Assembly (NCBI RefSeq): GCF_000143535.2 | Contig: NC_037314.1 | Location: 2,232,001 to 2,296,000, forward strand | From: Botrytis cinerea B05.10 | Taxonomy: Eukaryota > Ascomycota > Leotiomycetes > Helotiales > Sclerotiniaceae | Direction: 5' to 3' | DNA: 64,000 nucleotides | Program-made: the position numbers and the translations under genes | Shown: positions 1 through 64,000 of the stretch, piece after piece | How the letters are laid out: each line of letters begins with the position of its first letter | How positions within the stretch are numbered: position 1 is the stretch's first letter | The notes under the pieces: generated by a model | The model's database searches: none | The model's input: the letters and a program-made list of their open reading frames with translations, nothing else | What the model was told of the DNA's origin: nothing

Positions 1-2
1 TA

Positions 3-332
3 CAACCCATCACGAGACGTTGCATAAAAAACGCAACTGGACAGCCGGTATTTACTGATTTGGAAGAGCCGATTTATGCGAACATTGAGGGGGTGGATGA
101 TTCGACTCTGCCAAAGAAGAATGAGAAGGGAGAGTTTGAATATAAGAAGTTGGAGGTGAAAGCAGGAACTTTGATATTGATGCATGGTAATTTGATGCAT
201 AGAAGTGAAGCGAATAAAAGTAGTAAGAGTCGTGTTGCGTTTAACTTTGGGGTTGTGGAGGGTGAACACGGGTGGCTAGAAGATAATTATCTTCAGCCTT
301 ATGAAGGAACAACGGAGTTTGAGAAATTGTAA
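3..332 (+). CDS. Phytanoyl-CoA dioxygenase (PhyH)-like protein, C-terminal part
   Basis: Partial gene cut by the left edge of the window; the frame is open from base 3 to the TAA at 330-332 (about 109 residues). The pattern around 'LMHRSEANKSSKSR' matches the end of the PhyH double-stranded beta-helix: the His would be the distal Fe(II) ligand and the Arg ten residues on the 2-oxoglutarate anchor, as in human phytanoyl-CoA hydroxylase. The preceding 'LEVKAGTLILMHGN' is the usual strand before that ligand. The family hydroxylates CoA esters or small molecules with Fe(II) and 2-oxoglutarate; the substrate here cannot be told. The start, the first half of the iron site and any introns lie outside the window. 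Confidence 0.8.
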   Translation, partial: QPITRRCIKNATGQPVFTDLEEPIYANIEGVDDSTLPKKNEKGEFEYKKLEVKAGTLILMHGNLMHRSEANKSSKSRVAFNFGVVEGEHGWLEDNYLQPYEGTTEFEKL

Positions 333-650
333 AGCAGTTGCATGAATTCAATCTTATGTTTTGTCCTTTGTATGAAAGCTGATAGCAAATGAGTTTGAAT
401 CAAATCAAGACAATCGTTTCACTAACTTTAGTTTTTTTATTTTAAAAAAAAACGATATAAAAAAAGAACAAAAGCGCGTGAAGCTTTCAAGGTGCTTTTA
501 GGCAGGTATGTGTGAACAGATATAACGTAAAATTTATACATGAATTGCAATAACGCTATCAAGAACTATGTGGATATATATACAAAGAAATGGTTTCTCT
601 TCCTTCCCCCTCTATTCTTTCTATCAGAACGCCAGAGTTTATACACTACT
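333..650. other. Convergent intergenic region
   Basis: About 320 bases between two converging genes. It holds A-runs and T-runs around 430-470 and no ORF that I can support; it most likely carries the two 3' UTRs. Confidence 0.5.
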
Positions 651-3174
651 CTATTCATCAAGCTCATAACCGAATGGGCAGGTATCATCGTCATCATCGC
701 CAGAGGAAGCGCTAGCAGCTGCCGAGGAAGCAGATGTAGTAGCACCCGAAACAGCGGATGCAGATGCAGCGGCGCTTGAAACTGCTGGAGCTGAAGCAAC
801 ACTGCTTCCCGAGGAAGCTGAAGATGAAGCGGTGGTGGAGGCAGCAGAGATAGTCTCTCCAGCCAATGCCAAAATTTTCTGTGCGGCTTGCTCAGCAGCA
901 ACCATGATAATAGCTTGAGTGTTACCAGTTGGCATATCAGGGTGAATAGAAGCATCCACGACGAACAAGTTATCGGTTCCCCAAACTTGGGTGTTGGTAT
1001 CGACAACTGAAGTTCCATCGTTGGTCTCACCCATAATAGCAGTACCAGTGTAATGATCACCGGTAACATAAGTACCAGAAGAGACCAAAGAAGAACCGGT
1101 AATTGTGCTATCGGATGGTGTAAGCATGGTGCTGTTCTTGGCGGCATTGAGGAAGTAGTCAATCATGGTCTCCATGGCAGATTGATCGTCTGCGGTGTTC
1201 ATCCATGGGTTAGTGGTGAATTCTGTGGCACCGGAGCTGGTAATACCAAGAACACCACTAGATGTTAAACCATGGGTAAGGTAGAGCTTGATGCGGACTT
1301 GACCAGCAGCGGGGGAGTTGCAGGTTCCTTGGAAGTATTTGGTTCCGCTGGTGGTGTTAAGGGAAGTCCAGAAGTTTAATCTTTGACCAGATTGAACAAG
1401 GGGTCCGGTTTGTTGGGCGAAGAGATCAATGTTGGCAGTACTTGGGGAGGTGAAATCAGTTGACACCATCGAGGTGGAGTTGCTAGCCATGGCACCGGTA
1501 ACGTTGAAAGTAAGGGTGAAGATTGGGTGGTCCTTGAGGTTCTTTCCGACTGGAAGGTTAATCCAGTCAGATTCAGCTGGGAGGGTAACACAGCTGCTTC
1601 CATTCTTCACAGTGGTGATTTGATCAGTTGGACCAATTCCACTGTTGATCAAGATACGAGGAGTAGACATGGCTCCACTGGCAAGAATAAGCTTACCACC
1701 TGCATTGAGGTTGATGATTTGACGAACACCGGTGCTAGTGTTTTCAACTTCAACACCGGAGAATGTGGTACTGTTGGTGGTGCTTCGGATACCTCTTACA
1801 ACCTTAGTATTCAATTGGGCTTTGAAGTTGTTCATGGCAGTAGCGAGAGGATAGTAAGACTTGACTGGACCAGCACGAAGACCATCTTGGATATCCCATG
1901 GTGGATGAGAGTAAGCTAGAGTCTTCGAGTTTGGTGATTTGATAGCATCAACTTCAGACCATCCAAGGTTACCCAAGAATGAAGATAGAATGTTCCATAC
2001 GCTTTGATCGTATCTTTGCGAGTTTGAGGTAGGGTTGGTAGTACCAGGGTTACGCTCATAGAGTCTGTCGGCGGATGCACTGACATCGGTCCATTTCCAT
2101 CCAGTTGGCCATTTGTCATCGAAATCAGCTTCTTGTGGACGGACGAACATCAAGGCATTGACCATAGTACCACCTCCAAGAATACATCCAGCCATTGAAG
2201 CAGTGTCTGTGCAGTATTCATCGGAGACAGAAGCGCTGGTGAGATAGTATGACATGGAAGGAACATCATACTGGGTTACGGTGTCGTTCCATGAAACAGT
2301 AGATCTACCACCAGTAGCATAGGTGGAAACGTTTCCTCTTTCTAACATCAAGACAGATGCACCGCTCTCGGCGAGACGCTCTGCAACGATGATACCAGCT
2401 GGACCTGCACCTGCGATGATGTAATCGTAGGTTGAGTTAGAAGTTGATACGGTAGTGTTTGAGCAAGTTGTGGTAGTGGTAGATGCGGTTGTGTTGCTGG
2501 CGCTGGCAGCGCTGGCCATAGCAGCCCACGTGGCGTAGTTATCGTTCGCAGCATTGGCTGTTTGAATGCCAAAATCACCATACCCAGTACCGTGGTAACT
2601 GAAAGTCGCACCAGTAGCAGAGGCCGCATTTGTGACTGTGCCGTTACCAAGAGCCCATCCAACAACGACCTGACTAGCACCGGCCGCCAATGTATAAGTG
2701 TTTCCAATACAAGCTTGGCAAAGGAAAGTGTATGACATGTGGGTTGAGTTGACGAAAGTACCCTTTGCGATTGGCAACAATTGTGCTGTGGCATTTGCGT
2801 AGGCACCTGGAGAGGTGTATCCGCTGGTCTCACGCAACGATGCGATGACATCAGTTCCACTAGGCCAAGCAACAATCAACATACTGCCAACCATACTACC
2901 AGTTAATGAAACACCTCCATATCCTGAACCAGCTGTACTTGGGAAGACCTAATTCATGTTAGCATACTGTGCAGTCACTATGCAATGGGCAGGTTCTTAC
3001 AATTTGTCCGATGAAGTCAGATGTGGCATTGGCCTCCATGGCCATACCGAACTGGAATCCTGTGGTGTCTGTTGCACCCTCGAATGTGATACCAGTATTG
3101 GCATCCACGTAGGAGGCAGCTGTTTGAGCAAGAGCTCTGGCGGCAAAGCCAAGAGTGAGTAAAGAAGTGCGCAT
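651..3174 (-). CDS. Cellobiose dehydrogenase (AA8 cytochrome + GMC oxidoreductase)
   Basis: Two exons, 3174-3001 and 2948-651; intron 2949-3000 (GTAAGA...TTAG, branch GCTAAC), phase 0; 823 aa. Residues 1-16 are a signal peptide, so the enzyme is secreted. The N-terminal b-type cytochrome domain (about 20-220) has candidate heme ligands Met77 ('TGSMVGSM') and His177 ('FSYHGTG'), positions close to those of characterised ascomycete enzymes. A Ser/Thr linker follows, then a GMC flavin domain starting with the dinucleotide-binding 'AGAGPAG' and ending with 'HPDMPTGNTQ', which carries the conserved active-site Asn. The enzyme oxidises cellobiose and passes electrons through the heme to lytic polysaccharide monooxygenases. 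The tail is Ser/Ala-rich, ends in a run of Asp and 'CPFGYELDE', and lacks a CBM1. Length and domain order fit the family well. Confidence 0.93.
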
Positions 3175-6100
3175 TTTGAAAATTTGAGATGTATTTCTTG
3201 CGACAGTTGAATTTGAATGAATGTGTATATGAAGTTTTTACTTTCGGAAAATGGTCACCAGACCTGTCAATGAGAGTTTAAGAAAAGAATGAATTTGAAA
3301 AAGAATGTATACCGTCAAGGCAACAACTCAAAGGAAGGAATGAGAGAAGGAACGGAAGAGAAGAAAGAAACAATTCTTGCGATACAGAAGGGAAACTCTA
3401 TTCTTGCGCAGACGCAAACCTTTTGTACTTTCAAAAGCTCGAAATACTCCTATCCTTGTTGAATCCATTGTAATTAATCCATTGTCAATGGTCCCAAAAG
3501 CTTCAATTGTCGAATTCATCTATTCGAGCCTCGACTGTTTCCACTGTCCTGGTAAAGTTTGGCATATGCTTGATTGAGGTTCCTAATCCCCTCTCTCTCA
3601 TTTGTTTCGTTTTATATCGTCTATCTACTTCATTCAAAAGTGGAAGGATCAATGGAGGGGAAGGTACGCCATGAGGCTGTTATTAGATGAATTTATATTG
3701 AGGGGTAAATTAAATAGTCGTCATCTAGACAATTCGCTATGGAAAACCCTTGTTCCCACGTTTCAAAAACTTTCTTTCGCCTATTTTGACGTTTCAAGAT
3801 CTCGCCGGTTCAGGGAGTTATTGGGGATATTGATCCACTCGGTTTCCCATTTTTGGCCTATAGTTTAAACGTTCATCCGAGTATGTTCTAGAAACGGCAA
3901 AATCGTGCCGGGATGAAGTTCCTGCGAGTAAAAGCTTGATAGATGTGATGGTTTCATGACAAAAAATCGAAAAAAAAAATCAAGAATACAGCAAGACAGC
4001 AATTCAAGTAACCAAGACCAACCAAGCCACACTTTTCATCATCGAATTCATGCACAGTGGCTGTGGACACTCTTTATGATATTCTAACCGAATGAAGCAT
4101 CTAGCCCAATTTTTCACATGATTCGGGCCTATCTTGGAAATTAAAGGGAAAGAAAGAAAAGGAATTTGCTTTCATGAGGATTTGATGGATCAATAATGTT
4201 ATTATTGGGTGTGGTAAAACTTTTCTTCATTCGTTGACCACGCGCGAATAATGTGATGAGACCCCCATACTGATAGGGGCGTATTTCCAACGTTCCATCT
4301 GAACTTTCAACAGGATCTGGTGGATAAGTAGCCAATATTCTTATACAGTCCCCTGTATATAAAATTGATTTCTGCCAGGGGACTATTCAATTGACAAGAC
4401 TGAGTGTGCAAGGATTCGGATAATCGGAAAATTCCTTATCCACTGTTGTTTCCTGTACAAAGCATTTCTTTTTGCTCTTTAATATCGAACAATGGGAGAG
4501 ACTTGAACACCTCGCCCCATTCAAATGAGATTAAAAGTACTGTCAAACAAGCACAAACAGGTGGTGCAGAGAAGTCATAGATCGAATGCTCATGCTGCCA
4601 CCTTCTTCGAGCCATAAGTGTCCAAACTCCAACCACAAAAGGGAAGCCACCAGCCCCGAGACGGAAAACGTTCCGCAAAGTCCAGATTCAGTCTATGATT
4701 GCATCAGTGGAATCTTATTTTATCGGCTCCCTATCGACTCCACTTGCAAGTATTCTTCGGTCAATGTCAATATTTTGACGATTGATCTGAGCGTTGGAAA
4801 CCCAAAACTATTGAAAGCCTTGGCCGTTATTGCCATTACCGGACTTTGTATCTCGCGGTCATGCCTCGCATGTTTCCCGTCACTTCCGTTGATAAGAATT
4901 TTGCTGATTTCACCTACCTTTCCTGATGGTAGCGGAGTTGTGCAGGATGAAATAAAACATTTGTAGTTGGAAGCAGACCATCCGGTTGATATTTGCTGGT
5001 TTCTAACTGATGTGGCTGATATCGATCTAGGTGCCACATTGTGGCTCAATTTACCATCACATGACCTGAAACACACAACGACAATTCCCCATCTCCAAGG
5101 GTCTGTTAATTTGTAGGACAAACCAGAGAATGTTTGTCAATTCAGCTGATTATGTCAATTTCTTAGTACTGGATCTCACTTTCTATGCATCTCTAGGTCC
5201 CTCACTTTGTTATTCATAAGTTCATGGATATACTGCAGCAATTCGAGTGAATACAAACGAGAAACGAAACTGCCATCCTGAGATTCTTCTTGTTCCAACA
5301 TCACCGCAACATTCTTTGCTTGCCTTTGAGCGGCGATCTTGAATGAGGAAAGATTTGCCCATTCGGTGTGGCTCATAGAATGTCCGAATCAAAGAAATAA
5401 CAACCTGATACACACGCTCGTTCACCCACCTTCAACGCAATCACATCAAGCACCATAAGCTTGCAAGCAATTGATATGTTCAAAGCGTATTCGAGACGAT
5501 AGATGATGATGGCGGGATCTATTAACCATTTGTCATTTCTCAGCGCCTCGTACATGCCTAAAACACCCAGTACCGAGTGGTGAAATACCTGACGATCAAC
5601 ATAGAATCATTATGCAAAGCGATGTCTGACCTGACAACCTGGAACTGTCGTTTACAAGTGATTTTAATCTTCACTATCCATAGGTGTTGAGTTGATTCCG
5701 TCGTTAGAGGGTGGTAAAGCTTCGCCATTCTCTAGCTCCAATTTCTCACTCAGTATTTGATTGATTTATAGTTAGCATCAAAAGGCAAGGAGACGCAACT
5801 ATCTTTCTCGAGAAGTCTTGTGATCCCTCTTGGGCTTCTTCACTACTGTTGGTTTTGAATTCGCATGACTTATGCATCCTCCAAATCGTACCTTCTTCCT
5901 TAACTGAATAAGAAAAACAGGTAATAAAATGACGGAAATGGTCATCATATCCCCATCCTTTCGTCCAATTCTTTTTAGCCATTCGTTTTTGGGGGTCTAC
6001 AACAGCTTTTTGTGTCACAACGGCAATGATGCATGTCCGCTGCTGTCACGATCTATATTCTCATGAATTGCCATATAAGTCCTGTTGGTGATTCACATTT

Positions 6101-9100
6101 CTGACAACTCTCTCCTAACTGAAAATTCACAAATGGTCACGCCTAACGGTCTCGATACTACTAGAAGATGAGAAATAACTAGATTGATACATTTTTGAAG
6201 CAAAGAATGGAGTAATCCTATCCGGCTGACAAAAGTCCCAAATTGACCATATTCGCTTCTCCTGTCATAATTGGATTATACATTCTGCTATCTCGCGGGT
6301 CCATATAACCACAAAATATCTTCTAAAGCACATTGACCACTGCAATACATGTGTAACCCTCAGAATATGGACATGTAACTGAGCAAGCTGCTATTCACCA
6401 CACTTCTATAACACCCTTGCTAATTCCAGCTTCAAGCTACCTTCTACTCGTAGAATCAGGATATGGATTGCACCTGTAGAAAGCTGTAGTAAAAAAAAAA
6501 TCCTCTTTAAAAAGGGATAGATATCTCGTGTATTTGCGTTGATCAAAGTTATGGAGTAGATAACAATCGAGAGTCGACCGACGGCATTTCTGAGATGGGT
6601 CTTGGGACAAATTTAGGTACTAGCACGGAAAATGATATTCGATAGCCATATGCTAGCCAAGTCCAGGAAAAGTGAACATTAGTATTTCAAGTCTTGCTGT
6701 CGCTAAACCCACATTCAAGTATTGGCACTGTCAGTTGTGCGTATCTTCAGCTTTAGTTCTCATCTCATCTTCGAGACAATTACCGGTGGATGTAATGAGT
6801 TGGCGATGGCTAGGAAACAGCCAGAAACGTCGAAACCCAGGAAAAGTCACACAACACAAACTCATTTTCTATATCAGAATTCTTGGTTGCCGTCCTTGTA
6901 TGGCATTATCCATAGAGCTATAGCCTTATGATTCAAGTTCGAAGATTTCAGCGATGAGGTGCCTTGAATATTAAGAGCTTGTATTACAAACATGCAAGAA
7001 ATATGCGAGTAAGCGAACCATCAAAAGACTGGGAAGCTCACGTACCTGTTCTGCCAATCAAGACATCGAGGAATTTAGTGTACTCATGTATAAGAAACGA
7101 AAAGTGCAATAGTAGCATCCCCAACTGCTCAATACAAGCACTCGGATTCTATCATGAGGAATGAGGAGATCGATAAACTCCAGGTTCCATTGGTCCCAGA
7201 GAATTCATCTAATTTTGACAATTTTCAGTACTGATTATGTACTGTACAAACTTGAGAGTCTACTATATATATACGTCGAAGAAAGACAACAAACTCCTAT
7301 TCTTCTCGTCTAATCTGTTCAACAGTAAAAATCTGTTGATAATTTCATTGTCGTTTGTGAGTGAGTCGATCAAATTTATTTTTTAATACATGATATTATT
7401 TTCAGCCAGTCACATATTCTCACCTTCTAAATGTTCTTTATTTTTGTATTTCTGCATAATTCGTGTCAAAAGCTTGGTAGACAGGCCCTAAAGCACCTAA
7501 TTCCGTGCTTCCCATGAAAAAGCAACTTCTCTTTACTCGCAGATCTGTTGATTTCAGAGGGACTCTTCTAGTATATATATACATTCTCGGTGAAGATCCC
7601 CACTTAGCCATTCTTTGGAATGACGCTTGTAGTGAATTATAAACCTAAAGCCTACTTGCTTACTCCTCAGCTTAAAGGACCCTATGGAACTAGAAGTCCT
7701 GTAAGATCTATAAAACCACGACTTCAAGCCATCGCTTTTTCTTTCTGCAAAAACAAGAAGACAGTCGATAAAACAAGTTAATGATTCCACTCCTTATCGT
7801 ATCTCTTAACAGTATTAAATTGCAAATCTAGCACCATAAGATCCCAGAATATCTACACTAGGGCCCAGTTTCGATTGTCGTATCTTCATTGTCTTCTATA
7901 ATGTCTGTACAATGGACATTTAAAACTAACAACGACGAAAAATCTTACTCGAGTTTTTATTGTCTACAACACATCTCATCATCCCCCTCCTCGCATATCA
8001 TGAAAGCCCCGAGAACAAATACCTAATCTCTTTCATCTCATCTCATCTCACATCACAACATCCCTAAATTAAACCTCCATTTTCCAACTCAGTTTTTAAC
8101 TCTTGAATTCGCGCTATCGGCATCGCTCAACCAATTCCCTAGTGATGAATCCCGGGAATGAAGCCCCTTAAATAGCTACCCAACATACTCAAAAATTCTT
8201 TCTCAAATTCCCTCCAAGCTCTCGTTTCGAGTGGTGAATATCTTCCCTGATATAAATCCCGGCTCCTGCAGAATCCCGCTTGCTTCATCCCAGTTCTTCG
8301 ATATAAAAGACATATGATACGATACATCTGCCCAGAAATCATACTGATAAGTTGACATACATCTTATTCTCTCAAGGAGATCGCAGATTCCAATTCCACC
8401 ATCCAAGTTTACAAATCCCCCTCAAAACAAACTAGAATGCATCTCGTATCCCACAACTCACAACTCCCAACCCACTATCTCCATCTCCACCTCCCTCAAA
8501 AATTCGCAACAACTCCCCTCCCCCTCCCCTCCAACAACCAAAACTCCAAATAACAGCCAGCCAGCAACTCCGCATCTCATCTCATCACAAACCCAACCCA
8601 TCATTGTCATCACTCACATATATCTACCGCTATCCATTCTTCTATTTTCAAGACACACATACATACATACATTGACCTCCCTCCCCCACTTCCACTTCCA
8701 CTTCCACTTCATTACACTTCTATTTTTATTTCCCTTCTTCTTCTTCTTTTGCATCTCCTTGTCCTTCTCCTTTTCATTGATACCACAAACCTCACAACTC
8801 CAGCCCCAATCCCAATAATCACTCAATCAAATCAACATATCAATTAAGATTCCCAAAACAATTATAAAAGCAATTACAAAAAACTACAAAAGAATCAATA
8901 CAGTATTATATTTTACTTTATTCTTCAAAAAACAAAAATCACACGCGAGATATAACAACCTTTTATCAAATATAAATAAATCACAAAAGAAATTAAGTAT
9001 AATACATAATCTATACTATATACATTACCATATCATACCCCACAACTTGTATATGATATGTTAAAGGATTCTCGACAAATTCTATAGGGTAATCTATGTA

Positions 9101-9712
9101 GTTATCTAGTTACCTGTGTTACACATGTTATATGTAGTAGCTATATATATATGTCTCTCGTGCTTATGTGTAAGAAATAAGGAATAAGGAATAGTTGTAT
9201 TGGATCATAGAATATACATCACAGGTATCACAGACATCACGTCACATAACAAGACCCCCAAAATTCAGAAAGCCAATAAATATATCAATCACATCATTAA
9301 TATTCGCGATCTCAAAATCTCAAGACTTATTCTCCTATATTTTCTTCACAAACTATTTTATCTCACCTCTTCCCCTTCCTGGTTCCTGTGCAAACCCAGG
9401 TTTTCAATAACTCTTCCATCCACCCACCAAAGCGACAATTCAATATAACTTCTCCACCCCCAACATATTCAACGGCTATACAAAAGCTTAGTATGTCCGA
9501 ACCAAAACACCATCGCTTTACTAACTCCATGATAAAATATCACCTATATCCTCGCTCCCTATGCGCATCCTACCCCATCTGAAAACCCGATGGGCCATTA
9601 GAAATTCCAGTAACAGAAAATAAATAAAAAAACTACATATGCAGAATGGGTATCATTGCACAGAAAAAAAAAAAGAAAAATGCACGCTCGCTATGCTCAT
9701 CAAGCTCTCTAT
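3175..9712. other. Gene-poor region, no supported gene
   Basis: About 6.5 kb of AT-rich sequence. Its left end must hold the cellobiose dehydrogenase promoter. Open frames here are short, overlap in several frames and lack domain signatures or convincing splice chains. From about 8030 to 8830 the plus strand is strongly pyrimidine-rich (CATCTCATCTC, CTTCCACTTCCA runs). The stretch 8830-9360 is very AT-rich. A minus-strand series of short frames between 4720 and 6018 has a faint coding look and could be an eroded gene, but I cannot identify it. Confidence 0.4.
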
Positions 9713-12555
9713 CTATCTAATCCCTTGAGGTTGTGGTAACCTCTTTCCATCTAGAAATTGCCTTGGGGGTCTCTGTTCATAATAAGGATCAGGTTCTTGT
9801 CTCCTTTTTCTTTCTTCGTATTCTGCTCTTTCTTCTTCGCTTAGACTGAATGCTTTCTTTAGCCATCCAAATGCGCTTCTCTTCTTTTTGACTTTCTTTC
9901 CATCTTCCATTGTGACGGTCGTCATATCGCTCATAACACTCATTCCCATACGGCTTGGTGCCATTGATCTTGATAACCCGCTCGGCACACGCTCGTGGTG
10001 ATGCATCGGAGCTGCAGTCCATGGTCTTTGTAATGGTGAATGTGGGGATGCGTTAACGGGGCGAAAAAATTGCTTTTCGGAGTGAGGGGATGGGATGAAA
10101 TCTCTTGTTAATATGGGTGGCGGAATCTCACGTTCGCGACTTGTTAAAACTGGTGCAGAAATTGCCGAAGAAGGAGATTGAAATGCCGGTGATGGGAGGT
10201 GTTCTTGTATCGAACGAATCGCAATTGGAGGATCTGATTCAGAGCAGTATGCCGAATCGACTCCACGAGATGGAGGTGAATCCTTCACTAGTTCGGGGTG
10301 CCTGGGAATACTTAAAGGTCCTGATCCTTTACGCTCTTCTCTTTTGCGGATTTCATTGTCACGATCCCTGCTCCTTTCATCTCTATTTCTTCGCTCTTCT
10401 CTGTTTGACTCCCTACTACGTTCTTCTCTACGTTCTTCCCTGCGACGTTCTTCCCTGTTTGACTCCCTACTACGTTCTTCTCTACGTTCTTCCCTGCGAC
10501 GTTCTTCCCTGACGCGTTCTCGGCTACGCTCCTCTCTAAGTTGCTTTTCTCTCTGACGCTCCGCTCTATCAGCCGATAAATCCAAAGGCTCAATTCGGCG
10601 CTGCTCGGATCTTTCACGAGGACGAACCACCGTATCAGGCTTCAAATACAGATATGGATCTACTACTGATTCCGCAACTGAAGTGATTCGTGGGGCGGAG
10701 AGTAATTTTGGAGGGGGTTTCAAAGTATCGTTATCAGTTTCGGTTTCCTTATTCTTGAAAGAAAAGCGCTTTCGAAGAGATGGTTTTCTCTTGCCTTCCG
10801 GGGCAGATTGGAGGACAAATCCTTGGGGAATTTCTCTTCTTGGAGAAGTTTCTGGAGAAGCCTTGGGTGAGGTTTTGGGCGAGGTTTTGGGCGAGATGTT
10901 GATCGAAGGTTTGGGTGAAGGCTTAGGTGAGGGCTTCGGTGAAGGTTTTGGTGATGGAATTGGGGAATATGTGGTCGGCAAAAGTAATGGGGAATAAGTT
11001 GTCGGAGGCAGCATCGGAGAGTAAGTTGTTGTGGGGAGAATCGGGGAATAAGTGGTGGCGGGAAGGACTGGAGTCGTTGTAGTAAGAACTGGAGTCGTCG
11101 TAGTAAGAACTGGAGTCGTCGTAGTAAGAACTGGTGTCGTCGTAGTAAGAACTGGTGTCGTTGCGGGAGGTATTGGGGAGTAAGTTGTTGGAGCAAGAAT
11201 TGGAGAATACGTTGTTGGAAGAAGAAGAGGTGAATATGTGATAGGTTTGAGAGTATATAACAGTTCAGGTTGAGGTTCAGGTTCGGTTTCACTCTCAGAT
11301 TCTGGCTCTGGTTCCGGCTCTGGTTCTGGCTCCGACTCTGGTTCCGACTCTGGCTCCGACTCTGGCTCCGACTCTGGCTCTGACTCTGGCTCCGGGGTTT
11401 GCTCTCGGTCTTGTATCAAGGCAATTTCTGGCAATACGGTTGAAAATGCTGGAGTTGTAGGGCTCGGATCGCTGGGAAGTTCTTTTATCATGGAAGCTCG
11501 AAGATTGCGAGATACTGGAGCAGCTGGTGCTTGTATAGGAGACGAATTATTGAACTACTCATCGTTAACCAAGAATGACATGATTGACCTTGCAAGCTTA
11601 CTCTTGACTCCCGACTTATTCTGCCCGCTCTCCGATCCATTTCTGCCACAATACTTCCTAATTGACCGAGAGAAACTCCCAGATGATTACCTTTGGTTTG
11701 TAACGAGACATAAGCCTTATGCCAACCTTCTACATTTCCACACATTGCGTCGAAGACTCTCTCCATGTTGGGTCGTTGTTTTCGCCATGTCCGACTATCT
11801 TTCTGCCCTGCCAGGTATATTGTGAATTCCCGACAAGCATCCATTCCTTGCTGCGCATCGAGAACAGTGTCCTTCATGGCTGCCGTTGTGCGTGCAATGA
11901 CGTGCTCGATGCGTTCATTGCCACTGACGATTTGCGACCTAAAAGCTCGATCTTCCAACATGGAATCAAAAATGGCGAGATTTTGTAATGGAAGTTTCAA
12001 GTGCTTTAATCTCTCCTCAATATCACTTTGTGCCAAGTCGAAATCCTCCAGCGTCATCTCTAAAAACCCATCTACCTCATTCACATGGCCCTGTAATATT
12101 GACATGACCTGTTCTTCATCTCGAGCGATTCCATTGAGGAGTAGATAAATGCCAAAGGATATTTGTGCCATCAGTTTCCACAATTCATGGTATTTTTGAC
12201 CTGGTTGCCTCTGCCATCGCAAAGCATGTGTATCTTCGGAAACATCCTGATCAATTAAGATCTTTCGTCGGGTCGCTGCGTCGCCGATCTTGGGTGCTGT
12301 TCGAGCTGTGTCGCTAGCCTCTTGCATCGACTCTGCAAAGGCACCTTGCATGGAACTTATTGGATGTTTTGGCACCATGGGATTTTTTGCAACCTCGTTG
12401 ACTTTTTTGACTTCTTTGACATGGTGCACTTCCTTCATTGTATCGTTATTTAACCTCGTGTTGTCTAATCGCATTTCGAAAAGTGAATCATCATCAGGTT
12501 CGAGAATAATCGGAAAACCGACTTCTTGATCAGAAGAAGAGTCGTAAAAGGCCAT
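9713..12555 (-). CDS. Large low-complexity protein with helical N-terminal domain, unknown function
   Basis: Two exons, 12555-11602 and 11554-9713, joined in phase 0 by intron 11555-11601 (GTAAGC...GAGTAG, branch GTTAAC); 931 aa. I chose the ATG at 12555 ('CAACCATGGCC', strong context); in-frame sequence upstream has only a TTG. Residues about 105-318 form a predicted helical domain without a catalytic motif that I recognise. The rest is disordered: Pro-Glu-Ser-Glu repeats (about 373-417), TTYSPI and TTTPVL repeats (424-514), KPSP repeats (523-560), and a charged REERRREERREE segment (650-710). Near the C-terminus is a basic amphipathic block, 'KKKRSAFGWLKKAFSLSEEE' (about 875-895), which might bind membrane or act as a nuclear signal. 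The fold resembles many fungal scaffold-like proteins; function is unknown. Confidence 0.75.
10400..11400 (-). repeat. Tandem coding repeats in the 931-aa protein
   Basis: Several unrelated in-frame repeat families sit side by side: a 6-base PE/SE repeat at about 11281-11396, an 18-21-base TTTPVL and TTYSPI array at about 10975-11235, a KPSP array at about 10855-10965, and a near-exact 57-base duplication of the REERR block at about 10405-10515 (the plus-strand text 'ttctctacgttcttccctgc' recurs). All preserve frame, which suggests ongoing slippage under coding constraint. Confidence 0.7.
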
Positions 12556-13211
12556 GGTTGCCGCAGCCTGCCTACTTGAAGACTTATGCAAGAATTGATA
12601 GTCCTACATGGGTTGATTCAATGTAGCGAGCGCCTCTTAGCTGCATGTGAATATTGACCAGATTCTTGGTATCCACGGTATTGTAGATGAGGTAATATAC
12701 TTTTGATGCAGTGCGCACCACTGATGGTGTACGGCAGCGCTTCTAGAAGTCCACAATTCGGACAATACGAGCAAGCAAAAGATTGCGGTAGGTGCAAGAC
12801 CAGGAAGATGGAGAAAAGGTACCTTTCCTCAGGTGTGACAATCCCAATCCGTCGTGATCTAGTCTACCCTCCCCCCTACAAATGGTCCCTAGTCCACCGA
12901 GGAGGTGTCTGTGTCAGAGTCCACTGTCTACTTGCCGCAGTAGCGTTGAGAAACGGGTGGGCAGTGGGAAAGGCTATCGATAATAATCGCACAAGGCTTT
13001 GGAGGGAAGCGAAGAAGATTTTAGTTCGAATTTGGGTTCATCCTTTCACTATTTATTTTAAGTCAAGGGGACCATGCGCGGGACGAGATCGCCTTTGATT
13101 GCGGAGGTTTTTCGTTTCAAGTCTCGATGTCGCGAATTAAAACAAATGTGCAGCGGAATTCGAAAGAGGACGAAAGGGAAGACAGCAAGGAATGTAAGAT
13201 TTGAGGACTGG

Positions 13212-13238
13212 CGGATGGATGGATGGATGGATGGATGG
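13212..13238. repeat. (TGGA)n microsatellite
   Basis: Six to seven uninterrupted copies of the GGAT tetranucleotide. Confidence 0.9.
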
Positions 13239-14024
13239 TGAACGGCGTGTGGTGTGTGGTGGATGTTGCTGTATTTGTCGTCCTGGGACCGGTCCGGCGT
13301 ATATAGTATCTCTTTTCACAAGGTGGGATAAGAGAGGCGGGCGAGGGTGATGGCAGGGTGGATAGACTGACAAAAGTAAAGAAGCTTGGGGGAAAAAGAA
13401 ACCCTTGAGTGGATTGATTGCAATTTGGGCAGGATGAAGCAATTCTCACTCTGTGATAAGACTCCGTACACAATTACAAGAAGCAGATCTTGGAGGGGAG
13501 AGAGAGAGAGAGGGACGGAGGAGGGGGAGAGAGGAAGTATACTAGAGAGACGTCGTATTTATTACCAAGCTCATCGCTCCTAGCCTGCCTTTTCCAATTT
13601 TTCTTTCATGTTTTCTACGTTCTACTTCCTGTCCTCTGCTTCCCATTCCTTTCCCATTGATTAAACCATGATGCAGATCTTTGGGCTGGCCAGGTACGTA
13701 AACCGTTTGAATGCGGGATTCTCGAACGATTGACTGGCTTGAGGGGGGGAGGCAATAATATAAAAATCAATAAAATCAATAAAATGATTTTCGCATCGAC
13801 GCATACGATGTAGCGAGAAAATCATTTGCCATCAATGCCAACGGTTCCCCTGGGTAGACGACTTGGCAATGGGCTCCAGTCAAGGGCAGCTGCAATTGCT
13901 TCGACCCATAATATCTACATACGATGCACCGACGAGGAGCTAGGGAGGTCTATTCATTTATACAAATCATCTTCGTACGCACAGCACTATCTAGATTCCA
14001 GATCAACAATTTGCCCTTGGTCAA

Positions 14025-14053
14025 TCCATCCATCCATCCATCCATCCATCCAT
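14025..14053. repeat. (CCAT)n microsatellite
   Basis: About seven copies of the tetranucleotide CCAT, the reverse complement of the unit at 13212-13238, 0.8 kb away. Confidence 0.9.
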
Positions 14054-15371
14054 GAGCTTTACAATTTATTCACGACCTAACCGATCCATCCTATACTGGA
14101 TGGAGAATTGATCGGGTCTGCGTGCTCAAACCCATCGACACACACAAGCACATCGACGGAAGGAGAAGATGCAAATGAAATTAGAGTTTGGGCTTGTGTT
14201 CATTGCTCATCGCCCATCGCTCATCGCCCCATCTATCTTGTCTTGTCTCCCACTCTGCATTGAATGGTCCAATGCCCACCCGCGCGAAATCTGCATGGCG
14301 CGTTCGCAAGAGATTCCGGCTTATTTTGTGGGTGGAGAAGCTGGTCGGTTATTGTGCTCAATTCAGCATTGACGGAGAATCTATTGGCTGGCATGAGGAG
14401 AAGTTGCTTTCTTTGGGAGAGACAAACGCTCACGGGTAAGCCACATGTCACATCGTTTCTCTCTTACTCTTTCCTTGTTGTCCACGGAGTCTAGCACTTA
14501 CGATCCAGGTGCGTACAAAATTCGCGACTCTATATTGCACATGTGTGTAGATCATTGAAAATCGCGGAGAGGAGACGGAGACAAGGATCCGGGGCAGCAG
14601 TACATCGTTCTTCTCTCAGAGTGTTATGGCGTGCGTACTCGTTGCTACTCTCAGATACCAATTATTCATGGAAAACGTCGAGGCTCATCCGCTCGTAGGA
14701 ACTTCATTTACCTATGACATCTTGACCGCGAACATCCATCACTTGCCGAGGCACGAGAAGACTCACATAAATGTATGACAAGAAATAGGAGGCGCGGAAT
14801 CCTACTTTGCCATAAGCGTTTGTGACTGATATCTTCAAGTCTCCACCAAATCGAAAATTCATGCACACACAGACCATTCACAGACGTCCCAATTTGGATG
14901 ATCCCCCGGACAGCACCCTTGATAGGTTACTCGATTCGGATGATGACCCATGTGGATTTTCTATAACATCACTGGCATAACCCTTTTGAGAATTTGCAAC
15001 CTTTACCGAGTGTCTAGTCGTCAAAAACTTGGACACAAAGCATGAGTCGGAAGAGGATGAAAAGGAAGGTAGTATCTCACGATCAAGTCTGTTTTCAAAT
15101 GTTTGTTCTCGAATCTGCCTGTCTTTGAACTGGAGACAAACCAGAGTCACTCGGACGAGGCACAGCAGGTTTCATTAGATCCTTCACATGGCTAATTTCA
15201 CGCAGACTTTCAAAAGTAATATCGTGAATTGGTATGCTCATTAACATTCCAGGAATCTAAGCTCAGAGCCAGTCAGCAAGATCCTATTGATTATAGCCTT
15301 TCGGAGATGATATGAAAAGGTTAACAGTAATCTGCCCCTTATTCGTCTTCACTCACTGACACGGTTGATTA

Positions 15372-16170
15372 TTAGTACTCATTCCAAATTTTCCGAATAT
15401 CATCTACCAGTCGATATTGTCGTTCAATTAAATTTCGGATATTGAAAGATCTATGTACGGAGGACTTGCCTTCATCTCGGCAATGAATTGGACGTTCAAT
15501 ATTGCGCAGCAGAAACAAGACATGAAAACATTTATTCTCCGACGATATTGGGTTTGGGTCGTGTTGGTGTGAGCCAGATTTGAAGGGCACTCAGCCATGG
15601 AAACCACGGGCCAAATATTGACCATGTCTTGCAGTTGGAGGCTGATGGAATACTAGCACACTATTTTGCTGATATCCACAGCTTCTTACACGGAACAAGT
15701 CTAATAGAAGCAAGATGTTATGGATATCAGGAGTTCCGTCACCCTATCAACATACGAAAGTCCACGTTATGAGAGATTTAAGGTCATTGTAGCCACAATA
15801 TCCCACATTTCAAGCTCAATACTTGCTGGAGCTATTGGCGCAATTTGAAGAGAAGAAAATTGTGGAATTCTTTCACGAAGTTATGCATGGGATACTAGTG
15901 GGCCGATTTCTTTGAGATCTCTTGGGCCGTCATAAAGCATCATCTCCCCCACAAGCTTTCGTTGAAGTCGACCTTCCTCAACTTATCTCATCCATCTCGG
16001 CACGTTTAGCCTCACCCTAGCCATTACGAAAGATATAAAGCCATTTCCGCACAGGAATCTCTGAATGCGGAGAAGAATGCACTCTCTTGATGACCAGGCG
16101 AGATAAGACTTGCCAAAATTACACCCTGTTAACGGTACTTGAAAGCAACGCAATCTGGACGTCGAGATGT
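15372..16170 (-). pseudogene. Eroded Zn2Cys6-type transcription factor gene (probable relic)
   Basis: Read on the minus strand, one frame gives long protein-like stretches broken by stop codons. From about 16130 it runs through 'RECILLRIQRFL' and 'VPRWMR', then TAA (15985-15983), then 'VEEGRLQRKLVGEMMLYDG', then TAA (15883-15881), then an 'IELEMWDIVATMTLNLS' stretch, then TAA (15769-15767). Downstream, 'MVNIWPVVSMAECPS' and, in another frame, 'RQYRLVDDIRKIWNEY' resemble the C-terminal half and end of Fungal_trans_2 regulators. The first two stops sit where CAA (Gln) would make sense, consistent with C-to-T change at CpA as in repeat-induced point mutation. No intact start or zinc cluster is left. 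Identification is by resemblance only. Confidence 0.4.
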
Positions 16171-17312
16171 CAAACTACATGAATGATGATTCCTTGGTCT
16201 GACTGTCTGGCATGTCAATTTTTGCACTCCAGACATTTGGTAAGTGGGACTTGAGTTTTTCCTTTCCCAGTATTTCTCCAAGCCATTCTTATTCAGTGGC
16301 TCGACCAAGGAAAAATGTCGGAAGAGAGATAAAATTCTCGAGCTATTCCCAATAATTCAAACTATTGGTAAATCCTTACTCGATAGTTGGGAAAAAAGAC
16401 CGAATACCCATTCAACAAGATACGATATCAAATCATACAACTTACCTACTTATCATGAGTACTTGGAACTGATGCCATCTCATCCCACAGCTGTAGAACA
16501 GAAAGCGCCGGTCTAGATATAAAAAGTTGCGGGCACCAAGACAGGTAGCTGAGCTATAGTATGGGGAACATGCACCACCCAATTATGCTTTCTCAAATCA
16601 AGAATTTCAAGTGCCTAGTAGTTGCGCCGGCTTAAATGTAATGGAGCACCTGCTTTCAAGTAAACATCGGAAAACGTTTCCACCTTGTGTCTAGGTATTT
16701 CATTACATACATCTAAGTTAGCACCACAATATAATCACACATTCCTCAATTCAACAGACCAACAGACCAACCATTTTCCAACATGCTACGTGGATGTTTT
16801 CTCTAATACCTGTCTCCATACTCTCGAGACACTCTGTCTGTACTTGCTTGTTAGCACACATTAAAAAGCATTTTCACCCCAATTTTAAATCCACCGGCAC
16901 ATCTCCACTATCATCGGCATTGAATACCTATCTTGTCACCAAAACAGGGATCGAAAGTGGGCGCTACAACCCCGAATTTTATCAATCTGTACCTATGCTG
17001 CAGGGGTTTCCGAAACAGAATTCATCACCACATTTCGCGAATATTTGGTCTCGAAGATCGAATTTGCTTTTTGGAAATTGAGAAAAAGGACACGGATCTG
17101 TTTGTTTTCATAACGACACGAGAGGGTTGTGGGAGATCGAACCATTTGAATTGAGCAGTCGAGGACGGGAAGATTGTGTGTTGCATTATTGATTATACAT
17201 TGGGTTGCGATATTACCGCGTACCTGGATTGGACGGACAGTCTTACGATACAACCGACGCATTCCCTGTCACTCATTACCTACGAATATCATTCATCCGT
17301 TTACCAATCATC
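16171..17312. other. Intergenic region upstream of the membrane-protein gene
   Basis: No supported gene. The 90-codon plus frame at 16244-16516 has no recognisable feature. The last 300 bases should hold the promoter and 5' UTR of the gene starting at 17313. Confidence 0.4.
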
Positions 17313-17450
17313 ATGACGACCGACAAACTTCAAGTCTTCAAATTTGGTGACGGGGTCTGGGACCCGAGTCATCGATTTGTTACTTCGTGGTTGGTCTCTC
17401 CATGGGCGCTTTTTGCTGTTAGAGCTTCAATTGTAAGTTACCTATCATGA

Positions 17451-17496
<46 letters not shown>

Positions 17497-18341
17497 AGGG
17501 GTAGATGGGAAAGTAAAGTATATATATAAATCGCAATAACTAATTCCTTCAATCTAGTCCCTCTATGCATTTTTCGTCCTGCTCTTCGCTATCTTTTGGG
17601 AAATAGCTCAATTGCCCAACGGAGGCGCAACCGCACGATTCAGCTTCTCTTATTTCACCAGTAAGTTTTCCCCTCCTTCTCCCACTCAAACAAAACCCCC
17701 CATACTAACCCCCCACAGTCCTCTGCTACTGGGGCATATCCTTCTACTTCTTCTTCGCCGCCCTTCACACCTTCACCTACGCACGCAGCGGCATCCCCCT
17801 ACTCTCGCGCTTTCCGCGCCCCCTCCAGGCCCTGCACGCCCTCTACTACAGCACCATCATCTGCTACCCCATCCTCGTCACCATCGTATTCTGGGGCGTC
17901 ATCTTCCGGGTCTCGGTCCCCGTCGGCTGGTTCCCCACCACCTTCGACGCCTGGTCCAACATTTCCGAACACGGGCTCAACTCGCTCTTCGCCCTCTTCG
18001 AAATTTGCATCCCGCGCACCCCGTCCCCGCCCTGGTTTCATCTCCTCTGGCTCATCGTCATCCTGGCTTGTTATCTAGGATTGGCATATATCACCGTGGC
18101 GACGAAACATCAATATGTGTACTCGTTTTTGAATCCAAAGGTTGCGCAGCATGGCATGGTGGCCGCGTATGTATTTGGGATTGCGGTGGGCATTTGTTTG
18201 ATTTTTGCGGTGGTGAAGGGTGCGGTGAGTTTGAGGGTGTGGGTGACGGAAACGAAAGGGGGGAGGAGAGGAAAGTTTGCGAAGGTCGGGGAGCTGCAGA
18301 TTGCGGATGTGGAGATGCAGAGGTTTGAGGGGAAGGCTTGA
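17313..18341 (+). CDS. Multipass membrane protein, FAR-17a/AIG1-like
   Basis: Three exons, 17313-17432, 17558-17660 and 17719-18341; introns 17433-17557 (125 nt, containing a long GA tract) and 17661-17718; 281 aa. The ATG at 17313 gives an N-terminus 'MTTDKLQVFKFGDGVWDPSH' just before the first hydrophobic segment. About six hydrophobic segments follow, near residues 25-60, 78-95, 115-135, 170-190, 205-222 and 238-256. The loop 'AWSNISEHGLNSLFALFEI' with an invariant-looking His resembles the AIG1/FAR-17a and rolling-stone type membrane families; in human AIG1 a Thr and a His form the hydrolase site for fatty-acid esters of hydroxy fatty acids. That activity is not shown here. Exon 3 is strikingly C-rich up to about 18060 and G-rich after it. 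Confidence 0.75.
17455..17490 (+). repeat. (GA)n microsatellite inside an intron
   Basis: About 18 uninterrupted GA units within the first intron of the membrane-protein gene; they account for that intron being more than twice the usual length here. Confidence 0.95.
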
Positions 18342-19446
18342 GATGTACATTCGAGATGAAGACGTAAGATGAAGATTCGAGATGAAGACGTAACACGAAG
18401 ATTCAAGACTAAGATGAACGAACACGAAGAAGAAAAAAGGTACAAAATACCCCCGAGTAGTAAGCGCGTCACGACACAAAATACCCCGGATGAATATCCC
18501 ATAGACAGATATGTGGTTACGAGGTATAATGCAATGCCAATACAACCAATTGGTGTGGTGGTGATATGCGGATGGATGGATGATAGACACTACCTACCTA
18601 CCTACCCACCCACCCACCCACCTATCTAGACACACAAACCAACACGAACAAAAGAAAAAAAGAAAGAAAAAAAAAAACACACACACAACACGACCTCAGG
18701 AAACGAGCACAGAAAATCAAGTATAGAAATCAAACACAAGTATTCATTCAAAATTAGCTGGCGTTTTTGGGAGAAGGGCGGGGAGGGAGAACGGGAGAAA
18801 GCGATACCCAGGAGGAACGTACTGATTGATATTGATATTGATATTGACATTCGTACTCACATTCGTATTCGTATGTATTGTATTGTTGAAGATGCGAGAT
18901 GCGAGATGAGAGGAGAGAAATAGGTAGAGATATCTATCTTCGAGAGCGAGTAGATGAGAGGGATGAGAATGAGATTATAATCTATCCCATAGACAGACTG
19001 ACTGACTAGATTCACGGATGATATTTCATACATTCATTGCATTACACTACGTTACATTCATATGCTCTATTGTTAAAAGTAAAAGTATAGAAGACGACCT
19101 GACGTGACATGACCTGTATGTAATTTACATCACACAAGTGAATTTTCTCCCCAGACGATATGAACTATAATGTGAATCCATTCATTAAAGATATTCTATA
19201 AATTTATCTCATCATCCCTTCCATTTCATCCCATCCCATCTCATCCAAACCCACCCATCCCATTATTTTCCGCATATCCCCAAACTCCAAGAATACACCA
19301 TCCATATCATCCCTACTGGTATCAATTAATCAATCAATCAAGCAAGCGAACAGTAAACCTCACAAAACGACATCTCTATCTCCATCTCCACCTCCAAACC
19401 ACAACATTAGATTTTATATCTCAACCTGTCCAAACTCAGAAGCACA
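18342..19446. other. Convergent intergenic region with microsatellites
   Basis: Contains a CCTA/CCCA tract (18592-18625), A-rich and CA-rich runs (18650-18690), a GATATT repeat (18826-18848) and many GAGAT motifs. No gene is supported; 3' UTRs of the flanking genes are expected here. Confidence 0.5.
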
Positions 19447-20871
19447 TTACTCAGCCTCATCCTCATATTCCTCCAACCCCTGATCTTCATCTTCATCATA
19501 AGCTTCCTCTTGACCCAATTGCGAATCGCGATCTGATGAACCTCCATCTTCCGATTTTGGATCTACAATTTTCATCCTGTCATCTTGGAATTCCACGCTT
19601 TTTCTCGGCTTGGGAACTTGTTCTTTTTCCACAATGGGAGCTGGAGCCGCGGCTGGAGCTTCAATAACAACATCTCCACTCCAGGCTCTGCATCCCTTAA
19701 CATCCTCTCCACATCTTAAACATGTCCATCCTTCTCCCTCCTCTGCTTCCAATTTACTGGCGATACATACGAAACAATATATACATCCACATTCTACCGT
19801 CTCGTATGGATTCGTGATGTCGGTTTGTGCACTTCCGATTACACCGGTACTAGCAGCAGCAGCCATAACGCCTTCTTCCGTTGCTTGTAGCGCATTTTGA
19901 TCATGGTAACAGATAGCACAAGTACGTTCGGGCAGGAAAGAAAGTTCGCCTTTCTTTTCATTGATGGAAAGCTCATCAGGGGATGATGTGTTGAAAACTG
20001 ATTTCGCACGTCTCCAAACACGGGAGAGTAAACGTCTCCAGCGAGATATGCCGACCAGCGGGAGTACGAAAAGGAGAAATTCGGTGAATGCGTGCCATAC
20101 AAGTTGGCGATTGAGATACTCGAATGATACTTCTCTGCTGACTTGGCTTGTTGGGGGTGCTAGTCGGAGTCGTAGGATTCGATCGAGCAAAGTGCGATAT
20201 CTGCCGTTCACGAGGAATACGAGGAAGGAGGCGAAGGCGGCGGTGGAGTGAACATTCGTTAAGAGATCTGTGATACGGGAGAGTCGACTCATAAGGGGTG
20301 AGGGGGTGTTATACCCATTGTCTGAATCGACTAGGTAGTTTTCCCAACGTGTCCAGGCGTACTTGCCGCCTACAGTGAAGAGACCATATAAACTCTTCTG
20401 CCATTTCGATGGCGATACCAAAACGGGTCCAGAGTGTCGCGCATCTGTGAATTTTAAATTCTGCAATGTGGCTCCATACGTAGCATCATGATCCCATATA
20501 CTGAGTTTGAAAAGAATAGCTCTCAGAGCCAGCATTATTTCCGCAGACCAATCATCCTGTATATGAGTACCGAAATACTTTAAGCCTTCTCCCACTTGCC
20601 CTTTCAATAGGTCTAGCAATTCTTCATCCAATAACTCTGCATCCACTTGACCGACTCGAAAAGCAGGACGAGTTCCTTCGCGTCCGGAAATCGTATCCCA
20701 TGTTGTGAGACCTGCAGTCCCTAATCGAGAAAATGGAAAAGGGAGGGAGGAAACTCGTTGGGAGATGGCGGTGTTACGTCGTCGATTAAGATGAGTTTGG
20801 GCTGCTACTTCGCGAGCTTGACGACGAGCGGTAAGGCGCTGTTGGGCGAGGATAAAATCGTTGGATGTCAT
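19447..20871 (-). CDS. PEX2: Peroxisome biogenesis factor 2 (RING peroxin)
   Basis: Intronless, 474 aa, ATG at 20871. The Pex2/Pex12 amino-terminal region spans about residues 75-290, with hydrophobic segments near 205-222 and 262-276. A RING finger follows: Cys318-x2-Cys321, Cys361-x-Cys363, Cys366-x2-Cys369 and Cys384-x2-Cys387. The usual His of the RING is replaced by Cys363 ('CGCIYCFVC'). Pex2, Pex10 and Pex12 form the peroxisomal membrane ubiquitin-ligase complex that ubiquitinates the import receptor Pex5 for recycling. The C-terminal 75 residues are acidic and disordered, ending in Glu/Asp-rich sequence. Length and domain order match filamentous-fungal Pex2. Confidence 0.9.
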   Translation of the reverse strand: MTSNDFILAQQRLTARRQAREVAAQTHLNRRRNTAISQRVSSLPFPFSRLGTAGLTTWDTISGREGTRPAFRVGQVDAELLDEELLDLLKGQVGEGLKYFGTHIQDDWSAEIMLALRAILFKLSIWDHDATYGATLQNLKFTDARHSGPVLVSPSKWQKSLYGLFTVGGKYAWTRWENYLVDSDNGYNTPSPLMSRLSRITDLLTNVHSTAAFASFLVFLVNGRYRTLLDRILRLRLAPPTSQVSREVSFEYLNRQLVWHAFTEFLLFVLPLVGISRWRRLLSRVWRRAKSVFNTSSPDELSINEKKGELSFLPERTCAICYHDQNALQATEEGVMAAAASTGVIGSAQTDITNPYETVECGCIYCFVCIASKLEAEEGEGWTCLRCGEDVKGCRAWSGDVVIEAPAAAPAPIVEKEQVPKPRKSVEFQDDRMKIVDPKSEDGGSSDRDSQLGQEEAYDEDEDQGLEEYEDEAE

Positions 20872-23239
20872 CGAGAGGGCATTGAATGGCGTGTATATAT
20901 TTCACATACAATAGTCTTCAGAAAGTTATTTGCTGATTTGGAAGAAGGTACGATATGCAATGTTAATTGCAAGAATGCAAGCTTGTGTTGACGTAAATAC
21001 CGAGGTTATTCTCCGACCTTCCGTTTTGGGATCTTTGCGCTAATATCAAATGTGGATTGGCGTCAGAAGCTACTGTGGATTTCTAGAACCTTACTACATT
21101 AGTCATTTTGTGTCACGTCACTTGGAATTCGAGAATTATTCTGCTTCCCATCTTTGTTTTTGAAAACAACCATCAGAGGTTTTATCCATCTGGATGTCTT
21201 CTCCGAATTGCTATAGCAGTTGGCTATAATTTGGGACTACCAGCCAATCTGTGTCAATGAATTACGCATATGGATGGATACGCTTGTACACACTTCTTTC
21301 TACATGCTTGATGTGCGCCCTTTCAAGTATTCAGTTCGCTCATTCGCACTCGATACCTTTTGAAAATGGTCTTTCTGCCTTATTTGTTTGGCATGCGTGT
21401 TTTTGCTAGAATAACAACGGCCAGCGTCGAAGATCTTCTCAGCTACTATCTCTCAAGTCATATTAAAGGTGTGCACAGCTCTGATATGTATAAGCTTGTC
21501 TTGATCCCATTGACGTCAAGGATCTCTGAGACTACCGCTGTGTGGTTCCTTCACAATCTCCGAAGCTTGAGTTTGATACCCCGTCGAATTCAGGCTCATA
21601 TCCCGCGAATTGCTCGAGGGTACCGTCGTAATAGATCACCAGTCTCTTGGTCAATTCTAGGATCATTACAAATTGCAAAATCGATTAGTAAAATACAAAA
21701 GTGTAAGCTGACGGTTGTGCAAGCAGCCACATACCGGAATTGATATTCCACTGCAGACTTCGTCTCCAATAAATCAACTCGGCCCCAAGAAGGAGCTCAT
21801 AAACTTGTAAGAATTCGTCAGATAAGATCTTACACATCTTGTTACATTTCCAATTGGTGGAGCTTCTAGCTTTTTTATAAGTTACTCGTTTCCCGCTCTG
21901 TCAAGGCGTATCTCGTTCTTCAACGAATCTTCGTTCTACAAACTTTGCCAATGTTCCTGCATGCCATGCAATGTGCTTACATAGCTCAGAAGACATTTTA
22001 CCGCTTACAGCATTGATACCTGGGTTTTCTTCTCTCGCTATTCTTTGTGTAACCTTGAAGCTTGATATCTCTACAGTTGCATTCGAAGAAAGCCTTGAGT
22101 GGCTAGTGAAACTTCGATTGAGTTTACAGTCATATGTCATGCATAGCTTCCTTGGAACCTTCTTCTAGCGGCCTGTCTTCGAATTTTCCACAAGGCTGAA
22201 GGCTGAAGAATCCTCGCGGAAGAATTTCTTGTTGTAGTTAATGGTCAGCCAAGTGGTGTATCTCCAGGTGCTTTTAAGTGGCTCAGACATATGGATGACA
22301 TTATATTCATGCTTAGGCTTACAAGATTTTCTCTATATTTTAAAAAGCCTGCAGAGGCCAAAATCCGGTCTATCAACGCTATAACTCATTCCATTAAATG
22401 TGTTGTCGGAATAAATGGTCATTAGCCGACTCCCTGCTATCCTCCTCCGCGGAAAAAGAGGTTACTGCTACAAATCAAAAAAATGATGCTCCAAATCAAT
22501 AGTACTCCAATTCTTGTGGAACCGTATCATCATTGGTGCGTATGTATCAATTCCATGATAGAAGGATGAACCCATGACTACTCAGTGCGGCAATCGCGGC
22601 CGTGGAATACCAAGTTATCGCCGGATCTTCAACCGTAGAACGGGTTTTACTGTTCTCTTCAAATTCCTCTGAGTGATATCCTGCATGTTTGATGCATGGC
22701 AGAATGACAGAATCGACCTAATTGGCTTGTGAAGCGATGGCGGAAGCAGTCACTATGTTTAGCCAATCGCTAATGGTGGCTTGCTTCTCAATGCATGTAC
22801 CAAGCTTAGAATCACCAATGATTTTCTGATGGCCCCGGGCAAATCTCTTTTGCTTTCCTGGCCTGATCTTGATCCATCAAATCTATCCTTTCTGGCCTCA
22901 AACTTTTCGCTGACATGAGCTTCGCTCTGCTGACATTTAGAAGAAGCTTATTTTTGGCCAGGGAAGTAGAGCAGGGGTTAGCTCAATATCGCGGATTAAA
23001 TCATACACAACCAATCCTTCATCAACTATGAAATTATCTCAAGTCTACCTCACGGTGTAGCTATCAGGATCACCAGCTTGCCACAGTCACTGTCAACTCT
23101 TGAACATTTTCCAGTATTGGAATTTGTATAACTTGTAAAGTTCTATCTATCATCTCCATTCCTTCAAGCGTGGAGTTTCATGGAAATTATACTCTAATCC
23201 GAACATCCGACTATTCGCCCCCCCCACCCATCAAACGCC
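20872..23239. other. Divergent intergenic region
   Basis: About 2.4 kb between PEX2 and the Zn2Cys6 gene, which diverge from it. Frames of 60-127 codons at 21360-21743 and 21901-22168 have no domain features and no consistent splice partners. The base composition looks like decayed sequence. Promoters of both flanking genes are expected at its ends. Confidence 0.4.
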
Positions 23240-25550
23240 ATGGACCTCGAGGAATTAAGATCCCAATTTCCATCCCCGACAGTCCTAGAAGATCCGCTCT
23301 CGATGTTCTTTGATTTTGGAACACCAGTTCAAGAAGTTCAGAATAAACACCAAACTACAACTCAGAGTCACGAGCCTAGAGGCGGCGTTAGGGTCTCGTT
23401 GGCATGTGTGCCGGTATTATATTTGAGTCGCTCTTTGCTGTAATTCATACTAATAATTGAACAGTGTCGAAGTCGTCATGTAAAATGCGGAGCAGAGATG
23501 CCTTCATGTAGTCGTTGTCAGCAAGACGATAAGCCGTGCTTTTATGCAAAGTCAAGAAGAGGCATGAGATACAAGAATGCTTCCAGAAAAAGAAACTCGA
23601 CAAAAGCGCATGTTGAAAAACGGTATATTATAACAGATCAAGGAAAGTATTCTACTTCAGCAGGAAGTCATGCTGGGAACTCATCTAGTGAATCGTGGAC
23701 TGGTGCAGTTTCTGACGCATCACCAAGCCCTAGTAGCTCTTCATCCAGATTACACAGCGTTAATCTCATGGACTCAAAAAGGCTGATTGATCTTTACTAC
23801 AAGTCTGTCAACCTGTATTCTTTCATATCCTATCACTGACGGACCAATAGTTTCTTCCACAAAGCCCATCCATATATTATGCCAAAACCTCATTTTCTAA
23901 ATAGACTGAAATCCAACCCAGACTCTTTGAATAACCTTCTTCCAGTAATGCAATATATCGGATCGCTATATGCACCTGATCTTTCATCAGCAGAGTTCAG
24001 GTCTATAGCTTTAAGCCAACTAAAATTAGTCAATTTGCCACAAAATGGCTTTAGCGTTCAAACTTTACTTTTACTTGCCATTGCTGTCCACGCGGAAGAC
24101 GAAAGAGAAAAAGCACGGGCTATCTTGGATAGAAATATATGCATGGCATTAGAGCTCGGGATGAATCATCGAGCTTTTGCTGAGATGGAAAGAGATCTGG
24201 TATTAGCTGAGAGCTGGAGAAGAACCTTTTGGGGCCTGTACGTTCTTGATGGAGTGTTTTCTGGTATTGCTTGTGCGTCTAGTTTTATGTGAGTACTCTT
24301 AAGGAGAAATACCACAGCGTCAGATTATATACTCACCTACTCTAGTTTATCCGCAATTGAAACACAAGTAGATCTGCCTTGTGAGGACTATGAATATGAG
24401 AGCGGAGTAAGTCATTCCACTTGCCTAACATCATCTGTTACAGTTGTGACGATTGAAAATTCTGAACTTCTCTTAGAGCATTCCGCAACCTCGCACTCTC
24501 TCAGATTATGACTCCCGTGATTTTGAAGACGAGATCCCGGTATTCTCCTCTTTTACATACCTCATTGACCTTGTCCGCATCATTGGTACAATTCTTAGCA
24601 TCAATGACATCACGGGCAAAAATCTAGAGCCTGCTGTTACAAATGCCGATGCTATGCTTGTGAATTGGAGACTCCATTTACCAGTGGAGAAACAAGGGGT
24701 GGTGGATAAGAATGAGGAAGTCGATGAATTGTTATTTCAAGCACAAAGTTTACTGCAGACGTATGTTGAAGTTACTTTCAATAACTTCCTTTCATGAATC
24801 GATTGTGTGTGAATACAAAATTTTAATCAACGATACAGACTTCTAGTAGTTATCCACCGTCCCCTATCACGCCTTTACCACTCACCACTCGAGAAAATCT
24901 CCCGCTGTGCACCACCACCATCCACCTCTTCCCCAACCGGCAACGAAGATCTCACCCGCTGGCTTCACACAAAGAAAACCATCGAAGCAGCCCAAACAGC
25001 CATGAATCTCTATGCACTTCCTAGTTCAATATTACTACACACGCCTCTCGGTATTTGTGGGATTACAAAAGCAACACTCGCAAATCTCAGTGCCTGTGCT
25101 TATGTGTATAACAATAGAGGAGATGACAGGGAAAGAGGAGGAAATCTCGAAAGGTCGAGTGAGTGGAAGATGGCTAGGGATAGGATTAGATTGGGATTAG
25201 GCGCCACGAAGGTTTTGGCGGGGGTTTGGGAGGGTGCGCGAGGGACAGAAAGAGAATTGAAGACGATTGCCAGAGGCGTCTTTGCGAATGGTACGAGGAG
25301 AGAAGAGAGTAGAATGACGATACTGGGGACGCGTGGGGCGAGCGAAGAAGGGGGTAACGGAGGATATGTGGGGATGGGAACGAGAACGGAGTTTGAAGGG
25401 ATTGGCCGAGAAAATGGATATTCAACGGGTGACGGCTTTGAGGAGAATTTTAGAGCGGGGGAGTTTGAGTATTTGGGAATTCTAAATGGTTTGGCTGTGG
25501 GAACGAATGTTGGAATGGTGGGGAACGGTGGAGCTTCGAATGGTTGTTGA
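23240..25550 (+). CDS. Zn2Cys6 transcription factor with fungal_trans domain
   Basis: Six exons: 23240-23413, 23465-23802, 23851-24288, 24346-24406, 24477-24760, 24839-25550; 668 aa. The zinc cluster is split by intron 1: 'ACVPCRSRHVKC' then 'PSCSRCQQDDKPC', giving Cys-x2-Cys-x6-Cys and Cys-x2-Cys-x6-Cys, the binuclear cluster that contacts DNA. A Ser-rich linker leads to a fungal-specific regulatory domain (about residues 155-470) with 'FFHKAHPYIMPKPHFL' and 'ESWRRTFWGLYVLDGVFSG', typical of the family. The C-terminus is Gly/Glu/Arg-rich. The donor at 23803 (GTCTGT) is weak; an alternative at 23815 also keeps frame but leaves a 36-nt intron. The target genes are unknown, and no pathway cluster adjoins it. 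Confidence 0.88.
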
Positions 25551-26696
25551 AGAAAAGACGAATATCATTGAATTTAACGCAGGTAGAAACGGGACATTAC
25601 TTTCTATGAGAAGATAAAAGATGTTGGATGAATGAAAAGATTATCAAGGCGTTATAAGTATGAATGAACTAGAGGGTTGGAGCTGGCTACGTTGTATTTC
25701 ATATTTTTTTTAGGGATTGAATTTCTGGTCTATCATATCATGACGAAGATGGATGGGTTTTGTTCAGATACCTCTTATTGATAATTTTTTTTTTTTTTTT
25801 CTCGAAATGAGTGTAGAAAATAGATAATTCTGCAAGATAGAAACGAAATCCGAGTTCTTGGAATCTTTGCTCCTCTACTTCAATATAAATTTGATTGCAC
25901 AAACGTTCTAAGTGTTCTATGATGTATATCTAGAGCTCTATCATTCTCTGCACACAATGTAGAATATGCACGTCTCGCCAATTACTACCTTCCGTTTACA
26001 TCACCGCCTCGCGCTGCGAGGAAATCATCAAAGAATCGTGTATTCTACGATTCGAAATCTATCTCGAGGGGGTAGGATGGGATTGTAGCAGTAGTGTGGA
26101 ATGGAATTCTTGTTCTGTTATGCGATGGATCAGAAAATCGTAAGTGTTCGCAGATGTATCATGTTGGGTCATGAAGAGGGATTTGTGGATATAGATTAAT
26201 GATAGATGGTAGGTTTGTATTTCGTATTTTTGAGGGTCGAGATGATGGATTTGATGAGGTGGATATGGAGAAACTGGGTGACTCATTTCTTGTAGGATTA
26301 CCACTTTTGACGCAGATTTCTCGGCTTTGCGTTTTTGTGGATCTATCATTCATCATCTTTCTCTTTTTATTTTGGTGATTGGAGATAGATTCTAACCTTT
26401 CTAAGATATTTGGTCTAGGAAGCTGGTATCCTGGTTCTCGTGACAAATGTCGAATGGATGGGGAGGTCGCGTGTTAAGGGTCGAAAAGTATTCGCCGAGG
26501 TTTTATATATAGAGAGAAACTAGGCGATGGAGGGTATATGTTGGTGGAAAAACAGCCCAAGGTGTTAGGGTTCTGTTTTTGAATATTCGGTAGATAGTGT
26601 AGAATTTCGAAAATGCTCGGGAATATCCTGTACGCTCTGCTCCGTAGAAGCAGGAAAAATGTGAACAAAAATGACTTTGGTATTAAATTACTAAAA
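25551..26696. other. Convergent intergenic region
   Basis: A T-run lies at about 25785-25800. Overlapping minus-strand frames at 26059-26446 begin 'MIDPQKRKAEKSASK', which recalls a bZIP basic region only faintly; I do not support a gene. Confidence 0.4.
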
Positions 26697-28007
26697 CTAT
26701 AGATATCGTTGATGATTATTATTGAAAGAGAAACTGGGAAGCTGAGGCGATTGATCTATCACCGTACAAGATCCCTGGACTCCCTTAGATTCGTCTTTCG
26801 CATAATTGTAAGTCTCGATTGTGACGCCTCGCTCAATAACGATACCTCTTTCCTCGTCGTCCGTATCGGCAAGTTCGTGTGAGTTACTTCGATCTTGTTT
26901 GGATCCGGATTTCGAGCTCCAGAATTTACTCGATTTGGAAGTGTTTTGTTCGGATCGGTTGAAAGTACCAACGAGCTTGGGGTAGTAGAGTTTCCAGAAG
27001 CCTACACTTGGTGGCGTGCATGCGCAAAACTGGATGGTTGGTTAGGAAAGATATTCAGTCAATCGGTGGTAGAATTTATACTTACGAGGCCGAGATAGAG
27101 TTCTACGGAACTCCATATGTATACGGGATATGCGGTCCAGGTTCTATCGTAATTAGACGTAGAGTACCATACGTAAACCGTCCGAACGATACTTGCGGTA
27201 GAGGCGATGAAGCCAATTGCGAAAAGCATGCAGAGAGATATCCTTTGCTTGGTGGGCAGTTGCAATTTCCATACTGTATGCATTGGTAAAATCACAACTA
27301 TATAATCGCTAATTCCGTTACAGATGGCCGTGAAGAGGAGATGGACTTCTTGGTTAATGCAATTTGGCTGGGGTTTGAAGGAAACAGCCCAGTAATCAGA
27401 GACTGGTCTTAAAGATAGTCAGTCAAGTGAGGTTGAACTGGGTGTCGTTATCGATGCTTACCTGCACTGGAATGTCAAAGTAATAGCGAAAATAGAGCCG
27501 TGCAAGAGCATGTATATCATAACCCCTTGTGCAACGCGTCGAAGTTTAGGAGCTCCATTTTCGAACAACCGAGCAATAAGCCACAGCATGGAAATTCTTA
27601 TAGGAGTGAGCGCCAGAGTAAACAGAATTTGCGTTGTGTAGATGCATTTGAGACCAAGGGTAAGCGAATCATAGGGAACATCCCAAGCGTGGACATCCCA
27701 TCCAACATATGTTTCAACAAAAATGCTCACGACAGCAAAACCAGTAATGGGTATCTGAGACTCTACGTTAATTTATTTCGAGTCATCTGAGAAGCTTGGA
27801 GATACTAACCATGCTAAAAAGAGCCAACCAATCATCCAAACCAAAACATTTTGATATGTACAAGCGAGTATAGATGCGAATTGCCAGCATGGCCAACACG
27901 ATCGGGTAAAATACTCCATGGACAATGAAGAGGGATGGCCCGTATCTTTCGGGGTTGACGTAATTAGGAACGGGCCAGTCCAATGTGGCTGTGATGTCGA
28001 TATACAT
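26697..28007 (-). CDS. Rhodopsin-domain (PTH11/SAT4-type) integral membrane protein
   Basis: Four exons: 28007-27810, 27754-27462, 27407-27086, 27029-26697, with introns of 55, 54 and 56 nt; 381 aa. The start at 28007 gives 'MYIDITATLDWPVPNYVNPE', the standard beginning of this family; upstream in-frame sequence offers only a GTG. Seven transmembrane segments alternate with loops; typical family features are 'FGLDDWLALFSMI' after TM2, 'GLKCIYTTQILFTLALTPIR' in TM3 and 'FQCRPVSDYWAV' before TM5. The last exon codes a hydrophilic tail with Ser/Lys and 'DTDDEERGIVIERG'. Such proteins are GPCR-like and some, like Magnaporthe PTH11, sense surfaces, but most are uncharacterised. Confidence 0.88.
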
Positions 28008-29895
28008 GATGAAAGAAAGTTGCACTGGTATAACGGAACCGTTAAAAAGAGAAAAGCAGCATCAAAACAGATCTTGAGGACTTGAGTCCCGTTATATGAA
28101 AATTCATAATGCGATACTCTTGCCCGCGAGTCAATGAGGCGGCTGGATGGGGTACAAGATCTATCACACACATCCCTCCATTGTTGAGGGGTTTGAATGA
28201 GGATTTTCGGACATAAGCATTGTGGATAGCACGTCAATGACTTTTATCAATAGACGAACATATGCCGGGATTGGCCTTTAAGTTCCACGTTACGGTCGTA
28301 TGGCCAATCATAGGAATTCCACCGAGCTGGTAGTTGAAATTCTCCGTAATATAAAGAAAAAGCAGGCGATCCGTCAAACTAAGGGGGGAGACGTGCGTCA
28401 AGACCCCGCTTGCTAGCTGCTGATCCTCCGAAAATTAGATCAAGCCACAGAGGAAGGTGCCCAGTGCGCAGTGCATTTCTGGTTGGACGCCGGAGCTACA
28501 GAAAACCAGGCACGCGATTTTTTCCATTGTGGCCTTTTCTGTAATGGTGGCCGAAGCTATAAAAGCTACTTTCCTGATCTTTGTGCTGGTGGTGTTGAGT
28601 GGTTCAACAATTCCGATAAGTGCGAACCGACCCGAAGCTACCGTTCAATGCCGCAATGTTCTGTTTTTCATGCCATGACTCGAGTAAACGAGAAAGAGCT
28701 CTGGACTAGGAGTCCTCTAGAGAAAAGATATGAAAACGCCAGTAATTTTCGACGTGGCTTGGCGAAAGAGGCGAAAGCGGTTTCGGAGTCTATCCAAATT
28801 TTAAATGACTTATAAAGGAAACGATGTGAAATATAGTCGAGACAGGACACCTGTATCCAATTCAAATCGAGTTTTATTGGTACGTCAAGTACTACCCTGC
28901 ACGCAGGGAAGCATCAAGATTTGAACGAATTGACACAAGGCTTGATGAAGTTCGACCACTCGGAATATTTACGATAGAGTTCAAATATAAACGCCCGGAA
29001 GATTAATGATAGATCTCGAACTTGAACCCTTTAAGTGTTAAGTTTGTGGCAACTGATTCTAGAGACTCATGAATGCGTCGGCCTTAGACGTACACACGTG
29101 GCTAATCCACTGGGCGGACAGGGCAAGACTATTTTGACTTCCGGCACTGAGATGCACTGGTCTAGACCTGTCAGCTTCTCGTTCCTACAAGACTAAAACT
29201 CCCTGCATAACACAATAACTCGGTGTCCATAGAGTAGAGTTGAGGTTCAAGAAGCATAGTGGGAGAGCTTAAGCTCACCACAACCAATTCATGAGGCGTC
29301 AACACACCATCCGTGGGAAATTTTAGTCAAATGCTTATACAATCATGGGAAGCTCACTGATGACATACATTAAATTAACAACCATATTCTTTGGTACATC
29401 TCCAACCACCTTTTTGACAGTAAATTCTTTGTCAAGTCAAAGTGTTCCAATGTCCCCAAACAGTTCTGGAACTCTCTCCAATGCTTCCGTGGTTCAAGGA
29501 GAAAAAGGGGGGAATAAACATTTCAACATCCATATAGAGCTGAGAAATAACAGGATTGGCGAAGTGTAAAAGAAAGGAGACAGAAAATCAACTTTCGTTT
29601 GCAATGCACTTTCGGTACCAGCACGTGACAGCGCGACTTGCTTCTTATTCATTACCACCCTTCACCTTGGTCACCGAGAAATTTCTACAGAAAACACTTA
29701 CCTTTCCATTTTCTTCCCCACGACTCAAAAAGGCACTGAGTATCTAGGCCAAGCGCACATTTCGTCTTCTATGTTTTAGATAACTTAATCTCAATCTTAC
29801 ACTTCAATCAAACAACAAATCAGTAATATTATTGAATAAATCTCGACGCGATTTATTGTGGCTTGAGATTTCTTGAGATTTCTTGTTACTTAATG
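28008..29895. other. Divergent intergenic region
   Basis: About 1.9 kb without a supportable gene. Short frames at 28457-28815 and 29345-29747 lack motifs. The promoters of the rhodopsin-domain and first DUF7918 genes should lie at the ends. Confidence 0.4.
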
Positions 29896-31225
29896 ATGGC
29901 CGTCCTCGAGAACGTTCGTGGGGTCAAAGTTACAGTATGCACCGATGACCAAGTTCTCCAAGAGTATGACGACGACGAGCCTGAGGATGTCCCAGCTGTA
30001 GAGGTTGGAGGATATGATAGAGCTTCCAAAACGGTTTCCAAATATATTGAAGCGACCACCGGCAAAGCGTTTTATATCAAACTCGAGATAACCAAAGCAT
30101 ACAAACTTGACTCTCCGATTGTTTCCTTTCATGTTTTTGTTGATGGGATTAAAGTTGTTTCGAAACACGGCGGCAAGAAAGACATTCCTCTGTGAGCATC
30201 CCAATCTTGAAGGGCAGCTTTCTCCTGGAGTCCTCCGTGATGGGGTACTCCCTGGTTGAATGGCTATGATTTTTTTTCGATTTCCTATGCTTATAGATTA
30301 ACCTTCTATCTAGGACTATGGAAGTAAAAGGTGTCAAAAATGAGCTGGATAACAGGCAAGCTTTCATGATGCCATTCAAGTTCGGCGAAATAATCACAAG
30401 TGATTAGACGTTGTTTCTAGAAGAATTCAGCACCTTCTTACTAACCTTTTCGAAGGCACCGATGATTCGAAATTGGCATCTTCAAAAGAAGATGCAACCC
30501 GGCTGAGTGCTGTTGGAGAGATCATGGTAAAAGTTTATCGTAAAAGTCAAGAGCGTCCATCGGCTAGCAGAAATCGCCTTAGGATGAATCTTGCAGTTGA
30601 TAAATCAATGCTGGTTCACGAAAAGGCGCTCAAGGGCCGAGCTATGTCGCACGGTACTGTGTAAGCATCAGCCGCATACCAAGATTCTGATAGACGATGA
30701 ATATATTCTAACGAATAAACTTACCTTAGACTAGGAGCTCCTCAACCTATAATTGCAAGTCGTCACTTCCGAACGAGCTTCCTAGACGGGAAAGACTATC
30801 CAATCGCTATATTTCAATTCAAATACAGGTCTAAAGGTTAGAAACACCCTGTAGCAAGTTCATAGAAGTTAACAGTAGTCGCAGAATCACTCAAGTCTCT
30901 CTTGATACTCGAGAGAACCCCAGAACCATCCCCCTCTCCACCTCCTGCTCCAGTTTCAAATGGTGCTTCAGGACCGTTTGACTTTGAGAGCCTTGATGCA
31001 ACCCAGAAAGCTAAGCTTCAGGAGTTTCTAGGAAACTTAATGGTGTGTTCAATCTATCATCTCTCGCACCACTGCTAACTATATCTCTACCAGGGAAATG
31101 GAGCTCAATCCAAAGGAGAGAGAAAGATCAAGCGGGAAAGAGAGGAAACTGATTCTAAGACCAACAAGCGATCAAAAAGAGGCAAGCGTGTGGAGATTGA
31201 TTTGACAGGAGACAATTCGGACTGA
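29896..31225 (+). CDS. DUF7918-type protein A
   Basis: Six exons: 29896-30191, 30314-30399, 30456-30660, 30730-30836, 30885-31042, 31094-31225; 327 aa. A second ATG sits one codon upstream at 29893. It begins 'MAVLENVRGVKVTV' followed by the acidic 'LQEYDDDEPEDV'. 'ASKTVSKYIEATTGKAFYIK' matches the core of fungal DUF7918 proteins, a beta-rich domain of unknown function. The last 110 residues are disordered: a Pro-rich segment, a short helical 'TQKAKLQEFLGNLM', a basic cluster (KRSKRGKR, likely nuclear signal) and a terminal 'VEIDLTGDNSD', which looks like a SUMO-interacting motif. It is a paralogue of the gene at 32699-33894, with matching introns except for an extra 122-nt first intron. Confidence 0.8.
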
Positions 31226-32698
31226 ATTATGAGCGAATATTCAGAAGAGGTCTCAGGGTTTTAAAAGATAAACGGCGGCGTTTTCAACGATTGTTTTCGG
31301 GCTTCTATGGGTCAGCTGGGGTGTGTTAAGACTTTTTCCATCGCGCAACTTTGAATTACGGATAGGCCGGGGACGTTTTAACGTCAATGATAATAACTCG
31401 GCATTTGCATCAAGAACGGGTCAAATAGCTAAGGCTTATTGATTCTGGCATACTAGCTAGCTAAAGCCCAACTAATTATGAAAGTTCATTTCTTTAGCAC
31501 CTCAATCCACACAACCATTTGGAAAATGCACATCCATTCCAACATCCACAGCAATGACAAATATGATAGCTTTGAGGCATCTATTACAAGCCTTTGTGAT
31601 ATACCCTCAAGTACCATATTCGAAGACAGAAAAACCCCCTCTATAAAAAACCCCCCGTTTTAAACTTCCAAACTTCCAGACTTCCAGACTTCCACCAGAA
31701 CCTCTCTTAACCTACCATGAACAACAACAAACACAGCAACAACAACAACAACAACAACAAGAACAAGAAGAAGAAGAAGAAGAAGAAGAAGAAGAAGAAG
31801 CACAACAATAAAACAATACCAAATCCATCATTCTCCACTCCACTCCACAGCCGATGTAGCAGCTACAGACAAAATCTCCAGGCAATCGAATCCTTCAAAC
31901 ATCCTCGCAGCGGCAGCGGCAGCACAGCACAGCACACCCGGCCCATGATACAGACGGACCCCTTACCTCTCTCGATCCCGATCCCCACCGTTATCTTTTC
32001 CTACCAGATTCTTATCTCATGATGATCTGGCGGCAGATATAAACTAGATTGATGTCTATAATTCAATAATAGTTTAATATGAGAAAATTGATGTAGAAGT
32101 TATGTATAAAATAAAAAAACATTCAAAATTTTCTCTCGCTTGTGGGTGCCAGGCCAGGTGGAGACTTGGAGATGCGGATTTGTGATGAGCTAGAGTTTGA
32201 AGAACTGTAGTATTGATCGATGAGACAATAGTGCTATTTGAACCTTCTTATGTTGTCATTCCATTGAGAAACTTTCGAATAAATATGGTAATGGAGTAGC
32301 TCGCACTAAATTTGTCTTGCGGCATGTAATTTCGATGGGAAGTTGCACTGCAGGCGACGATGTAGCTTTCCATATTGGAACTTCATGTTGTCAAATTTAC
32401 TCTTTATTGGTTTTCTGATATGGCAGATTGAATTCAATAATCTAGTAAAGTTCTGCAAGAGCACATAAAGAGAAAAATCTAGATTCGAGTTGATGTGACG
32501 CCATTGAGCCATTGCGCCATGAAAGTGTTTTTACTCCCCATTGGTTACGCCACCAAACCCATTGAATATCTTCCCATACCTCATAAATGACCAGGGTATA
32601 TTTGGCAAACCAAAGATTGACTAGAAAACTGAAAACGCCCCAGATTAAAATGCAAATGATATCCCCGTTGTTTTAAACTTGTAGATGTGGCTCCACTA
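31226..32698. other. Convergent region between DUF7918 paralogues
   Basis: Holds the two 3' UTRs, an AAC/AAG microsatellite (31718-31802) and no supported gene. The 101-codon frame at 31717-32022 is produced by the microsatellite. Confidence 0.5.
31718..31802. repeat. (AAC)n(AAG)n microsatellite
   Basis: A block of AAC triplets passes directly into about 13 AAG triplets. Confidence 0.9.
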
Positions 32699-33894
32699 TC
32701 ACGCTTCTTCGTCAGAACTTGCAGTAAGATCAACAATCTCCGTTGTTCTGGATCTCTTTCTTCGTTCTTGGTTTGAACTTCCTTCACCGTTATCCCTCTC
32801 ACGCTTGATTTTTCTCTCGGGGGTATTAGAAGCGCGACCCATCTACAAAAAGTATTAGCTTATGTATGCCTTAATATCACTATCACTATACTACTTACAG
32901 CAATTCCTTCGTTGCGTAGAAATGCCTTGAGGCGCTCCTTTTGAGCAGCGCTCAAACTAACAAGATTGATATCTGGCGCAGGATCTGGTGTTGGGCTCTC
33001 TTCCGGCTCGGGGGTTCGCTCAATAATCAATAATTGCTTGAGAGATTCTATGTCTATATCAGCAATGCCTTCGAGTTCTGTTGCAGTCTGATGTACCTTT
33101 GGACCGATACTTAAACTTGTAAATAGCTATGGGATAGTCTTCGCCATCAAGTTTTGTTAGTTGGACGTAATTCTGTGCAGGAATAATAGTCTCCGGTGAA
33201 TATCTAAGATCGTAAGTTGACCCGCGAGTGCATAATCATGGCCTAACATACGAAACACTGTGGGATTTTGCTTGGCCTTTCAGCGCCTTCTCATGAAACT
33301 TTCCGGGGATGGCCCGATATTCATATTCGCTAGGTCTTGATGGTGTGGATTCAGATCCACGCCAGATCTTGATCTCGATAGTGCCAACTTTTTCCGCCTT
33401 CACCTTGTCTTTGCTAAGGCTCGAGAGCCGAGCTTCATCACTTGCTTCGCATATTTAGCAAATAAGTCGATAGAGTTAACAATATAGTGGAAGAACGTAC
33501 ATATATCAAGTTCAGAAAACCTGTAATGTTGCCTCGCATACCGTTCTGCGCTGCCTCCTGACATAGGATAAAAGATGAGTGGTCCGTCGAAAGTGAGAGT
33601 AGATTCTAGATAAGGGTACTTAGCCACCTTCCCTTCGGCATAATTACCGTCCGCATACACCTTTATGAAGAGGTTTGGTGAATCCATCTTGAAACCAGAT
33701 GATATATGGCATTTAATACCGAAAGCCGCACCAGTAACAGCCTCGATGTATTTAGCCACTGTTCTTGAACTTTGATATTTGCCGACCGGACCTGGTTTAA
33801 TTTCTACCTCCTCGTCGTCATCATACTCTTCAAGTCTCTCTCCATTGACTTCAAAATAAAATTCCAGGCCTGGAAGTTTGTCGAGAACAGCCAT
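32699..33894 (-). CDS. DUF7918-type protein B
   Basis: Five exons: 33894-33501, 33444-33252, 33203-33097, 33047-32899, 32842-32699, with introns of 48-56 nt; 328 aa. The ATG at 33894 gives 'MAVLDKLPGLEFYFEVNGE', parallel to paralogue A. Shared core: 'LEEYDDDEE', 'SSRTVAKYIEAVTGAAFGIK', 'HEKALKGQAKSHSVS', 'DGEDYPIAIYKFKYRSKESL' and 'LLIIERTPEPEE'. The C-terminus has a basic nuclear-type cluster ('QERRKRSR') followed by 'TEIVDLTASSDEEA', very close to a canonical SUMO-interacting motif with an acidic flank. Exon 3 has exactly the same length (107 nt) and phase as exon 4 of A. Function is unknown. Confidence 0.8.
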
Positions 33895-34668
33895 TTTGGG
33901 AGTTGAAATCTTCGACACGTTCGAGGTTTGCAGTTGAATAGAAATGTATGTACTGTAAACAATCCAAGAAGTCAGTTGATCTTCCGAAGCTAACGGCAGG
34001 CTCAAGTATTGAAGAATATTGTGGGTAATTGCGATACATACTGATCGACTTGCGATGCTAATATTAGTGATGATTAATTAAGCTGCCGTGTATAATCGAA
34101 ACGACAACTTGATCTTGAATGCCTGTGGAACTGTAGGACTTTTGTCAGGAAGTAAGTTTCCGACAACAAAGCGATGAATATTCTAGTCGAAGGAAAGGTT
34201 TTGAGGAATCTCGTCAATATTTCCTGTCACGGCAGTCCTCCAAGTTTGACCTACCTAGAGTTAGTGAGCTTGAAACACGTGATCTACCCCACACTGGACG
34301 TTAATAGCTAGTGCTTAATGTCGTCCCAAAACTGAATTCAGCAACTAATTATGTTCTACCCTTCCCTTATTGTATGATATTCGCCTTTTTTATGATATGT
34401 GCTCTGAGTGAGACACACACATGGTCTGTAGGTCTGTTCTTTCAGCCGACCGGTAAAGTTGTTTCAAAGTGACAGATGAGGCAAATGCCGGCGTGTTTGT
34501 CTCGTTTGCATTGCATCCAGAGCAAACAGAAAAGAAATTGCATAGATTCACTAGAGCTTTTAGAGCTTTCCCCTCTCTTATCTTGCTCTATTTTGGTGAA
34601 ATCATGTTCTGGACCACTAATTTCTTGAAACTTTTCTGCTATTAACCTCCGTCAAAATATTGCAAAAC
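33895..34668. other. Divergent promoter region
   Basis: Lies between DUF7918 gene B and the MYND-like gene. The frame of gene B stays open upstream to 34005 but without sequence like paralogue A, so I treat that part as 5' UTR or intron. Confidence 0.5.
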
Positions 34669-35403
34669 ATGGCTTCTATCACCGATACTGATGCTAGCCC
34701 GCCTCCACTGGCATTAACTTGTACCATTTTCAACCTTCCAGCAAAAGACTGTGCGCGCTGTAAGTCTACCGCCTACTGTTCTTCCGAATGTCAAACCCTC
34801 GATTGGCCTCTCCACAAGACCCTTTGCAAGAAGATCACCACGATGTCTCCCCGTCCAAGTCCCACCCACAAACTCGGCATTTTGTTTTCTCCCGACAGTG
34901 AGAAACCAGAATTAGTATGGGTGAACTACAAGAAGATCGAAATTCCTGGTGTCGAAGGACAGTTTGAACTACCGGATGTCGACAGGTTCCTCACTTACGG
35001 CTCAGGCGATTCTTATGATTCCGAACAACTCCTCGTTGAGCCTCAGTTGATCATGCGAGCACGAAACATCAAACACACTCTTGCCGTTTACATGCGGGAT
35101 AATTTTGGATCTGACGGATCAAAGATGACGCAGTCTGCAAGCTCAATTACGGCTGGCAAGATGAAGCATGGCTGGAAGGGACCTCTCATTGTTGTCGCTA
35201 TGGAGGGGCAGTCTGTTCCTCAGGGCAGAATTTTGAAGATAGGCGAAATGTCTATTAGCTTTGGAACTTTTACTGCTTTTCAAAGGAGCACTGACATTGC
35301 ATTAAGAGATTTCAGGGTTATTCATGATTACTTTCTGGCTTATCCACATGGATCGGAGGGTGAGCTCACGCTGAAGGATCAGCATGGAAGCAGTATGATA
35401 TAG
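34669..35403 (+). CDS. MYND-type zinc finger protein with degenerate first knuckle
   Basis: Single exon, 244 aa; ATG at 34669 (in-frame upstream only a TTG at 34660). Residues about 17-55 are a MYND finger: 'CTIFNLPAKDCARC', then 'YCSSECQTLDWPLHKTLC'. The usual first pair Cys-x2-Cys is here Cys-x2-Phe, so one zinc ligand is absent; the later ligands, including the His and last Cys, are present. MYND domains bind proline-rich peptides. The remaining 190 residues are a globular region of unknown function, ending with 'LTLKDQHGSSMI'. This layout (short MYND plus unknown C-terminal part) is common in plant-pathogenic ascomycetes. Confidence 0.8.
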   Translation: MASITDTDASPPPLALTCTIFNLPAKDCARCKSTAYCSSECQTLDWPLHKTLCKKITTMSPRPSPTHKLGILFSPDSEKPELVWVNYKKIEIPGVEGQFELPDVDRFLTYGSGDSYDSEQLLVEPQLIMRARNIKHTLAVYMRDNFGSDGSKMTQSASSITAGKMKHGWKGPLIVVAMEGQSVPQGRILKIGEMSISFGTFTAFQRSTDIALRDFRVIHDYFLAYPHGSEGELTLKDQHGSSMI

Positions 35404-35542
35404 TTATTACATTGAGAGAAACCTTTCATAAATTGGGTATTGCCAAATAAAGGATTTCGTAGCAAATTCCAGGATAATAACATACAACTTTCATGCTTTG
35501 AGTGAATGCCCACGGTTCTCTTCTTGAATGGTTCCTACCAAT

Positions 35543-36516
35543 TCATAGTGAGGGGTTAGTCTCAGATCGGTATTGCCTCTCCATAGATGCCCAAATATCA
35601 GCTTCCAGAACCTCGCGAGGTACAAGTGTAACTGCCGTTGATTCTCGTGGAGGTCCTGAATCGTTGAAGGCTTCCACTTTCCTCTTTACTGTGCCAACTT
35701 CTAAGATTGTACCTCCAAGATATTTTTCACTTTCGACAAGTTCCAGCATCGCTTCGGCAACATATTCTGGCGTTACCCAATGCGGGTTATCTTTAGGGAG
35801 AAATGCCATCTTTTCGGGATTTTCTGTCCATAATGGAGTCTTTATGAGACCAGGTGCTACTGCACTTATGCGTACTTTGGGAATATCAGAAGCAGGGAAT
35901 TCCAATTGTGCCAATGCACGAACAAAACCTGATATAGCATGTTTCGAAGCCACATACATTGGCGTTGGAAAGAATGCAATTTGACCAGCAGTACTGGATA
36001 TATGAATAACAGTACCAGGCTTCTTCCGCTTCATGAAGTGCTCAATAGCCATTTGAGTTGCGCGTATCGGATGAGTGATGTTAATATCAAGTAATTTGTA
36101 TCGCGATTCCGAGGTTTTGTCGACGGAAGGGGGGGTGTCAGGAGGGTTCCAGAAATTGGAAAACGGCTTGGTTATCTATTAGCTACAACTTTCAATTCTG
36201 GGACGTGAAAACGAACTGGCTCAAATACGCCAGCTCCTGGGCACACAATATCAGCACCACCGAACTGCTCTGTTGCTATTTCAAACGTCTTCTGCAGTTG
36301 GGCCCATTCCGTCACGTCCGTTTTCAGAAACACGGCTTTTGCACCATTTGAAGAATCAGAATATTTGGATATCAATTCCTGAGCTTCTGGGCGCAGCGCG
36401 AGATCTGCAATGACAACATTACAGCCTTTGCCGAGTAGCAATTTTGCAAAACAGAAATTGATACCAGAGCCGGCCCCAGTGACAATGGCAGTCTTGGACT
36501 GAACGTTCATAGCCAT
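35543..36516 (-). CDS. Short-chain dehydrogenase/reductase
   Basis: Two exons, 36516-36217 and 36175-35543, joined in phase 0 by a 41-nt intron (36176-36216, GTTCGT...TAATAG); 310 aa. The NAD(P) motif 'TGAGSGI' is at residues 14-20, followed by an acidic Asp after beta-2 ('VVIADLAL'), suggesting NAD preference. The usual NNAG is replaced by 'CPGAG'. The catalytic Ser is in 'HISSTAG' and the Tyr-x3-Lys in 'MYVASKHAISGF'. 'APGLIKTPLW' follows, as in 15-hydroxyprostaglandin dehydrogenase-like fungal enzymes. The C-terminal 60 residues cover the substrate loop. The substrate is unknown. It is divergent from the sugar-transporter gene across about 1 kb. Confidence 0.87.
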
Positions 36517-37539
36517 GTTTGCGTAATTTCAGGTATCGTTTGTGATCTTGAGTGGAAGGCGTATTCCAGTTGGCATGGATGAATTTATATCAAGAATAGG
36601 GCTCAGAATACATGGACTGTACTATGTGGGTAACCAAAGACGTGTCGACGCAAGGTAGGTCCGATGATCGAAGACGGGCAAAAGGAACGTCTCAATGAGT
36701 GAACCATGAATACTTGGTTGAACACTACCACAAAAGCGTTGGTTTAACTCATAATGAAACATTCCTTCAGACGATTAAACATTGATCTCACCCCGCATTT
36801 TTTACCCCCATGTGTATCCCGGTCATTCGATGAAGCTTGAGACCAAGTAGCAAGGGAAGGTTGGGCGATGTCAAAAAACAAAGACTGCATATGAATTTGC
36901 TCGAGAGGGAAGGTTACCCGCGTTAGCTTCTGTCTTACATGCTTAAATCATCAGTGAGTGCACGGACCGACGGGATATTTCGAAAATTGACTTGGCAATA
37001 TATATTGAAACATCAGTTCGGATCTTTTGAACTTCAATTCGATGATTCATCACAGATCTAACAATAAACACGTGGATTCTGGAATCAAACAATTGAAGAT
37101 TCCATTTGCTATCAATTTTGAAAGTTCAGGAAGTGTCCTATCAGTCTACACAGCCCACTATTTATTGGATGCGAATCTTGAAACTCCAAGGTACCCCGCT
37201 TACTTTCCGCGAATCCACCGAAATCTGGGGTCCCCGCGATTTTGCTGATGCCAAATAGAAAACAATGACTCGTCCCGCTATCTTGGCCCCAGCCATGGCT
37301 GTCAAACTGTATTCGAATGAAGCCATCTATCTCTTCTATCGTCAAGCATTCCAATCTGGTAATGATCGACACTCTGCATCCTCGTGTGGGAGCACAACTG
37401 CACAAGGGATGGCATGAGAGTAACATCCTGGTGATTGTCGAGTATAAAGTCATCAGAAGCTCTCCGTTCTTTGGGAAATTGCGACACGCAAGATCGAAAG
37501 TTCTGCAACTAGTTGTTATACTCGAATCAATTTGGCACA
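36517..37539. other. Divergent promoter region (SDR / sugar transporter)
   Basis: About 1 kb between two divergent genes, with no supported ORF; overlapping frames at 37027-37660 on both strands are not consistent with a spliced gene. Confidence 0.5.
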
Positions 37540-39282
37540 ATGGCCCGAAAGTACCTTGGAGGTTCTGGTGAGGCACTGACAGTATGGATATCCATTGCTG
37601 CTTCAACAGTTTTGGTTTTCTATGGCTACGATCAAGTAAGTGCTTTACCAGAATTATCAAAGATAATCTAGAGCGCTAACCATGTTAGGGTGTCTTTGGA
37701 AACGTTCTAGTTGGTGATGACTTTCTTCGAACCATGGAATATCCATCAACGAGTGTTCAAGGGACTCTAACTTCAGTCTACAATCTGGGCTGTTTCTTTG
37801 GAGCTCTTTCTACTATTTGGACTGGAGATCTTCTTGGTCGACCTAAAGTGATACTCCTAGGAAGTACCATTATTGCCATAGGTGCCCTCATTCAAACTGC
37901 GAGCTACGGCGTTGCGCAAATGATGGTGGGAAGAATAGTTGCGGGACTGGGAACAGGGATGAATACCGCAACTGCCGGTGTTTGGCAGGCTGAGACTAGC
38001 AAGATGAGAAGTCGTGGCAAACTTGTCATCATTCAGATGGCCAATTGTATTACTGGGTTCTCGATCTCCAATTGGCTTACGCTTGGATTTTCATTCGCCA
38101 AGGGTAGTGTGGCATGGAGATTTCCTTTGGCTTTTCAAATATGTGAGTCTCTAAAATGCTTTAATATTGTATTAGCCTAACAATAAAATAGTCTTCACTG
38201 CTGTAATCTGGGCACTGTGTCCATTCTTACCAGATTCGCCACGTCTGCTCATTAGAAAAGGGCGACACCAAGAGGCATACGAAGTTCTCGCAGCACTTGA
38301 AGGTCATGGCGCAACCATCGACTCTCCATCTGTGAAACAACAATTTAACATTATCAAAGACGTCTTGGATCGAGAACACATGAACACATATACTTGGTTC
38401 CAATTGCTGTCTGGTAAAGGCCCATCTGGGGTTTTAAAACGTATGATTCTAGGAGCCTGGATGCAAGCAATGAATCAAATCAGTGGTATAAATGTCACTA
38501 GTTATTACATGACATACGTTTTCATTCATGCACTAGGCATATCCGAATTGAGGTAAGAGCCCTTTAGTCTTCAGGTCGCTCGTAACTAACAAATAATCAG
38601 AGCACGCATTCTTGCAGCAGCAGGATCTGTCGACTATCTTATTTTCGCCGTTTTAGCCTACTTTGTAATTGAGCGATATGGTCGTCGACGTGTGATGATG
38701 GTTTCTGCATTCGCATGTTCTACTTGCTGGATCATCATCACCATCGTACTAGCATTGACTGTCTCTGATCCAGCACATAGCTATCAATACGGAGCTGTGG
38801 CAGTCTCATTCTTCTTCGCATTCTTTGCATCTTTTGGTATGGGTGTTTTAGGAGTTCCATGGCTCTACCCCACTGAGATCAATGCTCTCGAAATGCGTAC
38901 CAAGGGTGCATCCCTAGCTATGGCTACCAACTGGATTATGAATTATATGGTTGCCGAAGTAACCCCATCAGGAATCGCAAACCTTGGGTGGAAATTCTGG
39001 ATTATCTGGGCAGTCATTTGCGCGAGTTTCGTCCCGATTACATATTTCTTCTATCCGGAAACCGCGAACAGAAGCTTGGAGGATATTGATCGCTTCTTTG
39101 AGAGCAAACCTGGACTCTTCATTCACCGAAATAAGATAGCTACTCAGCTACAGAGACCACAAATATATGAAGAGGAAGACTTGAGACTTGGGAGAGTTGC
39201 GGAAGAGAAGGATTTTCAAAAGTCGAGTTCTAGCCCAGAAAGCGGTATTGAGGTTATGGAAGTGGAACACAAACTAGCGTAA
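37540..39282 (+). CDS. MFS sugar transporter
   Basis: Four exons: 37540-37635, 37689-38142, 38192-38552, 38601-39282; introns of 53, 49 and 48 nt; 530 aa. Twelve transmembrane segments are expected. Sugar-porter signatures are present: 'FYGYDQGVFGN' in TM1, 'GDLLGRPKVILLG' in the loop 2-3, 'GRIVAGLGTGMNTATAGVW' in TM4, 'LPDSPRLLIRKGR' after TM6, 'NQISGINVTSYYMTYV' in TM7, 'IERYGRRRVMM' in loop 8-9, and 'PETANRSLEDIDRFF' after TM12. 'NQISGIN' corresponds to the QQxxGxN sugar-binding motif with Asn in place of the first Gln. The protein imports a hexose or related sugar at the plasma membrane; the substrate is not predictable. The tail is Glu/Ser-rich. Confidence 0.93.
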
Positions 39283-40355
39283 AGGGGGGGATCTTTTGCC
39301 AACAAAATTGTTTGATTTCGTTCATATGCTTAAACTCATCGCTTAGTTCATGACCGGCTTATAGCCGCCTATAGTGTTCTAGCTTGAATTCTAATATAAA
39401 TTTTAAACAAAGGCCATCTTTTCTGTTATACTCTTTTCTGTTGTTTCATATACTACTTCTATTCACAAAGATCCTCGAATCATATCTTAATCCAAGGTTT
39501 TTGGAAATACTGCTGCTTTGGTAGAGTCCTAGACAAGACGGGTTGGGTAGGTTCTTCATGTAGTATTGTAACCCCTTGATTTAACTATCCGTCCATCTAT
39601 TGAGTTCCTACGGGCAAAAAAATTCGGGTGGTGTGTGAAGTTAGAATCATGATATAGCACAAATCGGGGGCGCAATGATTGTATTCGAGGAAGGAGAAGG
39701 TACAATTTAGAAGTTGCCTGCAACAAATCTCTCAGAGAATAGACATTTATGGTCCATTCGAAATATTGTAGCCATCCCCAACTTCGTGTGAAGTTTACAT
39801 TTTAGAAAATATCGAGTTGCAAGTGGAGATCAGTATTTCTTCTTGTGGCCTATACATCGTATGATACTTGGTTAAGATCTTTGAGTTAAGAGTCGTCGTC
39901 AGCTCATAATCAATAATATTCATAGTGATTCCATCGTTGTAACCATCTACGTAGAGATGTTTCCCCCAAAGAAGAAAAAGTCTTCAAATTTCGTTTCGTT
40001 TTCTTTGGCTTTCCATATATATAAGAAGTGTCGGCGTACAATTTTTTTTATAAAAAAATCATGAAATTGAATCATCGATGGCGATTACATTTTCGGCAGC
40101 AAGTAACTTTCTAGAAAATCCATCCATTCGCACTCATTCACTTTACGGTATTCACTATTGAAGCTGTACTTTATTGGGAAATTTCTCGAATTTTGAATAC
40201 GGCCCATTTAACATGCCAGATTAGAGAATACCCCAGAGAGTTCCTTATATAACTGTTAGTCTAACTCAATCTTATATGCACACAATCTTTTACATGAATC
40301 TCCAAGCTCACAACTTACATTCCAGAATCAACCATACACCATATCTCTTCCAAAA
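39283..40355. other. Intergenic region
   Basis: 3' UTR of the transporter and promoter of the next gene, AT-rich, with no supported ORF. Confidence 0.5.
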
Positions 40356-41156
40356 ATGAGCGCTGTTACCCGTAGCCACCAACCGCCCATCGTCACATCA
40401 GCCCTCGCAGATTACTGCATCAGGGTATCCTTCAAATGTCAAAGTTGCACCGAGCCCAACATCTTCGAAATCAAACGATGCGACAAAGCAGTTCAATCCA
40501 AGACATGGTACCACCCCTGCGAACACGCCGTCATTATCAAAGTCGCAAGTAAAGCCAGCATGTGTAAGAACTGCTGGGGTCTCGCAGATGCCTTGAGAAT
40601 TCCAATCTGGAAAGCCATGTATCACGAAGGACAGACAATCAGCAATACTTTTCTGGAGACGTTTGAGAATCTAGGACGTTTGGGATTTAAACTCAAGGAA
40701 AAAAGTCACGAGCAAATTCGGGTGAAGGGAGCAATCGTATGGGTGAAGAGATTAGCAGATGAAATTCCAGGTACAGAAGTTTATCTCCCCTGGCGCGCAT
40801 CACTGGATAATCTTGCCGACGAGATCGCCAAGCCAAAATGTATTTTCGGGGGCCAAATAAGCATTGCGAGCGTGTTGCAAGATCGTCCAGAATGCGCGGA
40901 GATCATAAGACGAAACGTCGTTGATATCATGGAGAAAACAGATGCTGCGGGAAAATTTCTGGAGGAAAGGGGATTTCTGATTGAAGGTCAGACTCTCGGT
41001 TGGGCATCTGCGTCTTATGGTGATGTGCAGACTGAGAGACATCTTTGGGGTTTTTTGCAGGGGAGTGGAGTAGTGAAGTCTGGGGATGATGGTCTGGTTG
41101 AAGTACGCAATTTCAAAAATGGGAAGAAGGTACAAGTTATGGGGGTGGGAAAATAG
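40356..41156 (+). CDS. Cys-containing protein of unknown function
   Basis: Single exon, 266 aa, ATG at 40356. The first 75 residues contain regularly placed Cys and His: 'CQSC' (about 28-31), 'RCDKAV', 'HPCEHAVI' and 'CKNCWG' (about 70-73). Two CxxC pairs with a Cys-x-His between them suggest a small zinc-binding module, but no named family comes to mind. The rest is hydrophilic with no signal peptide or membrane segment. The coding strand is C-rich early and G-rich late. It is isolated between a transporter and a P450 and probably independent of both. I judge it real from its length, codon pattern and clean start. Confidence 0.65.
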   Translation: MSAVTRSHQPPIVTSALADYCIRVSFKCQSCTEPNIFEIKRCDKAVQSKTWYHPCEHAVIIKVASKASMCKNCWGLADALRIPIWKAMYHEGQTISNTFLETFENLGRLGFKLKEKSHEQIRVKGAIVWVKRLADEIPGTEVYLPWRASLDNLADEIAKPKCIFGGQISIASVLQDRPECAEIIRRNVVDIMEKTDAAGKFLEERGFLIEGQTLGWASASYGDVQTERHLWGFLQGSGVVKSGDDGLVEVRNFKNGKKVQVMGVGK

Positions 41157-42345
41157 GGGTCCGCGGATGGGCTGACTGAGACTGACGATATGATGATGCT
41201 CTGGGTAGGAAACTGGGGAATACTTGCGATTTATCTCAAGCCTGAATTTTATGCTTCTGGTAGCGCTGGTTCCGCGTGGAATATTTGAGACCTTTTTTGA
41301 AAATCAACGAAGATTTACCAAGATTTTTGCTTTCTTAATACCTCTCATCATCAGGTCTGGTGGTCCACACTAATAAGTGAGATGGATAGCCTTTAATTAT
41401 AGTATTAAAAACTTTGATTCTTTGGATTATTAAAGGAATTTCCCAGTGACCAATGGGGCCTTTTTCTTTTCTCACAAATAGATAGGTTGTGAATGTAGAA
41501 TTCCATTTCTCAGATAATTAAGAATGATATAATTATCCCCTAGAAAAAATCAGGACTACGTGTTTTTAGATGATGTTGATGAACTTACCATGTAATGTTT
41601 GATACACGGTTTTTGGACTCACTTAATGATTACTATATCTTTTCACACATTATTGAATGGGTTAATAACTCATGTCGATACAATAGGTATTGTGTTACAT
41701 TAATAAATAATCCACAAATTGATAACTTTAGGAATCTCTTGGAGATAAAGTAAGATGACGTGCTGACATGTTCTACCCTAGACCTTACTATTTTCTCAGC
41801 ACTGTTCCATTGAGAAAGGAGCCCATGTTTGAATAACAATAGTTCACAGATCTTTCCAATTTTAACATGGCGAGTGAGTGGTGGTTAGGGCGAAAAATTT
41901 TGTCTACATGCGAGGGTATCCAGATATCAGTCACATAAGAACAGCAAATTAAACTTCAATTCAACATAGAAGGAAATCGAAGAATTATAGTAACAAGTGG
42001 AATATTCTGTTTGGTCGCTGCTTAAAAAATCAAAAAGGCAAGGCATTTATTTGTGCATGCAATATCATCATGAAAATTGATTAAAAATAATGTCATTTTT
42101 TGGTTATACTTCGAGTATAAGTTTTGAATCCTAAGTTCTATCCTAAGTTATATCATAGTGGGAGTACAGCTTCCGAGACTCGCTGTTTGTTTCTGATGGT
42201 TCTCAGTGGCAGTTCCGGTCAAAGCTGCATAAGTTCTAGACACACAGGTCTCTGTCCCGGCACACAATTATTCCCATCATTCTATCCATCCTTGCTAAGA
42301 CATGGATTGCCAAGATGGCAATGCACGATCCCATTCATCAGACCT
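41157..42345. other. Convergent intergenic region
   Basis: AT-rich, about 1.2 kb, with no supported gene. The plus frame at 42124-42513 is antisense to the P450 3' end. Confidence 0.5.
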
Positions 42346-44105
42346 TCAATTTCTAACCAACTTGACTCTGCATGGAAGTCCATCACTTGGATGAGCAGCT
42401 CCAGACAGAATTTGGTAAGCCCTATCTCCCTCGATTGTTCTCGGACCAGCCTTTGGATGAAGAGTATCCCACTCCTCATACACACTCCTAATTTCAAATT
42501 CTCTCGAAGTTAAAGCAAGAAAAACCTTCATCTCTATCATCGCAAGTTCTTGGCCAATGCATTTACGTGGTCCAAACTCAAATGGTCGGTAGGTGCCTTT
42601 CCTGGGGTATAAACGGTGATCTTCTTCAACGAGCCAGCGTTCTGGAAGAAATTCGTTTGGTTGGGGCCAGTATAGAGGATCACGTTGAATAGCGTGCGAG
42701 TTTGACCATACCATGAATCCGTCGGTGGGGAATTGAAGTCCGTCGGATCCCGACATAAAGTAGCCGGGCTCACCGCTACGAGCACTTGAAGCAGAGGGAT
42801 ACAATCGTAGGGTTTCTTTTGCAACAGCCATAGTATAAGAAAGTCGGTTCAAAATGTAAGGATCTTCTTCGATTTTTCTTGCAGCTTCTTTGTGGTCTGG
42901 GCCTAGAATCATATCATGCTCGGCAATTAGCAGCTGACGGGCCTTGGGATTTGTCCAAAGTAGATGAAGAGCATAGCACATGGTACTACTTGTTGTATCA
43001 TGACCGGCAAAGATAAAGACTCTTAATTGAGATGTGGCGATGTCTCTAAAAGCGGTGTCCATGGCGTTAATGGTGTGGTCTCCAGGCCTGCTAGCAAGAT
43101 AGTTATCCAGAGCGAGGTCGATGATTGATCTGCTGCGAGTGCCTTGGATGCCTTTACCATCAACATTTCGGCGTTTCAAGCGCATATCCAACTCTCCCCA
43201 AATGTATTTTACCATTTGACGACTGTTCCACCAGTTCATGAAAGGGCGAATAGGATTATATCGTTGCAATGGATTTACTTCGTGACCAAATGATAACCAA
43301 TCGAGCTGATTGAGCAATGCAGAAACAAAATCGTTTGTCTCGAGCTGCGAATTCAAGTGCGTGTCCCTAAAAGCTCTTAGAACTTGTTCCAAATGACAGT
43401 GACTTCAAGTGGTATACTTACAACGCCATCCTACTGATAATATCCAGGTTTAATCTAGTTGTTAAATGATCCATGATTACGATATCCGATTTCGAGGCTG
43501 CCTTTCTCAGAATCTCGCAGAATACGGACATATCCTTCATCAAATCAGGAACTAAAGTCATAAGATGACCAGCGCTGAAACCTGGATTAAAGATAGATCT
43601 CCATTTCCTCCATTCTTTGCCATCCATTGAGACCAAGTCGTTTCCACCTGTCATGGGCTTCAGGTATTCACGCATGGCATGGAACTTAGGGAGCGGGTGT
43701 GATTGAGTCATCTGATAGGCTGCATCTGGGCCTACAACAACCAGAATCTCACCACCAAAGGGCCATGTATCGAGGTAGAACAGCGGGCCAAGGTTAGGAT
43801 AGCGGAGTTTGATCTGATGTGGAAGGACATGACGATGAATATCTCCAGGTAATTGAGATACAATTTCGCCCATCAATTTCAAATGGCCAAAGATAGGGTG
43901 ATGCGGAGGCATTGGCTACAAGACTTGGTTAGCTAGAAGATCATAAAGAGTGAGATTGACATTAGCAATAACTTACCAAGCCATCCTTCTGCATACGTTG
44001 AAACTTGCGACGAACGCAGTATAGTTCAATAAAGAATTTAGTAACTTTGATACCAACTATCATGAAGCAAGCAAGAATAAGAAGACGCCAGCCTGTGAGA
44101 CCCAT
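42346..44105 (-). CDS. Cytochrome P450 monooxygenase
   Basis: Three exons: 44105-43977, 43915-43422, 43366-42346; introns of 61 and 55 nt; 547 aa. Residues 3-25 are a hydrophobic signal anchor, placing it on the ER. After the proline hinge ('PMPPHHPIFGH') come all the class signatures: oxygen-binding 'AGHDTTS' (328-334), 'KETLR' ExxR (about 391-395), 'FLPERW', and the heme loop 'FEFGPRKCIG' with Cys477 as iron ligand. The sequence resembles the fungal P450s often labelled StcB-like, but I cannot assign a CYP family or substrate. It lies 2.6 kb from the repeat precursor gene and points the same way, so it may belong to the peptide cluster; P450s occur in ustiloxin-type clusters. Confidence 0.92.
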
Positions 44106-46750
44106 AACGAAGTGATTATTGAGGAACAACATCTTTTCACGAGGCCAGGTAAGAAAATTTGTGAAGTATCAAGCAGAGTGCAAAGTAATGAGAAATTTCT
44201 AAAGATTGTATGCAAACTGAATGAGTGTGAGGCGATATGAAAATAATTAGAAAGTGGGGACATGGATGACTTGAGCATACGACAGTTGGTTGGCACTAGA
44301 GAAGGGATTCTTGTAAACATATAGAGCGTATCTAGGTATTAAAGTAGCTCGCTGGAGGTTCCGTACCATGAACCGAATTCCGTTTATAAGATTACTGCTC
44401 AAGATTTTAAATGAGCTAGCTGATACAACTTGAGTGAATACATCGAAATTTTCCGCGCTAAGAGTAAATGAATGACGCTAGTACCAATTCTCATAGAAGT
44501 CTACTTCTTCAAAACATAGACATTCTTCTCAGAGGGTCATATCTAGCTCAAAGGCTATCCCTGTACATAGAATAGACAACTTCGAGGTTCCTTCTTGCAA
44601 AATTTCAATGGCCTAGGGCTGATATTAAATTCGCTAAAGACTAGCTCTAACCAATAAGCGAAGTATTATGACCAGCTCCCTAATCTCATTCATCGGAAGT
44701 TCAAAGGATCTCTAAATTTTTCCCTCTCACATGGAGTGAATACATGAGGGGAAATTGGGTAGTAATATATAATTTCGAGTGAAAGGGTCCTATTATTCAT
44801 CTATTGCAGAGAAACTGATATTCTCCTTTACTCCGTTTGATCCAACTTGGGCTCGATCTGAATAGCTCAGATTTAATATGAATATCATTTCTTCGGGGCC
44901 TAGGTAGTATCCGAAAGATACTATCTACATGTGATATAATTCATCATTAAAGTTGAGTGAATAATACTCATTGGTCATCTAGATATTACTGATATGGCCA
45001 ACCACTGAAGGTGAAATGCTGAAAATTGGACAGTCCACTTGGAGATTATATGGTGAGTAAAACGTTTCGAGTTTGGACCAGGAACCATCGAATAGACCTT
45101 CTGATCACCTGTGCTCGGGATAAGAATGCACTGAATGATACAAAAGATAAGACTTGCAGAAGGAAGTGAATATGAATATCGGGACATTTGTTCAAAGCGA
45201 TTTGCTATTGACGGAATATTTGTATATACTTGGGAAACCCCATCCAATGACTCGAACCGTTAATAAAACACACACTTCAAATTACAAAGGAAGCTGCGGC
45301 GTAGCAGTTTTATTAGCAGGAGGTTGCCAGCAGAAAAAAAATACTCTGACAAATTCAAAGGACATTATTTTTTCATGGGGAAGTGATATACACTTGTAAA
45401 CTACTATCGTAACCCAATATTCCAACTCGGAATGCTTCTAGAAATATTCAACTTTGTGATGAGGTTGACGTTTTACACAAAAAGGTCTTGAGACGATGAG
45501 TGACCGATGTCTAAGCATAGGGTAAAAGGTGAAATTAAATCTTGAAACGGGATCGAATAATTGTTGCTTGCTACTATCTTATATGGTTGAAAGTTTACAT
45601 CAATTGATTGTTCGCTATCTACTAAAGGAATGGCTTAATATATGCGTACCAAACACAAGTGTAGGGGCAATTCCATCGCTTCCTTGAGCATAGCAAAACT
45701 TTGTACTCTTTTCTGTCTGCTACTTTGCAAACCACACAGGATTTATCAAGACTGTCATCAAAAAGACACCCATCAAGCTTAAATTTACAACCAGCATCGC
45801 CCGAAACACTCTTATCAGACTGCTCCCAAGAACGAACTCCTGAAGCATGCAGCCAACTTTGTCTCCAATGGTACGGATGCTAATCTCTGTCTGACTGTCT
45901 GAAACGTGGAAGTCTCTGGCACAGATATGTATTCTGAAGCATAGGGTAGACTTTCAGCTAGCAGGTGAATTGTACTCAAAGATCTTGAAGCATGTTGAAT
46001 GGTTTGCTACGCACCTGGTAGGATGCATAGTACACACCTATGGAATATCCCAGCCTCAGAAATCAAGGCAGATAAGTTTCCCACTAGTGTATGTAAGCAA
46101 CGTTGATTGGCCTTTGGCATACCCCACAACACGTTGCGCGCTACGCGACTTTGAGAGCTCAACGAACATCTGTCACTTCACTTGTCATTCTTGATCTCGA
46201 TTACATGCATTCAACTAAGACTTCACGACTAAACGAGTAATCTCCAAATCATAAGACGGGAAGCTGTTTATAAATAGCATACGCATATGTCAAGGGCTGA
46301 TCTGCGTGCGCAGAATGATTTGCTTAGTGGTAGATCAAAAGCGGTGTAACAACATTTACCTCCGTCGATGACACGTTGTGTGTCAAAGGACTACTGAAAC
46401 ACATACCAAGTCTATTACGGCGAAAAATCATAACAGATCTAGAAGAAAGATCTGGCAAACTGATACAACTACGCTGGAGTGAAATCGGATAGCACGCCTT
46501 CGATCTGAGAATGGAAAAGTACACGAACAGAACACATTCACATTCAAAAGATATAGATTGAAACCGTGGAAGGGTTTAAATAATATGAATGCACTACTCG
46601 GGAAGTGATGAGCTCAAAAAGCGAATCTCTGAACCGCAAAACCCAGTTTTATATTTAACATCAGACACATTCAGTTTCCTTCGCACTTCTACTTTGCTCA
46701 TCCCGATCAATGACATCCCTTCAATTGTAATCCACAACATCGTCAGAAAG
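44106..46750. other. Intergenic region between P450 and precursor gene
   Basis: About 2.6 kb, AT-rich. I searched it on both strands for a DUF3328/UstYa gene (HxxHC type motifs) and found none. Frames at 45154-45399, 45701-45883 and 45970-46194 have no features. Confidence 0.45.
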
Positions 46751-47525
46751 CTAGTAATCTCCATCATTTCTCTTCTCTTCTGTAAGAGCTGCGTCCCGTT
46801 TGGTAATAGCTTCTTCCAAGCTAGCAACATCTTCGTCCCGCTTGTACTCCAAGGCGTCGTCGTCTCTCTTGTACTCTAGGATCTCGTCATCTCTCTTGTA
46901 CTCTAAGGCCTCGTCATCTCTCTTGTACTCTAGGATGTCGTCGCCTCTCTTGTACTCTAGGATGTCGTCATCTCTCTTGTACTCTAGGATGTCGTCATCT
47001 CTCTTGTACTCTAAGGCGTCGTCGTCTCTCTTGTACTCTAAGGCGTCGTCGTCTCTCTTGTACTCTAAGGCCTCGTCATCTCTCTTGTACTCTAAGGCGT
47101 CGTCGTCTCTCTTGTACTCTAAGGCCTCGTCATCTCTCTTGTACTCTAAGGCGTCGTCGTCTCTCTTGTACTCTAAGGCCTCGTCATCTCTCTTGTACTC
47201 TAGGATGTCGTCGCCTCTCTTGTACTCTAGGATGTCGTCATCTCTCTTGTACTCTAAGGCGTCGTCGTCTCTCTTGTAGTCCAAGAGAAGATCGCCTCTT
47301 TTGTACTCTAAGGCATCCCCGCCTCTCTTGTACTCAAGGGCATCTTCGCCTCTCTTGTAATCTAGGAGAAGATCGCTTCTCTTAGAGGGAGAAGAAGGGT
47401 TCTCGAATGCTATTCTAAGTCTCAGGGTATGTTCAAATTTCGAGAGTGGTTGATATATACTTACAAATCGCACGTCCTGAGGTATAGCCAACGAAGGCGA
47501 TGATGATGAGCTTCGAGTAATGCAT
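46751..47525 (-). CDS. Secreted Kex2-processed repeat precursor peptide (RiPP precursor candidate)
   Basis: Two exons, 47525-47465 and 47409-46751; intron 47410-47464 (GTAAGT...AATAG) in phase 1; 239 aa. Residues 1-20 ('MHYSKLIIIAFVGYTSGRAI') are a signal peptide. Residues 22-31 form a short leader ending in Lys-Arg. Residues 32-211 are exactly 20 nine-residue units, consensus D-D-D-(A/I)-L-E-Y-K-R; Leu5, Tyr7, Lys8 and Arg9 are invariant. A tail with two more Lys-Arg sites (residues 224-225 and 233-234) ends in 'NDGDY'. Kex2 would cut after each KR in the Golgi, releasing 20 acidic heptapeptides after Kex1 trimming. Fungal RiPP precursors of the ustiloxin/phomopsin (dikaritin) group have this architecture. 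A tyrosinase gene is divergent 1.4 kb away. The product is not known; an unmodified secreted peptide is the alternative. Confidence 0.85.
46838..47377 (-). repeat. 27-bp tandem repeat array, 20 units, coding
   Basis: Exactly 540 bases = 20 x 27 encode the nonapeptide units. Position 4 is Ala in 12 units, Ile in 6 and Leu in 2. The outer 5' units (1-4) are more divergent (SDLLLDY, GEDALEY, GGDALEY, GDLLLDY) than the internal ones. Identical neighbours and alternating DDE/DDD units indicate recent expansion by unequal exchange. Confidence 0.95.
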
Positions 47526-48890
47526 AGTGAATAAAGGTCGACTTGGTTTAGAAAATATGGGAAGTGGAAAATTTTGTTTGTAATTCGATTGAAGTGTTCG
47601 AGTGGAATAAGTGAATCTCAGAAGTTCTGCTGTTGGTTACTTTAAATCAACGAATTTTTCTCGAGTGAAAAATAGTATAATCTCAATTTCAGTTTGAAGA
47701 AAGCTCTATATATTATAGATTGGGCGGTGTAAAATTGTCAATCGGTTGGAAGAAATCTTTCTGTGCTGCATCTCTGCAAGACAGCATGCTGCTAGTCAGT
47801 ATGTTTTTCTGTGTATCATACACAACGAATCAGTTTGCCACTGTTTAGAAAATGAGAGAAAACTTGGATTCTCAAATCTATTCATCCTGCGAAGACTCGC
47901 GTATTGGAACACATGCAACACAGCAGTCAATGTCTTGATTTACATGTCTTACGATACCGAGACTATGGTGGGTCTCTTCTGTCAGACAGTACAACAAAGC
48001 CTTGAGGTCCATCTTTTCTTTTTGTCAGATTCGGGGGTCTACTTCTTACTAGAGAAAGACGATTACTTTCCCGAATCCCGATCTCTATCTCGGATCTTAG
48101 GGAGATACGGTACCACACTGAATACTATACGCACGCTAGTCCCGCTGATAACAATACGGGCTAAGTTAGCCTCCAGGGCGCTTATCATGTTTCATTTCTA
48201 CCAAAACCCCAAACTCATGCCTAATCTAATATCCAGTCTCTACTCCTCCAGGAATATTGCCAAGATTCAATATAGGCACTCAAATCTTTCTCACACGATC
48301 TTCTTCACAATACGGTTTGCAGAGTAAGATTCCAGATAGATATGAAGTTATCTATATCTTGAAACGGGGGAAGTTTGTGGTTGATCATACCTACAGGGTG
48401 TCAACTCTGTGACTACCTCTAGTTGCAGCAACGATGCATGCAAGGCAACTGAAACACACGGACTACAATTTATGATGCAATGCGTGTGATGATCTCTATC
48501 CGAAGACAAGTATGACTAGAGAATGAAATAGGCGAAAATGGTAGGTAAAGCCTTTTGATCGACAAATTAGAAAGTTACCAAAAGTAATAAAAAAAATGAC
48601 AGCTGCTGAAACTTCAAAACACGTGCGTTTTTGTTATGTAGCAACTATTGAGTTTCATTACATTTTGATGACGCTTAAAATTAGTCTATCCCCGAGAATG
48701 GTCGATCAATGACCTCACGTTGGAGAATTTTCTTTACACTCCAAGCAGGAGCATAGATTCCAGTGAATTCTGATGGTCACCAAAGCTTTAGAATATTGCG
48801 AAATATTGAGTGTTACTATCTAAATTGTTTATCGATTCAGTCTCATAAGTTAATACAAGCACTGCCATATCTCGATATTCAAACCTAAGT
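47526..48890. other. Divergent promoter region of the precursor and tyrosinase genes
   Basis: 1.37 kb between two divergent genes. The 193-codon plus frame at 47746-48327 begins with TTG, has no domain and no good ATG, so I do not call it. A shared control region is likely; I see no obvious palindromic operator. Confidence 0.45.
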
Positions 48891-50173
48891 ATGCTGAATA
48901 TCTTTAGACAAAGTCAATATTCACCAGTACTCTCTGATATCGAGTCGGAGGAGAAAAATCAGAGGGCTCTACAAGGTCAACAACTTCGATCTCCAAAACT
49001 AATTTCCGCGGTGGTTCTTGGTGCTTTAGTTTTGGGCGTATCTTTTTTCAGCGGTGTCATTCTCGAGAATCACTTCCTTCGAAACCAAGCCCTAGATCTT
49101 TATCAGAACAGAGAGCGTTGCAGCAGTCCCTCGACGCGCAGAGAGTGGCGGTCATTTAGTGCGGCAGAGAAACGGAATTATCTGGATGCTGTCCAATGTC
49201 TAAGAGAGACGCCATCAAGATTACATTCAGATTATTCATTGTACGATGATTTTCCGTGGGTCCATACCAATATTGGAAATAACTGTGAGTGTTCATTATA
49301 TTTCGCTTCAACTGGGCCAAGAACATAATCGCTGATGGTTTCTGGAGCTCACAACGCCGCTGCGTTTGTTGCGTGGCACAGATACTTTTTACATAGCTAT
49401 GAGAGAGCTTTGAGGGAGGACTGCCACTACACAGGACACTTGAGGTATACTTACTAGCATCAATTCCAGTCTTTTTAAAAGCAAAGAATGTTGACATTTA
49501 TTTGTGCTGCAGCTATTGGGATTGGTCCCTTGATTGGGAAAACATAACAAACTCCCCTGTATGGGACAATGAACTCGGCTTTGGCGGCAACGGAAATTCA
49601 AATGCAGAAGGTATTGACTCACATGGGATTGGTCAGTGTGTTGTTGACGGCCCTTTTGCTCTACTATCCGTCCCATTCATCGGTTCTAAACACTCTCGGC
49701 ACTGCTTATCGCGCTCCTTCAACACAACCGATAGCTCGGAATCATTAACGCTCCAGCCTTACATGCTGGATCAACTGATGGATACAGATGATTACGAGAA
49801 ATTTAACCTGGGTCTTGAAAATGCTGCACATAATTCAATTCCCCATATAGTTCGAGGGGACTTCTCGAGGTTTACCGCTCCATATGGTGAGGGTTCTTTC
49901 TATTCTCAAACCTTTTATTGAACTAATACACTTGCTAACTTCGGGCCAGATCCTGTTTTCTTTCTTCATCATACACAGCTTGATCGACTCTGGTGGTTGT
50001 GGCAGCAGAAAGATATAAAGAATCGTTTACATCAGTACCGAGGTGCTGCAGCGTCTAAATCGCTTGAACAGGCCTCAGTGAAAGATCTTCTGCCTATGGG
50101 AAAACTGATTAACGATATTGAGGTCATGGATATTCTTGATACGGAATCGGGAATATTATGTTATAACTACTAG
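48891..50173 (+). CDS. Membrane-anchored tyrosinase (UstQ-like)
   Basis: Four exons: 48891-49284, 49348-49444, 49513-49886, 49950-50173; introns of 63, 68 and 63 nt; 362 aa. A 35-residue cytosolic N-terminus precedes one transmembrane segment (about 37-58), so the catalytic part faces the secretory lumen. The CuA ligands are His125 ('WVHTNIG'), His133 ('SHNAAAF') and His142 ('AWHRYF'), with the normal nine-residue spacing of the last two. CuB has 'AHNSIPH' and 'DPVFFLHHTQLDRLWW'; the first CuB pair is His-x4-His, not the canonical His-x3-His. Type-3 copper tyrosinases hydroxylate tyrosine or oxidise o-diphenols; in ustiloxin biosynthesis UstQ modifies the core Tyr. The neighbouring precursor ends every unit with Tyr, which fits a joint role. 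Confidence 0.9.
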
Positions 50174-53100
50174 GTTGAACACATTCATTCCACCGAGTTT
50201 GATGATGAATGCACTAGTTCCTATGTCCAATTTCACTTCTAAAAATACTATTTAAATGTTTGTAGAATGTCTCAGGAAGTCTTTCTATGAGTATGTCTTC
50301 CAAAACTCTCCTCTGTATAGTGTACCATATTTGGTGGTCTTTGTGAGAAAACTAGACATATGTATATGTTACGTCGGAATAAGTACTTCCTACATCTACT
50401 CTCTATCTGAAGAGATATTACGGTATGGGAAAGACTAACTTCACGCACGGTATGATTGTTTTCTTGGCCGGGCATCTGGGTGAAAAGATAGGAGAGTAAA
50501 ATAAGGTCGACAATGTCAAATGTGGACTCGCTTGGAGCGCTATGCAGAAGAGAACCCTACATATTTTCGTAATTAGCGGAGTAGCGGTAGCACTGAAGCG
50601 GGATATAGTCATTCCCCGAAGAGCTCGCAGCACGAGGAAAAAACAAAGGAACGTTTTACAGGCGAAGCGAAATAGGAAATGCTGTATTTTCGTGATGGTA
50701 ACTAGTAGTGGATTGTGTGACTGAATCAAAATGCAGAGAAGTGATAGATCGCTTATTGCTACTTTGAACTAGAAATTTCTCGCGCCCGGGACATTTTCAA
50801 GACTTTCCCCAGGTGAAGTGAGCTCTCATGGAAAAACTCACGCCCTAACGGTATACAGGATTCAAGGAAAACCAAACAGCGAGCACCTATAATTAGACGA
50901 ATCAGCTTTGCATGTCGGTACGTAAAGTTGGCTTGGTAAGTACGCGACACAGGAGAACATTTTTATCCTTAAAGATTCCATTTTAGATATCACAACTTGT
51001 CTACACATTTATTCTTCAACACTCTAAAGAGAAGATTCAAAATACGAAGCACCATCAATAGATTACTTGGTCCTTCTACCCCACCGTTGAAATTTCGTAT
51101 TATTTCATTCTGCTCACAACTTATCGATGCCACATACTATATTTAATACCCATCAAATTGTTCAATCATAAAACTGTCGTCGTTTGCCCTCTCTTCCTTT
51201 TCTATTCTTCACACAAACACCGATCAGACTACAGCCACAAAACGACGCATCAAGACAGCTTCGTTGTTAAACGAGACTTATGATTACATCGTTTGAGGGT
51301 TTGTCTCCTCAGATCTCAAATACTGTAAAGAATCTAGCTAGTAGCTCGTACAGCTGGCGAAACCTCAGGCTGTGTAATCGCAGTCCCACTTGCAGACAAT
51401 CCTGCTGTATAGATTTTCATGGTTGAAGCTGGAGCTAGCAGTAGTACATATCCTGGTATTGCAATTCCTGCTGCGTAAGAACAAAATCCCAACAAATCTA
51501 TGATGGTTCTACGTGTGACATAACATGAATGTCCTAGAGCTTCACGGATACTTGGGACTGAGGCCAACGTGAAAATTAAGAGTGGGCCCTGCGAAGAGTT
51601 CGAAAATCGTCAGTTGCATCTTGCGAGGGGAGAGTGGTTCTCTTGAACATTCTAATTTTGGCTTATGAGATTCAATTTTGAAGTAAAGGTTTCTCGGTGG
51701 AGATAGTGGTTGAAATGGTACATTGGCCATTCCGAGAGTGGACAAGACTACGATGGTTATAGCCTTGAAGGGTGAAGTGGAGATGAGATGTTTCAATACA
51801 TGTCAAAAGTACGAATCCATCAATCATTGTAGCTTATTTATTTACGATCGAGACCCCCCTCCAAACAAGTTTGGTACCGGCAAAGTGCTCATGGCTATGT
51901 GGATACTGTTCAAATATTCTCGCGAGAAAATCATGCTATAGCTACAGACTATATCACAAGTCTCAGGAAACAGTTAAGTACCCCTCTCCCCAAAAACGAA
52001 CACTCCCATCGATCGTCTTGGTCTCGAAACTGACAACTTTGGCGCGCTACGAGCCAGTGATGTTCAGAATTTAGAACCTGATAGTCTGGAGTCTAAACGA
52101 GTAGATTTAAAGGTTCCACATAGTAACTGAAAGAAACTTTCGATTTTGTTGGTCTTGTACCGCGTTAAAGATTTGGATAGTCTGTCGTTGTGGCAGACGA
52201 GATATTCGCTTTTGAGGGCTGGCTTGGAGACTTCAGAAAATGACAAGATTACCTGGCCATCACTATGAGTTAGATATAGAGCAAATATTGTGAGGGGAAA
52301 GTAGTGTTCTTGGGCGATTCGCAAGCGAATGTGACCAGACGTATAGAACGAATAGAAGAAGTACACTTACCCAATAGTCCGTTAATTAAGTGTTTTTTCC
52401 GACACCTGGAAGATCTACTTGGCTTGGATTCGAAGCGTTTCAACTTCTTGTTTGGCACCGATTCTAGATCGGAGGGATGCTTGGACTTCCATTTGTTCAT
52501 GATGAAGTGATAAATTCTTTGCGAGCTTTCATTAAAGACTTCTGTCCAGTGATGTGATATTTTGCACAAGACTCCGCTCTCCAGATTAAATATTTCAATC
52601 CAACAAATCTCTCACCCACACACCCTCCCATCTAATTCCAGAATATAGAAGGCTGTAGTCCTCAATACGTATCCAGATACTCTTCCCAGGAGGCAGGTAT
52701 ACATTTGCAATGGGTACGATACTTTTTACGGCACGATCACGAGGTAAAGTGAGTATCAAGTCAAGTGACCCTACAGGGAATCATATAGTGAACCATCGAT
52801 ATCCCAAGAGTCTCTTGAATGCAGTTATAGAGAGCGCAGTGTATCGTAAGGCGAGTAAGATTGCAACGAGAAGTACAGGAACTAAGAATATCATGATTAG
52901 ATCCTGGCCGTGGTCTGGAATCACCACGTGTTTACTACTCGAAAAGAACGAGTGGTTCTTATTATCAGATCCAATACAGATAGATACATGTAAGACTCCT
53001 CTATCCGGAAATCATCCCAACTTATTTTCCCATCCATCATCTCATTTCATCCGCACGCACACATTCCCAACCAAGCGACTCAAAACCCCCATCCATTCCT

Positions 53101-55173
53101 AAACTAAACCACCACCCACCAAAACACCCAAGAAGAGAAGTCCCAACAACCCTCCAGCCATACCAGACGCACAGCCAAAAATCCACGGGATATCATCACC
53201 TTTCTCCAAGTCAAGTCGCAGATACGATACAAGCGCGATTTCCTCCCATGATCACTCAAGGAGATCCCCAAACACCCATTCATTGAATCGCGGAAAACTC
53301 TGCATATCTTATTTCATCTCATCTCATCTCCTCACATCAAATACCCAACCCACAATTCATAGTGTGCGATTCCAATTCCATATCCAAACAGCGAATGTAC
53401 ATACTCGTTTCGTTGATACACTCACACACACCAATCGATGCACGAACAGATTAGATGCGATAAAGCAAAAATGGATTTCTTCGTAACCAATATCTATCAA
53501 AGTGTCTCTTTAATTATTCTTGAGATGTGACGAGAAGATGTGATGATGTATTTATTACAGGAACAGGATCCATGGATAATTAATTACATATATGAATCGA
53601 GAAATCGATATCCAACAATTGAGAAGAAAAAAAAAAAAATTTGCCGTATATTGTGGGAATGGAGACATGTCCTTCTTGTGGGTTCTGGATATTCGTGCAG
53701 TGGTGGTGGTAGGTACACATTATATTACATTATATTACATTACCAGCGAAAGGAAGGAAATACATCCACATGAATTTTAGTCACTACCTACCTACCTACC
53801 TACCTACCTACCTAACATATAAACATTTAATACACACATCCCATATTAATCTCCAAAGACACACACTCACAACAAGTCTTCCACTTCTTCCTCGAGCACT
53901 CCATACTTACATACATACATCCATACATACATAGATAACTTTGCATCTCCTCCCTCCACTCCACTCTCCACTCTCCACCCGTCTCAAACCACAAAATCAT
54001 ACAATCGCATGTTCCAGGTAACTAGTATAAATACCTACACACAGCTCTTCCTACAGTATACGTATACACTATTACCAAGTCTCCCCGTCGCACGTAGCAT
54101 CTTATCCGAATCTTATTCTTCCCTCCTCTCTTCACATGCAGAGCCTTTCTTTCTTCTCGAGAGCCCGACCCAAGACCGCTCTTTTATATTCTCTATTTCA
54201 CTTCTGCAAAAACTCTCAGATCTTCAGAGAGTAGAGTGCTGAATTGTGCCTCTGCTCAAACTCTACATATAGCTAGCTCATCGCGTGCTTCTTCCCAATC
54301 CAATCCAATCCAATTCAACCCAGTCACATCACATCACATCAGATACATTCCACACAATCAAAACCCACACAATCCATACAGGTAAGATACATAAGATTAC
54401 ATTTTTCTATTCACATACAGACTACCAGCAAGACGCACACGCGCTCTACCTCTTCGTCCCATTCTCAGCACCGAATAAGAACACGAATATGATATGATAA
54501 TACAGCAAGCAACATATAAAGTGCAACAACCCAACAAGATAGATAGCTAGCTCGCCCCATCAAATCCCCCCCGAGTAGAATTTTTCCATGAAGCCCCCCC
54601 AAAAAAACGCCCAGATCTCGCTTTCGTAGTGCTTAGACTATGCAGATATACAATTCCTATAATGTGATGTAATATTTCCTCCCAAATATGATTTTTCATC
54701 CATCTATCATTCATTCATCCATTCATCATAAATGCCTCCTCAAAGAAACATGTCAGCCACGGCCAGAAGTAAATTTTTATATATTCTGCTCCTTTGCGTT
54801 GCGAACCCACCGAGACTTCCGTCATTCAGCGAGTATCATCGGAGATTCCCGATCTGAAGATCCCATATTACGGGGCTTATGAATGGCGGGCTCCTAATTT
54901 CTCGGGCGTAGTGATATTTCGTCGGGGGCATTTATCCTATTATCGCGATATCCATCCAGGATTCCACGCCCATCGGGCTCCAAGCAAAAATAATAACATA
55001 CAAAAATAGACAAAAACGCCCGTAATAATCATGTCAAGGCTGTGTCAGAATAGGAATTGATCCATCCACCTAAAAATTTGCCTAAAGATAGCCAGCCAAC
55101 GCCTAAATGTGGGTAACATACAACATAAAAGTCGTCAAGTCATTAGCTGGGGCAAGATCCCTCCAGTGTGAAC
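50174..55173. other. Gene-poor region
   Basis: Five kilobases without a supported gene. Minus-strand frames at 51334-51796 ('RRTIIDLLGFCSYAAGIAIP', hydrophobic) and 52064-52569 ('LKRFESKPSRSSRCRKKHLI') could be exons of a membrane protein, but the middle is full of stops and I could not build a consistent model. Microsatellites occur at 53786-53813 (CTAC) and 53905-53930 (CATA); 54300-54370 has TCCAA and CACAT runs. Confidence 0.35.
53786..53813. repeat. (CTAC)n microsatellite
   Basis: Seven to eight copies of the tetranucleotide CTAC in AT-rich noncoding sequence. Confidence 0.9.
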
Positions 55174-56310
55174 TCAGGGACGAAAGCGGCTTGCACTCCT
55201 TTCCTGAATCTGCTGTTCTGTCGTAACGTATAATCGGTCTAGGTAAGACATAGCTTCCGCATCCTTCAGAATTTTAGCTACCTGAATCCCGGCGGAAATT
55301 AGCTGGAGAATATTCCTATCATCCTTTAATGGACGTGATTGATGCTTTGCAGCATGTCTCATTTCCAGGCTATTTTCCAAAATGGTAACAAATTGTTTTA
55401 TCTGGCCATTATATAATACCCGGGCGGGTATGCGCCTCTTGGTTGCGAGGCGTTTGAGAAGGTACACCCACTCTGTCCATTCACGATCTTGGGGTCGTTC
55501 CACAGGTCGACAGCTGTCACTTAGAGGGATAGGAAACTGGTACTTGGCCACAAAGTCAAAAGCACACTGTGACAACCGATCATTGACTCTATTTAGGACA
55601 CTATCCTGTTCCTGTACCACAAGGTTTGTGGGAAGATGCGGCAAGTCTCTCTCCTGCTGGGCAATGTATTCCGGGGGCGGTCGTTGTAAGAATTGATGCG
55701 GTCCATCAAATTCATCTCTATTGGATGGTCGTCTTTGTGAATGGCCTTTCCCATCACTTCTTGCTTTTCCGGATGACCGAGCAACGGAGTCTAGCGTGTA
55801 ATCCGTTGGGCTGGGAGATGCAGCATAGTCGTCCATATACGTCTCGGGCGAGACTCTGCCTTGAGGCTCCCAACTTGGACCTTGGCTTGTGTAAGAACCA
55901 TAACTTGGTCCTGCGGTTCCATATACATTTGGTGATGAGCCAACGCTATAAGCATTCGATCCATAAATTGAGTCCGGACGGGCTAGAGGACTCGATGTCA
56001 TGGGGGCGGTAATAGGGTTGTAAGACGGGCCACTTAGATCTGGGGCGTACGATGCGCTTTGAGGTTGAATTTCAGCTTCCTTAGTTCCGAATCTAGGATA
56101 CATGCGTCCTTACCTGGTGTTTGGATAAAAGCCTCCATCGAAACTCGCGCGATTGCCGGTGGAATATGTGGTCCTTGCTGGTTAGCTCTCGAACTTGGAA
56201 ATTTGCAAATTTGTCGCATACCTTCTCGACGAATCTGGGAGACCCGTAGGAATCGTGCGTCCATAACTAAATTCCGGTTGGACGTGAATACTTCTTCTGG
56301 ATGCCATCAT
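55174..56310 (-). CDS. Protein of unknown function with conserved-looking helical C-terminus
   Basis: Three exons: 56310-56222, 56173-56114, 56056-55174; introns of 48 nt (branch GCTAAC) and 57 nt; 343 aa. An ATG at 56307 is an equal start. Residues 1-190 are disordered and rich in Pro, Ser, Tyr and Gly ('SPETYMDDYAASPSPTDYTL'). Residues about 205-343 are predicted to be helical, with 'VNDRLSQCAFDFVAKYQFPI', 'REWTEWVYLLKRLATKRRIP' and 'LQLISAGIQVAKILKDAEAM'. No enzyme motif, signal peptide or membrane segment is seen. A disordered N-terminus plus a helical C-terminus suggests an adaptor or regulator, which is a guess. Confidence 0.75.
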
Positions 56311-59300
56311 TTTGAGATGTCAGGTTTGAGTCCAGGTCCAAATCCCAAGTCAAGAGGAAACTTGATACTTGTACGATACTATATGAAAAAGAAATGAGAT
56401 GGAAATTAGAGACAGGTCCTTCTTTGTCGGATGACAATTAAATGCAAAATGGCTCCAATATTGCTCTGATAGATTGATTGTCCACGATTTAATTAATGGG
56501 TCCAGCAAGGATATCCAGATCCAGGAACAGGGGCGGTGAGTATGCCAGGTGATCCAAGGGTTTTATAATTTTTGAAACAACAAAGCTTTTATGCTCTCAA
56601 TTGATCTGATCTGATGGGCGATGGAAGAAGAGGCCGGAGGGGGCTCGATGATTATATAGACAAAATCCATGGTTGCTACAGCTGAAGCTCACTCGAAGCG
56701 TTCCCGCAAAGATTTGACATGTCAAACCATAAACTCCGAAACCCTCCCAAGCACTGATAGGGCAATGGAGAAAATACCTGGTAGGAATCAGGAAGCTATG
56801 ACCTAGGATGAACAATGATTTGAACTGCATTGGGGATTCTTGTGCTCCCAACAATCTTGAATTTTCGAATCTGTGAATCTGTGAGAGTCTCCCGTTTCCA
56901 GGAGAGCCAGATTCCCGCTTCCCCCAAGAAGTGCATTGGAAAGAATCTGGTAAGGATGCTCCCTCAAAACAAAGTTGCTCAGTGCTCACAGATCGACGCC
57001 GCCCATTCTCTTTCCGCAAAGACTACATTAGAAATCCTGTCGCGAAATGCGATGCGACAAGCCGGACAGCATTGGCAAGGACAGACCTCGGAGCCAGTGG
57101 GATCATGTCCGCTGTGCTGTTTCGGTATACGGAGTACTTTGTGGCTGCATTAGGCATTATTGGGCAATTTATATCCTTCTTGATCTCGAACAGGTGTGAC
57201 GAGAGCATAAAGTAAAATCATAAGGATGGAACAGGTACCTACCTGGATGAGAACCAATGCCGACACCCACCACCGATCTCAAGCGTGGCAAGCGCCAAAA
57301 AAAGGCAGACAGAAATTCGAATGGCATAAAAAGTATGGGGAGTTCGGAGAGTGGGTGGAAGATGGGACAAGGGAAGTCCTTGGTATGTATGGAGAAGAAG
57401 AGATCTCCGGGGCGGTGACGGGGCGTCTATCAACGATGGTATGATGGTGTGAGGCATGCTCGGCCCCCAAGGTTGACGAATGGCAAGGGAGAGGATGGAA
57501 CCCATGGAAACATTGGGATTGGGATTGGTATTGGTATTGGTATTGGTATTGGTATTGGTACTGGTTTTGGCACTGGTTTTGGTTTTGGCTTTGGCTTTGG
57601 CTTTGGTCTTAGTATTGGTATTGAGTGGTATGGTGAGCAGCTGCCGTGCTAGGTAATGTGTTGCGTGTATTGCTCTCTGATTCGATATAAATGCTATAAT
57701 CAATACTTGATACTCTCTTACCGAGTGGCTGGTTGGGCATAAACGCGTTAAACGTTAATACCAAAAGCCCAATCAATGCATTACTGCCTGTTCGTAGAAT
57801 ATTAATATTAAATCTTGAGCTATAACAACCTTATTAAGGGCCCATCGCCAGGAGGACGTTATTAATAGTCATTTTATACTTGATTTACACTGAGGCTGGG
57901 CGTAAAATAAGAAAACTTCGGACGATGTGTTGTGAATCTCTCGACCTAGACCGTCGAGACATAATTAGACCGTGGCGAAATGCGTGGAAGATCGATATGA
58001 GGATTGGCTGTGGCATTTCCTATCCAGGCAATTGTGAGACCTTTGATGCCGGATTTCATTCATACCACCTTCTACATGTCAAGATCAAGCATCAGACATC
58101 CAGGGTCGCACTGTTTTTGACATGTCAATTGAGTTTCACGAAGAATCTCGTGGGGTGCTGAGGGGTACTTTTTACAGAGTAGGTAAGATTATGTTAACGC
58201 GATTTTGCTATTTTGATGTTTTGATACCAACTCCACTGGGCAAAGTCAATGATCAAGCATACTCATACAAAATATACAAACAAGTACACACAATGTGAAA
58301 TATGGTCAACGTCAAGCAGGGCAAGCAAGGAATTTCCTTTTGGTCTGAGTGGGATAATGTGATGCTGAGCTCCAGTTTTCCTTCTAGAAGGGAAACAGAG
58401 ATAAATGAATTGGGACCCACGGACTGTGGTGAGTGATTTATAACAAACTTGATAACTTTCTTACTAAAAACACACCTCACCGCCCGAATTTGGCCTTGTC
58501 CTGCTGTGTTGACGGTTCTAATTTCACACCCTGTTGAATGCCCACAATGATTTAGGTACACCGGTGAGTGAGTGGTACACCGGTGAGTGGTACGTACTTG
58601 TCATCAGCTCTGATTCCCCCAAAAGATAGTGAATGCTAATTAATGCTTCCAACCTTCTAACCTTCTAGTGCTTTACATTCGCATCTCCGATCTCTATCAG
58701 AAGATGCTTGAGACCATGAAAGTTGATGTGTTAATTGGCCTTGGTGCCAAATTGTTTGTCGTCTAATATGGAACAACGATTCTCCTGGGAACGATCCTGA
58801 ATATTCATATAAATTATAAAGGCATTGCAACACTGCCATACTTGATGATGTCAATTTGGAATGTCTAGCAATTCAATTTACCCTTCTCCCAGTCAGAACT
58901 TACAACATAATCTGCTGTCAATACTGGGATGATCTAGAAGATCCTGAGTCTTGCAAGCCGCCTCTATCTAGTGCCTGTCAGTAGGTAGTCGGTATACCAC
59001 CAGTCCCAATAATCTTGTCACGGTTCATCCATCATTTCTGAAGATATACGTGGCACTAATTTCATCTCCCTCATTCAACAAAACTTGTCGATCAACTACT
59101 CTTACATGTGTTCAACAGCAGACACAACCCAAAGTCGACATCTTTCTGGTACGATTGATCGACGTTGGGAGCAATTGCGCGACCTCGCATTTGCTGTGAT
59201 CGGCTAGCTTCCCATCATTTCACTGTGGCGAATGTTACCTCGGCATTCGTATTCTTGTTAGTTGTCATCGACTTAGGGCGGGAAAATCCCAGTATTATGC

Positions 59301-59552
59301 CCAGCTAACAAGATAATCCGAAGAACACTTACCAAGGCCTTATGTGTCCAATTGATGCTGCAATCGCTTCATTCCGGCAAGGGGTCTTCTGGTGCTAACT
59401 ACATCAAATTGCATTCTAAGGCCACGTTGAACTACACGACACAGTATCGAGTAGCTTCACCACAACCACCATCCGATTTCAAGAATCCCATGCAAAGGGG
59501 TGAATCGGACAGTCTGATCGCCCATCAATTACACTACCTAGAATTGAGGAGT
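56311..59552. other. Intergenic region
   Basis: About 3.2 kb with no supported gene. It includes the ATTGGT minisatellite (57509-57620), whose two strands give spurious Ile-Gly and Asn-Thr repeat frames. The open frame upstream of 59553 reaches 59355 and could be a longer N-terminus of the next gene. Confidence 0.4.
57509..57620. repeat. GGTATT/GGTTTT/GGCTTT hexanucleotide minisatellite
   Basis: About 18 degenerate copies of a 6-base unit, changing from GGTATT to GGTTTT to GGCTTT along its length. Confidence 0.85.
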
Positions 59553-60041
59553 ATGTTTCTCGGCAGGGAAGAATTGAGAAAAGAAGCCGTTGCATTCTGC
59601 CAGGCTTTCGTCGATGGAATCTTGCCTGAGATTATCTTATCTTCACACTTCTCTTCATCACCTCGAATCACTGAACATGGCCCTGAGAATCCAGAACTTC
59701 CATTCCTGGGTAAAACATTTACGGGTCGTAAATTCGACTCCTCTGATAATCAAACATGCGATGACTACTTCAACATCCTATCTCGAACACTTGAGTTTCA
59801 ACTCTCACCGTCTACATTTCCATCTCCAGATTCTTTTATTGTCGATGAGACGTGCGAGATTCAGGGGAAGAAAGGTGTCGTTAGTGTTGTTGGAGGTGCC
59901 ACTTTCAAAAGTTTGAAGACGGGAAAAACTTGGGATGAACAATTTATGTATCGATTGAGTGAATTTGATGAGAAGGGAAAGATTGGCCATTGGGAGATTT
60001 GGGCTGATACTCTATCTGCTTGGAATGCTGTTCACAGTTGA
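59553..60041 (+). CDS. SnoaL/NTF2-like small protein
   Basis: Single exon, 162 aa from the ATG at 59553. The frame is open to an ATG at 59355 (228 aa), but the first 66 residues of that version do not look like the family, which is usually about 150-165 aa and begins near 'REELRKEAVAFCQAFVDG'. Features of the cone-shaped NTF2 fold follow: 'HFSSSPRITEHGPE', 'LPFLGKTFTGRKF', 'IVDETCEIQGKKG', and a final strand with 'FMYRLSEFDEKGKIGHWEIW'. Relatives act as small-molecule cyclases, dehydratases or binding proteins; no activity can be assigned here. Confidence 0.75.
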   Translation: MFLGREELRKEAVAFCQAFVDGILPEIILSSHFSSSPRITEHGPENPELPFLGKTFTGRKFDSSDNQTCDDYFNILSRTLEFQLSPSTFPSPDSFIVDETCEIQGKKGVVSVVGGATFKSLKTGKTWDEQFMYRLSEFDEKGKIGHWEIWADTLSAWNAVHS

Positions 60042-61619
60042 ATTCATAATGATGAGTAGCAGATGTTCTCTGCATGATGTATAACGCCTTGGAATTGATA
60101 ACTAGTAAACACGAATACGGTATCTTTTTCTCGAATCTGCCATGACAAGTGACATGTTTGGCACTACCGAAACACTAGTGGTGTCAATTCAGCATACTAC
60201 TTGCCAGGCCATATTCCACACTCAATTGATCATAGTGTGGTCAACCAAATAATTGGTTCAATCTCCTATCGATGACAATTCATCAATCAGATAACGAGTT
60301 TTATACCGTACGAGAAAAGATAAGCATCAAGAGCAGTTTGCATTGACTTCAAGCCAAAAGTCTTTCTTCTTTCGCTTCTGTGCCGCAATAACGCTTTTGT
60401 TCATGTAAATAAAGTGGCCTCGTTGCTTCGCACATTTCCTTAAGTATCCCAGTGTGCATAATGTTTTTGCATGAATGATTTCGGATTTCGAATGTCATCA
60501 ACATTTCTTCATTGAAATCTTCCTCGACTCTACTACTACCCGCTTTCCCCCAGAGGGTTCCCACAACAGCGAAATTTTGCGCAGGTTCGACAAAAATCAG
60601 ACCTGAAGAATTGAGAGTCGATCAGAGGAAATATCACGGGAAACAGTTGTTTCTGCGTTTACAGTATCACATCTTCATCACGAATTGCAGGTGGGAGGAA
60701 TTCGAAATCTGTTGGGCGTCAGTCTCATTTGTGCTCATGCGACCGGATACAAACAGATATGAGATTTATCCACAAATTGGTTTGTATTTCAGCCCTGAAT
60801 TTTATAGAGCTGGAAGATGGAATAACTATTGTAATATTTTAATAGGTAGATAGATAGATGTATGAGAGAGATTCGGCTAATTTGCTTGCCTGGGTAATGA
60901 ATCTTATTATATTATGTACATGTTCGTTTTTTCGATGTTGAGATCTCTGAGGATTTTTACTTCTTTTTTGTTTCAAAGGCGGAGTAAAGATTGGGATGGG
61001 AGATTTCGAAATTTTATGACATTTTGGTATTAATCAGAAGTCATGATTTGAAGTCGGATTATTGATGGTAGGCTGGCTGGCTATATCATTTTTGGATTAG
61101 AGCCTGAAGTAGAGGTGAGTGGTTGATGATTGAATTGTATGTTGTTGTCTTGAATAATCATTGTTTGAGGAGGTAATTTGAAGGTTTGTGTATCTGTGTC
61201 ATCATGTCATGTAACGAAATATTTATAGTTCGATAGAGTTACATGTATGTATGTATGTATGTATTGAACTTCATATCTACTAAACTTATTTCAGATCAAT
61301 GCGAACAAGCAACCCCCGTAAACTATCTCGGTACATTTGTACATGATATTTCGAGAGTTCAGAAATGTAAAACGATTATGCATATGGTTACAAAGTTATG
61401 AATTTTGTATCCCTAAATCGATACTTCTAGACGACCAGCGTTATAGCTTAATCCCTCTCTTCCGACACAACATAGCATACTACACTCCTTGAAGTCATCG
61501 ATGAACTAGTCTAAAAGATGCGGTAATTTTCTTGATAAAAGTTATCCCAACCACAATTCCCTCGCCAATTTGCTAAGAAATCCCAATTTTCCATCCCATT
61601 TATCAATACACATACTCAC
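60042..61619. other. Convergent intergenic region
   Basis: AT-rich, no supported gene. A TATG tetranucleotide tract lies at 61241-61264. The frames at 60349-60853 have no domain features. Confidence 0.45.
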
Positions 61620-62402
61620 TTAACCAATCCCACCAACCCCTCCATCATCATCATCATCATCCCTCGACTTCTTCCGACCAAAAATTCGCTTCAAAAATGT
61701 AAATCTTTTCTTCGATTTCCTTCTCATACCATCCTTATCATGGATCTCATTTCTTTCCTCTTCACCATTGTTATCATCATCATCCTCCTCGTCTTCTATA
61801 ACCGCACTAGCACTAGCACCATCAGTTCTAGCTGCAGACCCAGCTTCCCGCAATGAAACTTTCGCCAAACTAGATTTAATATCCATCTCTATCTCCGTAG
61901 CCGGAACCCAAGAATCACTCGATGCATCTTCTCCATCCGAGCTCGAACTACCGACGCTGCAGTAGAAAGCTGCGTCGGAGCCGGAACTATGTTCGCTGGG
62001 GGGTTGAGATGCAGAGTTTGGGTCTGTAGTGTTTGGAGCTGGGTATTTGGGGTTGGAGTTGGGGTTGTGATTCTGATTGTGATGAAGAGAGTTTGGAAAT
62101 GGATCGGATGATTTGTTTTTGCGATTCTTGAGCGGATGGGGTTCTTTTTGGTGGCGGGTTGGCGATGGGTCGGCGAAGGAAATTATGGTGGTTTCTGCGG
62201 GGTTTGATGGCTCGCTTCTGGTATTGGGAGGAGGATTCCGAGGCGTGAGAAAGGGAGTTTGAAACATGTTCTCGTTGTTGAGATGGGTGGATATTGGTGA
62301 AAGAGTATTGCGGGAAGAGTCGACTGTTTTGGGATTACTGGGGGGTGATGGGGGAGAGATTTCAGTATCCAGATATTTGGGTTCGTTGGAGCGATCTTCC
62401 AT
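61620..62402 (-). CDS. Disordered acidic/Ser-rich protein of unknown function
   Basis: Single exon, 260 aa, ATG at 62402. Almost the whole protein is predicted disordered: Pro/Ser/Asn-rich to about residue 140, then 'SDAAFYCSVGSSSSDGEDAS', a short region 'VPATEIEMDIKSSLAKVSLR', an acidic run of Glu/Asp (about 206-213), and a C-terminal basic block 'KSKKRFTFLKRIFGRKKSRD' (about 230-249) before a final Asp run and Gly-rich end. The basic aromatic block could be a nuclear signal or a membrane-binding helix. A similar arrangement (basic block near the end after long disorder) occurs in the 931-aa protein at 9713-12555. No enzymatic role is visible. Confidence 0.6.
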   Translation of the reverse strand: MEDRSNEPKYLDTEISPPSPPSNPKTVDSSRNTLSPISTHLNNENMFQTPFLTPRNPPPNTRSEPSNPAETTIISFADPSPTRHQKEPHPLKNRKNKSSDPFPNSLHHNQNHNPNSNPKYPAPNTTDPNSASQPPSEHSSGSDAAFYCSVGSSSSDGEDASSDSWVPATEIEMDIKSSLAKVSLREAGSAARTDGASASAVIEDEEDDDDNNGEEERNEIHDKDGMRRKSKKRFTFLKRIFGRKKSRDDDDDDGGVGGIG

Positions 62403-64000
62403 GTTGAGCTGTTGAGAGGGGTGTTCACTCTAATGAATAAACAGTGGAGGGGATTTAAGTATGGTCTGCCGAGCTGAGGGCAACTCGACTTGGAATATGA
62501 AGGCTACTGATACTAGATGAGTTGGCTGTTTAGCTTTTTTGTGAGATTGAGAACGCAGTGGGGAGACTGAAATTGATGTTTTACGTGATCAGTTGCTGAA
62601 GCTTGCACGTCTTGCTTTTCCGGTCGCTTGTGATTAGAAACTGTTTTTAACAGTTTGACAGTTTGAAAGTTTAGTTTGCTAAGCTTTCTTGAGGCTCACA
62701 CAGTCACACCACTTCTCGCCCTGATCTTGGTGAATTTGACGAATCCGGAGTTCATTACACCGAAGAGTTGACTAGTGTGTGTATCTAGACCGAGAGATCT
62801 GGTGAATCTGGAATATTCTTTGGATGGTGTGTCCAATTAGATATCTACGGGCGAACTTCTATGTTGAATGGAAGAAGGGGTAGATACTTGCGAGTTATTT
62901 TAGACTGCTACTATATAGTAATACGTAATCAAGAGCGACTAGACCATCTCCCAGAGTGAAGTCATGATGTTCAGGAGAGAAGTATTGTTGTCTGTTCGTA
63001 GGCTAATCGAACAACGAAACTTTGCTTAGGGGATCATGTAAAGTACCTAAACTATAATCTACTATGAAGACTAATAAATAGAATAGGACCACACGAATGA
63101 GAGAGGAACTCATGAGTCTTGTCGATAGGTGAACCTCATTACGGCGACACGAAAGGAGAATATTGCACTATACGTGCGCGATGAATGAAAAGTCCTATGC
63201 TTGAAATGTAGCCTTCGGTAGAACTTGGACACAGAATAAAAATCTCACCAGGTATGAGATATGTGACAACGAAAGCCATCGCCACAAACTAATGATTGTA
63301 ACAAAGCTCCGCTGATAACGACGATCCGGTTGAAGTTTTGCTATAGTTCTAAAACTGCACTTTATAGAATACTACAATTCACAGACTTGATTATGCTTGC
63401 CGATTCAAGACTACTTCTAGCTACTCAACGTTATATCGTGCTCATGAAGTTGCGTCACTCTCTTTAGTTGATGTTAAACAATCATAAAATGATGGTAGTA
63501 ACTGGAAATCGAACACCCAAACCTTGAAAAGTACTCTCCAAGCATTGAGATCTCCCCATATGCGACTTTGAGTCAATATGTAGCAAGAGCTCTGGGATTT
63601 ATGAGATTGTCTTCGGGCAATCGGGGTGTTAACGATAATTCTTGGTCTCTGAACAATCATGAAGACTCCTAGAGATGTTCGAAGACGACTGTCTTTAGCG
63701 TTTACTTCTAATTATGCTTCAAAGATAGGTGTGGATAGGGCAAGTTTCATTGGTAAAATAGGAATCTGAAATAAGATGAAATCATGCTTTGAACAAGAAA
63801 GCAATTTTTATGTAAGTTGAAATAGCCTTTCTCTAGCCAACAAGCACACCCAAGCGAGAAGAGATGTAATCTGACCTTGACAGCAACTCTTATGGGCATG
63901 AAAATTTGACATTATCAGTGATGAGGTTTCAATTCTCAATTATGGCATCTCATAGGAGTTATAAAAGAGATCATCTCGAATAGAAAATTGAGAGGAGAAG
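62403..64000. other. Intergenic region to the window edge
   Basis: No supported gene. Short frames such as 63442-63660 carry no features. The first 300 bases should contain the promoter of the gene ending at 61620. Confidence 0.4.

Follow-up and report, generated by a model that had tools for sequence, protein, structure and literature searches.

A minus-strand gene of Botrytis cinerea B05.10 is predicted to encode a Kex2-processed repeat precursor (KEP) of 20 acidic, tyrosine-ended units, and it lies head to head with a plus-strand gene for a divergent tyrosinase-type enzyme. The deduced protein lends good support to classing the product as a KEP, and we give an even chance to the reading that the acidic heptapeptides freed by Kex2 are oxidised at tyrosine by the neighbouring enzyme, which would be anchored in the membrane. 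The window, meaning the whole stretch of DNA that was analysed, comprises 64,000 nucleotides (NCBI RefSeq assembly GCF_000143535.2, contig NC_037314.1, positions 2,232,001 to 2,296,000 of the forward strand). The features on which the argument depends are the following.

42349..43915, minus strand: cytochrome P450 gene, PF00067 in fragments 42349-43404 and 43421-43915, 2.8 kb from the precursor
46751..47409, minus strand: precursor exon 2, comprising a spacer to SKR, 20 nonapeptide units ending YKR, a degenerate tail (TKR, EKR), and a stop
46833..47364, minus strand: 27-bp tandem array, 19.7 copies, a single array in Tandem Repeats Finder
47410..47464, minus strand: predicted precursor intron, 55 bp, GTAAGT...AATAG, picked from several open splice pairs
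47465..47525, minus strand: precursor exon 1, with the start codon and the signal-peptide-like N terminus MHYSKLIIIAFVGYTSGRAI, the signal peptide being judged by eye
47526..48890, no strand: intergenic region of 1,365 bp between the divergent precursor and tyrosinase genes
48891..50173, plus strand: tyrosinase-type gene of four exons (48891-49284, 49348-49444, 49513-49886, 49950-50173), 362 aa, PF00264

The original prediction placed a secreted, Kex2-cut repeat precursor at 46751..47525, and these coordinates are correct, with the addition that the gene is read from the minus strand, a point absent from that prediction. Translation of the predicted splice, starting from an ATG at 47525, gives a coding sequence of 720 nt and a protein of 239 aa. 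The splice was chosen for its best donor and usual fungal intron length, several other donor/acceptor pairs being open as well. The N terminus contains the hydrophobic stretch LIIIAFVG, with small residues ahead of a likely cut between SGRA and I, and this hydrophobic core suggests a signal peptide on inspection by eye.

All 20 consecutive nine-residue units follow the pattern xxx(A/I/L)L(E/D)YKR, in which L5, Y7, K8, and R9 are each invariant (20/20). Position 1 is D in 14 units, G in five, and S in one; position 2 is D in 18, with E and G once each; position 3 is D in 13, E in five, and L in two; position 4 is A in 12, I in six, and L in two; and position 6 is E in 18 and D in two. The unit counts thus bear out every part of the claim that 20 nonapeptides end in YKR, with L5 and Y7 invariant and positions 1-4 and 6 variable. 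Nine heptapeptide variants result, namely DDDALEY (six copies), DDEALEY (four), DDDILEY (three), GDDILEY (two), and five singletons. The first four have calculated neutral monoisotopic masses of 839.3185, 853.3341, 881.3654, and 823.3599, in that order. The precursor has 23 KR sites, spaced nine residues apart in 21 of the 22 gaps and 14 apart in the remaining gap, and its tail contains one 9-mer without Tyr. This anatomy of 20 units and 23 KR sites gives the prediction of a Kex2-cut repeat precursor good support.

Within the four invariant codons, columns 13, 15, 24, 25, and 27 of the DNA repeat vary, and every change is synonymous; the codons for L5 across the 20 units are TTA (10), CTA (7), TTG (2), and CTT (1). 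Because variation at the invariant residues is exclusively silent and leucine is spelled in four ways, the array appears to be under selection as a peptide rather than being a mere DNA repeat. Such silent change is expected under peptide selection but not if a plain 27-bp repeat simply drifts, yet repeats of this sort also homogenise. A non-functional or non-coding 27-bp repeat, open in the precursor frame by chance, would account for the long open frames that the array also holds on the plus strand and for the synonymous share of one antisense frame (0.411, with two stops), which is so close to that of the named frame (0.416) that the share alone does not separate them. We consider this explanation highly improbable: changes at the four invariant residues are silent throughout, exon 1 has a signal-like sequence, an intron follows it, and KR sites recur regularly in frame. 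The last three of these features lead us to prefer the minus-strand coding frame.

KEPs are recognised by at least three tandem repeats between Kex2 sites, and the precursor has 20. Its repeat measures seven residues without KR and nine with it, against Umemura's rule of at least eight residues, the counting basis of which is ambiguous, so that the seven-residue core may fall under the limit depending on how length is counted (PMC7329392). An alpha-type sexual pheromone precursor would share the general architecture of a signal-like start and KR-separated repeats; this reading is disfavoured as barely credible, as no MF_alpha domain matched the precursor at E<=1 and Trp and Cys are absent from all 20 units, whereas pheromone-type KEPs bear W motifs (PMC7329392).

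The core had also been called new-looking, a description that holds in part. Of the conserved KEP motifs that one main-text section of Le Marquer 2019 (PMC6339444) names, none matches (A/I/L)L(E/D)Y; the word Botrytis is absent from the main text of that paper. This comparison covered the motifs of that section, and type G-5/P-1 of Umemura 2020 may include the gene, as that type counts Botrytis among its genera, has a profile with Y and several D, and comprises 16 members with DUF3328 and 19 without (PMC7329392). The precursor gene is not described in main-text passages of PMC7329392, PMC6339444, PMC12048977, PMC11409189, PMC9720446, PMC8466851, PMC9920419, PMC6941272, PMC9233826, PMC6514808, PMC7693034, or PMC11608171, and among the Bcin05g06 gene names taken from the literature none could be tied to the locus.

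Searches with the whole precursor protein returned no homologue at E<=10 among 7996 scored candidates. In a local control, that search would still have passed precursor copies in which as many as 50% of positions were redrawn at random, so the 7996 candidates contain no close relative of similar length. No candidate shared three words with the N-terminal 44 residues. As evidence for uniqueness these protein searches are weak, the window's own precursor itself being missing from the candidates. As DNA, the precursor matches only itself in the genome (42,630,066 bases, 18 contigs), and when the genome was searched with the protein, the hits besides the gene were the antisense of the array (E 9e-11) and one weak match on contig C15 (E 0.019).

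The tyrosinase-type protein carries PF00264 and begins with a hydrophobic helix. A close relative, P0001 from Botrytis elliptica, has the same length and is 88% identical over 100% of it; P0001 is predicted to have one N-terminal membrane helix and, from fold matches, a catechol-oxidase fold. By way of this relative, the window enzyme is predicted to be membrane-anchored. Since its gene adjoins the precursor head to head, the 20 precursor tyrosines are plausible substrates. The intergenic region 47526-48890 contained no notable shared promoter motifs, only short direct repeats, and a sigma-70 scan, the model of which is unsuited to a fungus, gave one perfect consensus. On the window protein, NCBIfam returned only prokaryotic tyrosinase-type models, far under cut-off. 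In another relative, P0002 from Botrytis byssoidea, the otherwise conserved LHH at CuB has Pro in place of its first His, and YWYW stands where YWDW is conserved; this tyrosinase may have decayed in that species.

The copper site of this family departs from the canonical CuB motif, H-X3-H-Xn-H (PMC11608171): the window protein reads H-N-S-I-P-H at residues 270-275. In an alignment of 121 proteins, made up of the window protein and the best 120 of 410 relatives at E<=0.001, Pro occupies HB1+4 in 104 and His in one, and the second CuB histidine (HB2) is missing in 120. The other five ligand histidines are kept without HB2 in 114 of these 121, HB2 and at least one other are missing in six, and all six are present in a single protein; His227-Cys228 is invariant (121/121). 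Relatives on contigs C15, C3, and C13 of the same genome likewise have HCLSR and a CuB without H-X3-H, and on C10 only HCLSR was found. Ordinary tyrosinase activity of the window enzyme is uncertain because the canonical HB2 histidine is missing, and the copper site of the family is possibly rewired, with copper either bound differently or given a ligand supplied from elsewhere. A narrowly aimed literature search found no paper on the missing HB2. If the name given by its source to relative P0094, which is only a name, is taken at face value, true UstQ/PhomQ would share the feature.

DUF3328 (UstYa) proteins are held to be class-defining for dikaritins (PMC12048977) and were encoded in all 27 similar clusters of a dikaritin study (PMC6514808). 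None of the 47 exon matches to UstYa (PF11807) in the genome lies on C5, the contig of the window, all 47 being on other contigs, and the best UstYa homology within the window had an E of 0.037 vs 1e-20 in control loci L024-L031; the queries were 15 ORF fragments drawn from the top 12 UstYa loci, and no fewer than two of these fragments are probably spurious frames. Paired HxxHC motifs were absent from the window and present in three of seven loci tested (L024, L025, L031), in a test that is not fully sensitive, as it misses L003 and L026, both of which have UstYa exons; Pfam is likewise not fully sensitive for UstYa, as it misses an ORF at L031 bearing two HxxHC motifs.

Elsewhere in the genome, the window tyrosinase has relatives at C15:1390k (56% identical) and C3:1780k (42%), both with UstYa matches within kilobases; the surrounding regions, C15:1384000-1403800 (L024/L025) and C3:1774000-1783900 (L026), had no recognised repeat precursor, and two repeat scripts recognised no KEP near any of the other tyrosinase loci (L024-L030). 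Another repeat precursor, unrelated to the one in the window, occurs at L003:3257-3518 and L031, with alternating KR/KK sites and units such as DAEPAEEATNYFYAVQKR; the L031 features lie at G000:C15:681986-682573 (minus strand) and 683076-683825 (plus strand). This precursor is flanked by a UstYa match at C15:680130-681037 and by the Pfam-unrecognised ORF with two HxxHC motifs, and its locus is, as its sequence reads, a UstYa-type locus.

With 47 exon matches to UstYa lying outside C5, a dikaritin-like pathway with a UstYa protein encoded elsewhere and acting in trans is conceivable, the more so as UstQ cooperates with UstYa and UstYb in ustiloxin synthesis, where ustQ, ustYa, and ustYb are all required for the first intermediate (PMC6514808). 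We regard such a pathway as decidedly unlikely: UstYa genes, when present, sit on average 3.09 genes from the KEP precursor (PMC7329392) and none was matched on C5, and the precursor core does not have the EDYxI motif of ustiloxins and phomopsins (PMC6339444), its Tyr being instead the last core residue, with KR directly after. The original prediction of a modified product divides into two parts: the head-to-head tyrosinase-type neighbour speaks for modification, and modification of the dikaritin type is not supported, UstYa having been found neither on the contig nor in the window.

The preferred reading, tyrosine oxidation of Kex2-freed heptapeptides by the adjacent enzyme, can be set out as a putative route. 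The precursor would enter the secretory pathway, where Kex2 would cleave behind every KR; trimming of KR by a carboxypeptidase of the Kex1 type would then leave 20 acidic heptapeptides, all ending in Tyr. The membrane-anchored tyrosinase-type enzyme would face the same lumen as the precursor and oxidise the C-terminal Tyr to DOPA or a quinone, or join it oxidatively to the invariant Leu that stands two positions before it. That Leu is a candidate link partner in the way that an internal Leu partners the C-terminal Phe in victorin (PMC9233826). The output would be a limited set of related peptides, secreted and modified.

The failure to find UstYa, a precursor homologue, or a canonical HB2 counts against this route, as does the distribution of tyrosinase genes around KEPs at large: the 341 within 15 genes of 7878 KEPs form no peak where DUF3328 is absent (PMC7329392). 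That distribution, the lack of a neighbouring DUF3328 gene in most KEPs (6120 of the 7878; PMC7329392), and the missing HB2 would suit a KEP that frees unmodified linear acidic peptides, whether signal, metal-binding, or effector-like, next to an unrelated tyrosinase with another substrate. That account seems to us somewhat unlikely, for the tyrosinase is head to head with the precursor, its kind accompanies UstYa genes at other loci of the genome, and not one of the 20 units has lost Tyr.

Taken further, oxidation by the neighbouring enzyme could define a UstYa-independent class of fungal RiPP, in which a KEP is paired head to head with a membrane-anchored, HB2-less, His227-Cys228 enzyme of rewired copper site that alone oxidises or crosslinks the C-terminal Tyr, possibly to Leu, in the 20 acidic heptapeptides of each precursor; we consider this extension doubtful. 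To our knowledge, the tyrosinase's own share in ustiloxin- and phomopsin-type synthesis is not settled. Two UstYa proteins act alongside the tyrosinase in ustiloxin synthesis, and phomopsin synthesis requires PhomQ, production halting when the tyrosinase is knocked out (PMC6514808). A Tyr-rich precursor with a tyrosinase of that kind and no detectable UstYa would make that share testable alone, in a well-studied plant pathogen, and, if borne out by structure, the missing HB2 across the family would make these "tyrosinases" a distinct sort of copper enzyme.

Around the pair, the P450 gene is a possible cluster member, and it is the only dikaritin-type accessory gene seen near the precursor among selectively scanned window ORFs, which included a P450, an SDR, and a sugar-type transporter and among which no methyltransferase or S41 peptidase appeared. 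Pfam found no family over its cut-off in ten ORF fragments from 44978 to 52611, no RNA family reached the gathering threshold in 42000-54000, and the plasmid collection gave no match. In a repeat/transposon check of the flanks, 43950-46650 was single-copy and 50300-54300 had one 33-bp match elsewhere. Farther off in the window, 654-2948 (minus strand) holds a cellobiose-dehydrogenase-like gene with CDH cytochrome and GMC oxidoreductase domains; 9713-12603 (minus strand) holds long open frames of low complexity, rich in tandem repeats (EPESEPES, TPVLTTT, REERREER), which probably belong to a single repetitive protein or to two; and 29836-30195 (plus strand) and 33403-34077 (minus strand) are similar ORFs about 3 kb apart, the second with DUF7918 and the first alike by eye.

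Compared with the Aspergillus oryzae catechol oxidase (4j3p/4j3q), the window enzyme differs by its predicted N-terminal membrane helix and by Pro at the HB2 position, and its His227-Cys228 aligns with Arg-Cys. With other KEPs the precursor has in common the signal-like start and the tandem units between Kex2 sites (PMC6339444, PMC7329392); an adjacent tyrosinase without DUF3328 is a pattern unreported in the main text of PMC7329392. The victorin and epichloecyclin precursors resemble it in being multicore and likely Kex2-cut, with an aromatic and an aliphatic residue a few positions apart as crosslink partners (PMC9233826); a crosslink in the Botrytis precursor is only a guess, and those pathways are grouped with or near the dikaritins, whose UstYa is missing at the present locus. 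The locus looks like a dikaritin precursor/tyrosinase pair, but the class-defining UstYa was not found there, and the statement that its product is a dikaritin is not supported. Like dikaritin loci, it combines a Kex2-cut repeat precursor whose core contains Tyr with a gene for a tyrosinase, and the description of the gene product as working like a dikaritin precursor is supported.
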